A DNA stretch of 64,000 bases, taken from the NCBI GenBank assembly GCA_029243145.1, contig JAQWSQ010000077.1, positions 1-64,000 of the forward strand. The letters run 5' to 3'. Below, one piece after another: positions 1-64,000 of the stretch. How positions within the stretch are numbered: position 1 is the first letter of the stretch; the number at the start of each line of letters is the position of its first letter. The notes under the pieces are model-generated. The model worked only from the letters and a program-made list of their open reading frames with translations. It was not told the origin of the DNA and ran no database searches. The translations under genes and the position numbers were made by a program. The DNA is from Planctomycetaceae bacterium (GTDB taxonomy: Bacteria > Planctomycetota > Planctomycetia > Planctomycetales > Planctomycetaceae).

Positions 1-896
1 ACGGTGAGTGTTCCCGTGGTCATCAAACCCGCGTTGGTTTCGTCGAGGCTGGCGGTGTCGTCTCCGTTGGTGATGACGGGATCATCGTTGGTCCCGTTGA
101 TGGTGATGGTGACGGTGGCGTCAGCCATTGCGTTTTGTGAATCGACTGCTTGAATCGTGTAGGAGTCGTTGTCGGTCTCTCCGAATGCCAAAGAATCAAA
201 CACGTTTCCCGGGTTGTAGGTTAACGAACCATCAATGTTCAGAGTGACGGTGACGCCATCTCCCAGATCGACAGCACTTCCGCCGGGTGTCAATGCCATA
301 CCATTAATCGAATAAATCAACGTGCTATCATCGACATCGCTGAACAGGTTCGAGATGTTTAGATCGCTGTTGACCTCGTTCTCGCTGATTGTCTGCATCT
401 GGTCGGTGCCGACAGGAGGATCATTCAAACCGACAATAGTCAGGTTGACCGTTGCGATGGCGGTTCCCCCATTGCCGTCAGAAATGGTGTAGTCGAACGA
501 ATCCACAGCGGGCGGGTCGGTCACTGCCAAATTGTCAAAGGCGGTTCCGGGATCATAATCCAGTGTTCCGTCCATATTGAGACTAACGGTCGCACCGGAA
601 GTGAGCGCGATGGTATTGCCGTTCATCGGGTCGAACGCTGTACCGTTAATTTCGATCACCGACAGCATATCCAAATCGGGGTCTGAATCATTACTCAGAA
701 CATTGATATTGACTGACGTGTCTTCGTCCGTCATTGCCATATCATCCATGGCGACCGGCGCAGCAAGGACGATTCGATCTTCCAATCTCTCTGTGAGCAG
801 GAGAGGGGAGTTTTCTGGGTTGTGTTGAGTGGTGCTGGGATTGAGCCAAAACCTGGAAAAATCATTAAGTCGTTTTTGCCAGTAAATCCGTCTCAT
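1..896 (-). CDS. Giant cadherin/VCBS-like protein with LEDR-type N-terminus (partial)
   Basis: The frame reads leftward from an ATG at 896, which has an in-frame TAG immediately upstream, and runs off the window, so only the first ~298 residues are seen. The N-terminus is basic and aromatic (MRRIYWQKRLNDFSRFW) and is followed by LLLTERLEDRIVLAAP. That resembles the LEPR-XLL type N-terminal motif of giant planctomycete surface proteins. No ordinary hydrophobic signal peptide is visible. After this come at least two ~100-residue repeats with cadherin/VCBS hallmarks: DEDTSVNINVLSNDSDPD, GTLDYDPGTAFDNL, YTISDGNGGTA, and NGTNDDPVI as the linker. These folds usually bind calcium and serve in adhesion. 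The gene is divergent from the SecA-like/HlyD cluster, which makes it a candidate export substrate. The repeat family is clear. The export route is inference. Confidence 0.85.
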   Translation of the reverse strand, partial: MRRIYWQKRLNDFSRFWLNPSTTQHNPENSPLLLTERLEDRIVLAAPVAMDDMAMTDEDTSVNINVLSNDSDPDLDMLSVIEINGTAFDPMNGNTIALTSGATVSLNMDGTLDYDPGTAFDNLAVTDPPAVDSFDYTISDGNGGTAIATVNLTIVGLNDPPVGTDQMQTISENEVNSDLNISNLFSDVDDSTLIYSINGMALTPGGSAVDLGDGVTVTLNIDGSLTYNPGNVFDSLAFGETDNDSYTIQAVDSQNAMADATVTITINGTNDDPVITNGDDTASLDETNAGLMTTGTLT

Positions 897-1384
897 GATC
901 TAACACTTCGCAGAGGGTTTGCGGACGTTGACAAGTCAACGACCGATGGGCAAGGAAGAACACTGGTGAGAATGGTCAAAAGGAGACTCAGAGCACTTAT
1001 AGTCAAGTATCGTCAAGGAGCGGTTTCTCTGTCAAATCCAAATTATACCGGCAAGGTGTTTTGCGGGAAGTGCTTACGGAATATCCGGTTGAATGAATTC
1101 CGTGTTTTCTGGCAAAGAACAGTCATAAAACATGGGGATTGGTCTAATTATGCAAGTTATGAGTATTGTAGCAAAAACACAACCGGGAAAAGGAGTGACG
1201 TATAGACTGTCTGGACTCCAAAGGTGAAGAAAACAACAGCAAAAACCGAATGAAAAGAAAGAGCTTGGACCTGTTTTGATCAAGCAACCGTTTTGCTGTG
1301 CGCATCAATTGGATAAGTTATAAATATCACCCCATTTGCGACTCACAAATTACCGACCTCTCGTCCGTTCCCGGTAGATGTCAG
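897..1384. other. Divergent intergenic region
   Basis: This 488-base spacer lies between the leftward cadherin-like gene and the rightward secreted-protein gene, so it should carry both promoters. The only structure I could name is the dyad at 926-941. Open frames inside it have no recognisable features, and I take them as chance. Confidence 0.5.
926..941. promoter_or_regulatory. 16-bp dyad upstream of the giant-protein gene
   Basis: The sequence CGTTGACAAGTCAACG is a perfect inverted repeat apart from the central AA. It lies 30-45 bases upstream of the start at 896, which is where an operator would be expected. No regulator is identified, so function is inference. Confidence 0.3.
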
Positions 1385-1993
1385 ATGATGAATTTTCAAA
1401 TCATCTTTTGCGGCATGAGCCTGTGGCTGTCTCTGGCTAATTTCAGCCTAGGTCAGGAATCACAAGAGGCTCTCAAATCACTTCCTCCACTTCCAATACC
1501 GGTTGAGGAAGAGGTGGATTTAGTGCCCGGACAGCAGGCAGAGCTGGAATCACTGACAGGGGAAGAACTTCAACAAATCTTTCAACCCGTCAATCTGGGT
1601 TTGAAAGGACCGACTCAATTCAAGATTCGTATTCGTCCGCATGTTTATCTTGATGAGGAAGACCCGAGCCGTGGTTTGATTGAGCCACCTCCGATGCAGG
1701 CCGATGTTTTCGATACTGAGACAGAGCCCATGTCTTTACAGCAGTTTACAGGTAACGGTGTTGAGTCTCCATTTTTCACACCGGTTTCGCCGTTCTGCTA
1801 TCCTCCTTTGTATTTTGAGGAGCCGTATCTGGAGCGATATGGGGATGGGTATTGTGATCCCTTACAAACGCTGATTTCTGGAGCACATTTTTATGCTCGA
1901 ATTCCCATGCTCTCCATTAATCTCATCAAACGGCCCCCGTGTCGACCGGTTTTGAATCTTTGGGCTGATCCTGTGGATGAAGCCAGACGGTAA
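1385..1993 (+). CDS. Small secreted protein, planctomycete type
   Basis: This encodes about 202 residues. I chose the ATG at 1385 because it begins a signal peptide (MMNFQIIFCGMSLWLSLANFSLG). An in-frame GTG at 1298 would add a polar stretch with no obvious role. The mature protein is acidic and Pro-rich at first (SLPPLPIPVEEEVDLVPG). It later carries a conserved-looking aromatic block, FCYPPLYFEEPYLERYG, and ends NLWADPVDEARR. I have a general impression that PLYFEE-LERYG blocks recur in secreted planctomycete proteins, but I cannot assign a function. It lies 78 bases upstream of the SecA-like gene on the same strand, so co-transcription is likely. That would make it a possible accessory of the export cluster. 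Confidence 0.6.
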   Translation: MMNFQIIFCGMSLWLSLANFSLGQESQEALKSLPPLPIPVEEEVDLVPGQQAELESLTGEELQQIFQPVNLGLKGPTQFKIRIRPHVYLDEEDPSRGLIEPPPMQADVFDTETEPMSLQQFTGNGVESPFFTPVSPFCYPPLYFEEPYLERYGDGYCDPLQTLISGAHFYARIPMLSINLIKRPPCRPVLNLWADPVDEARR

Positions 1994-2071
1994 TTCCAGG
2001 CGTTTGTTGGCCAGACCGGCGGGACAGAAAGACCTTGCGACCGTCTCGGCAATGGTCTCTGATAAAGCTCT

Positions 2072-3991
2072 ATGTTTGATTCTCTGACCTCAAGCTGGAT
2101 CACGAAACGACGATTAGGTCGCTATCGGCGTCTGATTAAGACTGTGCATAAGATCCAGGCTGGATTTCTCTCATGGAGTGATGAGGAATTACGAGCCGAG
2201 CGATTGTCTCTCAGTTTGCAGGCACGCTCTGGGGTTCAAAGAGAGAAGTTCCTTCCTCGCAGCTTCGCTTTGATCCGCGAGAGTGCGCGTCGAACGGTGA
2301 GCATGGAGCATTATGATGCTCAACTGCTCGGAGGTTGTGCGCTGGCCGAGGGATACATCGCCGAGATGGCCACCGGCGAAGGGAAAACATTCACTGCCAC
2401 ACTTCCTCTCTTTTTGTATTCACTCTTTGGACGCGGTGCTCATCTGGTGACCGCCAATGATTATCTTGCGGAACGCGATGCCGAGTGGGTTCGGCCAATC
2501 TTTGAGTTGCTGGGTGTGCAGGTCGGTTCGATCCTCCAGCAATCGAGCGATGCAGAACGTGCATTGGCTTATCAAGCGGACATCACTTACGGAACATTGC
2601 GTGAATTCACGTTTTATTTTTTACGGGAACAGTTGAGTCGTTCGCAGATCGATCACTCTCGTTCGAGTAATGATGATCGTGCGAGAAATCGCATTTCACC
2701 GGAGCGACGATTTCCCAGTGATCCCCCTTTCTTCTTGCTTGTTGATGAAGCGGACAGCTTGCTCATCGACGAAGCACGGACCCCTTTAATTATTAGTCTT
2801 CCGAGTGAGCATGATCCGACGTTTGGTGAGGACTGTTTTTTCTGGGCCAATCACATCGCCAGCAAGCTCGCATTATCGTCTGATTACGAGTTGGATCCAA
2901 AGGCTCGATCTGTGCGATTGAATCAAGCGGGAAAACAGAGCGTGAGAGAAAAATTGTCTCTCACACAATTGAGGAACCTCACTTTGCAAGAGGCGGAAGA
3001 GGCGGTTTGTCGTGCGCTTGTGGCTCAAAAGTATTTTTGTAGAGACGAACACTACGTGATTGACGACGATGAAGTTCAGTTGATTGATAGTTTCACGGGA
3101 CGAATTGCCGTTGGTCGAAAGTTGCGTCAAGGCGTTCATCAAGCGATTGAAGTTCGAGAAGGATTGCCTTTGACGAAGACTCAGGAACCTGCCGCACGAA
3201 TGACCGTGAATGATTACACGTCTCGATACCATCATCTCGCGGGAATGACGGGTACGGCGAGTGAAGTCTCGACCGCGATGAAAAAATATTATGACTGTCG
3301 CGTGTTGCCCATTCCCACCATTCGCCCCTGTCGGCGCGACATTCTTTCCGTGCAAATATTCGAGACCACTCAAGAAAAATATTGTGCCATCGCTGCCGAA
3401 ATTCTTGTCCTGATCGAGGAAGGCAGGTCTGTTTTAATCGGGACACGCACGATTCAACACTCCCTGTCTCTCTCCGAACATTTGAACAATTCGGGGATTG
3501 AGCATTTGCTTCTCAACGGGGTTCAGGATGTCAACGAGGCCGATATTATTTCGCAAACCGGTCAACCGTCTCGCGTCACAGTGGCGACCAATATGGCAGG
3601 ACGTGGGACCGATATTCATTTGTCGGATCAGGTTCGCGAGGCGGGCGGGTTACACGTCATCGGCACCGAGTTTCACGAGTCCGCGCGGATTGATCGACAA
3701 TTAGCCGGGCGTGCTGCACGGCAAGGCGATCCGGGAAGTTTCCGACAAATGGCGAGTTTCGAAGATTCGATCCTGATCGACGCTTGGGGAGAAGAGGTGG
3801 CTACGAAGCTCACACAAGATGCCCGCAAGGGTTTTCGGGTGAGTTACGCGGCTTCATTATTTCGGCAAGCACAACAGGACTTAGAACGCAGACAACGCCA
3901 CCAACTTCTCTTAATGCTCGAAAGCGAACGAAGACGGAGCGTGCAAAACATAGAGATGGGACGCGACCCTTGGCTGGATAGCGTTTATTGA
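2072..3991 (+). CDS. SecA-like preprotein translocase ATPase, shortened paralogue
   Basis: This encodes 639 residues with clear SecA architecture. The N-terminal nucleotide-binding fold has Walker A MATGEGKT (residues 99-106). A DEAD-type Walker B (LLVDEADSLLIDEARTPLI) lies near residue 223. AGMTGTA follows, then the second ATPase fold with VATNMAGRGTDIHLS and GRAARQGDPGSF. Canonical SecA is usually 800-950 residues. This one ends soon after the second ATPase fold with a short helical tail, and it lacks the long helical wing and the C-terminal Cys-rich SecB/lipid-binding motif. It is therefore probably a dedicated SecA paralogue, not the housekeeping motor. Its last bases overlap the convergent TolC-like gene by 7. 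I see no SecY partner. The ATPase family is certain, and the role in exporting neighbouring proteins is inference. Confidence 0.9.
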   Translation: MFDSLTSSWITKRRLGRYRRLIKTVHKIQAGFLSWSDEELRAERLSLSLQARSGVQREKFLPRSFALIRESARRTVSMEHYDAQLLGGCALAEGYIAEMATGEGKTFTATLPLFLYSLFGRGAHLVTANDYLAERDAEWVRPIFELLGVQVGSILQQSSDAERALAYQADITYGTLREFTFYFLREQLSRSQIDHSRSSNDDRARNRISPERRFPSDPPFFLLVDEADSLLIDEARTPLIISLPSEHDPTFGEDCFFWANHIASKLALSSDYELDPKARSVRLNQAGKQSVREKLSLTQLRNLTLQEAEEAVCRALVAQKYFCRDEHYVIDDDEVQLIDSFTGRIAVGRKLRQGVHQAIEVREGLPLTKTQEPAARMTVNDYTSRYHHLAGMTGTASEVSTAMKKYYDCRVLPIPTIRPCRRDILSVQIFETTQEKYCAIAAEILVLIEEGRSVLIGTRTIQHSLSLSEHLNNSGIEHLLLNGVQDVNEADIISQTGQPSRVTVATNMAGRGTDIHLSDQVREAGGLHVIGTEFHESARIDRQLAGRAARQGDPGSFRQMASFEDSILIDAWGEEVATKLTQDARKGFRVSYAASLFRQAQQDLERRQRHQLLLMLESERRRSVQNIEMGRDPWLDSVY

Positions 3992-6366
3992 CCCAACTCG
4001 TAATTCCACTCATACCAGGGAGCCGATGGCTGCGAGGGAGCGGGTGTTTGCTTGACTTGTGGAGGTGCCTTGGGGGACTCAGGAACTTCCGTTTCTGGTT
4101 GATCATCAATAAACTGAATCTCTTTTCCCAGTTCGGCAGCCTTCGACATGTTTTGCTGAGTGAGTGGGGTTTTCAAGTTTGGTGCGAGTGCTTGGATTTT
4201 AGGACTGTGTGAGACGCGTAGAATCTTAAGGTGAGCGTCCTCCTCGGTCTCATCCAGTGGGAAAGGTCGAGGGGCATTCGAGGTTGTTTCTGGCAGTGGA
4301 GGCAAATTATCAACTTTGCGAGGCACTGAAACAGGAACCGTCGGTTCTGATGGGAACGGATTCTCGAAGGTGCTGGTTGTCTCGCCGGGAACATCGTTTG
4401 TGACAGGTTCAATCGCGACCGACATTTCCCCTTGAGGCTCTATGTCCAAAGGAGATGTCGCCGGAAGCGGTACTTGCGGTTCGACTTCTCCGATACTGAT
4501 TGCTCTTGATGGATCTCCGTTCCAATGGGATTCACCTACAGTCGAATAGTTGTCCGTCAAAATCACATGGCGAAACGGGAGTAAACTTCCCTTTTCAAAG
4601 TGAATGTTCCGTAGTGCGGCTTCATGCTCGACCAATGATCGATAGTAGCTCGCTTTTGCATCGGCGAGTCGCGATTGAGCATCCAGAATTTCGTCAGGCG
4701 AATCGGTATCTTCATTGAGTGATGAGAAACGTTGTTGGGCAGAAATGAGACGGTTAAAACTGATTTTGTTCAGTTCTTGTGCTCGCTCCAATTCGGCCAC
4801 CGCGTTACTCAAATCATGAGCAATTTGACGTTCTTGTTGTCGTAACAACGCTCGTTCGCGAGCAATCTGAATCTCAAGATTGGTGACGGCAGCATGGCCT
4901 TGGCGAGTCCCAATAGGCACGGTCATTTCGACGCCCAACTCCCACTCTTGGAAATCGCCACCAAACAAGTTTTCGGTGGCTCCCCGATTTAGCGTGGTCG
5001 CTCCTGTGGCTGTGTCGCCGATGAGGTTATCACCAAATCCACGGAATCGATATCTGCCGAACATATCGAGACGTGGCTTTTTGAATTGCTGACTCGCTTC
5101 TTTCTGTAACTCCAGACTTTTCAATGCTTGTCGCTGTTTTTTCAATTCGGGACGCTGGGCGATTGCCTCGTGGATCAACGCATTCCAGTCGTATTCAATC
5201 GGCATGACTTTGGGTTCCGAGACAGGTCGAATAACCGATTCTTCTTTCATTGGCAAGCCCATCAAGAGTCGCAAGCGACGCTCGGCAACATACAGCCCTC
5301 CCGCTCCGGTAAACGTACCGGGACGGCTTCCATTACCGGTCTGAGTGGCGTTTTGCTGCCGTCCTGCCAACGCATTATACATGTCTTCTTCAAATCGATA
5401 ATACTGTTCACGAGCTTGCGCTTCTTTCGCAGCCGTGATTCCCTTTTGATCGATTCGCGAGATGGTTGATTTCCATGTCTTCAAGCTTTGATCGCGAGCA
5501 GCGAGTGAAGTATCGAGTAAGCGATAGGCGTAGAAAAGATCCCAATAGGCATTTTCGACATTGCTGATGAAGTCTCGCATACCAATTTCAAATTCCGAAA
5601 TCGCCATGTCGGTATTGATACGAGCGATGACAATCCCTTCGATGACTCCTGGGCGTCCATAAGGGCCTGCGATTCGATTGAATTTTGTTCCCGCACCTTG
5701 CATCAAGGGTTGTCGAACTTCCATTTCCACTTGGGTTCCCCACGAGTTGGGATATAAGTTTTGTGCCCGATTATTGTCATCGTAATCCACAATGCTTCGC
5801 GCGGAGAATTGAGTACCTGTTGCCGTCTTCTTGGAAAGCTCTAGCAGGTAATCGTGAGCGTCCTGCTGGAAGAGTTGTGTTCCTCCACCCACGAAGAAGT
5901 TGTTGAAGGGACGATCATTATTCTGGAACATGGCATTTGATCGCAGTCGAGCATCAAACTGACTTAATGCTGCCTCGACGCCCAATTGAGGGTCGGTTTC
6001 TGTCACTGCGCGGTCATAAACTGTATCGATCGTTGCCGGGGATGAGAGGACGGTACCTCCCAGATCGTGAAGAATGGTGGCATTTTGCAAAGCAATCTGA
6101 AGAGCCTCTTCTAAAGTGAGGTCCAGATAATCTTCGGGAAGTTCTCGACGAACGGTCCAAGGTTCTTGAGTCTGCACACTACTGGGATTCAGGTGTTCGT
6201 ATTTCTCAGCAGTATGGCTGGTGTACGACTCTTCCCACTTTAACTGCTGATACCCGGGTTCTTGGTCGGAAACTTTTTTCTTATGCAATAGGCGACTGTG
6301 ACAGCCAAGATTGAGAAATCCGGGCAGGATCAGCAATATTATGATGTAAACGGACCGGAAATTCAT
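3985..6366 (-). CDS. TolC-family outer membrane channel lipoprotein
   Basis: This encodes about 793 residues. I chose the ATG at 6366, which gives a lipoprotein signal ending in the lipobox LNLGC with Cys22. A TTG at 6381 is a possible alternative. The middle of the protein has the two repeats of the outer membrane factor family: long amphipathic helices with LTLEEALQIALQNA and AELERAQELNKISFNRLISAQQRF. The family forms trimeric channels through outer membrane and periplasm that dock onto HlyD-type adaptors. A C-terminal tail of roughly 200 residues is rich in Pro, Glu and Thr and probably disordered, which is unusual for TolC. The gene faces away from the GAF-HlyD gene across 262 bases and overlaps the SecA-like gene end to end. 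Confidence 0.85.
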   Translation of the reverse strand: MNFRSVYIIILLILPGFLNLGCHSRLLHKKKVSDQEPGYQQLKWEESYTSHTAEKYEHLNPSSVQTQEPWTVRRELPEDYLDLTLEEALQIALQNATILHDLGGTVLSSPATIDTVYDRAVTETDPQLGVEAALSQFDARLRSNAMFQNNDRPFNNFFVGGGTQLFQQDAHDYLLELSKKTATGTQFSARSIVDYDDNNRAQNLYPNSWGTQVEMEVRQPLMQGAGTKFNRIAGPYGRPGVIEGIVIARINTDMAISEFEIGMRDFISNVENAYWDLFYAYRLLDTSLAARDQSLKTWKSTISRIDQKGITAAKEAQAREQYYRFEEDMYNALAGRQQNATQTGNGSRPGTFTGAGGLYVAERRLRLLMGLPMKEESVIRPVSEPKVMPIEYDWNALIHEAIAQRPELKKQRQALKSLELQKEASQQFKKPRLDMFGRYRFRGFGDNLIGDTATGATTLNRGATENLFGGDFQEWELGVEMTVPIGTRQGHAAVTNLEIQIARERALLRQQERQIAHDLSNAVAELERAQELNKISFNRLISAQQRFSSLNEDTDSPDEILDAQSRLADAKASYYRSLVEHEAALRNIHFEKGSLLPFRHVILTDNYSTVGESHWNGDPSRAISIGEVEPQVPLPATSPLDIEPQGEMSVAIEPVTNDVPGETTSTFENPFPSEPTVPVSVPRKVDNLPPLPETTSNAPRPFPLDETEEDAHLKILRVSHSPKIQALAPNLKTPLTQQNMSKAAELGKEIQFIDDQPETEVPESPKAPPQVKQTPAPSQPSAPWYEWNYELGQ

Positions 6367-6628
6367 GGAATAGACAGTCAATTTCCACTAACAATAGATA
6401 TGTACAAAGTTCCCAGGGGCAGCACTGTTGATTAGATCGTCCTATTTGGAGTCAAATCTTTCGTTAAATTCCGCAGAACAGTGAAAACCCTTATTGATTA
6501 CCTAAATTAACACTCGATGATTTGACCTCGAATTCCGCGATTTTTACCACTTCATGGGGTTGAATTTGCTACATTTCAAGGCGTTTTCTCCTTCTCCTTC
6601 GGCTTAAATTCAGGCGGTTACAGCGAAG

Positions 6629-8641
6629 ATGGCTTCTTCCTCCGAGTTTACGGCCTCTCCAGATGGGTCAATAAATCCGCTGAATTTTGAAGATCGCATC
6701 CTGACTTTGGCGGAATTGCTCAAAAGCCAAGTCGATGTGACGACTTTTGAAAAAGCAATTCTCAAACATGCATTGGATGGATTTCATGCTCGTGGGGGAC
6801 TGATTTGGAAGCCGGTCCGCCAGAGCGATGAAAACTCGCTGGTTTTGCAGACGCAAGAGGGACAACTCCTACCGCAAACACATTTCGAGGGATTGGAGAC
6901 CGTTCGTCATGCAATGATCGAGTCTGGGGAACACAAAGTCGTTTATTTGAGCAGTTTGACTTCCGCGGAGCCGGTCTCTCCCACGACATCCGAATCACCT
7001 GGTAAGGTGATGTTGAAACCGTTAGTCATCGACGACCAAACTGTCGCTCTGTTGGAAATTCATCAACCGAGTGAACCGGAGATGGAATCGGGAGAAGCAT
7101 TTCTGGCTATGTTGGCGGAGTTGTATGGGGAATGTCTCAAGCATCAAAAACTCCAACAATTAGAAGATGAAAACCAACAGTGGCATCGGTTCGAAGAGTA
7201 TGCTTGCACATTACAAAAATTCTGGGATCCTTCAGATGTCTACGCTCACGTCATCGACGCGGGTCGTGAGCTTTGCGGCTTTGACCGGTTGACTCTCCTG
7301 CTTGGTTCAGGAAAACAGTGTCGAGTTCGGTTGGTCTCCACCACTGATGACCCGTCTCGACATTCTTTAACGATCCAAAAATTGCAAGACTTATCTAGGT
7401 TGTTGACGAGTGCCGACCAAGAGCTGCGTTATGACGGAGAGGTGGAACAAATTCTCGCCCCTCTCGTCCAGGAGAATCTGAGTCAAGTTCTCGATGCGAC
7501 TCATGCTCGAGTATTTTATGCCATTCCACTCAGGTCGGTCGATACTGACCAATCAACCGGGCAAAACGCTGTTACGGGAATGTTGGTGGCGGAAAATTTT
7601 CGGGGTGACCTTGAAGCCTCCGCTTTTTCCCGTTTCCAAAGAGTTGCCGAGCTATCGGCTCCCGCAATCGTGCGTGCGGCCTATTGGGAAAACTTACCCG
7701 GAAGATGGTTTCTTCATGCCTGGCTTTCGCTGATTCGGACGCCATTTCAACCGAAGCGCACGGCTTGGCGATGGGCGCTCTTCGCGGTTTTATTTGTGGT
7801 GTTTCTGCTGGTCTTTGTGCCGGCAAAGTTTCGAGTCAAATCGACCGGGCAACTCCAAGCCGTCGATCAACACCATGTTTTCGCCCCCGTGAAAGCCTTC
7901 GTGATTGATGTTCATTTTCAGGACGACCAACCCATCGTGGTCGATCAACGTCTGCTGACGCTCGATGATCTCGACTTGAAACTGAAACTTGAGGAAGTTC
8001 GTGGAGAACTCGAACGCGTAGGGACTCGGCTGACGAACATTCAAACGTTGCGATCTCAGATGATTCGAAACAGTTCGGATTCGACGGAAGCCGATGAACT
8101 TGCCGCCGAAGCCAATGAACTCAGCATCAAAAAAGTGTCGTTGACCGCCCAATGGGATATTCTGAAAACGAAAGAGAGCCAACTGGAAATTCTGTCTCCC
8201 ATCTCGGGAACATTACTGACATGGAATCCTCAAGAGCTACTTAGTTCGCGACCTGTGGACGCGGGGCAAATTTTGCTGACGCTGGCCGATGTGGAGGGAG
8301 ACTGGCAATTAGAAGTGAAGATACCCGAGGAGGAGATGGGGCATATCCGTCAGGCACTCAGTGAGAACTCCGATCAACTTGTGATTGACTATTCCCCGGA
8401 TGCTCAAGTGGGCCAGATCTTTCAGGCGACTCTCGTGGAAGATCAGATTGCGCGACGCTCTGAAATTGATCCAGACATGTTACATTATTTTCGAGCGACT
8501 GTTGCGGTTTCCGTCCAAGACAATTATGCCCCCGTCTCGGGGGCCGGCGTCACCGTTCGCATCGATTGCGGTTCTCGGGCATTAGGGTATGTTTTGTTTC
8601 ACGATCTGTATGAATGGACTCAGAAAAATCTGTTGTTCTGA
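6629..8641 (+). CDS. GAF-domain / HlyD membrane-fusion protein
   Basis: This encodes 670 residues in two halves. The first ~350 residues look cytoplasmic. Residues about 187-345 resemble a GAF domain (YACTLQKFWDPSDVYAHVIDAGRELCGFDRLTLLL and MLVAENFRGDLEASAF), and an earlier region (40-170) may be a second degenerate one. One transmembrane helix spans about 381-398. The rest is a periplasmic adaptor with a lipoyl-like hairpin (VKSTGQLQAVDQHHVFAPVK and ISGTLLTWNP), a coiled coil (about 450-510) and a beta-barrel. HlyD proteins bridge an inner-membrane machine to TolC. Fusion to a GAF sensor suggests the bridge responds to a cytoplasmic ligand, which is inference. It is first in a three-gene run of adaptors. 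Confidence 0.8.
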   Translation: MASSSEFTASPDGSINPLNFEDRILTLAELLKSQVDVTTFEKAILKHALDGFHARGGLIWKPVRQSDENSLVLQTQEGQLLPQTHFEGLETVRHAMIESGEHKVVYLSSLTSAEPVSPTTSESPGKVMLKPLVIDDQTVALLEIHQPSEPEMESGEAFLAMLAELYGECLKHQKLQQLEDENQQWHRFEEYACTLQKFWDPSDVYAHVIDAGRELCGFDRLTLLLGSGKQCRVRLVSTTDDPSRHSLTIQKLQDLSRLLTSADQELRYDGEVEQILAPLVQENLSQVLDATHARVFYAIPLRSVDTDQSTGQNAVTGMLVAENFRGDLEASAFSRFQRVAELSAPAIVRAAYWENLPGRWFLHAWLSLIRTPFQPKRTAWRWALFAVLFVVFLLVFVPAKFRVKSTGQLQAVDQHHVFAPVKAFVIDVHFQDDQPIVVDQRLLTLDDLDLKLKLEEVRGELERVGTRLTNIQTLRSQMIRNSSDSTEADELAAEANELSIKKVSLTAQWDILKTKESQLEILSPISGTLLTWNPQELLSSRPVDAGQILLTLADVEGDWQLEVKIPEEEMGHIRQALSENSDQLVIDYSPDAQVGQIFQATLVEDQIARRSEIDPDMLHYFRATVAVSVQDNYAPVSGAGVTVRIDCGSRALGYVLFHDLYEWTQKNLLF

Positions 8642-8669
8642 TTTGTTTCTCCCTCAGGCGAGAGGATTC

Positions 8670-9548
8670 ATGAAAGCATTAGTTATTGTTGGGTGTTTCT
8701 TACTGTTGACGATGCAAGTTGGGTTAGCAGAGTCGCAGTCGATCCCTGTCAAATTTGTGCAAGTCACATTATTAGATGAAGCCGATTTAGCGGCTCCCGA
8801 ATCGGGACGCTGTTTCGAACTGCTGGTCAAAGAAGGTCAGCTTATTGATCGGGGGGCTTTGCTGGTACGCTTGGATGACACCCAAGAAAGCATTGAGGTG
8901 ACCCACGCCACCAAAGAATTGGAAATCGCCCGATTGAAGTCGACGAATAAAATCGATGTCGAGATTGCGCAAAAAGCCGAAGGTGCGGCCAAATCGAAAT
9001 TGAAGCGAAAAGAAGACTCACGGGCGAAATATCCGAAAAGTATCCCTGAAGAGGAAATTGAAGAACTTAGATTTCTCGCACAAAAGACGGCCTCCGAAAT
9101 CGCCAAAGCCAAGTTCGATTTGGAACTCGCTCAGCACGAAGCAGAACTGGCCGCAAACGCGCTGCTGTCTGCCAAAGATAAATTAGATCGTCGCCAGGTT
9201 CGATCTCCCATCAACGGGATGGTGGTCGAAGTCGATGTCAATGAAGGGGAGTGGGTCGAAACCGGACGAAAGTTGGTCAGAGTGGTTCGTCTTGATCGCC
9301 TGCGTGTGGCGGGATTTGTTCCGTTAAAATATCTGCCAGACGAATTGATCGGTCAGGATGCCGAGTTAACATTGATTCGTGAAGGCCGCGAAAATGTCAG
9401 TCTGACGGTTCAAATCGGGTTTGTCAGTCCTGAAGCGAATCCCGTCTCGGGTGAACGACGCATTTGGGTTGAGATCGATAACTCCAAGGGAACGCTCTTT
9501 CCCGGCATGACTGCCAAGTTAGAAATCAATGCTGCCAAGAAACCTTAA
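8670..9548 (+). CDS. HlyD/RND-type periplasmic adaptor
   Basis: This encodes about 292 residues. The ATG at 8670 is preferred over an upstream in-frame start at 8589 because it follows GAGAGGA and opens a signal peptide (MKALVIVGCFLLLTMQVGLA). The mature protein has a split lipoyl domain (ELLVKEGQLIDRGALLVRLD and RSPINGMVVEVDVNEGEWV) around a charged coiled coil of about 100 residues. A beta-barrel and membrane-proximal segment follow, ending GTLFPGMTAKLEI. The layout matches membrane-fusion proteins of tripartite pumps. It starts 29 bases after the GAF-HlyD gene and ends 19 bases before the protease gene, so the three are almost surely one operon. Confidence 0.85.
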   Translation: MKALVIVGCFLLLTMQVGLAESQSIPVKFVQVTLLDEADLAAPESGRCFELLVKEGQLIDRGALLVRLDDTQESIEVTHATKELEIARLKSTNKIDVEIAQKAEGAAKSKLKRKEDSRAKYPKSIPEEEIEELRFLAQKTASEIAKAKFDLELAQHEAELAANALLSAKDKLDRRQVRSPINGMVVEVDVNEGEWVETGRKLVRVVRLDRLRVAGFVPLKYLPDELIGQDAELTLIREGRENVSLTVQIGFVSPEANPVSGERRIWVEIDNSKGTLFPGMTAKLEINAAKKP

Positions 9549-9566
9549 CACATTCTCAGGAGGGAC

Positions 9567-11774
9567 ATGTTGACTGAATCATCCGCAACACGTCCGCTTC
9601 GCCTGCGCCTTCGTCCAGATTTGGAGATTCGTGATTCGAGTTCTTCGGCTGAGAAAATCTGGATCATTCGCGATCCCGTCACGCTCAGATATTTTCGCTT
9701 AAACCGAGAGGAGCATGAGCTTCTCAATGGACTGGATGGCTCCAGAAGTCTCGTCGATATTCAAAGGCATTACAACGCCTTATTCAGCCCGCTGCATCTT
9801 GAAATGCAGCAATTGATGGCGTTCCTCTCACGACTTTATGCCGAGGGGTTACTTGTCTCGGACGCTCCCGCTCAAGCGATTCCTTTGCAAATACGTCGCA
9901 AAAAGAACCGGTTTCATCGCTCACTCGCACTGTGGTCAAATCCTTTGGCGATCCGAGGTCCGGGAGTCTCTCCCGGACCAATTCTGGATAGAGTGACAGC
10001 CTGTTTGGGCGGGCTCTTCACCTTCGCAGGCTTCTTGCTTTCATTGATTCTGTTTTCAACGGCTCTCTCGCTGGTGATCACCCATCGAGAGTCGGTCAAC
10101 GCCCGGCTCCCTCAGATGCAGTCGTTTTTCGAAGGTAAGAACTTCTTGTTGCTGCTCGCAGTTCTTGCCATTGTGAAAGTGTTTCACGAATTGGGGCATG
10201 CGGCATCCTGCCGAAAATTTGGAGGACGTTGCCATCAAATCGGAGTGATGTTTTTGATGTGTGTGCCGACGCTCTTTTGCGACGTGTCTGATGCCTGGTT
10301 GATTCCCCAGAGAATGAAACGCGTCATTATATCAGCGGCGGGCATGTATGTGGAAATGATTTTGGCGTCGGTGGCTACAATCTTGTGGTGGAATAGTTCT
10401 CCGGGAATCTTCAACGCCGTCTGCTTGAATGTGATGCTGGTTTGCTCCATCTCAACGGTGTTGATCAACGGGAATCCGTTTCTTCGCTATGATGGTTACT
10501 ACATTCTCTCTGACTTGGTTAATATTCCCAACCTCAAGCAGCGTTCATCGAGTTGGTGGAAAATGACTTTGAAGTCGGTTTGTCTGGGTCTCAAGTCATC
10601 TCGCCAAGAATTACCATCGTCCAAACGGCATACTTTTTTGTTTTGTGTTTACGGTTTCGCTTCCACGGTATTTCGGTTGTGTTTGCTGACGATGATTTTG
10701 TGGTTTGTGTATCAATTTCTGGAGCAACACAAACTGGCTGTGTTTTTCCCGCCGTTATTGCTCATTGTACTTTCAGGCACTTTGGGTCCACCTCTCAAAA
10801 GAACCGGTCAATTGCTGAGTGATCCACTCGCCCGCGCTCAAATGAGACCGTTTCGGATGGCGTCTACGATTTTCGGTGGTTTGTTGCTCGCTCTGTTTTG
10901 TGGCTTCGTACCGTTGCCGACTTATGTCTATTGCCCCGCGCTCATCGAGCCGTACGAAGCTCAACATGTCTACGCTTACTATCCAGGACGATTGAAGTCA
11001 TCCATTGCTGAGAACTCTACGGTGTCTTCGGGAGATTTAATCTATGAGCTGGAAAATGACACATTAGAATACGAGTTGGAAGAACTCAGCGGTCAACTTG
11101 AAGTCCAAAAAACACACCTGCGAAGCCTCGAGCAAAGAAGCTCAGAGTCTGTTGAAATTCAAAACCAAATCCCGCTCGCTCAAAAATTCCTCAAAGATCT
11201 CCAACAGCAATACCAACAACGATTGGATCAGAAATCGCAATTAACGGGTTTCGCTTCTATGGATGGCATCGTTTATCCACCACCGATTTCACATCAACCC
11301 AGCGAGACCAGTTTAGAACTCTCTTACTACACCGGCTCGCCTTTCAATCCTCAAAATTCAGGATGTCAGATCGAAGCGGGGACATTACTCTGCACGATCG
11401 GTCTTCCTGAAAAGATGCAGGCCACCCTGCTGGCCGACGAACAAACTTTGCAATTGATCAAACAGGGTCAACAGGCTTCATTGCTACCGACGGCAAGTAC
11501 ATTGGGCGTGATTGATGGTCACGTCAGCGCGATTGGACGCACTCGACAGGAAACAGTCCCCGATCAATTTCTTCCCGATGAAAGTATTGTGATTGTGCCG
11601 AGAGTTGATGGGACCAGTGCGCCGGTCAATCCACTCTGGGAAGTTCGCGTTCGGTGGACTGAGTCAACGCAAGACCTCCCTCCGGGAATGCGCGGCACAG
11701 CCCGCATTCGGGTCGATTCGATGACGCTACTGACACGTTTTCGTCGCTGGGTGAACGCAACGTTTCGTACTTGA
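9567..11774 (+). CDS. PqqD-like / M50 zinc protease / HlyD fusion
   Basis: This encodes 735 residues after a strong AGGAGGG site. Residues about 15-98 look like a PqqD domain (WIIRDPVTLRYFRLNREEHE and LLNGLDGSRSLVDIQRHYN), a fold known to bind peptides. Residues about 145-400 form a site-2-protease-like M50 membrane domain with zinc motif HELGH at 207-211 and a second metal motif NPFLRYDGYY at 303-312. After further transmembrane helices comes a HlyD-like region with lipoyl half-motifs, a coiled coil (ELEELSGQLEVQKTHLRSLE) and a barrel. Similar proteins are often labelled 'peptide zinc metalloprotease' in genomes. The arrangement suggests a protease that reads a peptide signal and is tied to an export channel. 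The domains are seen, and the role is inference. Confidence 0.85.
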   Translation: MLTESSATRPLRLRLRPDLEIRDSSSSAEKIWIIRDPVTLRYFRLNREEHELLNGLDGSRSLVDIQRHYNALFSPLHLEMQQLMAFLSRLYAEGLLVSDAPAQAIPLQIRRKKNRFHRSLALWSNPLAIRGPGVSPGPILDRVTACLGGLFTFAGFLLSLILFSTALSLVITHRESVNARLPQMQSFFEGKNFLLLLAVLAIVKVFHELGHAASCRKFGGRCHQIGVMFLMCVPTLFCDVSDAWLIPQRMKRVIISAAGMYVEMILASVATILWWNSSPGIFNAVCLNVMLVCSISTVLINGNPFLRYDGYYILSDLVNIPNLKQRSSSWWKMTLKSVCLGLKSSRQELPSSKRHTFLFCVYGFASTVFRLCLLTMILWFVYQFLEQHKLAVFFPPLLLIVLSGTLGPPLKRTGQLLSDPLARAQMRPFRMASTIFGGLLLALFCGFVPLPTYVYCPALIEPYEAQHVYAYYPGRLKSSIAENSTVSSGDLIYELENDTLEYELEELSGQLEVQKTHLRSLEQRSSESVEIQNQIPLAQKFLKDLQQQYQQRLDQKSQLTGFASMDGIVYPPPISHQPSETSLELSYYTGSPFNPQNSGCQIEAGTLLCTIGLPEKMQATLLADEQTLQLIKQGQQASLLPTASTLGVIDGHVSAIGRTRQETVPDQFLPDESIVIVPRVDGTSAPVNPLWEVRVRWTESTQDLPPGMRGTARIRVDSMTLLTRFRRWVNATFRT

Positions 11775-11970
11775 TTGTCGAAGGTAGTTTGGCACTCTAT
11801 ATCAACATGTAGACTTGTAGGGCAGCCTCCCGTCTGCCTTCCTCATCTGTGGAAATCGGCAAAATCGCTTGCTTGCAGCCATAACCCAAAATAGCGACTG
11901 ATGACGAACAGCAATCCACGAACTCAACCTGGCATTTCCGCTGATTGGTTCGGGCGCTGTTTTGATTTTG
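11775..11970. other. Intergenic region with first REP-like repeat
   Basis: This spacer follows the PqqD/M50/HlyD gene. It holds the REP-like element at 11817. Nothing else was recognised. Confidence 0.4.
11817..11841 (+). repeat. REP-like element, GTAGGGCAG family, copy 1
   Basis: A GTAGGGCAG head runs into an imperfect palindrome (GGCAG, CTCCC, CTGCC) followed by TTCCTC. The similarity to the copy at 12341 extends about 30 bases further (TGTGGA, ATCGG, ATCG), so these are direct repeats of roughly 55 bases. The GTAG head plus hairpin is the defining layout of REP sequences. Confidence 0.65.
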
Positions 11971-12084
11971 TTACGTGCTCTTGTTCTTTTTCTCCTGCTT
12001 CAGTCTTTTCTTCTCTTTAGGGGTTCGTTGAGCCTTTTTCTGTTCTTCTTTTTTGCCTTTATCTTTACTTCCCTTATCGCCCAT
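11971..12084 (-). CDS. 37-residue lysine-rich small protein
   Basis: A short frame from ATG at 12084 to TAA at 11971 encodes MGDKGSKDKGKKEEQKK and continues with AQRTPKEKKRLKQEKKNKST. About 40 percent of the residues are lysine, there is no hydrophobic segment, and a GGGAGA ribosome-binding site sits 8 bases upstream. I recognise the MGDKGSKDKGK opening as that of small conserved basic proteins found in various bacteria, with no function I can name. It could bind nucleic acid. It lies alone between two REP-like repeats. Opposite-strand open frames over this region are shadows. Confidence 0.6.
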   Translation of the reverse strand: MGDKGSKDKGKKEEQKKAQRTPKEKKRLKQEKKNKST

Positions 12085-12512
12085 CGCTGTGTCTCCCTGA
12101 ATGGAATGAAATTCTCTGTTCTGCCAATGAGTGTTGTCGCTCTCGTCAAGTGGTTAAGCCATCCACGACACGAACGCGACACTCAAAGCGAGACGCAAGC
12201 AGTGCTTCTCGCTTTGAGTCGAAAGCATGGCAACCTCTCTTCAGATCGAGTATTAGGTTGCACAACCATATTATGGATGTACAGTTATTGTATCTGGAAA
12301 AAACTTTCTAAAACAGCGCAAACTCATTTATTAGGACTTGTAGGGCTCCCGCCTGCCTTCCTCTTGTGTGGAGATCGGGAAGATCGAATCTGCTCTCCAT
12401 CAAATTCATCAACTCGGAAGAGATCTTTCCCTGCCAGCCTCTTGCAACCATGCGCAGAGTCACCAACAATAAAACAAGACATCGACAATCAAATGCCTTG
12501 AATGGAACCACT
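12085..12512. other. Intergenic region with second REP-like repeat
   Basis: This is the spacer upstream of the sulfatase gene. It holds the REP-like element at 12341 and probably the promoters of both flanking genes. I see no other gene. Confidence 0.4.
12341..12362 (+). repeat. REP-like element, GTAGGGC family, copy 2
   Basis: GTAGGGCTCCCGCCTGCC followed by TTCCTC. Compared with the fuller copy at 59037 it lacks about four bases of the left arm, so the hairpin is damaged. Confidence 0.55.
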
Positions 12513-13979
12513 ATGCGAATTTCCTACTTGTCCTTCTTGCTGGTTGTACTTTCAGGAACGAATTTGATTTTGAGTTCCGCGGAAGCTCGTCAGCCGAACA
12601 TCATCTTTATTATGGCCGATGATTTGGGATACCACGAACTCGGTTGCTACGGTCAAAAGTGGATCAAGACACCCAACATTGATCGCATTGCGGCAGAAGG
12701 GATGAAGTTTACGCAGTTCTATTCGGGAGAAGCCGTTTGTGCTCCGGCAAGATGTGTGTTGCTCACCGGAAAACATACCGGGCATTCGTATGTTCGCAAT
12801 AATGGTGACCCGAAACATCTGCAACATTTGGCCCCTAAATACGGTTGGGAGTTTCCCGGTCAATACCCGATCCCCGATGAAGAAGTCACGGTTGCCGAAC
12901 TGTTGAAGGAAGAGGGGTACGCGACGGCTGCGTGTGGTAAATGGGGGTTGGGTCACGTTGGCACCAGCGGAGATCCCAACAAGCAGGGGTTCGATCTATT
13001 TTACGGATTCAATTGTCAGCGGCATGCTCACAATCATTATCCCAAATTCTTATGGCGGAACGACAAAAAAGAAATCTTGCCGGGTAACGACCGCACCCTC
13101 AACGGCGAAACCTATTCTCAAGACAAGTTTACCGAAGTCGCGTTGGAGTTCATTAAAGAGAACAAAGAGAAGCCTTTCTTTTTATATCTCCCCTTTGCGA
13201 TTCCCCATCTCTCCATTCAGGTGACGGAGGAATCTCTCAATGAATACAAAGGGAAGATTCCCGAAGAGGAATATGTTCACAAAGGGTATCTCGAACATCC
13301 GTTTCCTAGAGCCGGTTACGCGGCGATGGTCACGCACATGGATCGCGACGTGGGTAAAGTGATGACGTTAGTCGAGAAGCTGGGGCTCGATGACAATACC
13401 ATCATTTTTTTCACCTCCGATAATGGACCCACATACGACCGACTTGGTGGTTCGGATTCCGACTTCTTCGCATCGGCGGGTCAGTTCAAAGGCTTGAAAG
13501 GTTCGCTGTATGAAGGCGGTATTCGAGTCCCTTTGGTGGCACGTTGGCCGGGAAAAATCGTACCGGGAACGATCAGTCACCATCGGTCGGCGTTTTGGGA
13601 TGTAATGCCAACCTTGACTGATATCGCGGGAGCAGACGCTCCCGTCGGTATCGATGGTCTTTCGTTCGCTCCCACTTTGTTAGGTAAGCCCGATCAACAA
13701 AAGCAGCATGCTTATCTTTATTGGGAATTTGCCGCGTATGGCGGTCAGCAGGCTGTGAGAATCGGGAATTGGAAGGGCATTCGCCAGAACATGTTCAAAG
13801 GGAGCCTCCATACGGAACTGTATGATCTCTCAATAGACATCGGAGAATCAAAAGATGTCTCGGCTCAAAATCCCGAAGTGGTCAAGCAGATTGAACACAT
13901 CATGGCCACGGCTCGGGTTCCTTCCGAGACCTACAAGTTCAAAGCACTCGATGAGTGGCAGGCAAAAGTTGCGAAGTAA
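12513..13979 (+). CDS. Secreted sulfatase
   Basis: This encodes 488 residues. The ATG at 12513 starts a signal peptide ([20 protein letters not shown], cleaved near AEA). The longer upstream frame is polar and has no support. Sulfatase hallmarks are [20 protein letters not shown] with metal-binding Asp residues and the formylglycine motif C-A-P-A-R at 76-80. GKWGLGH and TSDNGPT follow later. The motif has Ala in place of the usual Ser before Arg. Cys remains the residue oxidised to formylglycine, which requires a maturase not seen here. The likely role is hydrolysis of sulfate esters on algal or animal polysaccharides in the periplasm. The exact substrate is unknown. Confidence 0.9.
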
Positions 13980-14031
13980 ATTTGCCGGTGATGCTTTTTG
14001 ATTCCGAAGTTTGCAAAGAAACCCTCGTTCC

Positions 14032-14394
14032 ATGATCGTCGTCACTAATAGAATCCCTGTCGCCAAGGGACACGAAATCAATTTTGAGGACCGGTTCCGA
14101 AATCGCGTTCATCTAGTCGATCAGGCACCCGGTTTCATCCGCAACGAAGTACATCGTCCACAACCGATGAAGTTCGATCATGAAACGGGTTCGTTCATTC
14201 CCGACCCGGAAGCGGAAGGGTATTACGAAGTCAAAACCTGGTGGGAATCGATTGATCACTTTGTCGCCTGGACCCGCAGTGAGGCATTCGCTCAGTCGCA
14301 CGCCAACCGGGCTCCCAAAGAAATGTTCCGTGGACCCAGTGTTCTCGATGTTCACGAAGTCTTCTTGACGACAGACGAGAAGGAGCCATCATGA
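14032..14394 (+). CDS. ABM/HmoA-type monooxygenase family protein
   Basis: This encodes about 120 residues. The ATG at 14032 (MIVVTNRIPVAKGHEINFEDRF) matches the usual start of antibiotic-biosynthesis-monooxygenase fold proteins. A TTG at 14011 is the alternative. Family features are the short ferredoxin-like fold, the phrase QAPGFIRNEVHRP, and YYEVKTWWESIDHFVAWTRSEAF. Such proteins include heme-degrading IsdG/HmoA enzymes and small oxygenases, so heme or ROS-related chemistry is plausible but unproven. Its stop overlaps the msrB start (ATGA), which implies translational coupling and a shared role in oxidative damage control. Confidence 0.7.
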   Translation: MIVVTNRIPVAKGHEINFEDRFRNRVHLVDQAPGFIRNEVHRPQPMKFDHETGSFIPDPEAEGYYEVKTWWESIDHFVAWTRSEAFAQSHANRAPKEMFRGPSVLDVHEVFLTTDEKEPS

Positions 14395-14801
14395 CCGATC
14401 CCAAAAAACTCTCAAACGAGGAATGGCGTGAAAAACTAACTCCCGAGCAATATGCGGTCTTACGCGAACAAGGGACCGAACGACCTTATACGGGTGAGTA
14501 CGATCAGCATTATGATTCGGGGACTTATTCATGTGCCGCCTGCGGCATGGAGTTGTTCGAGTCGGAAACCAAGTTCAACTCACGTTGCGGTTGGCCAGCT
14601 TTTTACGCAGCACAAGCGGAGGACCGGGTCAATCTGCACAGCGACACAACGCTCGGCATGGTGCGGACGGAAGTGACTTGTGCGGGTTGCGACTCTCACT
14701 TGGGGCATATTTTTGATGATGCCCCGCAAACACCAACCGGACAGCGATACTGTATCAATTCGGTCTGTCTGAATTTTACCTCTCACGCAGACAATGCTTA
14801 G
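14391..14801 (+). CDS. msrB: Peptide-methionine (R)-S-oxide reductase
   Basis: This encodes 136 residues, full length for MsrB. It reduces the R-form of methionine sulfoxide in proteins, using thioredoxin as reductant. Four zinc-binding cysteines form two CxxC pairs (C48/C51 and C97/C100). The catalytic cysteine is C121 in RYCINS, and the RCGWPAFY and HLGHIF motifs are present. No signal peptide is seen, so it is probably cytoplasmic. The start overlaps the upstream monooxygenase gene in ATGA. Its TAG stop overlaps the stop of the convergent signal peptidase gene by 4 bases. Confidence 0.95.
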   Translation: MTDPKKLSNEEWREKLTPEQYAVLREQGTERPYTGEYDQHYDSGTYSCAACGMELFESETKFNSRCGWPAFYAAQAEDRVNLHSDTTLGMVRTEVTCAGCDSHLGHIFDDAPQTPTGQRYCINSVCLNFTSHADNA

Positions 14802-16651
14802 CGAATGCGTTCCATGCGCGGGACGTTGGGATAAAACGGAACTCGCATTTTGGGATAGCGTTCGTCACCGGTCTCCCCTCGATGATAGGTAATCGGATAC
14901 CCTTCACCGTCGTTCATGAACGGCATGCCGTGCGGCCAGTAGATGAAGAAGGCTTTACCCAACATGGCATTACGGGGGACGGCATGCGTGTCGTCCCACA
15001 AGCGACTGTCCAGACTGGCAGGGCTGTTGTCACCCAGTACGAAAAATTCGTCATCTTTCAAAGGTGGGAATTCCACAGAATGCTCGTACTTGAGATAGAG
15101 TTCGGCGTACTTTTCAGGTTCATCGAGAGCAAACATTAAATCCATCTGCGAGGTTCGGTCGGGAATGTCGAATTCATCTCCCAGCTCGCGTTGGCGAGAC
15201 ATGCGTTCGTACCGCTCCATTTGCACCCGAATACTTTGCTCGGCTCGATAAAAGATATCTCGTGTCAGTTTCAGATTGGAAACATTCAACTCCGCGTCAG
15301 TGACGGCAATTCCAACCGGTGATAAATCACGATTTGTCGGTAAACTGGTCGCGGGAGCTTCATATTCACCTTTGCCGGGAAACGGAATCAGCTTCCCATC
15401 GATCCACAGGTTTAACCGATTGTCGACATTCGAGAACGTCAGCGTATGGGAGCCAACCCCCGAGAAAGACGTTTCCACTTCATCGAGAACTTTCTGTTGT
15501 TCTAACGCATAATCGAAGTATTCGAGAGTGACCTTGCCTGTTTTCATATTAAATCGACATTGGTAATCGCGAATTCCTTCGGTTAATTCGAGGATCAGTT
15601 CGCCGTTCTCCCCGGTGTCGGTGATATCGATGGAGCAAGACATGGTCAGGTCGCCAACCCAGAAATGTCCACTACTGCTGTGTCGCCGTGCCTGCGTTTC
15701 GTTGTAGCCGCAAAAATCGCTGATTAATTTCGGTGTGGGTTTTGTTTCAAACGGGAGTGCAGGATCATTCATGACCGCGCCCCAAGCTTCTTCATCGGGG
15801 ACAAAGTGCCGGTACTTCAGCCAGCGTGTTTGATCGGCGGACTCATTGCGTGTGATGGCATAGACTCTTTGTTCGGTATCGGCCGACCATCCTCCCGTTT
15901 CGGGTTCTAACCCCGAACCACTGTCGTCGGTATGATCGTGTTTCACAGCCGCCCAACGCTCGGGCCATCCCTTTTCCAGAAGTAACTTTTCAGGATGATT
16001 GTTGTCATGAACAATCATTTGCAGTGAGAGCTGTTTGTAGGGATCGTCTTTCCGCAGAATCTGCCACGCATCGGTTTCGTTTTTTCGGGCATAAACATCT
16101 CCACCCTCGATTAATAAATACTCGTTCGGCAAACCGACCAATCGTTTGATGAAATTGCGCATCGGTTCTTCAGGGTTTTTGAAGACGACAACATCCCAGC
16201 GGTCAGGATCGCTAATCTCGTAAGGAAATTTGTTGACAAGAATTCGGTCGCCATGAAAGACGGGAGTATCGCGAACCGTATTTTCATAACGGCAATTGGG
16301 GCAGACTGAGGTGTTGATACGCGCATTGGGTAGAAGTGATTCGGAGTCCCCGTTAACTTCTTGACTGGCGCCGATGTTGTAATGCCATTGGCATTGTTCG
16401 CAGTCGATCTCTTTATGTCGTCCATTGAGAGTTTCGGCCATCGATCCTGTGGGGATCACGAAGGCTTCCGCTTCAAAGGTGCGAAACAAAAAGGCAAGAA
16501 TGAAAGCGACCACCAACGACTCGATAGTCTCTCGCGCCGGTGAGGGCCTCACGTATTTGCTTTTCGCTTTCGGCTTCGCCGCAACGGGGGTTTTGGCGAG
16601 ATCGGCAGATTGTTTTTTGCGGGTTGATTTGCTCATCCAAGCGGCATTCAT
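14798..16651 (-). CDS. lepB: Signal peptidase I, enlarged (copy A)
   Basis: This encodes 617 residues, against about 200-325 in typical bacteria. A basic N-tail leads to one transmembrane helix (44-60). Next comes the Ser box FVIPTGSMAETL with nucleophile Ser70, then the Lys box FIKRLVGLP with general base Lys169, and near the end the GDNSPASLDSRLW box. Between Ser and Lys are two CxxC pairs (C84/C87, C117/C120), like a zinc ribbon. An insert of roughly 300 residues before the GDN box contains beta-rich LamG/concanavalin-like sequence (HTLTFSNVDNRLNLWIDGKLIP). It cleaves signal peptides on the outer face of the inner membrane. It follows copy B on the same strand. The start could instead be the ATG at 16636. 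Confidence 0.9.
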   Translation of the reverse strand: MNAAWMSKSTRKKQSADLAKTPVAAKPKAKSKYVRPSPARETIESLVVAFILAFLFRTFEAEAFVIPTGSMAETLNGRHKEIDCEQCQWHYNIGASQEVNGDSESLLPNARINTSVCPNCRYENTVRDTPVFHGDRILVNKFPYEISDPDRWDVVVFKNPEEPMRNFIKRLVGLPNEYLLIEGGDVYARKNETDAWQILRKDDPYKQLSLQMIVHDNNHPEKLLLEKGWPERWAAVKHDHTDDSGSGLEPETGGWSADTEQRVYAITRNESADQTRWLKYRHFVPDEEAWGAVMNDPALPFETKPTPKLISDFCGYNETQARRHSSSGHFWVGDLTMSCSIDITDTGENGELILELTEGIRDYQCRFNMKTGKVTLEYFDYALEQQKVLDEVETSFSGVGSHTLTFSNVDNRLNLWIDGKLIPFPGKGEYEAPATSLPTNRDLSPVGIAVTDAELNVSNLKLTRDIFYRAEQSIRVQMERYERMSRQRELGDEFDIPDRTSQMDLMFALDEPEKYAELYLKYEHSVEFPPLKDDEFFVLGDNSPASLDSRLWDDTHAVPRNAMLGKAFFIYWPHGMPFMNDGEGYPITYHRGETGDERYPKMRVPFYPNVPRMERIR

Positions 16652-16736
16652 CAGGGTACAAAACGGAGTGGGTCTCTGGGATACCTGCTGACAATCAGCT
16701 CGGTTTCAACGGATTCGAAGGGTAGGCAACCTGCCG

Positions 16737-18380
16737 CTATCTCACAAACCTGATTCGGGAAAAATCGGGTTTCCGATACGGTATCTGCCAAGTCCTCCAG
16801 CCTATTGTTTCTTGCGTCGAAGGTAAATGCACGAGAAAAGGCTTACCGATCAATAGTTTACGAGGAACGGTCGGTTGTTCCCATCGTCGCGAATCCGAAG
16901 AGACGCGGCTATTGTCTCCCAAAACAAAATAGTGATCAGCGGGAACCTGAAATGCCTGTTCCGAGGCGTATTCCCCATTTTGAGAGGTGTAGTAGATATC
17001 GCGGTAAAGTTTCAGTGTTTTGAGTTCAAATTCGGCGGATCCCGAGATTCGAGTGATCTCAAAGGGCGTATGTGGTGAATCGCTGGCAGAATTCAAAGGC
17101 CACGGCTCCATCACGATGCTTTTGTTGATGGCGACAAGTAATCGGTCATCAAAAGAGGATATTTCAAACAGAAACCCGTGAGCATCCAATCTGAAATGCT
17201 CTTCCATCAACGGTTCCTCCTCCTGAGGCCGATAGAGCCCAACCCGTTGGGCTTTGAGGTCAATCTCGCAGCGAAGAAAGCCAGTCGGCGTGTTCAACTC
17301 GATAAAGATGACACCCGAGGATTCGCTGGGAACGATGTTTGTTTCCAGTGAAAATTCGTGGATGGGAGAGAGCCGGTTTGTCGGCATGTCGTGGTTGTAG
17401 GCGGTGAAGTCGGTAACATGAGTACGATGTGACTTAACCAGCAATTGATCGACGGCTGACTGATAGTCATCAGTTGGAATCACTTTTCGTAACTTTTGGT
17501 GAGTCACTGCGGAGAGGACACCCGTCGCAATTAGGCAATTTTCTTCCAATCGGACTCCCGGAAAGGGAGGCTCAGGTGCGAAAGGGAACGGAGTTTTCCT
17601 AGGAATGAACGCCGTCGCCACTTGCTCGTGCATGGACTCTGGAAGACAGACTGTCGATTCATGGACACCACCGAATCTTAAGGTATGACGATACGTTAGC
17701 CAGTCATCTTCATATTCTGGTCGGTATTTCCAACCGGAATCTGTGGGCGTCCAACCAGATATGAGAGTATCCGAAGACCAGCGTCCTGCCCAAGTCTCGG
17801 AGTCGGGTGGTTGATAAGCCGAGTCGAAGACAAGCACTCGTTGGGCGCGTTGTTCTTCGAGACTCTTTTGCACGATCTTGCCATCGACCCAAAGATTACC
17901 ATCCCGAATGAGGACTTCTTCTTCGGGTAAGCCGACGACCCGTTTGATGTAAGTTTCTCGCGGTTCGTTTGGATTCCGAAAAACGATGACTTCTCCTCGT
18001 CGCGGGTTTCGAAACTGATAGGCGTTCTTCCAAACGAGTAAGTGATCTCCCCGGTTTATGGGTTGGTTTGATAAGTCACTTTCGTTCGCCATGCAGTTGG
18101 GACACGCCGCAAAATCGTCTGTTTCAATCAGAGAGTCTTCGTCGAACTCAGTCCCCACCGCAAACTGAAATTGACACTGCGGACAAACGACACGTTTTTG
18201 CTCACCATAGTAATGTGGTGCCATCGAGCCGGTGGAGATCAAATATCCTTCCACGAGAAACGTACGCACGAGCAGGACGGCAATCAATAGCGACAAGACA
18301 GGGTCGAACGCCTGGCGAAACCCGCGCGTAAACTCGGTGTTCGAATTGGGTAAGCGTGCAGGGTTAGGGTCGGTCATCAT
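16737..18380 (-). CDS. Signal peptidase I, enlarged (copy B)
   Basis: This encodes about 547 residues. I chose the ATG at 18380 after CGGAA. A TTG at 18410 overlapping the lepA stop is possible. The design is the same as copy A: a transmembrane helix (29-46), Ser box YLISTGSMAPHY with Ser52, two CxxC pairs (C66/C69, C93/C96), Lys box YIKRVVGLPEEE with Lys146, a long beta-rich insert, and the closing GDNSRVSSDSRRW box. It lies directly downstream of lepA, an arrangement like the lepA-lepB operon of proteobacteria. The two copies are clear paralogues but well diverged, so they may serve different substrates. Confidence 0.88.
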   Translation of the reverse strand: MMTDPNPARLPNSNTEFTRGFRQAFDPVLSLLIAVLLVRTFLVEGYLISTGSMAPHYYGEQKRVVCPQCQFQFAVGTEFDEDSLIETDDFAACPNCMANESDLSNQPINRGDHLLVWKNAYQFRNPRRGEVIVFRNPNEPRETYIKRVVGLPEEEVLIRDGNLWVDGKIVQKSLEEQRAQRVLVFDSAYQPPDSETWAGRWSSDTLISGWTPTDSGWKYRPEYEDDWLTYRHTLRFGGVHESTVCLPESMHEQVATAFIPRKTPFPFAPEPPFPGVRLEENCLIATGVLSAVTHQKLRKVIPTDDYQSAVDQLLVKSHRTHVTDFTAYNHDMPTNRLSPIHEFSLETNIVPSESSGVIFIELNTPTGFLRCEIDLKAQRVGLYRPQEEEPLMEEHFRLDAHGFLFEISSFDDRLLVAINKSIVMEPWPLNSASDSPHTPFEITRISGSAEFELKTLKLYRDIYYTSQNGEYASEQAFQVPADHYFVLGDNSRVSSDSRRWEQPTVPRKLLIGKPFLVHLPSTQETIGWRTWQIPYRKPDFSRIRFVR

Positions 18381-18406
18381 CCATGTTCCGACATGAAACG
18401 TGAGAA

Positions 18407-20209
18407 TCAATCGTCTTCGGTTGCATCCAAAACGCTCAGGAATGCTTTTTGGGGGATCTCCACTTCACCGAATTGTTTGAGTCGCTTCTTACCTTCTTTT
18501 TGCTTCGCCCACAATTTTCGTTTCCGGGTGATGTCTCCACCGTAACATTTGGCGGTCACATTCTTACGCAAAGCCTGGATGGTTTCCCGAGCGATGATGC
18601 GTCCACCTATTGCGGCTTGAATCGGAATCTCGAACATGTGTTTCGAGATCTCTTCTTTGAGCCGTTTGACGAGACCTCGTCCGCGACGATCAGCCTGATC
18701 GCGATGCACAATGGTTGAGAGTGCGTCGACCCGGTTCCCTTTGACGAGAATATCCATCTTCACCAAGTCAGCTTTGCGGAACCCGATGATTTCATAATCC
18801 ATCGTGCCGTAACCACGTGTCAGGCTTTTCAGCTTGTCGTGCATGTCGTAGACGACTTCTGCCAGCGGTAATTCCCACGTTAATTGAGCACGTTTCGGCC
18901 CGAGGAATTCGGTATTCACATAAATGCCACGGCGGTCGGAACACATCTGCATAATTCCACCAATGTGTTCTGATGGTGTGATGAAACTGACTTTGGCGAA
19001 CGGTTCGCGAAGTTCGTCAATCACGCCGGCATCGGGGACATCTTGTGGATTGTCGATAACAACCACATCGCCATTCGTTTTCAGAAGCTCGTACGTGACG
19101 TTGGGTGCTGTCTGGATGAGATCGATGTCTTGTTCGTCTTCGAGCCTTTGTTGCACAATTTCCATGTGCAGCATGCCGAGGAATCCGCATCGAAATCCAA
19201 ATCCGAGGGCATCACTGGTTTCCGGCAGATAAGAAAAACTCGAATCGTTCAAACTCAGCTTTTGGAGTTCGCCGCGCAGCTTTTCGAAGTCGGTTGCATC
19301 GATGGGATACATCCCACAGAAGACCATTTGTTTCGGCTGCTGATATCCGGGAAGTGCCTGACTCGCTTTATTGGAAATGTCGGAGACCGTATCGCCGATA
19401 TGGATATCTCCCAATTCCTTAATGCCGGTGAGAATGTAGCCGACTTGTCCCGGACCGAGCTTGTCGCACTTTGTCATTCCCGGTCGGAATTGTCCAATTT
19501 CGAGAACATCAAACTCACCGCCGTTTTTCATGAAGCAGACCTTCTGCCCTTTGCGGACCGACCCTTCTTTGATACGGACGTAAGTGATCACCCCTTTGTA
19601 GACATCGTATTTCGAATCGAACACCAGTGCGCGAAGTGGATCGTCTGCTTTTCCATCAGGGGGTGGAACACGTTCGATGATTGCATCGAGAACCGCTTCG
19701 ACACCCAGCCCGGTTTTCGCAGAGACCAACAAAGCATCATCGGGATCCAGTCCGATCATGGTTTCGATCTCTTCCAGAACTTCCTCAGTCCGCACCACGG
19801 GAAGATCAATTTTATTGATGACCGGCAGGATGGTCAGATTGGCATTGATGGCCGCGTAAGCATTGGCGACTGATTGAGCCTGAACACCCTGAAACGCATC
19901 TACAAGCAGCAATGCGCCTTCACACGCTGCCAGAGATCGCGAGACTTCATAATGAAAGTCGACATGTCCGGGTGTATCGATCAGATTCAGCTCGTATTTC
20001 TCGCCTTTGTAAATGTATTCGATGGCAACCGTCCTTGCTTTGACGGTGATGCCACGTTCCTGTTCGACATCCAGATCGTCGAGCAGTTGTTCTTTGAATT
20101 CGCGTTGTGTAATCGCACCGCTCTTCAGCAAAAACTGGTCAGCCAGTGTGCTTTTACCGTGATCGATGTGGGCTACGATCGAAAAGTTACGAATGTATTT
20201 GTTGTCCAT
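18407..20209 (-). CDS. lepA: Elongation factor 4 (LepA)
   Basis: This encodes 600 residues from the ATG at 20209, the usual LepA length and start (MDNKYIRNFSIVAHIDHGKS). The frame remains open 54 codons upstream, but that extension is polar and unlike the family. GTPase motifs are AHIDHGKST (G1), DTPGHVDF (G3) and NKIDLP (G4). The C-terminal LepA-specific domain ends GKKRLKQFGEVEIPQKAFLSVL. LepA acts on ribosomes during translation. It heads the operon that continues with the two signal peptidases. Confidence 0.97.
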   Translation of the reverse strand: MDNKYIRNFSIVAHIDHGKSTLADQFLLKSGAITQREFKEQLLDDLDVEQERGITVKARTVAIEYIYKGEKYELNLIDTPGHVDFHYEVSRSLAACEGALLLVDAFQGVQAQSVANAYAAINANLTILPVINKIDLPVVRTEEVLEEIETMIGLDPDDALLVSAKTGLGVEAVLDAIIERVPPPDGKADDPLRALVFDSKYDVYKGVITYVRIKEGSVRKGQKVCFMKNGGEFDVLEIGQFRPGMTKCDKLGPGQVGYILTGIKELGDIHIGDTVSDISNKASQALPGYQQPKQMVFCGMYPIDATDFEKLRGELQKLSLNDSSFSYLPETSDALGFGFRCGFLGMLHMEIVQQRLEDEQDIDLIQTAPNVTYELLKTNGDVVVIDNPQDVPDAGVIDELREPFAKVSFITPSEHIGGIMQMCSDRRGIYVNTEFLGPKRAQLTWELPLAEVVYDMHDKLKSLTRGYGTMDYEIIGFRKADLVKMDILVKGNRVDALSTIVHRDQADRRGRGLVKRLKEEISKHMFEIPIQAAIGGRIIARETIQALRKNVTAKCYGGDITRKRKLWAKQKEGKKRLKQFGEVEIPQKAFLSVLDATEDD

Positions 20210-20649
20210 AGAGGATCGAAGTTCGTTTCGTAAGCGTAAGTGGGAATCATTCAGTTCTTCTATTCTAGAATAGATTGATCGATTTCGTAACCTCGCGAGG
20301 GGCTGTGATTTCTCCTTTCCGACAGGGAAATTCTGGATTTCGTCAAAAAAAAACTCACCATTCGCCATCATAAAATGAGCGGATTAAGACGGTTTGGGCG
20401 GCATTTGACATGAATCCGTGACGATTGTGTGGTTTGGAAGCCCCCTGCAATCGTTAACTCGCATCCCTCTTTCCTGATCGGCTGACTTTGCGAGATCGAC
20501 ACAAATCGAATTCTCTCAAAACATTCCAGCCTGTCTGAGTAAGAGTGATAAAGTTGAGTGAGCTTCACACGAGGAAGCTGCGTAGATTTTGTTGTCAGAG
20601 CCGCAAATGGATTGACGGTTCGAACAACACTTTTTGAAGGTAACCGATC
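20210..20649. other. Divergent intergenic region
   Basis: This 440-base spacer lies between lepA and the rightward lipoprotein gene. No conserved element was recognised, and promoters for both genes are expected here. Confidence 0.4.
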
Positions 20650-22404
20650 ATGTATGACTTGAAATGGACTACGGGTCTCAAATCAGTTCTTGTTGTTGTG
20701 GCATGTGTTATGCTTTCCGGTTGTCAAATGACAAGCTGGAGACAGGCAGGTTTCACACCGGGAAGTCTTGCGCCGTCTCAAAATCAGTCAGGCGCTCCCT
20801 CAATTAACTTGGGAGAGTCCTCAGATATTATTCAGGATGGCAGTGGCCAACCTCAAACATTTGAGTCGCAACGTCCGGTCGTCACTCCTCCTCCAGAAAA
20901 TATTGATCAAAACGATCCCAAAAATTTGCAGGAAATGACCGTTCCCCAAGCTCGTCGTTATTACATTCCTCCTTTGCGAGGACCAATCTTGTTGGGGCGT
21001 GCGACCTATCAACCATTCCCGGAAGGGGCCAGAAAGTTTCGCCAACCCGATCCCATCGTTCGCCAAGAGACTCCCCGTCCTCAAGTCGAACCATTAAAAC
21101 CACAACCGTTGCCGATCACCAAGGCTCCCGATCCAATAAAGATCGAGCCCAAGTCCGATTCGACACTGACGCTTGGCGAACCGGAAGAGCTTCTCAAGCC
21201 TTCTCTGGATAATTTTGATCTTCCTCCTCTCGTTTCGGATGACGAACTCAAAAATCCTCTGAATATTGAGCGCGACGAGTCTCCGACCGTCGAAGTCGAG
21301 GAAGTTGCGCCGGTTCTCCCTTTCATCGAAATTCCAGAGATCGAGGCACAAATTGCCGAGCAGACTCCTGAGTTCACAGTGAACTTACCCGCGAAAATGT
21401 TGGTGGGTGAACCGACAAGAGTTGAAGTGGAAGTGACGACACCCAAAGAGAAAGACTGGAACGATCTTGGCTTCTCTTTGAAGCTGGGTGAAAATTTGAT
21501 AGCGATTCTCGAACCACAGACCGAGCGAATTTCCGTTCCTTTGATCAAAGGCGGGCAGGCTCGCAAAGTGATCATTGAGTTACAAGCCGTGACCTCCGGA
21601 ACACACGAATGGGAATTGGCTCTCTATGACGGTGATCGAGAGCTTGGTTGGAAGAAGCTCACGCTAAAGGCTGAGCCGCGCGGCTTGGTGACTCAATTGG
21701 TCGGTCCGCAACAGAAACCCGTTGGTGGTCGAGCGGAGTACACGCTGCAAATTGAAAATGTTTCCGAAGAAGCCATCGGTCCTGTCGGTGTCGTTCTCGA
21801 ATTCGACGCGACTTTGGTACCGATGGAAGCTTCCGCCGGTGCCGAGCAAAAGCCTGGCCAGTTGGTGTGGTCTTTTCCGGTCTTGCATCCGGGCGAGCAA
21901 ATTCTGTTACAGGCCGAGTACGAATGTCCGGTGGCGACCGGTCGGACATGTGTCTCTTCACACGTCACCATCGATGGTGGGCCAGCGCAAAGCCGCAATA
22001 CTTGCCTGCAAGTGATGGAGTCTCGGGGGACGCTGCAAGTCGAAGTTCTGGATCGTGACGACCTCACACACGTCGGTCGCGAACTGACGGGAGTGGTTCG
22101 TATCAAAAATCTGGGATTACGACCTGCGAAAAAAATTCAGGTAACATTCGACATCCCCGAGCATCTTTCCCTCAATCAAGTGAAAGCAATTCTGAAAGAA
22201 CAGGAAGTTGAAATCGAGCAATCCGGGAAGGACCAACAAGTCGTTGTGGTTTTGAAGCCGGCTCTCGCTCCCGATCAATTCGTCGAGATTGAATTTTTAT
22301 TGGCAGCCGAAAAAGCGGGCGACGGGTTGTTAGCTGTCAATGTGATTGCCGAAGGGAACGAGAATCCGATCCCGGCTTCCGAACCGTTTACGATCACTCC
22401 CTGA
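20650..22404 (+). CDS. Lipoprotein with DUF11-like repeats
   Basis: This encodes 584 residues. The start follows GAAGG and opens a lipoprotein signal with lipobox MLSGC, Cys25. Residues about 30-240 are Pro-rich and low in complexity. The C-terminal half is beta-rich with repeat modules of the DUF11/bacterial Ig type (GRAEYTLQIENVSEEAIGPV, GELTGVVRIKNLGLRPAKKI, and a conserved PGEQILLQAEYECPVATG). Such proteins sit in the outer membrane or periplasm and are common in planctomycetes, possibly in cell-wall or surface structure. No catalytic motif is seen. It ends 6 bases before the convergent DinB-like gene. Confidence 0.7.
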   Translation: MYDLKWTTGLKSVLVVVACVMLSGCQMTSWRQAGFTPGSLAPSQNQSGAPSINLGESSDIIQDGSGQPQTFESQRPVVTPPPENIDQNDPKNLQEMTVPQARRYYIPPLRGPILLGRATYQPFPEGARKFRQPDPIVRQETPRPQVEPLKPQPLPITKAPDPIKIEPKSDSTLTLGEPEELLKPSLDNFDLPPLVSDDELKNPLNIERDESPTVEVEEVAPVLPFIEIPEIEAQIAEQTPEFTVNLPAKMLVGEPTRVEVEVTTPKEKDWNDLGFSLKLGENLIAILEPQTERISVPLIKGGQARKVIIELQAVTSGTHEWELALYDGDRELGWKKLTLKAEPRGLVTQLVGPQQKPVGGRAEYTLQIENVSEEAIGPVGVVLEFDATLVPMEASAGAEQKPGQLVWSFPVLHPGEQILLQAEYECPVATGRTCVSSHVTIDGGPAQSRNTCLQVMESRGTLQVEVLDRDDLTHVGRELTGVVRIKNLGLRPAKKIQVTFDIPEHLSLNQVKAILKEQEVEIEQSGKDQQVVVVLKPALAPDQFVEIEFLLAAEKAGDGLLAVNVIAEGNENPIPASEPFTITP

Positions 22405-22410
22405 GAGTGA

Positions 22411-22875
22411 TCACTGTAGCGTCTTCTTCTTCTCTTCGACAAACTTGAGATGGTGGGGAATGTGGCCCGTGATACGTTCGACCAACTCTTGAATCGAAAT
22501 CTGTCCGTCTCGGGAATGTGTGCCGGTCTGTTCCCATTGCTCTGAAGAGAGAGTTCTCAGAATTTCGGCCATATGCGCTCGCGTGGCTTTGATGACGGCC
22601 AGTTCAGTTGAAAGCGAGCGATCGTGATAAGCGAGAGTCTTCGCATAGTCGTCGGGGTCGCCGCTCACAAGAGTTGGGTTGTCTTCTGCCAGAATCCGCT
22701 TGATCCGGTCTGCATAGACGATTTCAAAATCCGTAAAGTGACAGACCACTTCCAGAATGCTCCAACGGCCCGGTTCGCAACGGGTTTTCAACTGTTCTGT
22801 GGACAGTCCTTCGACACTCGACTCAATCAGCGTGGGGCCGTCGAGATAACGGATAATATGATCTTCAAATGCCAT
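22411..22875 (-). CDS. DinB-superfamily (DinB_2) protein
   Basis: This encodes 154 residues and resembles the DinB/YfiT four-helix-bundle family. Family features are RWSILEVVCHFTDFEIVYADRIKRIL near the first metal-binding His and a late HIPHHLKFVEE motif that would supply the other His ligands. Members bind a divalent metal, and many act as bacillithiol- or mycothiol-dependent transferases, though most are uncharacterised. It stands alone between two convergently or independently arranged neighbours. Confidence 0.8.
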   Translation of the reverse strand: MAFEDHIIRYLDGPTLIESSVEGLSTEQLKTRCEPGRWSILEVVCHFTDFEIVYADRIKRILAEDNPTLVSGDPDDYAKTLAYHDRSLSTELAVIKATRAHMAEILRTLSSEQWEQTGTHSRDGQISIQELVERITGHIPHHLKFVEEKKKTLQ

Positions 22876-22976
22876 GATGCGATTCTCCGAAAAACCTGTC
22901 AGTGTGGAACACCTCCCATCATAACAACTGTGGGAAACAGAGTCAGTTCACTGGCGGGCTCTATTGACGGGCGGCT

Positions 22977-23870
22977 TCAAAACTCAATCAGCATCGATTG
23001 CTTTTCTTCGAGAATCTTGCGGGATTCGATCTGAATCGCATCCTGAACGAGAGAGTCCGCCCCCGGAATGGGAATCAAGAGTTGTGTTTCCGAATTGATG
23101 ACGGGAAGCTCGCCAATCAATTTGAAACCACGTCTCGGATCGGGCAGCCTGAGATGGAAATTATCGGTTCCCACCACATCAATCACAAGATCGGATTTTG
23201 GAAATGAGTCAAGTCCCTCGGGAACGCGGAATTGCACGACAATAATGTAGGGTTGATTCGGGATGGGATCGAGAGGCTCGGTCCATACGGTGAATGAACC
23301 TTTTGTGATGGATCGTCCGCCCTGTGGTTTCTGGTAGCGGAACTCTTCCACGCCACCGCTGCCAGTTCCATTTTTCTGTTTGCCATCATCGGCGAAGGCA
23401 GGAGCGACATCTTCGGGACTGATCGTTTGAGGCGGGCCATCATCGGTGAGTTCCACGATGGATGCTGGCAATATTTGTTGGCTTGCCGCCGGTCCTGATG
23501 ACGGATCGAGAATCATTTTTGATCCGTGAGGAACCAACGCATCTTCATCCAGAAAATCTCGATCAGAAAAACTGGCTACGATGGCATCACGGTCGAGGAT
23601 CGCGTCCAGTCGGCTTTCGATGTCGGTTGCGACAAAAGCACAAAGCAGAACGACCAAAGTATGAATGGCTACAGAGAGCAATAATCCCTTCGCGGTTTGT
23701 CGTTGTAGTGGGATCGTGTGATGATCGTCTCCCGTCACATTGATTGACGGGACGGTCGTTTGGTTCGTCAGTTCGTCGTTCGCATCGCCAAAATGAACGC
23801 GCAACGCCGCAGACTCCAATTTGTCGTGGAGTTCATCGTCTGCATCCCATTTTTGACGCGCACCATTCAT
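22977..23870 (-). CDS. Single-pass membrane protein of unknown function
   Basis: This encodes 297 residues. An N-terminal cytoplasmic segment of about 60 residues precedes one transmembrane helix (LLLSVAIHTLVVLLCAFVAT). A Pro/Asp-rich linker and then a beta-rich C-terminal region (FTVWTEPLDPIPNQPYIIVVQFRVPEG) follow. The IHTLVVLLCAF helix after a basic stretch recalls TonB-like or VWA-associated planctomycete proteins, but no defined domain is visible, so I leave the function open. Confidence 0.65.
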   Translation of the reverse strand: MNGARQKWDADDELHDKLESAALRVHFGDANDELTNQTTVPSINVTGDDHHTIPLQRQTAKGLLLSVAIHTLVVLLCAFVATDIESRLDAILDRDAIVASFSDRDFLDEDALVPHGSKMILDPSSGPAASQQILPASIVELTDDGPPQTISPEDVAPAFADDGKQKNGTGSGGVEEFRYQKPQGGRSITKGSFTVWTEPLDPIPNQPYIIVVQFRVPEGLDSFPKSDLVIDVVGTDNFHLRLPDPRRGFKLIGELPVINSETQLLIPIPGADSLVQDAIQIESRKILEEKQSMLIEF

Positions 23871-24400
23871 AGTTTGACCGAATCAGAAAAAACGCTCGTA
23901 CTATCAACATCGGCAGATTTCGTGACGGGAATCGAAAGAGAGCCAGAATTTCTACCAGGTCATTATGTTCCAGCACGAATCCTTTTGCAAAAATGTGGTC
24001 GAATAAATCCATAAGTATATGCTATGAAGAGGAATACGTGAAATTTGGCGGACTGACTCCTTTGAGTCTGAAGCTCTGCATTGATCTCAGGATTCTCTGT
24101 TTTTTGTACACGGATTGATGGCAGGCCACGTTTTTTGGTCAGTTTGTTGTGAGGGGTTCAGCATTCAGAGACTCAGATTTGATGACTGATCGATTGATTT
24201 TCGAGACGCCTTTCACGCGAATGGTGATCGGCGATTGTCGGCAGTCGATCCGCATGTGAAATAACAGGTGCAGACTCAAAAACAACTCTTGAGTTCCGCT
24301 CTGCGGTGTGCCATCCTCGTGTTGGTTGAGTTTCCCGCTGAAAAGGGGAATTCTGCCTTTCGCACACAAAAACCCACACACATACGAGGAGAGGAACGCG
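23871..24400. other. Intergenic region upstream of the GntP-type permease
   Basis: This 530-base spacer is flanked by divergent genes. I found no convincing gene, RNA or repeat. Confidence 0.4.
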
Positions 24401-25900
24401 ATGTTTTTCCTCGCTGCTGCTGAATCAACCGTGAATCCGACTTATTCGCTGATCGTGATGTCGGTCGGGATCGCCATCGTTCTTGGTTTGATCATCTTCG
24501 CCAAAGCCAACGCCTTCATGGCCCTCATCACGGCGGCCATGGTTGTGAGTCTGTGCGCACCGGGGGAAATGGGGACAAAAATTACTCGCGTCGCGGAAGC
24601 TTTCGGTTCGGGGTGCGGCAGTATCGGAATTGTGATCGCGCTGGCTGCCGTGATTGGTCAATGTATGATGGACAGCGGAGCGGCGGACCGAGTCGTTCGG
24701 GGGTTTATGCACGCTCTGGGTGAGAAACGTGCTCCCATCGCCTTGATGGGAAGTGGTTATGTTCTCGCGGTTCCTGTTTTCTTCGACACGGTTTTCTACC
24801 TGCTCGTGCCGCTCGCTCGTTCTTTTTACCGCAAGACTCGTAAAAACTATCTGAAATGTATTCTCGCGATCGGGGCAGGGGGTGCCATCACTCATACTCT
24901 GGTCCCTCCCACACCCGGCCCACTGACGATGGCCGCCACTTTGGACATCGACTTGGGATACATGATTGTGATTGGTGCGCTGGTGGCGTTTCCGGCGGCG
25001 ATTGCCGGGCTTATCTGTGCGGGAATCATGGATCGTTTGATGCCGATTCCGATGCGGACAGTTGGCAATGATGAAGATATGGAACCGATTCCCGACGATC
25101 AATTACCGGGATTATTTGTTTCTTTGTTGCCCGTTCTGTTACCTGTCTTGATGATTGCCTGCAACACGGCGACTGAAACCGCCGCAAAACAAATCGGGAC
25201 CGAACAGTTCAAGGCTTATGATGCCGCCGATGCGACCGCAGAAACCAAAGCAGAAATTCGTGCCGAGCATGAGGGGAAGATTGCCGGAACGGCCTTGGAC
25301 CTGATGCCTTACATGCGAATTATTGGCAACCCGAATTTTGCGTTGTTGATTTCGACGGTCATCGCGTTGTGGTTGCTGTATGTCCAAAAAGGTCCAACGC
25401 TCAAAGAAATGTCAGATATTGTGGAAGTCTCGTTGATGAGTGGTGGAGTGATTATTCTGATCACAGCCGGTGGGGTGGCCTTCGGTTCGATGTTGAAAGT
25501 GGCTCAGGTGGGTGACGCGATTGCCATACTGACATCTCCCGGTGAAGGGGCCACGATGCCCGGTATGACGATGCTGTTTCTCTGCTTTGGAGTCGCCTCG
25601 TTATTGAAAGTCGCGCAGGGATCGAGCACAGCAGCCATGATCATTACTTCCAGCATGATGGCTCCATTGGTAGAAAGTTCACCCGATCTCGGTTTTCATC
25701 CGGTCTATTTGGCGACAGCCATCGGTGCCGGTTCACTGGTCGGGTCTTGGATGAACGACAGCGGCTTCTGGATCTTTGCCAAGATGGGTGGCCTCACGGA
25801 AGGGGAAGCCTTGAAATCGTGGACGGTGATGCTTGTCGTGTTGGGTGTGGTCAGTATGGCGATGACTCTTTTCCTGGCGACTGTCATGCCGTTGGTATGA
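24401..25900 (+). CDS. GntP-family gluconate/sugar-acid permease
   Basis: This encodes 499 residues. The ATG at 24401 follows GAGGAGAGGAACGCG, a strong ribosome-binding site. There are about 12-14 transmembrane helices with GntP-type features: GCGSIGIVIALAAVIGQCM, VPVFFDTVFYLLVPLAR, THTLVPPTPGP, VAQGSSTAAMI and GSWMNDSGFW. The family imports gluconate and related sugar acids by proton symport. A polar loop of about 50 residues near the middle is longer than usual. It is followed after 27 bases by a DUF6807 gene, so the two probably act on the same plant- or algal-derived compound. Confidence 0.88.
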   Translation: MFFLAAAESTVNPTYSLIVMSVGIAIVLGLIIFAKANAFMALITAAMVVSLCAPGEMGTKITRVAEAFGSGCGSIGIVIALAAVIGQCMMDSGAADRVVRGFMHALGEKRAPIALMGSGYVLAVPVFFDTVFYLLVPLARSFYRKTRKNYLKCILAIGAGGAITHTLVPPTPGPLTMAATLDIDLGYMIVIGALVAFPAAIAGLICAGIMDRLMPIPMRTVGNDEDMEPIPDDQLPGLFVSLLPVLLPVLMIACNTATETAAKQIGTEQFKAYDAADATAETKAEIRAEHEGKIAGTALDLMPYMRIIGNPNFALLISTVIALWLLYVQKGPTLKEMSDIVEVSLMSGGVIILITAGGVAFGSMLKVAQVGDAIAILTSPGEGATMPGMTMLFLCFGVASLLKVAQGSSTAAMIITSSMMAPLVESSPDLGFHPVYLATAIGAGSLVGSWMNDSGFWIFAKMGGLTEGEALKSWTVMLVVLGVVSMAMTLFLATVMPLV

Positions 25901-25927
25901 GACGATCAACGAATCAGGGGTCCAAAG

Positions 25928-26860
25928 ATGAATAAGTACGGTTTCCCACGCTGCCAGATTATTCCTGAAGCCAACCATGAGGTCTCGATTCAGATTGACG
26001 GGCAAGAGCGTTTGCGTTGGCATGCCGGAAGTCAGTACACACGGCCTTTCTTCTATCCTTTGATTGGTCCCTCGGGAACGTCACTGACCCGCATCGGACA
26101 TCCCGGTGCTTCCAATCACGATCATCACAAGTCGGTCTGGTTTGCTCACAACAAAGTGCTCGGCATCGATTTTTGGAGTGAAAATACCGACGCGCGTATC
26201 AAGCAGCATATGTGGTACGCCTATCAAGATGGTGACGACGAATGCCTATTGGCGTCGAATCTCCGGTGGTATGACGGCCACGATCCCAAACAATTACTCG
26301 AACAGGAAATGATCGCATCGATCTCACCCTACGAAAACGGCGAGTTCTTATTTGAGGTTCAAACCACTTTTACTCCTACTGCAGAGACATTGGAGTTCCA
26401 AAAAACCAACTTCGGTTTCCTGGCGGTTCGCGTCGCCAAAAATATTTCCAAAATCTTTGGTGGCGGGGAATTAACCAACAGCGAAGGAGCCCGAGGAGAA
26501 GAAAATATATTCGCCAAGCCGGCCCGCTGGATGGATTATTCAGGGCCGGTTCCTTCCCCGACCGACGAAGAGATTTTTGAAGGGATCACTTATTTCGACC
26601 ATCCCGCAAATCGCAACTATCCCAATCATTGGCACGTGAGAAAGGATGGCTGGATGGGGGCTTCGGTTTGCATGAACAAGCCGATTGAAATCACCAAACA
26701 GCAGCCCTTAACCTTGCGATTTCTGTTACATATTCACGCAGGTGATATTGAGGCGGCACGAGCCGAGCAGGTTGCGAAACTCTTCGCAGCACGAAAACCA
26801 TTATTAGTGCAGCGCTCTTCCAAGCCCCACTATCAATACGAAATATTACGCAAGACATAA
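25928..26860 (+). CDS. DUF6807 (PmoA-like) family protein
   Basis: This encodes 310 residues without a signal peptide. It resembles the DUF6807 family, often labelled PmoA in planctomycete and Bacteroidetes genomes. Characteristic parts are RPFFYPLIGPSGTSLTRIGHP, the His-rich SNHDHHKSVWFAH, and WMDYSGPV with YFDHPANRNYPNHWHVR. The fold is expected to be a beta-sandwich, and the clustered His and Asp suggest a metal or sugar site. The name PmoA does not imply methane oxidation here. It is co-oriented with the sugar-acid permease and ends 2 bases before the convergent cysteine desulfurase gene. Confidence 0.8.
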   Translation: MNKYGFPRCQIIPEANHEVSIQIDGQERLRWHAGSQYTRPFFYPLIGPSGTSLTRIGHPGASNHDHHKSVWFAHNKVLGIDFWSENTDARIKQHMWYAYQDGDDECLLASNLRWYDGHDPKQLLEQEMIASISPYENGEFLFEVQTTFTPTAETLEFQKTNFGFLAVRVAKNISKIFGGGELTNSEGARGEENIFAKPARWMDYSGPVPSPTDEEIFEGITYFDHPANRNYPNHWHVRKDGWMGASVCMNKPIEITKQQPLTLRFLLHIHAGDIEAARAEQVAKLFAARKPLLVQRSSKPHYQYEILRKT

Positions 26861-26861
26861 T

Positions 26862-28016
26862 TCAGAGTTGCCGCAACGTCTGCACGACATTCGTGACATG
26901 TTCGATGGCAACGTCAATGTCTGCCTCAGTCGTGGAACGTCCCAGTCCAAATCGCAGACTGGCTTTCGTCAACGATTCACTGATTCCCATTCCTCGCAGC
27001 ACGTGACTCGGTGCCGGGTCTGATGATGTGCATGCCGATCCCGAAGAGACGGCAATCTTCGTCAGAGAGGCCATTAACGCATCCCCATCGACCCCTGCAA
27101 AGCTGATGTTCAAATTGTTGGGCAGGCATTCTGTGGGGTGTCCGTTGCGGTGGAGGCCATCGAGTGAAGAAGTCAGTCCGGTCCATAAGCGATCACGCAG
27201 AGTCGATAATCGGCAAGCATCGGCCTCTTTCTTTTCAGAGGCGATCTGACAAGCTTCGCCGAAACCAGCGATCATCGCTACGGGCAATGTTCCGCTGCGA
27301 AGATGTCGTTCGTGGCCTCCGCCATCAATGAGAGGAGTGATTGGAATGCGCCCGCGATCTCGCCGAACGATGAGTGCTCCGATTCCTTGTGGCCCGTAAA
27401 TTTTATGTGCCGAGATCGAGAGCAGGTCAATGCTTTGTTTCTTCAGATCAATCGGCAATAGTCCCACCGCCTGAACGGCGTCAGTATGAAAAAAGATGTT
27501 CCGTTCGTGACAGATCTCGGCGATCTCGGTGATGGGATTGATTGTGCCGACTTCGTTGCTCGCGTACATAACGGACACGAGTTTCGTTTTGGGCGAAATG
27601 GCGTCTCGTATTTTGTTCGGATCGACTTGACCGTTGGAATCAATCTCTAATGTCGTGACGACATGACCATCTCGATCGAGACTTCCCGCAGGATCGAGAA
27701 TGGCTTTGTGTTCGCCGCGATTCACAATCAACTGACTGTCTGAGGACGCCGCTTGCAAGACACCTTTCAGCGCAAGGTTGTTCGCTTCTGTCGCTCCGCT
27801 TGTGAAAATCACTTCATCGGGCTGGCAGTTGACGAGTGCCGCAACCTGCCCGCGTGCGATTTCAACCGCCTCTCTGGCGATGTCTCCATAGACATGACTG
27901 ATACTGGCGGCGTTCCCAAAACGACTCGTCAGCCACGGATTCATGACCTGAGAGACACGCGGATCCATCGGCGTGGTTGCGTGGTGATCGAGATAAATGG
28001 GAAGGTCCGAAGTCAC
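26862..28016 (-). CDS. Cysteine desulfurase, NifS/IscS family
   Basis: This encodes about 384 residues from a GTG at 28016 (TSDLPIYLDHHATTP). A GTG at 28070 would extend it by 18 residues. It removes sulfur from cysteine with pyridoxal phosphate for Fe-S clusters and thiolated cofactors. Motifs are YLDHHATTP, FTSGATEANNLAL, HTDAVQAVG, the PLP lysine in SISAHKIYGP, and the persulfide cysteine in SSGSACTSS. No iscU or other cluster-assembly gene is adjacent. The reading frame ends 2 bases from the DUF6807 stop on the other strand. Confidence 0.92.
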   Translation of the reverse strand: MTSDLPIYLDHHATTPMDPRVSQVMNPWLTSRFGNAASISHVYGDIAREAVEIARGQVAALVNCQPDEVIFTSGATEANNLALKGVLQAASSDSQLIVNRGEHKAILDPAGSLDRDGHVVTTLEIDSNGQVDPNKIRDAISPKTKLVSVMYASNEVGTINPITEIAEICHERNIFFHTDAVQAVGLLPIDLKKQSIDLLSISAHKIYGPQGIGALIVRRDRGRIPITPLIDGGGHERHLRSGTLPVAMIAGFGEACQIASEKKEADACRLSTLRDRLWTGLTSSLDGLHRNGHPTECLPNNLNISFAGVDGDALMASLTKIAVSSGSACTSSDPAPSHVLRGMGISESLTKASLRFGLGRSTTEADIDVAIEHVTNVVQTLRQL

Positions 28017-28070
28017 TGTCGAGGTCCGCAAAGGAGAGTTCTTTGCTTTGTTGTAGCAGAATCGACCCAC

Positions 28071-28101
28071 AAAAAAGCCGACAGAGAGAACTCTGCCGGC
28101 T
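28071..28101 (-). terminator. Rho-independent terminator of the EF-hand gene
   Basis: On the minus strand a hairpin GCCGGCAGAG / CTCTGTCGGC with a short loop is followed by six T residues. It lies 22 bases after the EF-hand stop. Confidence 0.8.
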
Positions 28102-28122
28102 GGAAGCTCATGTTTTTAGAAC

Positions 28123-28428
28123 CTATTCAGGCTTCTTTTTCTTGGGTGGTTGAACACTGGTGAATTCTTCTTTGCTAATCGAGCCGTCTTTGTTTTTGTC
28201 AATACGACCAAACGCTTTGGCAATTTTCTCTTTTTGCTCATCAGTTTTGGCACGAACGCTGAACTCTTCTTTGCTCAGTTTGCTATCACTGTTTTTGTCT
28301 AATTTTGCGAAAATGGCAGCACGGTCCATCGGCTTCTTTTCTTTCTTCTTCTTGTCGGCAGCATCGACGTTGACGCAAAGTGTTGCGACAAACACAGTCG
28401 TCAAGGCGATTAAAGCGAACTTCTTCAT
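28123..28428 (-). CDS. Secreted EF-hand calcium-binding protein
   Basis: This encodes about 101 residues. The ATG at 28428 follows AGGAGACACATA and starts a signal peptide (MKKFALIALTTVFVATLCVN, cleaved near VDA). A Lys-rich segment precedes two EF-hands, DKNSDSKLSKEE and DKNKDGSISKEE, each with the expected acidic ligands. The C-terminus is PPKKKKPE. It likely binds calcium in the periplasm or outside the cell. Such short EF-hand proteins are frequent in planctomycetes and their partners are unknown. Confidence 0.88.
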   Translation of the reverse strand: MKKFALIALTTVFVATLCVNVDAADKKKKEKKPMDRAAIFAKLDKNSDSKLSKEEFSVRAKTDEQKEKIAKAFGRIDKNKDGSISKEEFTSVQPPKKKKPE

Positions 28429-28594
28429 TATGTGTCTCCTGAAATAGGCATTCTCTGCGGTTGTGTTCCTTTCGCGGAACCTCAAACTAGAACCGAGTGA
28501 ATGCCGTGTGTGTGACTTGATATTAAACCCCGAACCAGAGCAAAAAGTCTCGCACAATCTTCAGAATATTTTATTATTCCTGACCGTACGGTCC

Positions 28595-29788
28595 TTAGCG
28601 GGTGTCGTCAGACTGAGTGAGTCCCGTGCCGGGTTGAATGCCTTGATTACCGAACTTGTCCAAAATAGCATCACGGACGTGATCGAGTTGCCGGTCTCGC
28701 GAATTTTCAGAATCGCCGGACAGTAACGATTGCTGAGCCTGACCTTTTTTCAAGTTTGCGACTCCCATCCCCAATAATCGAACCTGCAACCGGCGGTCAG
28801 GAAGACGTTCAGTAAATAGCATGCTCACCGCGTCCCACAATTCGCGTGTTAAATCTGTTGCCACGGGTAAACTGACAGAACGAGTATAAGTCTGGAAATC
28901 TTCGTACCGGATTTTGAGTTGTACGGTGCTCGCTTTGACAGATTGCTGACGTAGGCGGCGGGCGACCTGTTCGGTCAATTGTTGCAAGACAGCTCGCAGA
29001 GTTTCCCGATCAGTGATGTCTTGAGCAAAAGTAGTTTCATGAGAGATCGAGACCGCTTCATGATCGGGAACCACCGGGCGATTGTCTTCTCCACGACAGA
29101 GTCGAGCCAGATGATGACCCACTTTCTCTCCCAAAGTTTCCACCAACGTGTCGGTGGGAAACTGTTTGAGGTCTCCGATGGTGTGGACGCCAAAGGCTTT
29201 CAAGCGACTTTCGGCCTGTTTCCCCACGCCCCAGAGTCGGCGTATCGGCAGGGGATCGAGGAACTCGGCAATCTTGTCGGGTGGAACAATGGTAAAACCA
29301 TTGGGCTTGTCGTGATCGCTGGCAATCTTTGCTAGGAACTTGTTGGGAGCAATTCCCACCGACGCAACCAAGTGGAGTTCGTTTTTGATGCGCGCTCGAA
29401 TCGTATGACCGATTTTGCTGGCAGTGCCATAGAGTTTGAGAGAACCAGTGACATCCAGAAACGCTTCATCCAAAGAGTGAGGTTCGACTAAAGGCGTGAA
29501 TGAACTTAGAATCTCTCGAACTTGATGCCCGACTTGTGCGTACAAAGAAATTCTTGGTTTGACAAAAATTGCCGAGGGGCAGAGTCGATATGCGCGGGAA
29601 GCCGGCATGGCCGAATGGACCCCGAATTCTCTTGCTTCATAACTGGCCGCCGCGACGACACCTCGACCGTTGGGAGAGCCTCCGACGATCACTGGTCGAT
29701 TGCGTAATTCCGGTTGCTCACGTTGTTCGATGGAGGCGTAAAAGGCATCCATATCGACGTGCAGAATGGAACGAGATTGAATGGACAT
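28595..29788 (-). CDS. dinB: DNA polymerase IV
   Basis: This encodes about 397 residues, typical of Y-family polymerase IV. It performs error-prone translesion synthesis. Catalytic motifs are HVDMDAFYASIEQ and SLDEAFLDV with the acidic metal ligands. GVGKQAESRLKAFGVHTIGDL is the thumb helix-hairpin-helix, and a little-finger domain follows. The start is the ATG at 29788, with a GTG at 29794 just upstream. The C-terminus lacks an obvious beta-clamp motif in the last residues I can see. The gene is monocistronic. Confidence 0.95.
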   Translation of the reverse strand: MSIQSRSILHVDMDAFYASIEQREQPELRNRPVIVGGSPNGRGVVAAASYEAREFGVHSAMPASRAYRLCPSAIFVKPRISLYAQVGHQVREILSSFTPLVEPHSLDEAFLDVTGSLKLYGTASKIGHTIRARIKNELHLVASVGIAPNKFLAKIASDHDKPNGFTIVPPDKIAEFLDPLPIRRLWGVGKQAESRLKAFGVHTIGDLKQFPTDTLVETLGEKVGHHLARLCRGEDNRPVVPDHEAVSISHETTFAQDITDRETLRAVLQQLTEQVARRLRQQSVKASTVQLKIRYEDFQTYTRSVSLPVATDLTRELWDAVSMLFTERLPDRRLQVRLLGMGVANLKKGQAQQSLLSGDSENSRDRQLDHVRDAILDKFGNQGIQPGTGLTQSDDTR

Positions 29789-29877
29789 GGCCACATGCCC
29801 CGATAATCGTGGGTGAATAGAGTTTTCTCTATTCTACGTAGAAGGTGACACGGGAAGAAGCCGCGTTTTACATTCGA

Positions 29878-32034
29878 TCAGTGAACCAGCACAAATTCGC
29901 TGGAATTCAGATACGCCCAGAAGATATCCTGCAGCGATTGAGCGTACCGTTCCCGCTGTTGACCATTGCGACTGTTGGCCACATTCTGAGCAACCATTTT
30001 ACGGATCATGGTCATTTCGCGGTCAGTGGGGTATCGGGTGAGTGCCGAGAGTGCCAACTGTCTGATCTTTTCCTGGTCGCTCATGTTTGAGGAAATCAGG
30101 TTCCCGAAGAAGGTCGGCGACTTGTAGCTGATCGCTTCTTCCATGAGATCGCCGTTCATCAGCATGAGCGCCTGAGCGATGGTTCCCGAAAAATGGGTGT
30201 CTTCGTTGTTCTCTTCAGTTTCATAAGCATGGATGAATTGTTGCAGCCATTGGTTTCGTTGTTCTTCAACCGCTTCCCACGATGCGTTTTGAAGTTCTAA
30301 CACGCTCGTCGCGACCAGCAAAGAATTGTAAACCTGCTCGACTGACATGGTTTTGACATACACACGGCTGAAGAGAGGGATCTCACCAAGTTCGGGGTTA
30401 TCGATGTCATTCACATCGGTCAGACGACTGGTACGACCATAAGCATCCGACAAGCAGATCCATTTCATCAAGCGTTTTTGATCGTAACCCGAGGCGACGA
30501 ACTCGCGGGCCAGTCGATCAAGTAATTCGGGATGAGAGGCGGGGTTGTGAGGGCCCATGTCGTCAACAGGATTTGTGAATCCGAAACCAAAAAAGTGTTT
30601 CCAGGCTCGATTCACAAAGGCCTCGGCGATTTGTGGTTTCTCACCCGCGGAGAGAAGTTTGGCCAGTTCTACTCGGCGATTGGTGCTGGCATCGTCGTTG
30701 ATTTTTACGCCGTTATAGATGGGGAACGCAGGCTGCACGCGACCTTGACGATTCTCAAAAAACGTGGGCCCATCGGCATCCGGTTTGGTGACCAGAGAAA
30801 CGGTTTGCAACATGTTTCCGGTGGTCGGGTCACGATGTCGTTCGACGACTTTCGCGGTTTGCTTGAAGAAACTGTTGAGTTCCCAGAACTGATTTTGCTT
30901 GGAATCATTAAAAGGATGATCGTGACACTGCGTGCATTGCACGTTGGTGCCCAGGAATAGGCGTGACGCAATGGCGGTTGCCGGCACAGCTTGATTGTTG
31001 ACGTGTGCTAACAGAAAACCACTGGCGAGATTGTCTTGTGTCGAACCTTCTGCCGAGATGACCGATGCGACAATTTTGTCCCACGGTCGATTTTCACGAA
31101 AGCTGTCTCGTAAAAACTTCGTCAGAGCTTCACGATACTCGGCTCGATCAGGAGTCCGACCCACCATCAGGTTAGCCCAGATGGTCGACCAGTTGGTGAT
31201 ATACTCAGACCGTTGCAGGAGTGTTTCGACCAGCTTTTCGCGTTTAAGAGCATCTTTACTAGCGAGAAACCGCGAGGCTTCATCAACCGTGGGGATCTGG
31301 CCGATCAAATCGAGATGGACACGCCTGAGCCATTCTGCATCATCGGCTTGCGGAGAGGGGACGATCTGGTTGGCATCCCAACTGCTTCTCAACTCCGTAT
31401 TGACGAAGGTCAGAATCGTGGCATTTGAAGCGCCGGCAGAAATGGTTTTGCCAGTTGATTGCTCGGCTGAAATCTCGGCAACAGTCGCCGGGTTGTCAGC
31501 ATGATCTGTCGAATTTGATTTCTGAGGCTTCAGACCGACGACCGCTTGGATAATGGCAGGCTTGCGTGTGCCGTTGCCAACCGGTGTTTTCTCGGGAGGT
31601 GTTTGAGGAGTCTGGTCCGTCGATGATTCAACGGTGTTGGCCAGAGTCTCTGAAGGGGATGGTTGTGGTCCAGGGGCGGGATCACCGGTGAGTAAAACTC
31701 CCACGATGAGTGCCATCACCGCCACCACACCGACAGTCCACGAAGTTCGTTGCAGGCGGCGAGGCGTTGAGAGAGCTTGAGTGGAGTATCGTTTGACGGG
31801 CTCTGGAGATTGCTGTGAAAATTGTGCAAGTTCAGCAGTAGATTCGGAACTGACGGCGGTATCCCAGTAGAGCAAGCCGTGCAGTACCATATACTCGCGA
31901 TACAGTTTGCGAGCAGAATCATTTCCTGTCAGCAGTTCTTCCAGTCGTACAGATTGCTCGCCAGACAAACGATCTTCGCAGGCCGCTTCGAGCAGCTTTA
32001 GAAGTTCGGGATGTCGGTTTTGAGCCGCGCTCAT
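29878..32034 (-). CDS. Anti-sigma-like / DUF1549-DUF1553 fusion protein
   Basis: This encodes about 718 residues. The ATG at 32034 overlaps the sigma factor stop (ATGA) and follows CCAGGA. Residues 1-60 (LLEAACEDRLSGEQSVRLEELLTGN with YREYMVLHGLLYWD) match the cytoplasmic head of planctomycete FecR-like anti-sigma proteins. One transmembrane helix spans about 100-117 (SWTVGVVAVMALIVGVLLTG), followed by a Pro/Thr linker. The periplasmic part has DUF1549 (LRRVHLDLIGQIPTVDEA, with CTQCHDHPFND near residue 366) and DUF1553 (AEAFVNRAWKHFFGFGFTNPVDDMGPHNPASHPELLD). CTQCH resembles a heme c attachment site. Coupling to the sigma gene suggests the protein senses periplasmic state, which is inference. 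Confidence 0.85.
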   Translation of the reverse strand: MSAAQNRHPELLKLLEAACEDRLSGEQSVRLEELLTGNDSARKLYREYMVLHGLLYWDTAVSSESTAELAQFSQQSPEPVKRYSTQALSTPRRLQRTSWTVGVVAVMALIVGVLLTGDPAPGPQPSPSETLANTVESSTDQTPQTPPEKTPVGNGTRKPAIIQAVVGLKPQKSNSTDHADNPATVAEISAEQSTGKTISAGASNATILTFVNTELRSSWDANQIVPSPQADDAEWLRRVHLDLIGQIPTVDEASRFLASKDALKREKLVETLLQRSEYITNWSTIWANLMVGRTPDRAEYREALTKFLRDSFRENRPWDKIVASVISAEGSTQDNLASGFLLAHVNNQAVPATAIASRLFLGTNVQCTQCHDHPFNDSKQNQFWELNSFFKQTAKVVERHRDPTTGNMLQTVSLVTKPDADGPTFFENRQGRVQPAFPIYNGVKINDDASTNRRVELAKLLSAGEKPQIAEAFVNRAWKHFFGFGFTNPVDDMGPHNPASHPELLDRLAREFVASGYDQKRLMKWICLSDAYGRTSRLTDVNDIDNPELGEIPLFSRVYVKTMSVEQVYNSLLVATSVLELQNASWEAVEEQRNQWLQQFIHAYETEENNEDTHFSGTIAQALMLMNGDLMEEAISYKSPTFFGNLISSNMSDQEKIRQLALSALTRYPTDREMTMIRKMVAQNVANSRNGQQRERYAQSLQDIFWAYLNSSEFVLVH

Positions 32035-32600
32035 GTTCCTGGTTCCAAGGTCGTCATTTCTCGACGAATACATTCCATCAACGCTCGGCGTATCCGCCCC
32101 AGTGATTGATAGACGGAATTGATCGGTCGTCCGATGCTTTCGGCTGCTCCCTTACCCGATTGGCCGGGAGCGTATCGAAGTTGGACAAGTTCCAAATCTT
32201 CAGAGTTCAGTTTTTGTAAACAATGAGTCAACGCTTCTCTGCGAAGTTCCCATTCGATGGATTCATCGAGAGTCTCTTCGGCAATCTGCTGCATCAAATC
32301 ATCACTGAAATAATGTTTGTCACGTCTGTTTCGGTCGAGCCATTTGAGAACTTCATAACGGGCGATTTGACAGGCCCAAGCTTTGAAGTTCGTGCCGGGT
32401 TCGAATTGTTCAAATTTGTTCCAAATGACCAGGTTGGTTTCTTGCAGAATCTCTTCTGCTTCCACCGCGTTGGAAATTTGTGAGAGGATAAAGAGGAATA
32501 CGGGACGCTGTTGCCGAGTGAACTCTTTGATAAATTCCGCATCAGGAATAGTTGCGGAGGATTCTCCAGAATAAGGTTTCGGGTTCAGGGCGTCATTCAC
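32031..32600 (-). CDS. ECF-type sigma factor, planctomycete group
   Basis: This encodes 189 residues. Sigma region 2 is FIKEFTRQQRPVFLFILSQ with AEEILQETNLVIWNKFEQFEPGTNFKAWACQIARYEVLKW, and region 4 is LVQLRYAPGQSGKGAAESIGRPINSVYQSLGRIRRAL. It directs RNA polymerase to specific promoters. The stop overlaps the start of the anti-sigma-like DUF1549/DUF1553 gene. By the usual rule it should be held inactive by the head of that protein and may control its own operon. Confidence 0.93.
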   Translation of the reverse strand: MNDALNPKPYSGESSATIPDAEFIKEFTRQQRPVFLFILSQISNAVEAEEILQETNLVIWNKFEQFEPGTNFKAWACQIARYEVLKWLDRNRRDKHYFSDDLMQQIAEETLDESIEWELRREALTHCLQKLNSEDLELVQLRYAPGQSGKGAAESIGRPINSVYQSLGRIRRALMECIRREMTTLEPGT

Positions 32601-32651
32601 GGGTGATACTCGCGGGCAACGAATCGATTAACCTGAGGTTTTTATCTCTCT

Positions 32652-32686
32652 AAAAAAACGGGGGACGATTGAAAACCGCCCCCCGT
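32652..32686 (-). terminator. Rho-independent terminator after the DUF1501 gene
   Basis: On the minus strand, CACGGGGGGCGG pairs with CGTCCCCCGT across an A/T loop and is followed by seven T residues. It closes the DUF1549/DUF1501 operon and separates it from the sigma factor gene. Confidence 0.8.
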
Positions 32687-32712
32687 GAAATTCTGTCAAC
32701 AACGGTCGGCGA

Positions 32713-34011
32713 TTATCCGATCAGTTCGGCAATCGGGGGTTGACCATTAGCAAGCTTCATCGGACGACCACGTTTTGAGGTGTGGACCGTATCGAGAGGA
32801 ATACCGAGAGCATGAGCCACAGAAGCCCAGATATTTCCTGGGACGTAGCTTTGACCTTCGATGCCAATACCGTCTTTATCGGTGGAACCAATCGCTTGGC
32901 CACCTTTAAGGCCACCACCACCAACGACAGCCGACCAACTGGCTGCCCAGTGATCACGACCGACGTTCTGGTTGATTCGTGGTGTGCGACCGAACTCACC
33001 CATCCAGACGATGGTTGTGTGTTCGAGCAAACCACGCATTTTCAGGTCGGCAACCAATGCACTCATTGCCGTATCGAGTTGAGGCAGACGCTGATCGCGA
33101 AGTGTGTTGAACACATCGTTGTGCAGGTCCCAGCCACCCATGTCGACTTCGACAAAAGGTACGCCACTTTCAACAAGACGACGAGCCAACAGGCAACCTT
33201 CACCAAAACGGTTCGCACCCATACCCATGCCGGCACCACCGCCGCCGACACCGTACATTTGCTTGACTTGATCAGACTCTTGAGCCACTTCAAAGGCTCG
33301 CATTTGATCGGAAGTCATCAGATTCACAGCTTTCTGATAAACTTCTTTGTGAGCTTTCGGGAACTCTCCACGATTGGAGTTGATGAAGTTCGACTCAATC
33401 TCGCCCAACATCGCAAGGCGTTGTCCAAGGCGACCGGTTTCATTGCTTTGACCAGCGTTCTGGATTTGTCCATTGCTTTGCACCATGAACGGAGCATGAC
33501 TCATGCCGAGATAACCCGGTCCCATGCTACTTCCACCGACCGAAACGAAACTGGGAATTTCCAGATCTTTGCGGCTGCTGGCAAGTTCGTGACTGGCAAC
33601 CGAACCGAAGGTCGGGTGAATCACGGTGGGGTTAGGGACGTATGAGGTGTGCATGAAGTAGCGACCACGACCGTGATCGGCTTCACGAGTGCTCATGGAA
33701 CGAACGATGGAAAGTTCATCCATGACGCCGGCAGTTTTTGACATGTGTTCTGAAATCTGCATGTCGCCTTTGGTCGAAACCGGTTGGAATTCACCACCGT
33801 TTTTCGAACCAGGTTTGAGATCCCAGATATCGATTGTTGGAGGACCACCACTCATCCAAAGAAGGATACAGGCCTTTTGGTTCTTGCGAACAGTTTGAGC
33901 GTTGGCTTTTACATGGTTGATGAACTGCATCGCAGGCAAAATTGTTGCCCCAGCAGCCATATGCCGCATGAAGTGCCGACGGTCCATGCCATCAGGAACA
34001 GGAAGATTCAT
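32713..34011 (-). CDS. DUF1501 family protein
   Basis: This encodes 432 residues. The N-terminus has a Tat-like signal ([20 protein letters not shown]). The DUF1501 domain shows [21 protein letters not shown], a recurrent [14 protein letters not shown] segment and [20 protein letters not shown]. The family is alkaline-phosphatase/sulfatase-like in outline and almost always pairs with DUF1549/DUF1553 genes, as here. Its biochemical role is unknown, and it is thought to be exported. It ends just before a terminator. Confidence 0.9.
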
Positions 34012-34101
34012 GTTAGTCTCCGAAAAAAAAGGGTTGATTCAATTCTCTGCAAAATTGATTACAGAGGTTATCTTGAAAAAGCGTGGTTATCTTCAAAAAG
34101 C

Positions 34102-35778
34102 TTAGTGGTTGACGATAAACTCGTTTGAGTTCAATAGAGCCCACAGAACATCCTGATAAGCGAGTGCTTTGTTAGGACTGCTGCGGAACAGTTTGGAAAT
34201 GCTGGACAGTTCGCGACCGTTGGGGTAGCGAGACAGTGTTGCCAAGTAGATGTCTTTGACTTTATTAACGTCGCTGCCCGAAGAAGCGGCGATTTCCGTC
34301 AAGAAACTACCCCGCTCAAGACTTGTCGCTTCAGTTACGAGCCGCCCATTCATCATCATCAAGGCTTGCGGAATGCTGCCGTTAAAAGATGTGCTGGAGT
34401 CGTTTTCATCATCACCGAACAGAGTGATGAATTCTCCCAACCACCGTTGACGTTGTTGCTCTGAGGCCTCGAAGTTACGAGATCCTGATTTGTGAGCGTT
34501 GGTGGCGATAATCAAGGAATCGTACAATTGTTCGACTTCCATCGCTTTGACATACATGTGGCTGAACAGCGGGATTTCTCCGGCTGCCGGGTTATCAATT
34601 TCGTTCTCTTTGCTGAACTGACTGGTCAGGTTGTAGGCTTCGGTGTTGGCGATCCAGCGGACCAGTTGTTTGACATCGTAGCCACTCTCGACGAATGAGT
34701 TCGTCAGCAATTCCATCACCTCTGGATGAGACGGAGGATTATGCGGTCCCATGTCGTCAACAGGCTTGGTGAATCCGTAGCCGAAGAAATGACCCCACAT
34801 GCGGTTAACCATGGCTGCAGCCACCATTTTGTCAGTATCAGTTTGGAGAAGTTCTCCAAACTCCTTACGGCGGTCAACATGTTTGGCAGGATCAATTTTG
34901 TGACTGTTGAAAACGGGGTAAGCAGGACGAACTTCGCCATTACGACGTTCAAAGAAGACTTCTTCCTGATCGACGTTACGCCAAGTCACTTCGACAAAAT
35001 CGACCACCATGCGTCCAGAATCTTCATCATACTTGCGCTGAATATCTTTGGCGGTTTGACGGAAGATACTGTTATAAGACCAAAACTGATCCTGTTTCCA
35101 ATCGTTAAATGGATGATCGTGGCATTGAGTACATTGGACCTGGATGCCGAGAAACAACTTCGTGAAATCGGCAGTTAACTGAACCCCTTCATCGGGCATT
35201 TCCATCTGAGCGAGAATGAAGTTGACGGCTCCGTTTTCTTCAAAGTTGCCTTCTGCGGTCACGATGTCTTTCACGACTTCGTTCCACGGACGGTTGCGAG
35301 CAAAGACTTCGCGGTAAAACTTGTCCATCCCCAAGCGACTCACTTCATCGCGGTCTCCCCGGTTGCGGAACCCACGGCCGATACTGTTGTTGGTCCAGAT
35401 GGTTGTCCAGTTGCGGACGTAATCAGGATCATCCAGTAATTGATCGACAACCTTGGAGCGTTTCGCCGCATCTTTGGAGGCGACGAATTCTTTCACGGTT
35501 TCCATCGGAGGAATATGTCCGACAACATCGAGATAAACTCGACGTAACCATTCCGCATCATCGGCAACAGCCGAAGGCTTGATCAGGTTATCGTCCCAAG
35601 AGCGACGGATCAGTTGATTGACCTCTTTGATCAATACTTCGTTGGAACCAGTGGAGAACTCGGCTTCTTCCGCAGCCTGTGCTGAAACTCCAGACATTGC
35701 GGAGAGAATCGCCAGTCCACCGCACAGGACCAACATTCGTGTGCGAATTTGTGAAATCAGTTGTGTTGCGGGCTTCAT
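34102..35778 (-). CDS. Secreted DUF1549/DUF1553 protein
   Basis: This encodes about 558 residues. A signal peptide (MLVLCGGLAILSAMSGVSAQA) follows a basic N-tail. DUF1549 carries LRRVYLDVVGHIPPMETVKEF and the heme-like CTQCHDHPFNDWKQDQFW near residue 215. DUF1553 carries VNRMWGHFFGYGFTKPVDDMGPHNPPSHPEVME. It is the signal-peptide counterpart of the membrane-anchored fusion at 29878 and closely similar along its length, so the two are paralogues. It lies upstream of the DUF1501 gene with a 90-base gap, the usual operon pair. The molecular function of the pair is unknown. Confidence 0.92.
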   Translation of the reverse strand: MKPATQLISQIRTRMLVLCGGLAILSAMSGVSAQAAEEAEFSTGSNEVLIKEVNQLIRRSWDDNLIKPSAVADDAEWLRRVYLDVVGHIPPMETVKEFVASKDAAKRSKVVDQLLDDPDYVRNWTTIWTNNSIGRGFRNRGDRDEVSRLGMDKFYREVFARNRPWNEVVKDIVTAEGNFEENGAVNFILAQMEMPDEGVQLTADFTKLFLGIQVQCTQCHDHPFNDWKQDQFWSYNSIFRQTAKDIQRKYDEDSGRMVVDFVEVTWRNVDQEEVFFERRNGEVRPAYPVFNSHKIDPAKHVDRRKEFGELLQTDTDKMVAAAMVNRMWGHFFGYGFTKPVDDMGPHNPPSHPEVMELLTNSFVESGYDVKQLVRWIANTEAYNLTSQFSKENEIDNPAAGEIPLFSHMYVKAMEVEQLYDSLIIATNAHKSGSRNFEASEQQRQRWLGEFITLFGDDENDSSTSFNGSIPQALMMMNGRLVTEATSLERGSFLTEIAASSGSDVNKVKDIYLATLSRYPNGRELSSISKLFRSSPNKALAYQDVLWALLNSNEFIVNH

Positions 35779-36087
35779 CATGGATTACCTTAATTGTTTC
35801 GTGGTTCGCAGATGACAGAAACTGAGTGATCTCGTAAAGCGTTGTCGTCGCCTTATGGCTTTTCATCAATGAACGTAAACTGTGTCTGCTATAAGATTAC
35901 CAGATCTTTGCGGAAGATCCTTCGACGCATTCCGGGAAAAAACTTCAAGACTTGATAATAAGATATAAGTCTCATCTATCAAATAGTATATGTCGAAACC
36001 GTAGGGAGTTCTGGGGTGAATAGCGTCATCTCCTTCTGGGTTAGAAAATGTCGTAAGATATTATTATATAATAGGATACAGGATTAA
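35779..36087. other. AT-rich divergent promoter region
   Basis: This spacer lies between the DUF1549/DUF1553 operon and the SDR gene. It is notably AT-rich near 35950-36080. No repeats or genes are visible apart from the -10 candidate at 36067. Confidence 0.4.
36067..36072 (+). promoter_or_regulatory. Candidate -10 box for the SDR gene
   Basis: TATAAT lies 15 bases before the start codon. No good -35 box stands at the normal spacing, and the leader would be very short, so this is a weak call. Confidence 0.3.
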
Positions 36088-36876
36088 ATGACGGTAAAAA
36101 GATTTTCTGGAAAAACTTCAATTATTACCGGTGGAGAATCGGGAATTGGCCGTTCCACGGCTGTTTTAATGGCCGAAGAGGGTGCGAATGTCTATTTGAC
36201 CGACATTCGGCAACTTCCTGAAAACGCTTCTCGTTATCTCGAATTGGGGATTTCTCGCAGCACGGGTGATGTCCGCGAGGAAGCAGTTCTTCAACAGTTA
36301 GTGGACCGGGCGGTTGTCGAGACGGGGCGTCTGGATCTGTTCGTCAATAACGCGGGTGTGGGAATGGTGAAGCCGGTCACCGAGGTAACAGAAGAAGACT
36401 GGGACTTTTGCATGGGAGTGAATCTCAAAGGTGCGTTCTTTGGTTGCAAGCATGCGATCAAACAGATGCTCAAGGGCGATGGTGGATCAATTGTCAATGT
36501 TGCCAGTAATGCGGGGTTGTTGCCGAGGGCACATGACCCTCTCTATTCGACCAGTAAACAGGCCGTCGTGGGCATGACGAAAAGTCTTGCACTGTGTCAT
36601 GCCAAAGATCGGATACGAATCAATGCGGTTTGTCCTGGACCAGTTGGCTCTACTGGAATGATGGATGCCGACATCGAGAAGGCTGACGATTCTGATCAAT
36701 TTATTCGCAATGTAATTCACGCCAGCCCGGGAGCCGCTGCCTGGAATCGAATGATCACTCCTGAAGAGGTCGCCGAGTCTATTGCGTGGTTGTGCAGTGA
36801 CGCGGCCCTCATGGTAACCGGGACGATGTTGGCAATTGACGGAGGCAAATCTTTGGGTGTTCCTCCCGCGAGTTAA
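36088..36876 (+). CDS. SDR-family oxidoreductase
   Basis: This encodes 262 residues. It is a classical short-chain dehydrogenase with TGGESGIG (14-21) for the NAD(P) site and an acidic Asp at the end of the second strand (LTDIR), which favours NAD. NNAGVG is present, and the catalytic Tyr153/Lys157 lie in YSTSKQ. PGPVGSTGM forms the substrate loop and GTMLAIDGG the C-terminal signature. The substrate is unknown. The gene is followed by a terminator shared with the convergent lipoprotein gene. Confidence 0.93.
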   Translation: MTVKRFSGKTSIITGGESGIGRSTAVLMAEEGANVYLTDIRQLPENASRYLELGISRSTGDVREEAVLQQLVDRAVVETGRLDLFVNNAGVGMVKPVTEVTEEDWDFCMGVNLKGAFFGCKHAIKQMLKGDGGSIVNVASNAGLLPRAHDPLYSTSKQAVVGMTKSLALCHAKDRIRINAVCPGPVGSTGMMDADIEKADDSDQFIRNVIHASPGAAAWNRMITPEEVAESIAWLCSDAALMVTGTMLAIDGGKSLGVPPAS

Positions 36877-36882
36877 AAGCGA

Positions 36883-36919
36883 AAAGCCAGTGAGAGCTCC
36901 ACCTCTCGACTGACTTTTT
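36883..36919 (+). terminator. Terminator between convergent genes
   Basis: The stem CAGT-GAGAG pairs with CTCTC-ACTG with one bulged G, preceded by AAAA and followed by CTTTTT, so it could work on both strands. It lies 7 bases after the SDR stop. Confidence 0.65.
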
Positions 36920-36949
36920 ACTCTTCAGCATTCAGGAAAGAATGTGCGG

Positions 36950-37534
36950 TTAGCCTTGGAACGGTTTCAGGACAGGAACCGAAGGGCCTTCGAGTGGAGA
37001 AGGAACCACATAGCTGGCTGGGGGTATGGTGGTTGATGTTTCCGAAGGAAGTGCTTCAGGTTCGGCGGCAGGCGCAGGAACCGGTTTCATCGGCTGCATC
37101 GGCGTCGGAACATTCTCGGTTTTCAATGTTCTGGAGGGCATGGGAGTCCCCTCAATTCTGTCGAACTCTTCGGGCGAGACGTAAGTTTCCATCGGTCCAC
37201 TGGGACTAAAACTTGGTGTGCCCGGATAAGAGTGAGAGTTGTTGCAAGGACAGTCGGAGGATCCACCGCCGTAAACATGTGAGCCGTGGCTCGGCATGAT
37301 GTCGTCATTCCCACAACCGCATTGTGACTTCTGTTTTTTCTGCTTGCAGCCGCAATCATCATCTTTATGGAAGATGTTTTTGATTTTGCCCAAGCAGCCA
37401 TCATTATTTTGAACCAAGCCTGTGCACGGATCATACGCGGTTGAGTTGTTGTAATAGCCACATTGATCGTGGCAGCAACCGGTTGCCAAGGCGGCGACCA
37501 ACAAAGAGGCGAACATCCAATTTCGATTGCTCAT
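36950..37534 (-). CDS. Cys-rich lipoprotein of unknown function
   Basis: This encodes 194 residues. The signal MSNRNWMFASLLVAALATGC has a lipobox at Cys20. The first half of the mature protein is rich in Cys, Gly and Asn with several CxC and CC groups (CCHDQCGYY, DDDCGCKQKK, SQCGCGND, DCPCNNS). The second half is Pro/Glu-rich and likely disordered. I see no known domain. Metal binding or disulfide cross-linking in the planctomycete envelope is possible. Confidence 0.65.
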   Translation of the reverse strand: MSNRNWMFASLLVAALATGCCHDQCGYYNNSTAYDPCTGLVQNNDGCLGKIKNIFHKDDDCGCKQKKQKSQCGCGNDDIMPSHGSHVYGGGSSDCPCNNSHSYPGTPSFSPSGPMETYVSPEEFDRIEGTPMPSRTLKTENVPTPMQPMKPVPAPAAEPEALPSETSTTIPPASYVVPSPLEGPSVPVLKPFQG

Positions 37535-37790
37535 CGCAAAGTATCCTGAATTTCGTATCTGATTGACCTAATCACCGGCTCGAAGTCGATGCCGGCTATG
37601 AGAAAGCATCGGCTGTGAAGCTTGGTAAACTTTAACGGTCGTCACGATTTTTTCGGATTTAGGGATGATTGATGAGTATGAGCCTGAGAGTGGACTCCAA
37701 GTCGCAGGCCAGGAATGCTGAATTGGAAACTTCAGTCTTGAAAATCAGTTTCCCATTGATGTTTGATCTGCCTCCGTCAATTCTGTGAGA

Positions 37791-38723
37791 ATGCTTAAAA
37801 CTTCTAGATATTCAGAGGCACCTACAGGTTCTGATCAAGTGACCTATGCCCAACTGTGGAGTCTGGGCGGGCTCTCTTTTCGCGAATTTGTCATCCAATC
37901 GGTTCGGGGTTTTCTTAGACTGCAACTCTCGGCTCGCTCCGCCGCATTGGCTCATTATGCGTTATTCTCGACTGCACCCTTATTGATCTTAATTTTGGCA
38001 GTCAGCGCGTTACTGCCCATCGAGCAGTTTTTGGAAACGACCTTGAAAGCAGTCGAAGCCGGGATGCCTGCGAATATTGTCTCGCTGATTCGAAAACAAA
38101 TCAGCGGAATGGAAGGTTCCATCAACGTCACGTTGACGGTCGGCTCGGCGTTCTTGCTCATGACCACCGGGTCGAGATTGTTTCGCACGTTCGGGCAGGG
38201 ACTTGATGGAGCTTACGGTGTGGATGCGCCGCGAAAGTTTTTTGCGGCCAGACTTATTTCGCTGTTGATGGTCTTTCTGCTTTTGGTGCTTCTGTTGGTG
38301 ACCATGGTGGCGTTGGTTTTTGGTCCTCCCATCATGAGATACCTTTTGAGAGAGTTGCAACTTGAATGGTTGCAGTCACCAACCTATTTGCTCGCTCGTT
38401 GGGGACTCCAAGCTGGCTTTATGTTGGTCGCGTCTTCACTTCTCTACTGGATCGTCCCCTCAGTGAAGGTTGGCTATTATTTGGTTTCACCGGGCAGCTT
38501 AGTCGCCACGGTTGGTTCTGTTGCGGCAACCATTGGCTTGGGAATTTACGTTGATTCTTTCCATCGCTTCAACGAAATTTACGGCACATTGGGAGGGATT
38601 GCCGCCTTGCTGATTTGGTTTCATTTGACGGGAGTCTTTTTGCTCACGGGTGGTTTGATCAACGGCACCATTCATCAGTCAATAATTGGCAAAGCTACTA
38701 TTGATCAAGAAACAGCAAATTGA
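37791..38723 (+). CDS. YihY/BrkB family membrane protein
   Basis: This encodes about 310 residues with roughly six transmembrane helices. Family marks are LSARSAALAHYALFSTAPLLILILAV, the GSRLFRTFGQGLDGAYGV segment, and the closing FNEIYGTLGGIAALLIWFHLTGVFLLTGG. Members were once called ribonuclease BN in error and are now seen as inner-membrane proteins of uncertain transport function. The ATG at 37791 is used, and a GTG at 37785 is equally close. Confidence 0.88.
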   Translation: MLKTSRYSEAPTGSDQVTYAQLWSLGGLSFREFVIQSVRGFLRLQLSARSAALAHYALFSTAPLLILILAVSALLPIEQFLETTLKAVEAGMPANIVSLIRKQISGMEGSINVTLTVGSAFLLMTTGSRLFRTFGQGLDGAYGVDAPRKFFAARLISLLMVFLLLVLLLVTMVALVFGPPIMRYLLRELQLEWLQSPTYLLARWGLQAGFMLVASSLLYWIVPSVKVGYYLVSPGSLVATVGSVAATIGLGIYVDSFHRFNEIYGTLGGIAALLIWFHLTGVFLLTGGLINGTIHQSIIGKATIDQETAN

Positions 38724-38747
38724 ATGCCCGAGCGTTTCAGGACAACG

Positions 38748-40001
38748 TCAGAAAATATCACCTTCACGAGCGGAATTGGGTGACTCAGGATCGAATAAAG
38801 GTTGACTGTCTTCCTGCTTTTGCTTGAGACTGTCGAGACTGAGCTCTGAATTGGGTATTCCCGATTGTCCCATTAACTCCGCCAACGATTCAGGATTCCA
38901 AGACATACGTTGAATCTCTTGGTTCACTTGTCTCGAAAGTTTGGTGTTCCAAGGCTCGGCCTCCTCTCCAAAGACTTGCCCGACGAGAGCCGGTCCGATT
39001 GATTCTTTGGTGCGCAATGTATCAATCGCCCAAAGGTCAACGGTGCGGTCGAGTAATTTTTGCGAGCCTCGATTGTGCTTGAGGCCTTCCATCGCGAGCC
39101 TCAATGCCAAGCGGTGGTCGTTATTTTTTTCATAGAGGACCGAGAGTCTCCACCAGGCATCATTTAATGTGGGATCTCGCAAACAGGCTGTTTGCAAATG
39201 CTCCAGTTGCTGACGGTTGGAGATGCCATTCTCAAATGCCAAATGATAATGCCAGGCTCCCATCCAAAATGGATTCATGGCGAACCAGAACGCGGGTATC
39301 AACAGCAGATGCCCGACCCCGAAGAGAAAACGGAAAATCAACTTTTGTTGTTTCTCCAGGTAGACTTGTCCCCACATCCAGCCGTAAATAAAACCGGTGT
39401 AATGAGCAATATTTGCGATTTTCATCATTTCGGTGTAGGTCAAAATTTGGCAAGCGATCAGCCAGAGTCCCGCTCCCATCAACATCGGATAGGTGAATTG
39501 TTCAGAGACGGATTCATCCCGCTCTCTCCAGACAAAGAGCATTCCGACCAGCGCGTACAAAACTCCAGAAAGGCCGATTCCTAATTCCCCCGTTAATGCG
39601 GAGATTGCGCCGACTGTCAAAAATGCGCCTGCGATAAAACTGAGAAAAGCAACATGTGACATCCGTGGTTCGATGATGCGTCCCAGGATCGTCATCCCAA
39701 TGCCGTTCAGCAAGAGGTGAATCAGATTCACGTGATGAAAATTATCGACCAGAAGCCTCCACCACTCACCGTCCCAAACATGAGTTAGCCCAATTGTTGC
39801 TTCCATTTCCGCAAGCTGATTGCCGCCTGATTCTGATCCCAATCGGACGGTCTCGATGGCGGCGCCCCACTTATGAAGAGCCGCATTGAAACTGTTTCCA
39901 GCAGGCGTTGCATCGCTCCAGACACCAACGAACAGAATGCACGCTGTCCAGATCAGACAGACGCTCAGGGGAGCCTCTTTGAAGATGCGGAAGACCGGCA
40001 T
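38748..40001 (-). CDS. Rhomboid intramembrane protease with helical C-terminal extension
   Basis: This encodes about 417 residues from the ATG at 40001. The rhomboid core has HHVNLIHLLLNGIGMTILGRIIE, the catalytic serine in GLSGVLYALVG and the catalytic histidine in NIAHYTGFIYG. Roughly the last 150 residues are soluble and helical (LRDPTLNDAWWRLSVLYEKN and LALRLAMEGLKHN), like one or two TPR repeats. The enzyme cleaves membrane proteins within the bilayer, and the TPR-like tail may recruit substrates. It is convergent with the YihY gene. Confidence 0.88.
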   Translation of the reverse strand: MPVFRIFKEAPLSVCLIWTACILFVGVWSDATPAGNSFNAALHKWGAAIETVRLGSESGGNQLAEMEATIGLTHVWDGEWWRLLVDNFHHVNLIHLLLNGIGMTILGRIIEPRMSHVAFLSFIAGAFLTVGAISALTGELGIGLSGVLYALVGMLFVWRERDESVSEQFTYPMLMGAGLWLIACQILTYTEMMKIANIAHYTGFIYGWMWGQVYLEKQQKLIFRFLFGVGHLLLIPAFWFAMNPFWMGAWHYHLAFENGISNRQQLEHLQTACLRDPTLNDAWWRLSVLYEKNNDHRLALRLAMEGLKHNRGSQKLLDRTVDLWAIDTLRTKESIGPALVGQVFGEEAEPWNTKLSRQVNQEIQRMSWNPESLAELMGQSGIPNSELSLDSLKQKQEDSQPLFDPESPNSAREGDIF

Positions 40002-40104
40002 ACGTCGGCAGTCAGGATGAATCGGGAAGTAGAAAACCAACGGAATCGTCGGACTGACTCATCCTGGCAGCGCACGACACAAGTTCCACTCGCAAATGGA
40101 CCAG

Positions 40105-41340
40105 TTAGTTGAAATTTCCGATTTTCACGCTGCGAAGACTCTTAGCGTCACGAACGAAAAGATGACCATTGGAAAGAGCCGGCAGCGCCAAACCGCCATC
40201 CGTGGCCTGTTGGATATTGGCCTGTTTGAGGAGTTTGTATTGGCGAGGATTCGCTTCGGCCACGATCAGCGAACCGTCAATCATCGTAATCAACAGCTTA
40301 TCATTTGCGAGAATCAATGTTCCATAAGCCGGCAACAGGTTCGACCAGATGACTTTTTGAGTGCGCGGGTTGAGACAACGTAATTCGGCTTGTCCCAAAT
40401 CCTGCCGCCCATGTACGCCGTACAGAAAACCATCTTTCACCACCGATGTCGTGTATTGACTGGACAATACCTGATCGCTGGACCATTCCGGTTCGAAGCT
40501 GTCGGTGGTCATTTTTCCGTAGACGGCACCGACACCATAACTGGCCGTCAGAAAGAGTCGGTTGTCGATGATCACCGGATTGGCGGCGTTGACAGTCGGT
40601 CCTCGCTTGCCGAACGGAAGTTCAAACAGAGTTTTTCCGTTGGCAGGATCGAGAGCCAGGCACTTCATTCGAGTGATTGCCAAGACCACAGTTTGCTTGC
40701 CAAGTTGAGTCACGACGGGTGACGAATAGCTGGCCGCTTCAGAACTTGTTTTCCAAAGCTCGCTGCCATCTTTCAACGCGAACGCCACCAACCCCGCATC
40801 TGATCGGCCACCGCCGACATTTACGATCACTCGATCCTCCACAACAAGCGGTGAACTACCCGCTCCAAAATATCCCGCATCGGCTTTGTATTTTTCATGG
40901 GTGTCAACAATCCATTGTTGTTGTCCCGTTTTGAGATCAACGGCTTGAAGTTTCCCACCGGGGCCATACGTGATGACTTGATCGGCGGTCACTGTCGGAA
41001 CACAACGTGGTCCATCATCGTAGCTGATCGATGCTCGGTAACTACAAACGTGTTTTGCATTCCAGAGCGGCTTGCCATCCTCGGCGTTATAACATTGCAG
41101 GACGAGTTGATCGTCAACACGATGGAGTTGATAGACCTTTCCATCACGTACCGCAGGACCAGAAAAGCCCGTCCCCACTTCCGCAGACCAAACTTCGACA
41201 GGCCCTTTTTTTTGCCACGCCAGCGTGAATGATTCCTCGGCGATGCCATCACGATTGGGGCCAAGAATCTGTGGCCAGTCACCAGCAGACAATAACGCGG
41301 TTTGTATAGACAAGAGCAATAGAACGATAACGCGACCCAT
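40105..41340 (-). CDS. Secreted PQQ-type beta-propeller protein
   Basis: This encodes 411 residues. A signal peptide (MGRVIVLLLLSIQTALLSAG) follows a GGGAG site. The mature protein begins DWPQILGPNRDGIAEES, typical of planctomycete outer-membrane-assembly (BamB-like/PQQ) propellers. It continues with blades such as YNAEDGKPLWNAKHV, LKTGQQQWIVDTHE and LKDGSELWKTSSEA. Most such proteins do not bind PQQ and instead act as scaffolds. The role here is unknown. Confidence 0.88.
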   Translation of the reverse strand: MGRVIVLLLLSIQTALLSAGDWPQILGPNRDGIAEESFTLAWQKKGPVEVWSAEVGTGFSGPAVRDGKVYQLHRVDDQLVLQCYNAEDGKPLWNAKHVCSYRASISYDDGPRCVPTVTADQVITYGPGGKLQAVDLKTGQQQWIVDTHEKYKADAGYFGAGSSPLVVEDRVIVNVGGGRSDAGLVAFALKDGSELWKTSSEAASYSSPVVTQLGKQTVVLAITRMKCLALDPANGKTLFELPFGKRGPTVNAANPVIIDNRLFLTASYGVGAVYGKMTTDSFEPEWSSDQVLSSQYTTSVVKDGFLYGVHGRQDLGQAELRCLNPRTQKVIWSNLLPAYGTLILANDKLLITMIDGSLIVAEANPRQYKLLKQANIQQATDGGLALPALSNGHLFVRDAKSLRSVKIGNFN

Positions 41341-41806
41341 GACGGAACTCCCTTTCGGTCTCTTTGAATTGGTACGTCTTACGCTACACCATTTGAGATC
41401 ACGCCGGAAGAGACAATTGGAGGAAGATCGTCGGGTGCCGTGCCCTTGCTTGCGTGGGCATGTGTCGGTTCGCTTTCAAACTGGATCAAACTGCCCACGA
41501 ATCTTGTGGAGGTCCGATTTTTACTGCCGGAATTCTTTGTTGGTGGCAGCCAGAGTTGGTTAAGATCTGATAGTAAGCTGCGTGGAACGTGCCTGATAGA
41601 ATATGACAGACAATGAAATCGCCATCGTCGATGAGCATGTAGCTGGATTCGCAAGAATTCAGACGAATGTGAGGGTGGCGTTGATTGTTCTGAACTCTTG
41701 CGAGTCCAGCTACGGGTGATGTCAGCGTCGATCAGGCCCAATCCTGCCGAATCGTAGGACACGCGCGAACTCCATCCGCTCCACGCGTTCTGTCGAATCT
41801 TCGATT
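41341..41806. other. Intergenic region with long inverted repeat
   Basis: This 466-base spacer lies between two minus-strand genes. It holds the inverted repeat at 41639-41713. I see no convincing gene. Confidence 0.4.
41639..41713. repeat. Inverted repeat, GTAGCTGGA family
   Basis: The left arm 41639-41663 begins GTAGCTGGATTCGCAAG and the right arm is 41689-41713. The 25-base arms are complementary apart from two positions, around a 25-base loop. It starts with GTAG like the REP elements but is longer and of a different sequence. It could be a mobile or REP-like repeat, or a transcript-end hairpin for the sulfatase gene. Confidence 0.7.
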
Positions 41807-43960
<2,154 letters not shown>

Positions 43961-44097
43961 GAATGATCTCGTTGATAAATCCGGAGAGCCGGCAGAACAC
44001 CAGCTTCGCTACCCTTCCATCATTCGGGAAAGGGGGCGCAGAATCAATGAGATGCAGTCGAACTCGCTTGAGAATCTTTATCAGTCGAGCAAATCGC

Positions 44098-44442
44098 TCA
44101 GACCGACCATTCTTGCTCGCAGCCACAGCAGTGAAATCCAACGAGCGTGGCTGTTCCAGGAATGGGGAGTCCATTTTTACTGGGAGCCGCGTTGTTCAGT
44201 TCCACGGGTTCGACCACGGGATGGCCGCAACTCGGGCATTGGCAATTTTCACGAATCACCTGTGCTCGAACCAAAACGGACATCATTGAGCTACCAGTCG
44301 CCGGTGAACTCGCGTGATCCGCGCGGAAGTTCCGCATCGGAATGACCATGTTGTCGCCGGACACATCTTCAGAGAATCGAGATGGGTAGGTCGTGGTTTC
44401 AGCCTGATCATTTTCAGGCCAATAGAGTTTCAGACGGCTCAT
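44098..44442 (-). CDS. Small zinc-ribbon-like protein
   Basis: This encodes 114 residues with a good AAGGAGCTCAAGG site. Its C-terminal half has cysteine pairs CQCPSCGHPV and HCCGCEQEW that look like a zinc ribbon. The N-terminal half is polar. I do not recognise a family, and a nucleic-acid or protein-binding role would be a guess. Confidence 0.55.
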   Translation of the reverse strand: MSRLKLYWPENDQAETTTYPSRFSEDVSGDNMVIPMRNFRADHASSPATGSSMMSVLVRAQVIRENCQCPSCGHPVVEPVELNNAAPSKNGLPIPGTATLVGFHCCGCEQEWSV

Positions 44443-44647
44443 CCTTGAGCTCCTTATTCTGCTGCAACGAACAAATTGAACTTTCGTAACAGTCTCCCTG
44501 GCCCAAATCCTTTTGAACCAATGTTGGTAGACGCCCTAATTCATAACGTCGCCAAATTGGTTGCACAACCCGGGTCTGGAAAATTTCAGCAGAATCTGCC
44601 GAACTTTTGAGTTCGTCAAGCTGCCTTTCGAGGGTTGGTATCAGCAT
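44414..44647 (-). CDS. Possible small hypothetical protein
   Basis: A 77-codon frame overlaps the start of the zinc-ribbon gene by 29 bases. It has a plausible helical sequence (LIPTLERQLDELKSSADSAE and VVQPIWRRYELGRLP) but no ribosome-binding site. It may be spurious. Confidence 0.2.
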   Translation of the reverse strand: MLIPTLERQLDELKSSADSAEIFQTRVVQPIWRRYELGRLPTLVQKDLGQGDCYESSICSLQQNKELKDEPSETLLA

Positions 44648-45005
44648 TCTGGTGTCTCAAACGAACAGCCGCTTCGGGAAAATGTTCGCTATCCACGTAG
44701 CCTTGATTCTTACGAACTCCCAATATCACCAACAACTTGCGGCGAAACATGCGGAAAGGAGTCGCCAGTTTGCGGTGAGATCCTGATTCATTGGTTTTTC
44801 TGTCCGGGATCGTGAATGAGTCGATCAAGAATTCCTGTCGTCGCGTGTTATTGTCGAAGAACTGGCAGCCAGAGCCTCGTTTTTTAGAGAAAACCGGTCT
44901 AGAGCGAAACTCGAGAAGAGCCGTTCTTGGGTTGACTGTTTCCTTGTTTTATTCTGTAATTCGCGACCTCTTCTCATTGGATCAGTTCGCAAGGAAGCGT
45001 CTGAC
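44648..45005. other. Intergenic region upstream of the LptF/G-type gene
   Basis: No gene or repeat was recognised here. The GGAAG site of the next gene lies near 44993. Confidence 0.35.
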
Positions 45006-46124
45006 GTGCTGAATACTTTTGACCGATACCTGCTCCGTCGATATATCTCGACGTACCTCATCATGTTTGTGAGCACCTACGGTCTCTTTGTGGTCATCGA
45101 TGGCTTCACAAATGCCGACGAATATTTCAATGACGGTCAGTCGGCTGTTGCGAATATTATAGGAATGGCCAAGGAGTACGGCTATCGGTCCAGCAGTTTT
45201 TTCGACATGGTCGGTTCGATTCTGAGTGTTGTGACCGTCATTATCGTGTTGGGTTTGGTGCTGTATCAAAAAGAATTGCAACCGGTTCTGGCAGCCGGTA
45301 TTCCGACCTATCGTCTCTCGAGGCCGTTGTTGCTGGGAGTCGTATTTGCCAACCTGTTAATGATCGTGAATACCGAGTTTGTATTGCCGAAAGTCTCTCT
45401 GCTATTGCAAACTTCCCGAGGGAGAGGATTGTCAGAAGGCAAGCAAATCGAGCCCGTTCAAGATTATGAATTACACATCAATATTGATGGCGAAAGTATG
45501 TTCGCCGACAAACGGGCCATCAAGAATGCTCGCTTCATTCTGACCGCTCCCTTTCTTGTCGATGAATTGACGACGCTGGCTAGTCCCAACGCTACCTACT
45601 ATCCCGAAACAAATCAGCATCCTTCCGGTTGGCTTCTCAAACAGGTCGAACCGAAACTCGAAAACCTGAAACTGACCGAACTGGGAAAGAAAAACGTCTT
45701 CCGTTTGAAAGAGAGCGAAGATATTTTTGTTGCCACGAAAGTGACATTCCATCAACTTTTCAGCAAAGGGGGGAACTATCTCTACGACACCACCCCAGAG
45801 CTCATCCAACGCGTGAACAGCCCCGCGCTCAGTCACGCCTCGATCGGTCGGCAAATCTTGTTTCTGCACAACCGACTGGCTCGCCCCATCCAGAATATGG
45901 TGGCCGTCATGCTGCTCATTCCATTTGTCTTACGCAAGGAAAGTCGCAGCCTGATTACGAGCATGGCCGTCGCATCGGGCGCATTGGTGGGGATGCTGAT
46001 GGTCCAGCAACTGGCCAACTTCCTCGCCTCCGCAAAGATCGTCACTCCCGATCTTGCCGTCTGGATACCCGTGCTTGTAGGAGGCGGTTTGGCCGCTTGG
46101 TTCTCTGAAGACGTTTTGACTTAA
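45006..46124 (+). CDS. LptF/LptG (YjgP/YjgQ) family permease
   Basis: This encodes 372 residues from a GTG preceded by AAGGAAGCG. The layout is typical: three N-terminal transmembrane helices (FDRYLLRRYISTYLIMFVSTYGLFVVIDGF), a periplasmic jellyroll of about 150 residues, and three C-terminal helices (VAVMLLIPFVLRKESRSLITSMAVASGALVGMLMVQQLANF). LptF/LptG are the membrane halves of the lipopolysaccharide extraction transporter, working with LptB. Only one such gene is seen here. FNDGQSAVANII and QLANFLASA match the family. Confidence 0.9.
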   Translation: MLNTFDRYLLRRYISTYLIMFVSTYGLFVVIDGFTNADEYFNDGQSAVANIIGMAKEYGYRSSSFFDMVGSILSVVTVIIVLGLVLYQKELQPVLAAGIPTYRLSRPLLLGVVFANLLMIVNTEFVLPKVSLLLQTSRGRGLSEGKQIEPVQDYELHINIDGESMFADKRAIKNARFILTAPFLVDELTTLASPNATYYPETNQHPSGWLLKQVEPKLENLKLTELGKKNVFRLKESEDIFVATKVTFHQLFSKGGNYLYDTTPELIQRVNSPALSHASIGRQILFLHNRLARPIQNMVAVMLLIPFVLRKESRSLITSMAVASGALVGMLMVQQLANFLASAKIVTPDLAVWIPVLVGGGLAAWFSEDVLT

Positions 46125-46172
46125 GCAAGACGATTGATTCTGAGTCCCCCTCCCCAGAATCATTAATCCATA

Positions 46173-46204
46173 AGATGTCAATCAGTGAGTGTTGATTGAC
46201 ATCT
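46173..46204. promoter_or_regulatory. Perfect 12-bp hairpin downstream of the LptF/G-type gene
   Basis: AGATGTCAATCA pairs perfectly with TGATTGACATCT around an 8-base loop. There is no T-run, so it is either a weak terminator for the permease or an operator for the RES/Xre locus that follows. A second weaker hairpin (GATTCTG / CAGAATC) lies just before it. Confidence 0.5.
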
Positions 46205-46359
46205 GTTCCTGCGTTTCTCATTATTGCGTTCAACTCCATAAACTGGTTTTGGTTCATGAGCCATCGATAACCAGTGAAACTCCCAAAACGTAACGCTCAT
46301 TTTTTTTGCAGTCTGATGCAGCCATTGTTTTATCCGTATCTCTTGGCATCAAAAACGAA

Positions 46360-46971
46360 ATGGATGAATTGTCTATAGAATCACCAGAAGTCGAAGAGCT
46401 GTTCAAACGAATTGTGAGTTGCTTGCCACAGGCAACTCCATATCGGAGCACAGCCTTTCGTTCGGCAGGTGTCAAATATGCAAACGAAACCGATTTTCTA
46501 AGTGGTGAGGGGGCCAGCTACTACGGAGGACGTTGGAATCCTCCCGGTGTCAAAGCGATTTACGCTTCTTCCGATCCTGTGACTGCTGTGCGTGAAAGTT
46601 ATCAGGAATTTATGAAGTATGGATTTTCTCAACAAGACATTAAACCGCGTGTAATGGCAGGCATTGAACTGCAATTGGATTGTCTTTTGGATTTGTCTGA
46701 GACCAAGATTCGTCGCAAGATCGGGTTTGGCAAGCGTTTTCTTCTGGAATAACCTTGGGATGTCATTCAAGCGGAAGGGGAAGAATCGTGGACTCAGGCT
46801 GTCGGCCGAGGAGCAATCGCAGCAGGCTTTGAAGGACTAATTGTTCCATCAGCCAGATATGACAAAGGAAAAAACATTGTGATTTACCCTGAATCACTGA
46901 ATGCCAACAGCATCTTACAAGTCATCGAGAAAGATGAGCTTCCTCCTCATCCTCGAGAATGGCCAGATTGA
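46360..46971 (+). pseudogene. RES-domain toxin, interrupted by an in-frame stop
   Basis: From the ATG at 46360 the frame encodes a RES-type toxin: PYRSTAFRSA, the fold signature GASYYGGRWNPPGVKAIYASSDP, and AVRESYQEF. A TAA at 46750-46752 stops it after about 130 residues. The same frame continues without further stops for 73 codons to 46971 with the family C-terminus (PWDVIQAEGEESWTQAVGRG and GLIVPSARYDKGKNIVIYPESL). Intact RES toxins degrade NAD+. A single substitution therefore likely inactivated it. An upstream TTG at 46306 could add 18 residues. Confidence 0.8.
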
Positions 46972-46997
46972 AGATGCATTTATGCATGTTATATTTC

Positions 46998-47026
46998 TTG
47001 ACTTTTCGGTGTGTTAGGCATACTAT
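46998..47026 (+). promoter_or_regulatory. Sigma-70 promoter of the antitoxin gene
   Basis: TTGACT at 46998-47003 and TACTAT at 47021-47026 are separated by exactly 17 bases and sit 36 bases upstream of the antitoxin ATG. Confidence 0.6.
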
Positions 47027-47062
47027 TCTATCCATGTAGTTTCCACTTGCGGGAAAAATGAA

Positions 47063-47497
47063 ATGTCTGGAAAACGTATCCCCCCCCAAAAGACTCCAAA
47101 GAAAAAGCCTCGTCATAAGACCGCTGGCTTTATAGAGATTCCCGGATTACACGGCGTAAGAGTCGTGCCGGTTGGTGAGCAATTCAAGCTTGAATTACGG
47201 CACAAACTTGGCATGCCCAGAACCACTTTTGGGCGTCTTGTGAACGTCTCAGTTCGCACGATTGCCAAAGTCGAATCAGACAAGGAGCAAGTCGAAAAAC
47301 TTCAGCGTAACTATCTGGAAGTCAAACGATTGTGCGATTCGTTAAGTGAAGTCATCAGCACAAAATCTTTAGGGAATTGGTTTAATGTTCCAAATGATGC
47401 GTTTGGCGGGTTGAAGCCGATCGAAGTGATTGAGCACGGCGAAATTGACCGACTTTGGGAAATGTTTTATCGCCTAAGATCGGGCATGCCTACCTGA
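47063..47497 (+). CDS. Xre/MbcA/ParS-type antitoxin
   Basis: This encodes 144 residues. A basic N-tail is followed by a helix-turn-helix (about 45-90, FKLELRHKLGMPRTTFGRLV with VSVRTIAKVESDKEQ). The C-terminal DUF2384-type toxin-binding region is LGNWFNVPNDAFGGLKPIEVIEHGE with IDRLWEMFYRLRSG. Such proteins neutralise RES toxins and repress their own operon. Here it stays intact with its own promoter while the toxin upstream is broken. The toxin-first order is less common than antitoxin-first. Confidence 0.82.
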   Translation: MSGKRIPPQKTPKKKPRHKTAGFIEIPGLHGVRVVPVGEQFKLELRHKLGMPRTTFGRLVNVSVRTIAKVESDKEQVEKLQRNYLEVKRLCDSLSEVISTKSLGNWFNVPNDAFGGLKPIEVIEHGEIDRLWEMFYRLRSGMPT

Positions 47498-47525
47498 CAA
47501 ATAGACGAGACTCATCGAAAGCAGT

Positions 47526-48119
47526 TCACTCTGCCGATTGGCCCGTGAAGTACGCCGGTTCTTTGCCGGCAATCCATTTGATGTTACAGCCGATGCTCGG
47601 CTTCTGAGGTTCGGGAATCGCGTCTCCGGCCAACACAGCAGCGCAGGCGGCTCGCAAATCTTCACCCGTGACGGCAATGCCATTGCCGGGGCGAGAGCTA
47701 TCAAACTGCCCTCGATAAACCAGTTTTTGATCGCCGTCAAACAAGAAGAGATCCGGCGTACAGGCCGCTTGATAAACCTGAGCCACCGACTGATCGCCAT
47801 CATAGAGATAAGGATAAGTGAAGCCTTGTTCGGCGGCTTCTTCTTTCATTTTTTCCGGGCTGTCTTGTGGGTAGTTTTCGACATCATTGGAACTGATGGC
47901 GACCACGGCCACACCTTTGTCCTGATACTCTTTCGCGAACTGGACAAACTCTTCCCGCAGATGGATCACAAACGGGCAGTGATTACAGACAAACGCAACC
48001 AGCAAGGCTTTGCTGTCTTTGAAATCTGCCAGAGAGACCGTATTACCGTCGACATTGGGCAAAGAAAAATCGGGAGCCGATGTTCCCAGTTCGAGCATTG
48101 TTGAAGCAGTTTTGACCAT
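47526..48119 (-). CDS. Thioredoxin-fold redoxin (AhpC/TSA-like)
   Basis: This encodes about 197 residues. The ATG at 48119 follows AAGGAGACACATC, and the longer frame upstream is polar without support. The fold begins LGTSAPDFSLPNVDGNTVSLADFKD, followed by LLVAFVCNHCPFVIHL with a CxxC pair (CNHC), then VVAISSNDVENYPQD and TPDLFLFDGDQKLVYRGQFD. This is the TlpA/peroxiredoxin-like family with an unusual CNHC pair in place of CxPC. It is probably a cytoplasmic thiol oxidoreductase or peroxidase. Confidence 0.88.
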   Translation of the reverse strand: MVKTASTMLELGTSAPDFSLPNVDGNTVSLADFKDSKALLVAFVCNHCPFVIHLREEFVQFAKEYQDKGVAVVAISSNDVENYPQDSPEKMKEEAAEQGFTYPYLYDGDQSVAQVYQAACTPDLFLFDGDQKLVYRGQFDSSRPGNGIAVTGEDLRAACAAVLAGDAIPEPQKPSIGCNIKWIAGKEPAYFTGQSAE

Positions 48120-48318
48120 GATGTGTCTCCTTGCTGATAACAGCCGTGGATTTGTACTCAATTGATGATGCGATAAGGTTCGAGACCTCAATTCAAAGTA
48201 GTCGCCCCGATTGGCGTTCGCAAGTCAGGAAAAACAAGACTACCTCTTTCAGCGACCCGATTGTTCCCTTACGATCATATCAATACACGCTGATTGAATT
48301 CCGACGAAAGATGAATCC

Positions 48319-50691
48319 ATGATGATGTCGCTGATTTTAAGATGTTGCTTCTTGGGGATGGTTTTCGTCCCATCGACTCTGTTGTGGGCGCAAGCAGACA
48401 CAGCTTCCGATCCTTCAGAGAGTGTCGACCCTATCGAGTTGGCATTGAAACGCCGGCTAATCGATCCCGAATTACCACTCAAAGAAGTTCAGGAATTCAC
48501 CGAGCGACGGGTCTTACCCGTTCCCGATATTCAATCGGTCCCGGAATGGGAATTATTCACCCAACAGACGCGTCAGCGATTGATGACAGAAGTTGTCCTA
48601 CGCGGAGCCGCTCAAGAATGGGCGCAAGCTCCCACGACATTCGAGCAAGTCAGCGTGATCGACATGCGAGACTATCGCATTCGGAAGTTACGTTTCGAAG
48701 CAGTCCCCGGGTTATGGATTCCCGCCCTCTTGTACGAACCGAAAAACCTCTCCGGGAAAGTTCCCGTCTTTCTCAATGTGAATGGACACGATGGAAACGG
48801 AACAGCCGCCGATTACAAACAGACGCGATGTATCAATCAGGCGAAGCGAGGCATCATCTCGTTGAATCTGGAATGGGTTGGCATGGGACAATTAAAGACA
48901 CCCGGATTCGATCATTACAAAATGAATCAGTTGGATCTCTGCGGCACGAGCGGCCTCGCTGTGCATTACCTGTCTCAGAAGCGTGCGCTCGATATTCTTC
49001 TGCAACAGCCGCACGCCGATCCCAAGCGTGTGGGAGTCGCGGGACTTTCGGGAGGTGGTTGGCAAACCATTTTCATTAGCGGTATCGATGACCGAGTGAC
49101 GTTATCGAATCCTGTCGCCGGGTATTCGAGTTTCAAAACACGCGCCCGCTTTCAGTCTGACTTGGGCGACTCCGAGCAAACACCTTCTGATCTGGCGACG
49201 GTCGCCGATTACAGTTTGTTGACCGCCATGAGAGCACCTCATGCGACTTTGCTCACGAACAATTCGGAAGATGCGTGCTGCTTCAAAGCCGAACATGCGC
49301 AACCTCCCTTAGTTCAGGCCGCCTCACCATTGTTCGATCTTTATCACAAACGGGCTTGGCTCAGAACGCACGTCAATCATGATCCCGGCAGTCATAATTT
49401 TGAGCAGGATAATCGCGAGCAGTTATACAAAATGATCGGCGATCATTTTTTCGGCGGTCTCCAACCGGTCGTCGCTCACTTCAATGCGAAGGCGATGGAC
49501 ACTCACGAGATCACTCAAGCCCAATTAACTCGTCTTCTCGGTAAGAACGCTCTCCCTTATGTCGAAACAACCAGTGGTTTGTTTGCCGATGTCCGCCGCC
49601 AAATGAAAGCCCAAGACCCGGCACTTAAACGTCCCGACTTGGTCATTCTGGTCAGCCGACACTTCGACGGACAAACACCAGAATCGCTCGCAGAGATGAC
49701 GGTTCCCGCTCTTGATGGTGAGGTGCCGTTGTCAGAACTTCTCACGCTGACTTCGATCACAGATCCAAACTTCGACGCCGACTATTTGGCTGAGGAGATT
49801 GATTGTGCCGACGAAATCAAAACCGCCGAACAATTGAACGTCCCCCTCCCGGAAGACAATAGTGACTTTCATCAGTTGGCGGTTGCGTTGACGGATGAAA
49901 TGTCCGATTACCCGTTGCCTCCGGGAGAAGCTCCCCGTTCCTGGCTTGTCCAGCATCGAAAGGAATTACGGGAAACCGTCAGCTTTCACGATTACGATGT
50001 CCACGCTTTGCTTGAAAAGGAAGAACAGTCGGACGGTCTCACGATCAAGTATTGGTGGTTGCGCGTCGGAGGGCTATGGACCTTGCCGGCAACAGAATTC
50101 ATTCCCGCCAGCAATCCCGCAGAATGTGTGATGCTTATGGCCGATGATGGGCGCGGCACTGTTGCTGATGCGGTTTCTTCAGCGATTGAGAAAGATCAAC
50201 GAGTTCTGGCCATCGACCCGTTCTATTTGGGGGAATCCAAAATATCGAAGCGGGATTTTCTGTATGGCTTGTTGGTCGCCACGATTGGCGAACGAAACTT
50301 GGGATTACAGGCGTCTCAAATTGCCGCCATTGCCGAGTGGGCGAATGGAACACTTCCTACTCGGAAGCTCACGATTGCCGCTTATGGCCCGAGAACATCA
50401 TTGATGACATTAGTGGCATCCGCCTGCCGGCCATTAACGGCCAACCATCTCGAATTGCACAATTGCTATGCCACGTTGAAGCAGGTCATCGAACGGGATT
50501 CTTCCGTCGATCAGATGCCCGAACTGTTTTGCTTCGGCCTGCTACAGAAGGTTGATATCCTTCTGCAGATCGCTCTCAGTGGAGCAGACACACTTTCTGC
50601 CACCGGCGACATTGATCGCTTGCAGAAAGAGTGGGAGGTCTTTTTGAATGATCAAACCGCCGCCGGCCCAAAGGTGACGGTGGGAAAGTGA
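48319..50691 (+). CDS. Large secreted alpha/beta hydrolase (acetyl xylan esterase-like)
   Basis: This encodes about 790 residues with a signal peptide (MSLILRCCFLGMVFVPSTLLWA). The first half is an alpha/beta hydrolase of the acetyl-xylan-esterase/dienelactone-hydrolase type: VPVFLNVNGHDGNG, NLEWVGMG, and the nucleophile elbow GLSGGG with Ser near residue 243. GSHNF is a likely catalytic His region. The second half (after about residue 480) repeats a weaker hydrolase-like core (ECVMLMADDGRGTVADAVSSAIEKDQRVLAIDPFYLG) that lacks a GxSxG. It may deacetylate plant or algal polysaccharides. Any of three consecutive ATG codons could be the start. Confidence 0.82.
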   Translation: MMMSLILRCCFLGMVFVPSTLLWAQADTASDPSESVDPIELALKRRLIDPELPLKEVQEFTERRVLPVPDIQSVPEWELFTQQTRQRLMTEVVLRGAAQEWAQAPTTFEQVSVIDMRDYRIRKLRFEAVPGLWIPALLYEPKNLSGKVPVFLNVNGHDGNGTAADYKQTRCINQAKRGIISLNLEWVGMGQLKTPGFDHYKMNQLDLCGTSGLAVHYLSQKRALDILLQQPHADPKRVGVAGLSGGGWQTIFISGIDDRVTLSNPVAGYSSFKTRARFQSDLGDSEQTPSDLATVADYSLLTAMRAPHATLLTNNSEDACCFKAEHAQPPLVQAASPLFDLYHKRAWLRTHVNHDPGSHNFEQDNREQLYKMIGDHFFGGLQPVVAHFNAKAMDTHEITQAQLTRLLGKNALPYVETTSGLFADVRRQMKAQDPALKRPDLVILVSRHFDGQTPESLAEMTVPALDGEVPLSELLTLTSITDPNFDADYLAEEIDCADEIKTAEQLNVPLPEDNSDFHQLAVALTDEMSDYPLPPGEAPRSWLVQHRKELRETVSFHDYDVHALLEKEEQSDGLTIKYWWLRVGGLWTLPATEFIPASNPAECVMLMADDGRGTVADAVSSAIEKDQRVLAIDPFYLGESKISKRDFLYGLLVATIGERNLGLQASQIAAIAEWANGTLPTRKLTIAAYGPRTSLMTLVASACRPLTANHLELHNCYATLKQVIERDSSVDQMPELFCFGLLQKVDILLQIALSGADTLSATGDIDRLQKEWEVFLNDQTAAGPKVTVGK

Positions 50692-50714
50692 TGGATGGAA
50701 AGTGACGAATCAAG

Positions 50715-51821
50715 TTACTCGTCGGCCACGTTGATGAAGACTTTTAAGGCGTCTTTTTCTTCGACCAGTAGCCGCATCATTTCTTGGTAGTTGTCGAGTC
50801 CATCAACGGGGTTCGTCAGAATTTTTTCCAACACGCCGGGATAAGAGAGTTCGCCCAACGCGAGATCCTGAATCCCCAATTCAAAATGGCGGAAGTTGGC
50901 GTTCACCGAACCGACGAGAAGTTTGTTACCCAGCACCCAATGCAGGTTGATCGCATCGGCGGGAATTTCCACGGTGTTATCCGAACCCGTGATGCTGGTC
51001 CAGACCACGACGCCGTTGTGTCCGATCAGTTCCATCGATTTGAACGCCATCTTGCTGCTGCCCGTGCATTCGACAATGATGTCGGGTCGTTTGCCGAGTT
51101 GTTCCGTCAGTTCTTCGGGAGTTGTTTCCGAGGTACTGATAAACTTGGCTCCGAGTGAATCGACGATCTCTTGCTTCAGGTGGGGCCCCGGAGAGCGGGC
51201 CATTGTGTAGACTTCCAAGCCGCGCAATCTGAGAATCAAAGTCGCCAGCAAACCAATTTGTCCCGCCCCCATCACGAAGGCCACTTTTGGTTCCCAAACT
51301 TGCAACCGACGTTGGGCATCATAAGCCTGCTGGACGGCCTTCGCCGCACAGCTCATCGGCTCGGCAAGGACGTGCAGGTGCTTCAGCTTGAGGGGCATTT
51401 TGACGATGAATTCGGCATCATCGACGAAGCATTCGGTCATAAACCCATGGAGCAGGTTGATGCCCCGCTCGTAATAGACTTCTTCGCTGGTGATGTCGGA
51501 ACGTCCAATATTGTCGTAAATCGATCCACCCGGCCGTCGGACTGTACAGGTGACATAATCGCCGGGTTCGACGTGTTTGACATGCTCGCCGACCTCTTCG
51601 ACCACTCCGAAACATTCGTGTCCAATGACCAGATAATCGTCCCCGTCCGGTGCATTTCCGTAAAGTGCTTCATTGATTTCGCGGTCGGTCGCGTCCACGC
51701 CGACCTTCAAAACCTTCACTTTCACGCCTCGTCCGTTGGGAATGTCGGAGAGTTTCGGTTCAGGGACTTCACGTATATGGACAGAATTCGGTGTACCCGG
51801 TTTGACGGCAACAGCTTTCAT
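50715..51821 (-). CDS. Zinc-dependent glucose dehydrogenase-like MDR protein
   Basis: This encodes about 368 residues. The ATG at 51821 ([14 protein letters not shown]) is preferred to a TTG at 51839. It is a medium-chain dehydrogenase with the zinc-ligand motif [13 protein letters not shown] and a Rossmann fold ([18 protein letters not shown]). The [10 protein letters not shown] segment and [14 protein letters not shown] resemble archaeal-type glucose 1-dehydrogenases. It probably oxidises an aldose or polyol with NAD(P). The exact substrate cannot be told. Confidence 0.85.
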
Positions 51822-52058
51822 GGCGCTCGTATCACTCAAAAATGACGCGGTTTTCTGGAAGGTCAGGCGACAGCCAAAATTGTAACGGCTTTGCGCAGCG
51901 GTCGCGAACCATTAAACGGTGGTTTATGTCTGTGAAACGAGAGTCTGGCCGGTTTTACGGGCTCTTTCAGATGGGGGGTTCTGCGGGTTGCCAGAGTGAG
52001 ACAGATTTTCTAAGATATTCTCACTTGCAGGGCGTCGCACTCCGGCCTCAGCAGGTAT

Positions 52059-52129
52059 TGCCCGATGGTGTAATGGCAACACACTTGGTTTTGGTCCAAG
52101 CATTCAAGGTTCGAGTCCTTGTCGGGCAA
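52059..52129 (+). tRNA. tRNA-Gln (anticodon TTG)
   Basis: The acceptor TGCCCGA pairs with TCGGGCA, with discriminator A. The anticodon stem is CTTGG/CCAAG around loop TTTTGGT, giving anticodon TTG. The T arm is AAGG-TTCGAGT-CCTT. CCA is not encoded. A terminator hairpin follows. Confidence 0.95.
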
Positions 52130-52138
52130 CTCAGTTTC

Positions 52139-52172
52139 AAAGCCTCCTGCAACCAATGCGGGCGGCTTTTTT
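52139..52172 (+). terminator. Terminator of tRNA-Gln
   Basis: The stem AAGCC-CC-GC pairs with GC-GG-GGCTT with single mismatches, followed by TTTTTT. Confidence 0.75.
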
Positions 52173-52326
52173 CATGCGCTAAACGCTTTCCGGGAAACCA
52201 CTTCGGGCCGGTGCTCGGTCTCCACTGGAATCTTCTTGACCTCTTGCTTACTGGCGGTCAACAATATGATTGTTCACTATTTGCCGACTCTCTCCGTTAA
52301 TAAACAGAGAATACACCAAAGAAGTT

Positions 52327-52749
52327 ATGAATCTTGAAATGCATTACGATGACTGGGAAGACGCAGTCAACAAACTCATGAAGTCAGCGGAAACAACTGC
52401 TGGCGATTGGGATGCATTGCTTTACGAAACAGAAGCTGCTGCGAGGTCTTCCGTTGGTAATTGGCATATCCAGCAGACACTCGGCCTGTACGCAGAGGCA
52501 GCAGCGAAGCTCGAAGAGCGAATTGGAGATGATGCCGACGAACAAATCCGTTTTTGGCACGCTGCCTCAGCGTATGCATTGGCCCTAGCTGCTCTTCACC
52601 ATTTTGAAAACAAGAACACAGCTTATGCGATTGCGCTCGCCAAGCGAGCACTCCATCACTTGGGTCTTGGAGGTGATCCCTTTCCCATTTTTGAAACACT
52701 CATTGCTCAGCTAAGACTGCATTTAGAAGACGCAGCAAGAAGTTCATAA
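52327..52749 (+). CDS. Alpha-helical protein of unknown function
   Basis: This encodes about 140 residues from the ATG at 52327. It is rich in Ala, Leu and His with amphipathic helices (LMKSAETTAGDWDALLYE, HAASAYALALAALHHFEN and YAIALAKRALHHLG) and looks like a small helical repeat. No domain is recognised. It precedes the SUKH-like gene on the same strand in a stretch that follows a tRNA. Confidence 0.55.
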   Translation: MNLEMHYDDWEDAVNKLMKSAETTAGDWDALLYETEAAARSSVGNWHIQQTLGLYAEAAAKLEERIGDDADEQIRFWHAASAYALALAALHHFENKNTAYAIALAKRALHHLGLGGDPFPIFETLIAQLRLHLEDAARSS

Positions 52750-52805
52750 CAAAATCGAAGAGAGTGGTTTTGGGCCTCACACCTACACACAATCGGAGAT
52801 CCGAG

Positions 52806-53393
52806 ATGGAAAGAGTATTTCCAGAACTATTGACGAGATTACACGCTATTAAAATTGGTTCTGCTGATGGAGTAGGGATTGATTTTGAACCGTTCGATGA
52901 GTTTTATTCGAAAGAAGAAACCTCGGAATGGATTAAAGCATGGACAGGAAACTTATCTCTCGACGGCAATGAATATTTGATATTCGGGCAAGATGGCAGT
53001 GGTGGTTATGCAGCATTTTGGTGTGTCAGAGATTCAAAGGATCTCCTTGAACAGCCAATTGTTTTTTTTGGTTCTGAAGGGAAAACTGTAGTCGTGGCTC
53101 AAAATTTCGAGGACTACGTTTGGTTGTTTGCTAATGGTATTGGACCATTTGAGACTGTGGCCTATCCAGATTTGGAGCCACGTCAAAATCAGGAATTCTT
53201 AAGGTTTGCGAAAGAATTCGCTCCGAAAAACGCCTTCTCTGCCATTGAAATTATTAAAAGAGCAAAATCTAAATTTCCAAACTTTGAACAAACTATTGCC
53301 CAATTATGTCATCGATTTCAAGCACAACCAGACAAGTGCCTGCACCACTTGAAACTGCCAAAAAGCTTCGCCCTAAAAACCACTGCCACCTGA
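52806..53393 (+). CDS. SUKH/SMI1-KNR4-like protein
   Basis: This encodes about 195 residues. The central part resembles the SMI1/KNR4 (SUKH) fold: FDEFYSKEETSEWIKAW, YLIFGQDGSGGYAAFWCV, PIVFFGSEGKTVVVAQNFEDY and VWLFANGIGPFE. SUKH proteins often act as immunity proteins to polymorphic toxins, but no toxin is adjacent. Its AT-leaning codon use and position after a tRNA hint at transfer. It overlaps the convergent CvpA-like gene by 21 bases. Confidence 0.65.
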   Translation: MERVFPELLTRLHAIKIGSADGVGIDFEPFDEFYSKEETSEWIKAWTGNLSLDGNEYLIFGQDGSGGYAAFWCVRDSKDLLEQPIVFFGSEGKTVVVAQNFEDYVWLFANGIGPFETVAYPDLEPRQNQEFLRFAKEFAPKNAFSAIEIIKRAKSKFPNFEQTIAQLCHRFQAQPDKCLHHLKLPKSFALKTTAT

Positions 53394-54068
53394 TGGGCGG
53401 GCGTTGTTATTACTTGGCCGGGCGGCATCGTTATCGGTAATCGGAGCGGGAGCTGCAGAGTTCGAGACGGCGAGATTCTCGCGACGGGTCGCATAGCGAA
53501 TGGGGAACGATGCCCAGACCTGATTGCTGGCGTTACCGACGGTCATTTGTGAGCCATCAAAGATGTTCGGGTTGCCCCACTTGCTCAGAGATTTTTCTGA
53601 GACGTATTGAGTGAAACCCAACCACTGACGATCGGGAGCGGCCACTTCAAACAAGTTGCTGCGTTCTGGTTTGAATCCCATGAAATCTCTCGGCACGGGA
53701 GCGGTGTGAAAAGCGGTCAAAAGAAACGCCATGGTGACGTATCCCGAAAGGAGGGCTCCGAACCAGCGGCCCCCTTCGAACAAAGGCTTCTTTGTGTCGG
53801 GGAAACCGGGAGCCACCTTCTCGACGCCGAGTCTCATTGCCGTGACGAGAACCGCGTAGAGCACTAACAAAGAGATGGCATCGGCCCACGCGTTATACGC
53901 GGCTGGTAACATCCCCGAGAGCGCCCCGGCCATCGGTTCAAAGAAATTCATCGCCAGCAATCCCGACAGGATGCAGATGATGGCGGTTTGGAGAGCGCCG
54001 GCAAAGCCTTCACTGGCGACGCACCAAGTCACTCCCGCGAGAATTGCAATGAGTACGATATCAATCAT
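53373..54068 (-). CDS. CvpA-family membrane protein
   Basis: This encodes 231 residues. Four transmembrane helices in the first ~140 residues have CvpA features (MIDIVLIAILAGVTWCVASEG, AADISLLVLYAVLVTAMRLG-like helix, and GGRWFGALLSGYVTMAFLLTAF). A polar tail with Asn/Ala/Pro repeats follows. CvpA proteins contribute to envelope homeostasis. It is downstream of the GspE-type ATPase gene on the same strand. Confidence 0.75.
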   Translation of the reverse strand: MIDIVLIAILAGVTWCVASEGFAGALQTAIICILSGLLAMNFFEPMAGALSGMLPAAYNAWADAISLLVLYAVLVTAMRLGVEKVAPGFPDTKKPLFEGGRWFGALLSGYVTMAFLLTAFHTAPVPRDFMGFKPERSNLFEVAAPDRQWLGFTQYVSEKSLSKWGNPNIFDGSQMTVGNASNQVWASFPIRYATRRENLAVSNSAAPAPITDNDAARPSNNNARPSGGSGF

Positions 54069-54108
54069 AAAAGTTCTGGATTCGTGGTTAAGGTATTCTA
54101 AAAATCGG

Positions 54109-55965
54109 TTACTTCACAACTCGCATCATTTCTTCAACGGAAGTCACACCCATTGCCGCGAGTCGCAAACCTTCTTCTCGCATGTAGAGCATCCCGTTTT
54201 TGCGGGCTTCCGATTTAATCACCGAGACATTGGCACGTTCGCGAATCAAATCTCGCATCCGATCCGTCACAACCAGCAACTCGAAAACTCCCACGCGACC
54301 GCGATAACCTAACCCGCCGCAAGTCTCGCAGACGATCTCCGGGTTCTTGGGAGGGCGGTAGAAATGTTCGACCTTGTCGACCGGCAATCCGGCTGCTTTG
54401 AGGACTTCGGCTTTCGGTTTGTAGGCTTGTTTGCAATCCGGGCAAAGTCGTCGGGCGAGCCGTTGTCCCAGAATTGCCGAGACCGAGTTGGCCACCATGA
54501 ATGGTTCGAGGCCCAGTTCCATCATTCGGAACAATGCCGTGATGGTGTCATTCGCGTGAATGGTTGAAAAAACCATGTGTCCCGTATTGGCGGCCTGGCA
54601 GGCAACTTCCGCAGTTTCCACGTCGCGGATTTCCCCGATCATCACGACATCCGGGTCTTGGCGAAGAATACTTCTCAAGCTGGTGGCAAACGATTGCCCG
54701 GCCCGCTGGTTGATCTCGATCTGGTTGACATTATCCATCTTATACTCAACCGGATCTTCGACGGTGATCACGTTCGATTGATAAGAATCGATGTCATTCA
54801 GACAAGAGTACAGGGTCGTCGATTTACCGGCACCGGTCGGACCACACACCAGCATCAAGCCGTGAGGCTGGTGAACAATCCCTCGCAAGTCGCCCAGAAC
54901 TTTCTTACGCATCCCCATTTTATCGAGAGAGGCGACCGAGTTGGTTTGATCGAGCAGACGTAATGTGAGTTTTTCGCCGTGTCGAGTTCCTTGAGTGGCT
55001 GAGCGAAAATCAATCTCGCGTTCGTATTCCACAACTGCCCGGAAGCTACCATCTTGCGGGCGGCGTTTTTCAGTGATGTCCATTGCCGCCAACACTTTGA
55101 AAATGTTCACAATGGATTCGCCAATCGAACGATCAAAGGGTTCGCTGGGATACATCACGCCGTCGATCCGAATACGAACCGACATTTCATCTTCTTTAGG
55201 TTCGAGGTGGATGTCGGTCGCGCGACGCATGACGGCGTCATACACGAGCTCTTTCGCTCCCATGTATCCTTTGGACTTCATCACCTGTTTTGAGTGGTTG
55301 ACCTCACCCGCTTTTCCATCCGATTTCCCCAGAAACTCGATAGGGGGGCCAGTCGCAGCAGAGTATCCTTCGCTCTTCCCAAGTTGGATTCCGACTTTCG
55401 CCAGCATGCGGTAGGCGACACCTTTCAGATGTTGCTGCGTGAAAATCCGACTGGAAGCCGGCACTCGTTCGTTGTGTTCTTTGACGTAAAATCCAAACGG
55501 AGTGACGTAGCATCCCAGAAGCACAATCAGACCTAATAGAAAGTTCGGCATCATGAAGACCAGCAAAAAGCCGACAAAGCCCGATGAGATCATCACGCCA
55601 TTCCAGAAGAGCGAACCAATTTTGAGGCTGCGAGCATCTTCATCGACCCATTCAGTGGTATGAACCCAGAGAAAAAACAGTCCGATGATCATGACCATTC
55701 CGATCAGATCGTAATACCACCCTAGCCGATTAATCGGCATCTGCGAGATCCCAAACACGGACGACAGTTCGTTCGGGACAATCGGAGTGTTTCCTCGTTG
55801 GAAGGGTCGAGGATCCTGAGTGAACTGATTGGGTGCGGTTGTCGAGGAGGCCACCGTTGTGGCGGGTTGAGTAGTATTAGTGGAGGGGATCGCGTCCTGA
55901 GCGAAAACCGCCGAACTGGCCGCAATCGTTCCGAATACGAAGAACAACATGAACGTACGATACAT
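54109..55965 (-). CDS. GspE/PilB-type secretion ATPase with membrane N-terminus
   Basis: This encodes 618 residues. A signal-peptide-like start (MYRTFMLFFVFGTIAASSAVFA) and about three transmembrane helices occupy the first ~170 residues, which is unusual for a family that is normally soluble. The ATPase core then has Walker A GPTGAGKSTT near residue 376, Asp box EDPVEYKMDNVNQIEINQ, Walker B GEIRDVETAE near residue 445 and a His box IHANDTITA. A zinc tetracysteine motif (CPDCKQAY and CETCGGLGYRGRVG) completes it. It powers type II secretion or type IV pilus-like fibres. No pilin or channel gene is adjacent. Confidence 0.88.
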   Translation of the reverse strand: MYRTFMLFFVFGTIAASSAVFAQDAIPSTNTTQPATTVASSTTAPNQFTQDPRPFQRGNTPIVPNELSSVFGISQMPINRLGWYYDLIGMVMIIGLFFLWVHTTEWVDEDARSLKIGSLFWNGVMISSGFVGFLLVFMMPNFLLGLIVLLGCYVTPFGFYVKEHNERVPASSRIFTQQHLKGVAYRMLAKVGIQLGKSEGYSAATGPPIEFLGKSDGKAGEVNHSKQVMKSKGYMGAKELVYDAVMRRATDIHLEPKEDEMSVRIRIDGVMYPSEPFDRSIGESIVNIFKVLAAMDITEKRRPQDGSFRAVVEYEREIDFRSATQGTRHGEKLTLRLLDQTNSVASLDKMGMRKKVLGDLRGIVHQPHGLMLVCGPTGAGKSTTLYSCLNDIDSYQSNVITVEDPVEYKMDNVNQIEINQRAGQSFATSLRSILRQDPDVVMIGEIRDVETAEVACQAANTGHMVFSTIHANDTITALFRMMELGLEPFMVANSVSAILGQRLARRLCPDCKQAYKPKAEVLKAAGLPVDKVEHFYRPPKNPEIVCETCGGLGYRGRVGVFELLVVTDRMRDLIRERANVSVIKSEARKNGMLYMREEGLRLAAMGVTSVEEMMRVVK

Positions 55966-56262
55966 ATCACATGTCTCAAATTAGGTACGGTCGATCCGAT
56001 TTCAGATCACCGAATATGGATGGTGGAAAAGTTACAAATCATTATCTTAACTCGTAACCTGCCCAATAGGAGTGACTTAGAATTATAAAGGGAGAGTTGA
56101 TCAGGAAGCCAGACCCATCACTTTTTGTTCAATCAAAAATTGATAAAATTCACTGTCTGTATTCACTGACGACATAGACGCATTTGAGTCCGATTGGATT
56201 CATGAAATTCCCCCGATTTGACCAGATTGACCACTTTTTTCTGAGATTGACCGAGGAAACCG
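55966..56262. other. Divergent spacer upstream of dapF
   Basis: This 297-base spacer lies between the GspE-type gene and dapF. It is AT-rich toward dapF. No specific element was recognised. Confidence 0.35.
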
Positions 56263-57096
56263 ATGAAATTCACCAAGATGCAGGGTGCCGGCAACGATTA
56301 CGTCTACGTGAACTGCTTCGAGGAAAAGTTCCCCGCGGATCCCGCAAAACTCGCAATCAGTGTCAGTGATCGACATAAAGGCATCGGTTCGGACGGATTG
56401 ATTCTCATTTGTCCCTCTGAAAACGGACATGCCCGCATGCGAATGTACAACGCCGACGGCAGCGAATCCGAAATGTGCGGGAACGGCATCCGCTGTGTCG
56501 CCAAATACGTCTACGATCACGGAATTGCCAAAGAAGATGTCCTCAGCATCGAAACCGGGAACGGTGTCCTCTCTTTGGAACTCGATGTCCAAAACGGGAT
56601 CGTCGATCAAGTCCGCGTCAATATGGGGCCACCCATTCTCGTCAGCAGCGAAATTCCCACCACGTTGCCCGGCGATCCTCCCGTCAACGCGACGTTATCT
56701 GTGGCTGGAAAAGAGTTGCAAGTCACCTGTGTCTCGATGGGCAACCCCCATTGCATCACGTTCGTCGACGAACTGAATGACGAATGGGTCCACGGCATCG
56801 GTCCACAAGTCGAAACTCACAAAGCCTTCCCCAATCGCGTGAATGCCGAGTTCATTCAGATTGTGTCACCGACCGAAATGATCATGCGGGTCTGGGAACG
56901 TGGATCGGGAGAAACCCAGGCATGTGGGACGGGAGCCTGTGCGTCGGCAGTCGCCGGTGTCTTGACCGGACGGACCGAACGGAAAGTTCTCTGTCACCTG
57001 CCGGGCGGCGATCTGCTCCTCGAATGGCCCGATGCGGGGCCAGTCTTTATGACTGGCCCTGCCGTCGAAGTTTTCAGTGGAGAATGGAACAACTGA
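56263..57096 (+). CDS. dapF: Diaminopimelate epimerase
   Basis: This encodes 277 residues. It converts LL- to meso-diaminopimelate for lysine and peptidoglycan synthesis. The two catalytic cysteines lie in [12 protein letters not shown] (Cys72) and [11 protein letters not shown] (near residue 220). [13 protein letters not shown] opens the protein and [11 protein letters not shown] is conserved. It is followed after 93 bases by the kinase gene. It supports the view that this planctomycete keeps the diaminopimelate pathway. Confidence 0.96.
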
Positions 57097-57189
57097 CGGC
57101 TTCGGCCAATACGCTGCAAGTCTGGAAGCTCTTTCGTTATACTGCAGCCTGTTCACATCAATTCAATTTGTAGACAGGATCGTGCATCG

Positions 57190-58191
57190 ATGAGTTACGA
57201 CGTGTTCGGAGTTGGCGCTTCTTTAGTAGATATTCAAGCTCAGGTCGATGATGGCCTGATTCGCGACCTGGGATTCGATAAAGGGATCATGACGCTGGTC
57301 GAAGAAGACGCTCAGCAAAAAGTGCTCGAGCAACTCGCCGGTATCTCGATCACCCGTTGTGCGGGTGGCTCAGCCGCCAATACCATTATGGGAGTCGCCG
57401 ACTTCGGTGGCACCGCCGCCTTCGCCGGTAAAGTCGGTGCGGATGAAATCGGCGAATTCTTTCTGCAAGACATGCGCAAAATGGGCGTGACCATCGAAGT
57501 CCCCACTGCCGAAGGTCAAACCGGCACCAGTGTCGTCTTGATCTCAGACGACGCGCAACGCACGATGCTCACTCACCTGGGAGTCTCGGCCACTCTCGGT
57601 CCCGATGACATCAACGAAGACGAAATCAAAAAAGCCAAGTACGTCTATGTCGAAGGGTATCTCTTCACCGGAGACAGCACCAAAGATGCCGCCTACAAAA
57701 CGATTGAGTTGGCTAAGAAGCACAACGTGAAAGTGGCGTTCACCGTTTCCGATCCGTTTTTGATCGGCCTCTTCCGCGACGAGTTCCTGCAACTCATCGA
57801 AGGCCCGGTTGACCTCCTCTTCTGTAATGAAGAAGAAGCCAAAAGCTTGACCGAAAAAGAAAACCCCATCGATTGTGCTCATGAAATTCACAAACACGCC
57901 GAGAACGTGGCACTCACCATGGGAGGCGACGGCTCCATCCTCATGCACAACGGCGATGTCATTCCCATCGAAAGCGTGCAGGTCAAAGCCATCGATACCA
58001 CCGGAGCAGGGGACATGTACGCCGCCGGAGTCCTGTTCGGTATCACCAATGGATATACCTGGCGACAAGCCGGCCATCTCGCCTCACACGCGGCAGCAAG
58101 AGTCGTCTCACAACTCGGCGCCCGCCTGAAAGATAGCTTCACTGCGGAACAGATCCAAACCTTAATGTCCGAATCCGAGTTGAAGTCCTGA
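57190..58191 (+). CDS. PfkB-family adenosine kinase
   Basis: This encodes 333 residues. It phosphorylates adenosine to AMP, or a similar nucleoside or sugar. PfkB motifs are [16 protein letters not shown] near the substrate site and the C-terminal [12 protein letters not shown] with catalytic Asp275. The opening [19 protein letters not shown] and the [20 protein letters not shown] segment match adenosine kinases of this group. It is downstream of dapF without a clear functional link. Confidence 0.88.
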
Positions 58192-58260
58192 ACTTCCATT
58201 GATCAAATCAACCGGCTTGCAGGTTGACTCGTCTGAGTTCTTATTGAGCGATGATAATGT

Positions 58261-58318
58261 CCTTCTCCTCCTCTGGAGGAGAAGATGCCCGAAGGGCGGA
58301 TGAGGAGGTTTTATTGAC
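58261..58318 (+). repeat. Double-hairpin repeat, left of the DUF559 gene
   Basis: Hairpin one is CTTCTCCTCC / GGAGGAGAAG (58262-58284, loop TCT) and hairpin two is GCCC-GAA-GGGC (58287-58297). GGATGAGGAGGTTTTATTGA follows. The copy at 58744 keeps both hairpins with paired base changes. It is also half of an inverted repeat around the DUF559 gene (TGAGGAGGTTTTATTGA against TCAATGAAACCTCCTCA). Confidence 0.75.
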
Positions 58319-58375
58319 ACCTTTGCGCAATGAGAAGGTCTTGATTCTCTTTCTGCTTTCTAGAAAACTGTTCTT

Positions 58376-58744
58376 ATGAGCAGAAAACGCATCGCGGGTG
58401 AGATCGCAAAAAATCATGCCAAACTCCTGCGCAAAAAAATGACAGGCACCGAGCAAAAACTCTGGGGGCTGCTTCGAAACCGCCGACTCAAAAATGAAAA
58501 GTTCCGACGGCAATATCCGATTGGCTCTTACATTGTTGACTTCTATCACGCCGGGCAAAATCTGGTTATCGAGTTGGATGGAGAAAGCCACAACGAACGA
58601 GGTCCGCAAGACATCAAACGCCAGCAATGGCTTGAGGCGGAAGGTTATCGAATTCTGAGAATCAGCAATGACGATGTCATCAAAGAAGAAGAAAATGTGC
58701 TGTTTGCGATTTTGAAAGCATTAGGAAAACCTCTCCCTCAATGA
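58376..58744 (+). CDS. DUF559 (Vsr/endonuclease-like) protein
   Basis: This encodes 122 residues. Its DUF559 pattern is [23 protein letters not shown]-like helices, then [31 protein letters not shown] and [17 protein letters not shown]. The DUF559 fold belongs to the PD-(D/E)xK/Vsr nuclease group, and the D and E in VDFY and ELDG fit the active site. The stop codon lies inside the right-hand inverted repeat. The gene is enclosed by double-hairpin elements, so it may be the protein of a small mobile unit, which is inference. Confidence 0.85.
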
Positions 58745-58811
58745 AACCTCCTCACCCCGTCCCTCTCCTCCTGAGGAGGAGAGGGTGGCCGAAGGCCGGA
58801 TGAGGAGGTTT
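58744..58811 (+). repeat. Double-hairpin repeat, right of the DUF559 gene
   Basis: The outer arms AAACCTCCTCA and TGAGGAGGTTT enclose hairpin one CCCTCTCCTCC / GGAGGAGAGGG (loop TGA) and hairpin two GGCC-GAA-GGCC. It is the same design as the copy at 58261 and lies in the same orientation. Differences between the copies preserve pairing. Confidence 0.75.
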
Positions 58812-58945
58812 GAACGCCCATCCCCCAATCTCTTCTCCTCCTTTTGTGTCTTTTCGTGTTTTTTGTGGCCATCCCCCTTCCTCCAAACTTTCTCGTGGAT
58901 CTCTCTGGTGTCTCCCATTACAGTGTGGACATTCGCACTTATTTG

Positions 58946-58972
58946 GTAGGGCAGACTCTGCCTGCCTTCCCC
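58946..58972 (+). repeat. REP-like element, GTAGGGCAG family, copy 3
   Basis: GTAGGGCAGACTCTGCCTGCC followed by TTCC. The hairpin GGCAGA / TCTGCC is intact. It lies in the leader of the esterase gene at 58994. Confidence 0.6.
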
Positions 58973-58993
58973 GTCATCACCGGAGATCCCACC

Positions 58994-59968
58994 ATGCGTC
59001 GCACCATCTCGCAGCTCGCTCAACATATCCCGCTTTGTAGGGCAGGCTCCCGCCTGCCTTCCTCGATCATGGCAATCGCTTTCCTCATACTCCCCACACT
59101 GGCCCACGCCCAAAAAGAAGAAGCCCCCAAACCCGCCGTCAAACGGACCATCGCCGACCTCCAATACAGCGAACATAAATCCTGTACCCTCGACTTCTGG
59201 AAGGCCGCAGGCGATACGCCCCGTCCGCTCCACATCCATATTCACGGCGGTGGTTGGACCGGCGGCGATAAAACCATCGGCTGGAGCGCGGCCAAATTCT
59301 GGCTCGATCACGGCGTCTCTCACGCCAGCATCAATTATCGATTAACGGGCGAAACGCCGCTCCCCGCGCCAGTCCACGACGCCGCGTACGCGATTCAATT
59401 CATTCGTTCCAAAGCCAAAGAGTGGAACATCGACCCCGACCGTATCGTCCTCACCGGCGGCTCGGCCGGTGCCTGCACTTCGATGTGGATGCTCTTCCAC
59501 GACGATCTCGCCGACCCGACCAGCGACGACCCCGTCAAACATCACTCGACCCGCGTGACGGCTGCCGCCGTCAATGCCGGTCAGGTCTCCATCGATCCCC
59601 CGCAATGCCAAGAATGGTTGGGTGACGGCGTCCTCTTACACCGCATGATCTGGACTTCGGTCGGTGCGAAAAACATGGCCGAAGCCTGGGCCAAGTATGA
59701 ACAATACAAACCGCTCTACCAAGAATTCACCCCTTACAATCATCTCACCAAAGGCGACCCACCATTGCTGATGACGTACGGTACCGACATGTCCTTGCCG
59801 AGCAAGACCGCAGGCCACGGCATCCACCATCCGGTCTACGGCGTGAAGATGAAAGAGAAAGCGGACAAGCTGGGCGTCGAATGCCACCTCCTGATCCCCA
59901 AGCACTCGAAGTCGGACAAGTACGCCGACGCGAATGCGTTCTTGTTGGATAAGCTTGGGGTTGAGTGA
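58994..59968 (+). CDS. Secreted alpha/beta hydrolase (esterase)
   Basis: This encodes about 324 residues. The ATG at 58994 has a GGAG site 8 bases upstream. Residues 1-40 include a REP element in frame (CRAGSRLPS), which splits a basic n-region (MRRTISQLAQHIPL) from the hydrophobic core (MAIAFLILPTLAHA). An ATG at 59069 would give a plain signal peptide but lacks a ribosome-binding site. The enzyme has HIHGGGW for the oxyanion hole, GGSAGA with the serine nucleophile, and PKHSKSDKYADANAF with a likely catalytic His. It resembles carboxylesterase/feruloyl-esterase type enzymes common in planctomycetes. The substrate is unknown. Confidence 0.85.
   Translation: MRRTISQLAQHIPLCRAGSRLPSSIMAIAFLILPTLAHAQKEEAPKPAVKRTIADLQYSEHKSCTLDFWKAAGDTPRPLHIHIHGGGWTGGDKTIGWSAAKFWLDHGVSHASINYRLTGETPLPAPVHDAAYAIQFIRSKAKEWNIDPDRIVLTGGSAGACTSMWMLFHDDLADPTSDDPVKHHSTRVTAAAVNAGQVSIDPPQCQEWLGDGVLLHRMIWTSVGAKNMAEAWAKYEQYKPLYQEFTPYNHLTKGDPPLLMTYGTDMSLPSKTAGHGIHHPVYGVKMKEKADKLGVECHLLIPKHSKSDKYADANAFLLDKLGVE
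59037..59063 (+). repeat. REP-like element, GTAGGGCAGG family, copy 4, inside a coding region
   Basis: GTAGGGCAGGCTCCCGCCTGCC followed by TTCCTC. The hairpin GGCAGGC / GCCTGCC is perfect. It lies within the signal-peptide coding region of the esterase gene and keeps frame. Confidence 0.7.
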
Positions 59969-59990
59969 GTGAGTTCGTTGATTTGTGTAG

Positions 59991-60150
59991 TTTGTAGGGT
60001 CCGCTGTGCGGACCGATGAGAGGCCGATGAGCAACCCGCACACAAACCGACATATTGAAAGCGAACGAAAATTTGATTGATTGCCGGGCGTTTCGGACGT
60101 CGATCAAAATTAACTCGAACCCGACACGACGAATCCATCACTGATAATGA
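59991..60150 (+). repeat. REP module left of the RAYT gene
   Basis: An approximately 160-base module is repeated in the same orientation at 60879-61037. It opens with REP GTAGGGTCCGC / GCGGACC at 59994-60014. It continues through GAGGCCGA, a GATTGC(C/T)GGGCGT block and CTCGAACCCGACACG, and ends at AATCCATCACT. The two copies are clearly alike but diverged. Confidence 0.75.
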
Positions 60151-60167
60151 TTGATACATCACACGAT

Positions 60168-60188
60168 GGTCCGCACAGCGGACCCTAC
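60168..60188 (-). repeat. Inverted REP upstream of the RAYT gene
   Basis: This is the exact reverse complement, over all 21 bases, of the REP at 59994-60014 (head GTAGGGTCCGC on the minus strand). An AATCCATCACT motif follows at about 60210. Confidence 0.8.
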
Positions 60189-60307
60189 GTCTTGTACTCA
60201 ATACATCAAATCCATCACTCATAATCTTGCACCATCACGGCACGATACGAACATGTGCCGAAGTGTTCGGCTTATTTTCAATCGTGACTCAATAAGGCAT
60301 CCTCCCC

Positions 60308-60871
60308 ATGCCGAACTATCGACGGGCCTACATTCCCGGTGGAACATATTTCTTCACCGTGAAGGCGGAAAAAAACGCTCCCATTTTCGGACAATTGCCC
60401 GCCGTTGAATTGCTTGGAAAAGTTTTCCGGGAAACGCAATATCAATGGGAATTTGAAATGAACGCCGTCGTCGTGTTGCCCGATCATCTGCATGCGATCT
60501 TGACATTACCTCGCGGCGATGCCGACTACTCGAAGAGGTGGGGATGGCTGAAAAAGGAGTTCACGAAGAGATACCTGGCTTCGGGCGGCTTGGAACAAGA
60601 GACATCCCATTCCCGTAAGACAAATCGCCGGCGCGGCGTATGGCAACGACGGTTCTGGGAACATGCCATCGAGGATGAAGACGACTTCGAAGCCCACTTC
60701 GACTACATCCATTTCAATCCCGTGAAACATGAGTACGTGAAACATCCGGCTGACTGGCCTCATTCGTCATTCCATCGCTGGGTCAAACAAGGTGTCTATG
60801 ACGAGGAATGGGGAGGGAGCGGATTACCACCTCAGAAAGTCCTCGACTTCAAGGGGCATGTCGGAGAATAA
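60308..60871 (+). CDS. REP-associated tyrosine transposase (RAYT)
   Basis: This encodes 187 residues, full length for the family. It opens YRRAYIPGGTYFFTVKAEKNA and has the His-hydrophobic-His motif in VLPDHLHAILTLP, followed by a Tyr-containing helix (YSKRWGWLKKEFTKRYL). It ends FDYIHFNPVKHEYVKHPADWPHSSF, a RAYT signature. Such Y1 single-strand transposases recognise and move REP sequences. Here it is flanked by a direct and an inverted REP on the left and a direct REP on the right. That is the classic REPtron layout. Confidence 0.93.
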   Translation: MPNYRRAYIPGGTYFFTVKAEKNAPIFGQLPAVELLGKVFRETQYQWEFEMNAVVVLPDHLHAILTLPRGDADYSKRWGWLKKEFTKRYLASGGLEQETSHSRKTNRRRGVWQRRFWEHAIEDEDDFEAHFDYIHFNPVKHEYVKHPADWPHSSFHRWVKQGVYDEEWGGSGLPPQKVLDFKGHVGE

Positions 60872-60878
60872 TAAGATA

Positions 60879-61037
60879 ATTGTAGGGTCCGCTTTGCGGA
60901 CCGATGGGAGGCCGAGGAATAACCGACCCGCAAACGGATATGATGAACGCGAACTTAGTTGATTGCTGGGCGTCTGCGGACACCCAGCAACACTGACTCG
61001 AACCCGACACGTCAAATCCATCACTAATCATCATTGA
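60879..61037 (+). repeat. REP module right of the RAYT gene
   Basis: This is the second copy of the left module, opening with GTAGGGTCCGC / GCGGACC at 60882-60902 (loop TTT where the left copy has TGT). A further hairpin, GCTGGGCGTC / GACACCCAGC, lies near 60965-60989. It ends in AATCCATCACT. Confidence 0.75.
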
Positions 61038-61140
61038 AACATCTTGAAACGGGTGTTGAGTGTTCGGGGATGAGGTGCGGTTAAATCGAGTCGTGGGACT
61101 GATTCATACTGCATATCGGAAGAATAACGAAAGAACGATC

Positions 61141-61392
61141 ATGACATTCACTGTGATACTCATCGTGGTTTTAGTGCTGCTTGGCTATTTATGGACCGAG
61201 GAGCAATCACATCAAGATTTCGACGAACAATGGCCGTCCATCGATGATGATGAGTTTTTACGGCGATGCGCGGCCGACACGCCTCCACAGATTGCTCTCG
61301 GCGTCCGTCGGATCGTCTCGGAACAGCTCAGCATTCCCTATCAGCAAATATACCCCGAGCAAAACTTTATTGACGACCTCAAAGCGGACTGA
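61141..61392 (+). CDS. Membrane-anchored acyl-carrier-like protein, truncated
   Basis: This encodes about 83 residues. The ATG at 61141 starts a transmembrane helix (MTFTVILIVVLVLLGYLW). An acidic linker leads into an acyl-carrier-like region (ALGVRRIVSEQLSIPYQQIY and PEQNFIDDLKAD). The frame stops exactly where the D-S-L motif with the phosphopantetheine serine would begin. The next bases in another frame (GAATTGGTTTTG, ELVL) look like the continuation, so a small deletion may have truncated it. It would be inactive as a carrier. Confidence 0.5.
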   Translation: MTFTVILIVVLVLLGYLWTEEQSHQDFDEQWPSIDDDEFLRRCAADTPPQIALGVRRIVSEQLSIPYQQIYPEQNFIDDLKAD

Positions 61393-62016
<624 letters not shown>

Positions 62017-62472
62017 TCAAGACGCACATTCAGAGCGAGCGTGTTTTGTGCAGCCCCCACCTCTTTATTACGACTTTGATCTTAGCCTTCCGATCCGTCA
62101 GACTCGGTTGGTAGATATTTTGGTGCGCGAGGTATGGTTTCGAGGGATTTATTATTCTGCTTACGCTGTTCACATTGCTGAGGCGTAGAAATCTTGATCG
62201 ACATTCAACATCAAAAAGTATTACGAAACTTTCCATTGACGCGACTTTTATCCCCAATCCACTCGAATCGAGCAGATAACAATGTGCTGCGAGCGTCGGT
62301 TCTGAAATCGAAGCCATTTTCCGCCACCCGGTGAACACAAGCGTTAAATCCCAGCCAGGATCACTCTTAGGCTTCTGCTTTGAGTTCTCTGGGAAAACGC
62401 TGACCGGCTTTTGCGATTGCAAGAAGTCGTACGTCGGTAGATTGACTTGCGTTGGATGCAGTCGTGACGAAT
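62017..62472. other. Intergenic region, possible element debris
   Basis: About 456 bases contain no convincing gene. A minus-strand open frame at 62030-62422 has no recognisable features. The region may be decayed integrated DNA next to the integrase remnant. Confidence 0.3.
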
Positions 62473-62769
62473 TCAGAAAGCTTTTTCGTTCTCTATTTCG
62501 GAGGCCATGTTTTTTGGCATCGGCATTAAACGGATTTTGCCGGGATAGAGCATATAGGTGTCATCGACGGAACTAGGACGGACACTCAATCCTTCCACCG
62601 TTTTATAAATCCACTTGCCGTAGTTCTGGATCGGACCGAAGGCAATCATGACGACACGTTTGGCCCGGATGATGTAGATTTTACCGTTGCGATCACACGT
62701 TTCGATAAAGCAGATTTCGGAGTAATCTTTCATCGTGCTGGAATTCCCGAGCCGTTGGTGCTGTTCCAA
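62473..62769 (-). CDS. Small hypothetical protein
   Basis: This encodes up to 98 residues. The ATG at 62733 (MKDYSEICFIETCDRNGKIY) is an alternative start. It is mixed beta-rich sequence (IYIIRAKRVVMIAFGPIQNYGKWIYK) without signal peptide or known domain. It is placed among minus-strand genes. Confidence 0.45.
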   Translation of the reverse strand: MEQHQRLGNSSTMKDYSEICFIETCDRNGKIYIIRAKRVVMIAFGPIQNYGKWIYKTVEGLSVRPSSVDDTYMLYPGKIRLMPMPKNMASEIENEKAF

Positions 62770-62910
62770 GTTGTATGTGTTCTAACTTAGTTCACGAGAG
62801 GCAGTCATTCGCATTTATTTTGAAGAATTCTTCGGGGGCTCTATCAACTCGTTGGGAAACTTAATTTCGCTCCGCGGATGAGATCGGTCGTGACGATTGT
62901 GCGATCAGCT

Positions 62911-63993
62911 TCAATCATCGTCCCAGTCTTCTTCATCATCGTCATCTTCGTCTTTCCAATTCCGCGACCAGACGTCTGCCGGGATCGGTGTCTCGACGGA
63001 ACCTTTCAGCTCCCACTCCACCTCTTTGTCGTCGCTTGCTTCCACCAAAGTTTTCATGATGGCTTGCGGGGCGGTTGTTTTTAACTGTTCGCGAATCTCT
63101 TCGAGTTGCCGTTTCCATTTGTCGCGTTCATCCTGGTATTCGGGATCGCTGTCATCGGGCATGTCGAAGGAGGAGCCGGGATAGTAATCTTCGTCGAAGG
63201 ACTGCAAAATTTCCTCAGCTTGCATTTCTTGATGAACGACGATCCCCTCATCTTCTAAGTCTTCCCACTGACTGCGCGAGAGTTCGGCTTCGTTACGATA
63301 TCTTCGTAACGCTCGTTGAGAATGGAACTCCGAGATTGCTTGTCGCCATTGAAATTGAACTGTGTGGACATGCTCTGGCGTGCATTCGGTTTCGTCTCGC
63401 TCCGCAATGCGCCGAATCTCGGCTTCTGTCACCCCACCGCGAGCGATTCTCCAGTCCATTTCTTCGGCGTAAGCACGATCAAAAAATCTGGGAAACTCTT
63501 CGTCAGAAACCACAACCATTCCATTGCATGGTGCTTCCTGTAGAAATTTCTCTCGCATCTCTGCGAGCGATAACTGGGGGAAATATTTGATGGTTTTGTC
63601 CTCAGGATAATCCATTAACGAATCCTGATTGCTGCCGAACGTCCACGCAGAACCATCTTCGTAACGGCGGACCACATCACACCAGACACCAGCCATCGGA
63701 TGATCGTAGACGACTCCATAAGTAGAAGTATCACGATCAACATAAGCCGTCATCGACAAAGGGATGTCTTCGATGTAATAGTCTTCGATCTTATCAAATC
63801 CGAGCGAGGCAAACTCTTCACAGTTTTGCTGAAACAAATCCTGATTCTCGGAATCCTCTTCTTCGTCGTCATCAAAAACGTCGCTCTTCTTCTTGAGCTT
63901 GATACGGAATGGAGGAACGCCGCCACCTCCGAGATTTTTCAGAAGGTCGGCGAATGTTCCGAATGCGGTTCGAAGCTTCCACTTGATGTACAT
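62911..63993 (-). CDS. Large acidic hypothetical protein, possibly 5'-partial
   Basis: This encodes about 360 residues from the ATG at 63993. A GTG at 63996 also lies at the window edge, and the true start may be beyond it. The protein is very acidic, with runs of D/E near residues 42-50 and at the C-terminus (DEDDDDEEDWDDD). Aromatic-rich middle parts (DKTIKYFPQLSLAEMREKFL and YAEEMDWRIARGG) look globular. No family is recognised. Confidence 0.6.
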   Translation of the reverse strand: MYIKWKLRTAFGTFADLLKNLGGGGVPPFRIKLKKKSDVFDDDEEEDSENQDLFQQNCEEFASLGFDKIEDYYIEDIPLSMTAYVDRDTSTYGVVYDHPMAGVWCDVVRRYEDGSAWTFGSNQDSLMDYPEDKTIKYFPQLSLAEMREKFLQEAPCNGMVVVSDEEFPRFFDRAYAEEMDWRIARGGVTEAEIRRIAERDETECTPEHVHTVQFQWRQAISEFHSQRALRRYRNEAELSRSQWEDLEDEGIVVHQEMQAEEILQSFDEDYYPGSSFDMPDDSDPEYQDERDKWKRQLEEIREQLKTTAPQAIMKTLVEASDDKEVEWELKGSVETPIPADVWSRNWKDEDDDDEEDWDDD

Positions 63994-64000
63994 CACGGCA

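Follow-up and report, generated by a model that had tools for sequence, protein, structure and literature searches.

A candidate ABC-free export locus for LExR-leader surface proteins in a planctomycete and its relatives

Gene content of the locus

At the contig end with which the window (the whole 64,000-nucleotide stretch analyzed) begins lie genes for a short SecA-like ATPase, a TolC-family lipoprotein, a GAF-HlyD fusion, a periplasmic HlyD protein and a PqqD-like/M50/HlyD fusion. The initial annotation had grouped these five and had seen neither an ABC transporter nor an RND pump with them; our searches place all five genes where it put them, and a Pfam scan of the eight proteins encoded within 1–13979 contains no ABC or RND domain. 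The TolC-family outer-membrane lipoprotein (3985–6381, minus strand) has an LGC lipobox and two OEP stretches (Pfam OEP, 7.1e-19). The GAF-HlyD protein (6629–8641, plus strand), delimited by domain scan and alignment A4, has one transmembrane helix at residues 383–401, with the GAF part cytoplasmic and the adaptor part periplasmic. It is followed by a periplasmic HlyD/RND-type adaptor with a Sec signal (8664–9548, plus strand; RND_mfp, 111 bits, above the cut-off), whose open reading frame is listed from 8589 and whose likely start is 8664. A 231-residue ORF (1298–1993, plus strand) without a family match is a possible accessory gene; it is conserved in genome G002, and at locus L067 a weakly related ORF (36 bits) lies between the M50 gene and a leader-bearing giant.

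The proposed substrate is encoded on the minus strand at 3–896, where we find the 5′ part of a surface protein with cadherin and Big_9 repeats (Pfam Big_9, Cadherin_4). It had been described as a giant cadherin-type protein bearing LEDRIVLAA and lacking a classical signal peptide. The protein type, the leader and the missing signal peptide all hold; a giant size is not visible here, because the contig stops at window position 1, leaving 298 readable residues and the rest beyond the contig end. The leader motif LEDRIVLAA (residues 38–46; 759–785, minus strand) is of the LExRxLL type and follows a basic stretch, with a net charge of +3 ahead of the motif and no hydrophobic core (peak KD 1.4, vs. 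2.8 for the real signal peptides of the window). It matches our leader profile A3 with E = 2.1e-6 and 30.5 bits, the window sequence being itself included among the profile's 21 rows. Its PF07595 score is 11.5 bits against a curated cut-off of 25.5, and NF012209 (LEPR-XLL) has no match within the window. In the window's own genome (5.2 Mb), profile A3 detects this protein as the sole leader-bearing one, and it adjoins the sole cluster; the G002 orthologue likewise adjoins the equivalent cluster (locus L063).

The RRE-M50-HlyD fusion

Domain searches and fold comparison divide the 735-residue fusion (9567–11774, plus strand) into three parts. The first is an RRE/PqqD-like winged-helix domain (residues 1–105; 9567–9881, plus strand), which we propose as the leader reader. 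A PqqD part had been assigned here from the sequence; Pfam misses it, with no match, and both a profile search (PqqD 3g2b, E = 0.037) and the predicted fold back it. The structural model, made from an alignment without plasmid-derived rows, has a pLDDT of 83 and three strands followed by three helices, and its top six Foldseek matches are structures of lasso-peptide RREs determined with leader peptide present (probability 1.00). As modeled, the domain folds like leader-binding RRE domains, which are otherwise known from small peptide biosynthesis.

The second part carries the M50 zinc site HELGH (residues 207–211; 10185–10199, plus strand) and Asp309 of the second motif (10491–10493, plus strand). 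H207, E208, H211 and D309 are invariant across 21 homologues, and with about eight hydrophobic segments the protein has the makeup of an M50 (site-2) protease. The third part, an HlyD/MFP adaptor domain (residues 450–719; 10914–11723, plus strand), has MacA, Spr0693, EmrA, MexA and AcrA as its best Foldseek matches (E = 9e-14 and weaker). The closest curated profile for the fusion is the daptide M50 protease NF041824, at 178 bits against a cut-off of 300, and a daptide RiPP cluster was ruled out on that score.

The short SecA

The short SecA (2072–3991, plus strand; 639 residues), a "secondary SecA_DEAD" protein, matches SecA_DEAD, PP_bind and P-loop domains in Pfam, and the SecA_SW domain is absent from that scan. 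It retains NBD1, PPXD and NBD2 with intact Walker motifs and only the start of the scaffold helix, ending at about residue 595 of 901 in Escherichia coli SecA and 613 of 841 in Bacillus subtilis SecA; the helical wing and the two-helix finger are missing. A canonical SecA is encoded separately in the same genome, which has a single SecY and no SecY2-type second copy, and with one SecY a SecA2/SecY2 system was ruled out. Against the curated SecA2 families the protein scores 517, 451, 403 and 373 bits, where the cut-offs are 1085, 930, 725 and 1100.

Association of clusters and leaders

At most of 40 short-SecA loci from many families, M50-HlyD and/or GAF-HlyD, HlyD and TolC genes adjoin the short SecA. 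Leader ORFs occur at 14 of 40 cluster loci against 1 of 40 random 20-kb loci from the same genomes (p = 3e-4); with a looser motif the counts are 15 and 3 (40 loci each). As a genome-wide detector PF07595 was too weak, finding leaders in 23 of 294 genomes and missing the window's own, and profile A3 was therefore used instead. Across these 294 Planctomycetota genomes a leader is present in 30 of the 39 with a short SecA and in 17 of the 255 without (p = 3.5e-21). Dropping the A3 training genomes, as a check on training bias, leaves p = 1e-12, and counting by family gives p = 1e-5; among 46 genomes from the family (45 genera), 33 of 38 SecA-positive and 1 of 8 SecA-negative genomes have a leader (p = 1e-4). 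Short SecA, M50 and leader are all present in G000 and G002 and all missing from the congener G001.

The association has exceptions on both sides. Nine SecA-positive genomes contain no detectable leader, and some short SecAs stand alone. The 17 SecA-negative genomes have at least one leader each, several of these leaders also adjoining HlyD or M50, and in G311, a complete genome, leaders and M50 occur but the short SecA is missing. Among the 80 M50 loci in GTDB nearest to that of the window, SecA is within reach in only 8–10 and a real leader ORF in about 9; because of these low counts we dropped the claim that SecA is always present. The phylogenies of SecA and M50 match (r = 0.93; 19 of 26 splits in common, vs. 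0.25 at random), and on this sequence evidence the short SecA evolved together with the M50 fusion. The arrangement is far above chance.

Since all 80 nearest loci are from Planctomycetota, the proteobacterial cases were drawn from plasmids. There, a leader-bearing giant adjoins the M50-HlyD genes at 16 of the 17 loci with a readable neighbor. A second branch, with TolC, HlyD and M50, accompanies DUF4347-type giants whose leader reads LExRxxFDxA; the short SecA is found neither in the clusters of this branch nor in that of Thalassospira. The annotated cluster rows contain no ABC transporter, and Phyllobacterium is the only locus with a type I system nearby, its neighbor there being without a leader. 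The co-occurrence and synteny with LExR-leader proteins that the initial annotation expected are thus seen in Planctomycetota and, independently, in Proteobacteria, rather than being lacking across genomes. Its suggestion that the SecA paralogue takes the place of the ABC motor fails as a general rule on G311 and on this entire TolC/HlyD/M50/leader-giant branch, and the helical wing and two-helix finger missing from the short SecA also speak against it; because of the branch, we regard the short SecA as a partner that is often present rather than a motor the system cannot do without. Sequence alone shows that the locus and leader-bearing proteins occur together, as neighbors, in two phyla.

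Interpretation

We know of no exporter for the PF07595/LEPR-XLL leader. Relatives of the gene set described here often or nearly always travel with giants of the same leader type in two distant phyla, so this set is very probably the missing exporter; we consider it likely that the cluster serves as an ABC-free machine dedicated to exporting surface proteins with an LExR-xLL leader. The best reading is a TolC-dependent route in which the RRE domain would read the leader and the M50 site would probably cut it. The cytoplasmic RRE domain may bind the basic N terminus and the LExR motif and bring the substrate to the membrane; cleavage would probably fall close to the LL(S/A)A residues. The chain would pass the inner membrane by way of the M50 membrane domain or SecYEG, traverse the periplasm in a tunnel of three HlyD-type adaptor domains and leave via TolC. 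The short SecA, in clusters that have one, could be a specialized ATPase feeding the substrate into this path; the SecA-less branch would draw on housekeeping SecA or a different source of energy. The GAF domain probably has a regulatory role. A bolder form of this proposal, which we advance only tentatively, is a distinct secretion class for very large surface proteins, defined by the N-terminal LExR leader and its RRE-protease-adaptor reader, in which a SecA core without its channel-engaging domain pushes the chain through M50, adaptors and TolC, bypassing SecYEG. It would comprise two lineages, one SecA-driven (LLxAD-type leaders) and one SecA-independent (FDxA-type leaders, with DUF4347-type giants).

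Alternatively, export could proceed in two steps: SecYEG and SecA would move the chain across the inner membrane, with the short SecA as a SecA2-like accessory, and the part of M50, HlyD and TolC would be limited to leader trimming and to transport over the periplasm and outer membrane. The SecA-less branch, the leaders of G311, the retained PPXD and both nucleotide-binding lobes and the one SecY in the genome are in keeping with this scheme; however, the leaders have no hydrophobic core, the short SecA lacks the wing and two-helix finger that engage SecY, and the cluster has no second SecY. We judge two-step export rather unlikely. Quite improbable is a role in maturation, in which M50 and the RRE reader cleave the leader, either as in RiPP processing or to release the protein, and export itself falls to a type I (ABC) system or another one encoded elsewhere. 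The RRE fold and the daptide profile point that way, yet TolC and three HlyD-type adaptors belong to the conserved unit, ABC transporters are missing from the annotated cluster rows, and the one nearby type I system, in Phyllobacterium, has a leaderless neighbor. A small-molecule or metal efflux cluster with a coincidental cadherin-type neighbor was considered and rejected as extremely improbable, since, despite the RND/HlyD efflux labels that annotation pipelines give the adaptors, there is no pump and the leader association spans two phyla (in Planctomycetota, the genome-level p is at most 1e-12).

An ABC-free export machine of this kind would join two orphans: a leader described in 2004 that had no known exporter, and a SecA/HlyD/M50 locus that has been on record since 2015 with no substrate assigned to it. 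If correct, it would explain how planctomycetes and many Proteobacteria, including carriers of plasmid-borne loci in Enterobacteriaceae, export some of the largest bacterial proteins; an RRE domain would direct the export of giant proteins, and deletion work in tractable strains would have a precise gene list.

Relation to known systems

The non-canonical system itself has been proposed before. A locus type comprising SecA without SecA_SW, HlyD with M50, GAF-HlyD, HlyD, sometimes OEP, and no ABC transporter was described by Kamneva, Poudel and Ward (2015; PMC4452313), who proposed SecA as the ATPase in place of that of an ABC exporter and M50 as the pore; they called the role of the locus "completely unknown." In Methylorubrum extorquens AM1 the locus is META1p2399-2402 (PMC4452313). 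The window has the same marks: no SecA_SW, M50-HlyD, HlyD and GAF-HlyD neighbors, and no ABC gene. The cited text of that paper names no substrate or leader, and relative to it we add the leader-bearing giants, the RRE fold, the SecA-less sister branch and the mirrored trees; the link of leader to locus appears to be the new part. A polymorphic-toxin survey mentions SecA once and HlyD not at all (PMC3482391). The planctomycete cell-surface leader RRLxxExLExRxLLA (PF07595) goes back to Studholme (2004, via PMC8567305), and T. immobilis is reported to carry it on 8 of its 10 longest proteins (PMC8567305); motif, position and large surface-protein type recur in the window and its relatives, although the window motif stays under the PF07595 cut-off.

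Accessory Sec systems (SecA2, SecA2/SecY2) share a second SecA ATPase with NBD1, PPXD and NBD2, whereas the short SecA falls far under all NCBIfam SecA2 cut-offs, has no wing or two-helix finger and is not paired with SecY2. Daptide and YydH-type RiPP M50 proteases and lasso B1 RREs share the PqqD-like domain, the intramembrane HExxH protease and the RRE fold; in contrast, our fusion carries an HlyD domain, and its putative substrates in relatives are thousands of residues long. With type I secretion (HlyB-HlyD-TolC, and giant adhesins such as SiiE) the locus has HlyD adaptors, TolC and giant Ca-binding or Ig-like substrates in common. Among the eight proteins of 1–13979, the HlyD adaptor and TolC are present and an HlyB-type ABC exporter is not; instead, the cluster has an M50 protease, an RRE and three adaptor proteins, and the signal is an N-terminal leader here, as opposed to the C-terminal signal of type I secretion.

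Gene Content of the Locus

ORF calls and family searches bore out the set of genes that the initial annotation had listed at this locus. The cadherin/Big_9 gene starts at 896 on the reverse strand and runs off the contig end, with only its 5′ part readable; a SecA paralogue of 639 aa faces it, the TolC lipoprotein is encoded on the strand opposite to the SecA paralogue, and the GAF-HlyD, HlyD and M50-HlyD genes form a tightly packed row. The sulfatase that follows M50-HlyD (12366-13979) is not part of the system. ORF231 (1298-1993), which also faces the cadherin/Big_9 gene, matches no family; it may belong to the system, since in another genome a weak relative (36 bits) is flanked by the M50 fusion and a leader giant (L067, 12361, reverse strand). 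Farther along, two tandem signal peptidase I (S26) paralogues (14798-16651 and 16737-18410, reverse strand) lie directly downstream of lepA (18407-20371); at 617 and 557 aa, both are unusually long, and in each the S26 match is broken into pieces.

Association of Leader Proteins with the Locus

Comparative genomics makes a strong case that proteins carrying the N-terminal LExR-type leader are the predicted substrates of this locus. A leader profile search of the window genome returned one real leader protein, the one beside the cluster, and the four remaining matches are weak and fall in frames of 44-82 aa. Across the family, sampled by 46 genomes from 45 genera (leader called at E<0.01), a leader was found in 33 of 38 genomes with the short SecA, which lacks SecA_SW, vs. 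1 of 8 without it (p=2e-4 after dropping the genomes that trained the profile). Across 294 genomes of the phylum, the counts were 30/39 and 17/255, respectively, with p=1e-12 minus 12 training genomes and 1e-5 when counted by family, this collapse being the sole phylogenetic correction. In the window genus, G002, like the window genome, has the short SecA, M50 fusion and leader, and the whole system is absent from the third genome, G001. Even in the SecA-negative genomes G220, G177, G224 and G311, real leader genes still tend to adjoin HlyD or M50.

To examine gene neighborhoods, 40 loci of at most 20 kb around short SecAs or companion genes were searched with iterative HMMs. In many of these loci, drawn from numerous families, the M50 fusion, GAF-HlyD, HlyD and TolC genes adjoin the short SecA, and leader ORFs occur in 14 of the 40 vs. 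1 of 40 random loci of the same genomes (p=3e-4), in a sample that includes three orthologous loci and some lone SecAs. Judged from such neighborhoods, the core of the system is the M50-HlyD row, because the 80 GTDB M50 loci nearest to the window's contain HlyD in 64 and GAF-HlyD in 54 cases but SecA in only 8-10.

Two Versions on Proteobacterial Plasmids

A tblastn search of plasmids with the M50 fusion gave 82 records, which are best-scoring matches rather than a random sample; 18 Escherichia and 8 Citrobacter records are among those listed. Eighteen loci were inspected, and a large leader-bearing protein adjoins the row in 16 of the 17 of these best-scoring loci with a readable neighbor, the exception being Phyllobacterium, whose neighbor has no leader. 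Eight loci (Alisedimentitalea, Methylosinus, Pseudosulfitobacter, Mesorhizobium, Pseudohalocynthiibacter, Sinorhizobium, Rhizobium WSM1274 and Thalassospira) have xExR-type leaders ending in (S/A/N)AD, on giants that include those of Pseudosulfitobacter (12.9 kaa) and Mesorhizobium (10.5 kaa); in seven of the eight, the row includes a short SecA, which is annotated in two cases as prepilin peptidase and in one as helicase. The other eight (E. coli, Kosakonia, Azospirillum, Variovorax, Tistrella, Burkholderia anthina, Cupriavidus CH34 and Indioceanicola) have LExRxx(F/Y)D(A/G) leaders, including that of a 16.2 kaa Variovorax giant, and none of the eight rows contains SecA. Their M50s, together with that of Phyllobacterium, form one separate clade (support 1.0), and leader type tracks M50 clade in 16/16 loci (8/0 vs. 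0/8, p=1.6e-4).

The SecA-less version occurs on Enterobacteriaceae plasmids, to which the Escherichia and Citrobacter records above belong (L229/L234, E. coli plasmid NZ_CP081687.1; L238, Kosakonia), beside Ig-like proteins of 2-4.5 kaa with the leaders LESRQLFDGA and LEPRMLFDGA. In several alphaproteobacterial clusters, a small DUF3467 protein, a possible extra component, is encoded between the giant and the adaptor genes (L239:17600-17896; L230:11636-11956; L244:16685-16990; L245:7641-7985).

M50 Fusion and Probable Leader Recognition

In the AlphaFold2 model of the M50 fusion (pLDDT 80), a small domain at the N terminus precedes a helical membrane part and an adaptor; the adaptor matches MacA, EmrA, MexA and AcrA in Foldseek. 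Modeled separately (pLDDT 83), the N-terminal domain has as its best Foldseek matches the RRE domains of lasso-peptide B1 proteins (probability 1.00, TM 0.54-0.73, E-values 0.003-0.02), and all six matched chains come from entries solved with their own leader peptides. By sequence, the M50 fusion profile matches PqqD 3g2b (E=0.037) and the M50 protease 3b4r (E=0.0086), and H207, E208, H211 and D309 are invariant among 21 homologues. The leaders carry net positive charge followed by the LExR motif; a hydrophobic core was looked for in them and none was found. The RRE domain is likely to read the leader, and trimming by the M50 site is plausible.

The Short SecA

The window paralogue retains the Walker motifs, PPXD and NBD2, and its sequence stops near the position of residue 595 (of 901) in E. 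coli SecA and of residue 613 (of 841) in B. subtilis SecA; by the usual domain limits of SecA, it therefore lacks the helical wing, the two-helix finger and the C-tail. It scores far below every SecA and SecA2 cut-off of the curated family models, and canonical SecA is encoded elsewhere in the genome, which has one SecY copy. All 47 short SecAs form one clade, distinct from the long SecAs of planctomycetes and from E. coli SecA, within which the proteobacterial members are monophyletic (support 1.0). Some genomes encode at least three, and in L070, L073, L074, L079, L080 and L089 the short SecA has no M50 or HlyD neighbor. In public annotations (L230, L237, L244 and L245) it goes under the names "prepilin peptidase" or "DEAD/DEAH box helicase," or is left as a hypothetical protein, so that a keyword search misses the system.

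A mirror-tree comparison of the 29 loci that carry both a short SecA and an M50 gene gives a correlation of 0.93 between SecA and M50 distances (reached by 0 of 2,000 permutations), and the trees share 19 of 26 splits vs. 0.25 expected at random; with the inter-phylum step included, these results indicate that the two genes travel and diverge together. Whether the short SecA is the direct motor is evenly balanced, because a whole branch does without it and its SecY-engaging parts are missing.

Relation to Earlier Work

No paper joining leader and locus was found in the literature searched; preprints and most subscription papers lay outside that search, so the novelty of the link is provisional. 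According to the review in PMC8567305, Studholme 2004 identified the leader as a surface signal, and among the 10 longest proteins of Tuwongella 8 carry it; the sections consulted name no exporter for it. The locus, its missing ABC transporter and the idea of SecA as ATPase and M50 as pore were described by Kamneva, Poudel and Ward 2015 (PMC4452313), cited in the literature searched by one other paper, on microbial co-occurrence; their article calls the role of the locus "completely unknown," and it is to this locus that the leader proteins would now be assigned as substrates.

Follow-up and report, generated by a model that had tools for sequence, protein, structure and literature searches.

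A predicted RRE, site-2 protease and HlyD fusion protein as the candidate core of an ABC-free exporter for giant LExR-leader proteins in Planctomycetota

What might a bacterium do with a single protein that joins a peptide-recognition domain, an intramembrane zinc protease and an export adaptor? Such a protein is encoded at positions 9567-11774 (+) of the window, by which we mean the whole 64,000-nucleotide stretch of a Planctomycetaceae contig that was analysed here, in an open frame of 735 aa with an ATG start. An earlier note on this DNA read the order of the parts as recognise, cut and pass on, and proposed a leader-processing exporter analogous to peptidase-containing bacteriocin transporters but without an ABC motor.

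The module as such is not new, since it has already been reported from gene neighbourhoods by Kamneva, Poudel and Ward (2015; PMC4452313). In the accessible text of that paper, the secondary SecA_DEAD module comprises the same genes, namely a short SecA, an M50/HlyD protein, an HlyD protein, a GAF-HlyD protein and sometimes an OEP gene, and occurs in Planctomycetes and Proteobacteria with ABC absent; Methylobacterium extorquens AM1 is among the carriers named there. SecA was proposed there as the ATPase and the M50 protein as the pore, and the role was called "completely unknown"; the same portion of the text makes no mention of PqqD and names no cargo. The cluster in the window, with its short SecA, M50-HlyD, HlyD and GAF-HlyD genes, falls within this definition. 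What is added here is the RRE domain, a protease site that appears intact, the link to giants with LExR leaders and a map of the SecA truncation. As far as open-licence PMC papers show, the RRE identity, the LExR cargo link and the SecA truncation seem to be unpublished: no such paper was found that combines PqqD, M50 and HlyD, or that deals with a site-2 protease and PqqD in the secretion of giant proteins, and the terms M50, HlyD and metalloprotease are absent from the main text, where accessible, of the RRE-Finder paper and of an RRE paper from 2025.

Domain anatomy of the fusion protein and its neighbours

A Pfam search with the single window sequence identified Peptidase_M50 over its cut-off (3e-7, residues 197-333) and HlyD_3 at 8e-4 (20.5 bits versus a cut-off of 22.2); PqqD was not matched at E<=1 and no PDZ domain was reported. 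M50 and HlyD_3 were each found in 30 of 30 fusion homologues, and PqqD (PF05402) in 16 of these 30 aligned relatives at E<=0.1, with a best value of 6e-6. On these homologue profiles together with the predicted fold described next, we assign the N-terminal region to PqqD; the outcome that the earlier note had named as refuting its reading, a failure of this region to match PqqD, is thus not borne out.

An AlphaFold2 model of the full chain, built from 30 homologue sequences, reached a mean pLDDT of 83.8 and recovered RRE, site-2 protease (S2P) and MacA-type folds. Because a Foldseek search with the whole model gave adaptors alone among the best 50 matches listed, a second structural comparison (VIA) was made and the N-terminal domain was folded separately. 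In the VIA comparison of the model, residues 11-98 (9597-9860, +) resembled the leader-bound lasso-peptide B1/RRE structure 5v1v (Z 10.5, 84 aligned, 2.5 Å) and the leader-bound B1/RRE protein 6jx3 (Z 10.1), the predicted structure consisting of a three-stranded beta sheet and three helices as in leader-bound RREs. Folded alone, the domain was matched to 5v1v with a VIA Z score of 10.4, and its seven top Foldseek matches were all RRE/PqqD chains, 5sxy among them, the best at 2.5e-3 and none at E<=0.001. The VIA score for PqqD itself (5sxy) was Z 8.2. Judged from the model, this predicted RRE/PqqD domain would bind a leader peptide.

The site-2-protease domain, residues 131-387 (9957-10727, +), was matched over that span to S2P 3b4r (Z 9.6), over residues 137-385 to SpoIVFB 8vjl (Z 10.0) and over residues 185-321 to the RseP orthologue 7w6y (Z 10.7). 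The periplasmic adaptor domain of the HlyD/MacA type, residues 428-723 (10848-11735, +), was matched over residues 428-726 to MacA 9qgy (Z 15.9), and the hairpin, lipoyl and barrel domains of HlyD/MFP adaptors are present in this part of the model. The three-domain chain that had been read from the letters is thus borne out by Pfam in the homologues and by the predicted folds.

The zinc-binding and catalytic motif HELGH lies at residues 207-211 (10185-10199, +), and NPFLRYDGYY, which holds the third zinc ligand D309, at residues 303-312 (10473-10502, +), exactly where the earlier note had placed them. H207, the catalytic E208, H211 and D309 are invariant across the alignment of 30 of 30 fusion homologues, and both HExxH and the aspartate equivalent to D309 are kept in 12 of 12 aligned plasmid relatives from Proteobacteria. 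By Pfam, the alignment and VIA, HExxH and the distal aspartate are located within the transmembrane core, as Peptidase M50/site-2 proteases require. Because the folds match and the motif residues are conserved, the original observation stands and the protease domain looks intact.

Two adaptor genes are located upstream of the fusion gene on the same strand. The nearer one (8589-9548, +) encodes a second adaptor of the HlyD/RND-MFP type (HlyD_3 1.4e-17 and RND_mfp 3.8e-32, over cut-off); its true start is probably a later methionine, giving a signal peptide. The other (6629-8641, +) encodes a GAF-HlyD adaptor protein of 670 aa (HlyD_3 1.3e-5; GAF_3 0.001, below cut-off), which is a conserved neighbour in related loci. 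Further upstream lie the divergent gene for a TolC-type outer-membrane factor of 798 aa (3985-6381, -; OEP 7e-19) and, beyond it, the gene for a short SecA paralogue of 639 aa (2072-3991, +; SecA_DEAD 2.8e-85, P-loop_SecA, SecA_PP_bind). A conserved small ORF (1298-1993, +) has a counterpart of 203 aa in the sister species and no family match. The six cluster genes profiled include no ABC gene, in keeping with the claim that the system lacks an ABC motor.

LExR leaders and giant proteins

Very long ORFs are found near related fusion genes. At the N-terminus they have in common a basic stretch of low hydrophobicity that ends in LExR-x-x-L, which is the LEPR-XLL motif of NCBIfam (NF012209). The leader block is conserved as LExR-x-x-L-(S/N/D/A)-A, and the giants that carry it at the N-terminus are repeat-rich, surface-type proteins. 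The leader type of the candidate cargo is that of the LEPR-XLL domain proteins; in the accessible text of the literature found, LEPR-XLL is a domain label only and is given no export function.

For a comparison of frequencies, we used 100 planctomycete module loci (L031-L050 and L061-L140), which contain 792 ORFs of at least 250 aa, and as controls 40 arbitrarily chosen regions of 20 kb, drawn from 17 genomes that are the same as or related to those of the loci; the control regions contain 396 ORFs. A regular expression for the LExR leader matched 20 ORFs in 19 of the 100 loci, 19 of them genuine by eye, and 3 control ORFs, 1 of them genuine by eye. The by-eye counts differed in the full set (19/792 versus 1/396, Fisher p 0.007) and in the same-genome subset (6/175 versus 1/396, Fisher p 0.004), as did the counts of leader-bearing ORFs of at least 1300 aa (16/792 versus 1/396, Fisher p 0.017), p values that have to be read with a regular expression drawn up after matches had been seen and with test and control loci that are not independent, some of the L061-L140 records repeating L031-L050 genomes. 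The flanks of the other 81 loci, many of them truncated, contained no LExR gene. Among the rejected matches, the one at L072 lies in a proline-rich frame with no leader and was left out of the leader profile (A2), two of the three control matches were judged not genuine by eye, and a match at L142 was discarded as an N-terminal leader, its motif being internal.

The maximum hydropathy over 12 residues was 0.13-1.74 for the leaders (mean 1.2) and 2.1-2.9 for three window ORFs with signal-peptide-like starts. The leaders have no Sec-like hydrophobic core, and hydropathy this low would fit a route other than classical Sec.

A candidate cargo gene is also located in the window itself. ORF 3-896 (-) runs off the contig end, and only the N-terminal 298 aa of the repeat protein are present; it begins MRRIYWQKRLNDFSRFWLNPSTTQHNPENSPLLLTERLEDRIVLAAPVA, continues with Big_9/cadherin/VCBS repeats and has its leader motif, RLEDRIVLAA, at residues 37-46 (759-788, -). 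NF012209 was not matched in this N-terminus at E<=1 (model cut-off 17 bits) and has no match in the genome to which the window belongs, so the leader is LEPR-like only by our profile A2, which matches positions 759-806 (-) with an E value of 0.018, and by eye. The sister species has a giant gene in the same place. The first 52 residues are identical at 49 of 52 positions between the two species (17 nucleotide changes, 3 amino acid changes), and the repeats have diverged, with 129 identities in 355 columns.

We also examined the co-occurrence of leader and exporter in 244 Planctomycetota genomes that were at least 90% complete. The fusion protein was detected by profile at E<=1e-20 in 75 of these genomes, and NF012209 at E<=0.01 in 34 of them and in 0 of 14 control genomes, in a search that misses divergent leaders such as the window's own. 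The E<=0.01 threshold was chosen because the model, with 24 positions, is too short for strict cut-offs; at E<=0.001 it found 13 genomes only among 59 relatives. LEPR-XLL and the fusion protein occurred together in 32 of the 34 genomes (Fisher 5e-17, without correction for relatedness) and in 23 of the 25 LEPR-XLL genomes outside the class, and the 14 families in which LEPR-XLL occurs all include, as read from the tables, at least one fusion-bearing genome. The two exceptions, G143 and G270, carry LEPR-XLL but lack the full fusion; a laxer search there gave mainly weak adaptor-type matches. Co-occurrence by itself does not establish that the RRE reads the LExR leader.

Relatives of the fusion protein were identified by tblastn in 82 plasmid records, 15 of which were examined. 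The upstream gene can be seen in 10 annotated plasmid loci (Pseudosulfitobacter, Methylosinus, Alisedimentitalea, Thalassospira, Variovorax, Azospirillum, Mesorhizobium, Kosakonia, Burkholderia and E. coli), and in all of these a giant gene is located 5' of the fusion gene on the same strand. By annotated coordinates, the giants reach about 12,900 aa in Pseudosulfitobacter and about 16,200 aa in Variovorax. All 11 readable giant N-termini, those of the 10 loci and of Tistrella, have an LE[PAS]R or IEPR leader; the IEPR variant belongs to Thalassospira, the leader of the Alisedimentitalea giant is upstream of the annotated start, and two plasmid giants are named LEPR-XLL by RefSeq. Outside this count are Sinorhizobium, where a giant frame is present with its start out of view, Rhizobium johnstonii and Pseudohalocynthiibacter; the cargo lies outside the view in records H62 and H16, and the N-terminus in H2. 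A counter-example is plasmid pMSR-1 of Magnetospirillum, where the neighbouring gene encodes a repeat protein of 492 aa that lacks the leader.

The short SecA paralogue

The SecA-type ATPase, 5.6 kb upstream of the fusion gene, had been missed by the earlier note. We aligned 10 short SecAs with the window genome's own SecA, in a frame of 1187 aa, as the reference. The short form keeps both nucleotide-binding domains and the preprotein cross-linking domain, all parts after the first scaffold helix are absent in 10 of 10, and nearly all of the 10 end in G(Q/R)DP(Y/W)LD. The missing parts include the helical wing, the two-helix finger and the C-terminal zinc tail; the two-helix finger of SecA works in SecY.

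Among the 59 relatives searched, the fusion protein is present in 57 and a short SecA, counted from the table as a frame under 1000 aa with a score over 300 bits, in 52, all of them among the 57. The five others with the fusion have a housekeeping SecA only, and two genomes, G001 from the same genus and G003, have neither fusion nor short SecA. Outside the class, the short SecA adjoins the fusion gene in at least 21 of the 37 genomes that carry the fusion. In the plasmid loci it is adjacent, by BLAST, in four, and in two of these four it is annotated as a prepilin peptidase. It is not local in 6 of the 10 plasmid loci (Thalassospira, Variovorax, Azospirillum, Kosakonia, Burkholderia and E. coli, the last judged by annotation). 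SecA could replace an ABC motor, as Kamneva et al. (2015) proposed, and it cannot be universal in this role because of its local absence from these six loci and the five relatives with housekeeping SecA only.

Proposed export mechanism and rival readings

In type I secretion of the SiiE and LapA type, TolC and HlyD adaptors carry giant repeat adhesins across both membranes in one step. The window locus likewise has HlyD adaptor and TolC genes but, among the six genes profiled, no ABC exporter; its candidate signal is N-terminal rather than C-terminal, and a membrane-embedded protease is part of the adaptor chain. The proposed logic, in which a single chain would recognise a leader, cut and export, resembles that of the C39 ABC bacteriocin exporters, from which the fusion protein differs by the lack of an ABC domain, by a zinc S2P in place of the cysteine protease C39 and by a cargo of thousands of residues. 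Since the RRE, S2P and adaptor domains are joined in one chain beside TolC, further adaptors, SecA and leader proteins, recognise, cut and pass on would be the most economical reading of the predicted domain anatomy. The leader-processing exporter proposed earlier thus holds in its anatomy, domain order and freedom from ABC genes, whereas the analogy to bacteriocin exporters is not supported as to cargo: the associated proteins are giants of the surface type with an LExR leader, so that a peptide of the bacteriocin kind is an improbable cargo.

We consider it probable that the fusion protein forms the core, in the inner membrane, of a type-I-like but ABC-free exporter whose cargo would be giant, repeat-rich surface proteins with LExR leaders. 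The cytosolic RRE/PqqD domain would capture the leader while the giant is still nascent or unfolded. The leader would then be brought up to the S2P site within the membrane (HExxH...D) and cut near LExR-x-x-L-(S/N/D/A)-A. The stripped-down SecA, where present, may push the chain through a presumed pore in the inner membrane, and the fused adaptor arm together with HlyD, GAF-HlyD and TolC would form the conduit over the periplasm and outer membrane.

The chief rival retains the same exporter and cargo but makes the M50 domain an inner-membrane pore or scaffold that does no cutting. It follows the argument, in the accessible text of Kamneva et al. (2015; PMC4452313), that SecA cannot form a pore and that the M50 protein has transmembrane helices. 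The profiled genes of the cluster include no other channel gene, in line with such a role, but a mere pore would not require the HExxH motif and distal aspartate that all 30 homologues and all 12 plasmid relatives share without exception. S2P folds are not known to be protein-conducting pores, and we regard this reading as unlikely.

A RiPP-type maturase or exporter, in which the RRE and S2P domains would mature a small precursor in the manner of daptide or epipeptide clusters, is suggested by the NCBIfam relatives. The best of these is the daptide intramembrane metalloprotease (NF041824; 178.4 bits, residues 27-388) and the next YydH/LiaK (NF058609; 50 bits); both likewise have an N-terminal RRE-like region and an S2P core, and 30 of 30 homologues match both models. 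However, the scores are below the curated cut-offs (300 bits, for an equivalog, and 225), and unlike these proteins the fusion carries an HlyD adaptor, with TolC, adaptors and SecA alongside. Nothing relevant was found on daptides in the open-licence PMC literature. Because the best family model was missed and the gene that recurs beside the fusion encodes a giant protein, a small-peptide role is less likely; the six profiled cluster genes moreover include no RiPP-modifying enzyme, and we judge the RiPP reading improbable. We give still less credence to regulated intramembrane proteolysis, in which a membrane-bound regulator would be the substrate of the S2P and the adaptor part would only sense or anchor: the fold is shared with RseP and SpoIVFB and a cluster protein has a GAF domain, but TolC, further adaptors, SecA and giants recur at these loci and Pfam reported no PDZ domain. 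The least probable reading is a small-molecule efflux or envelope stress pump with giants as coincidental neighbours, since the resemblance of the adaptor domains to MacA and EmrA is set against the lack of any pump gene (RND, MFS or ABC) among the cluster genes profiled and the joint presence of LEPR-XLL and fusion in 32 of 34 genomes.

More tentatively, the exporter of LExR-leader giants may represent a separate one-step secretion class, in which an N-terminal LExR tag is read by an RRE and removed by a protease within the adaptor channel. This possible class would span Planctomycetota and Proteobacteria and handle giant surface proteins as long as about 16,000 residues. A stripped SecA or some other source of energy would replace the ABC pump, and one exporter would then serve many tagged proteins per cell. 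For the LEPR-XLL giants, for which no published export route was found in open-licence PMC papers, the fusion protein and its partners offer a candidate route. A leader reader of the RiPP type would then act in the secretion of full-size proteins, and a module whose role was called completely unknown in 2015 gains a cargo and a signal that are both likely, together with a mechanism open to testing.

Small and overlapping reading frames of the window

The small reading frame between the giant repeat-protein gene and the short SecA gene (1298-1993, forward strand) is conserved in the sister species, where its counterpart is 203 amino acids long; the window copy matched no Pfam or NCBIfam profile. 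The GAF-HlyD and HlyD frames overlap by 53 bases (8589-8641), and the true HlyD start is probably a later methionine, which would give the protein a signal peptide. Two neighbouring frames on the reverse strand, at 14798-16651 and 16737-18410, look signal-peptidase-I-like by eye; each contains a long insertion as well as CxxC pairs.

Module genes on proteobacterial plasmids

The matching plasmid records included 18 from Escherichia and 8 from Citrobacter. The one E. coli plasmid examined, an IncF plasmid (L210:4244-10539), encodes a giant protein of Ig-like type, TolC, a pair of adaptors and an RRE-S2P-HlyD fusion. The short SecA genes of two other plasmid loci (L185:17966-19990 and L186:17114-19030) are labelled prepilin peptidase in RefSeq/PLSDB; BLAST gave 38-40% identity to the window SecA for both.

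Four alphaproteobacterial loci encode a small DUF3467 protein (L186:12636-12956, L190:12600-12896, L193:11685-11990 and L211:7641-7985), which is possibly a secretion chaperone. Its gene immediately precedes the adaptor genes in all four, and comes after the giant gene in three of them. For the Alisedimentitalea giant (L199), an in-frame LEPRLLLAA leader lies 5' of the annotated coding sequence, whose start seems to have been placed too late.

Candidate cargo and proposed exporter numbers in Planctomycetota

One genome with LEPR-XLL matches that lacks the full fusion (G270) contained an RRE-only match (C71:13330-13536) within a 616-amino-acid frame, possibly representing a split version of the export system. 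A 6.1-Mb relative from the same phylum (G188) had 18 LEPR-XLL matches and two fusion genes, and many cargos may therefore be served by one exporter.
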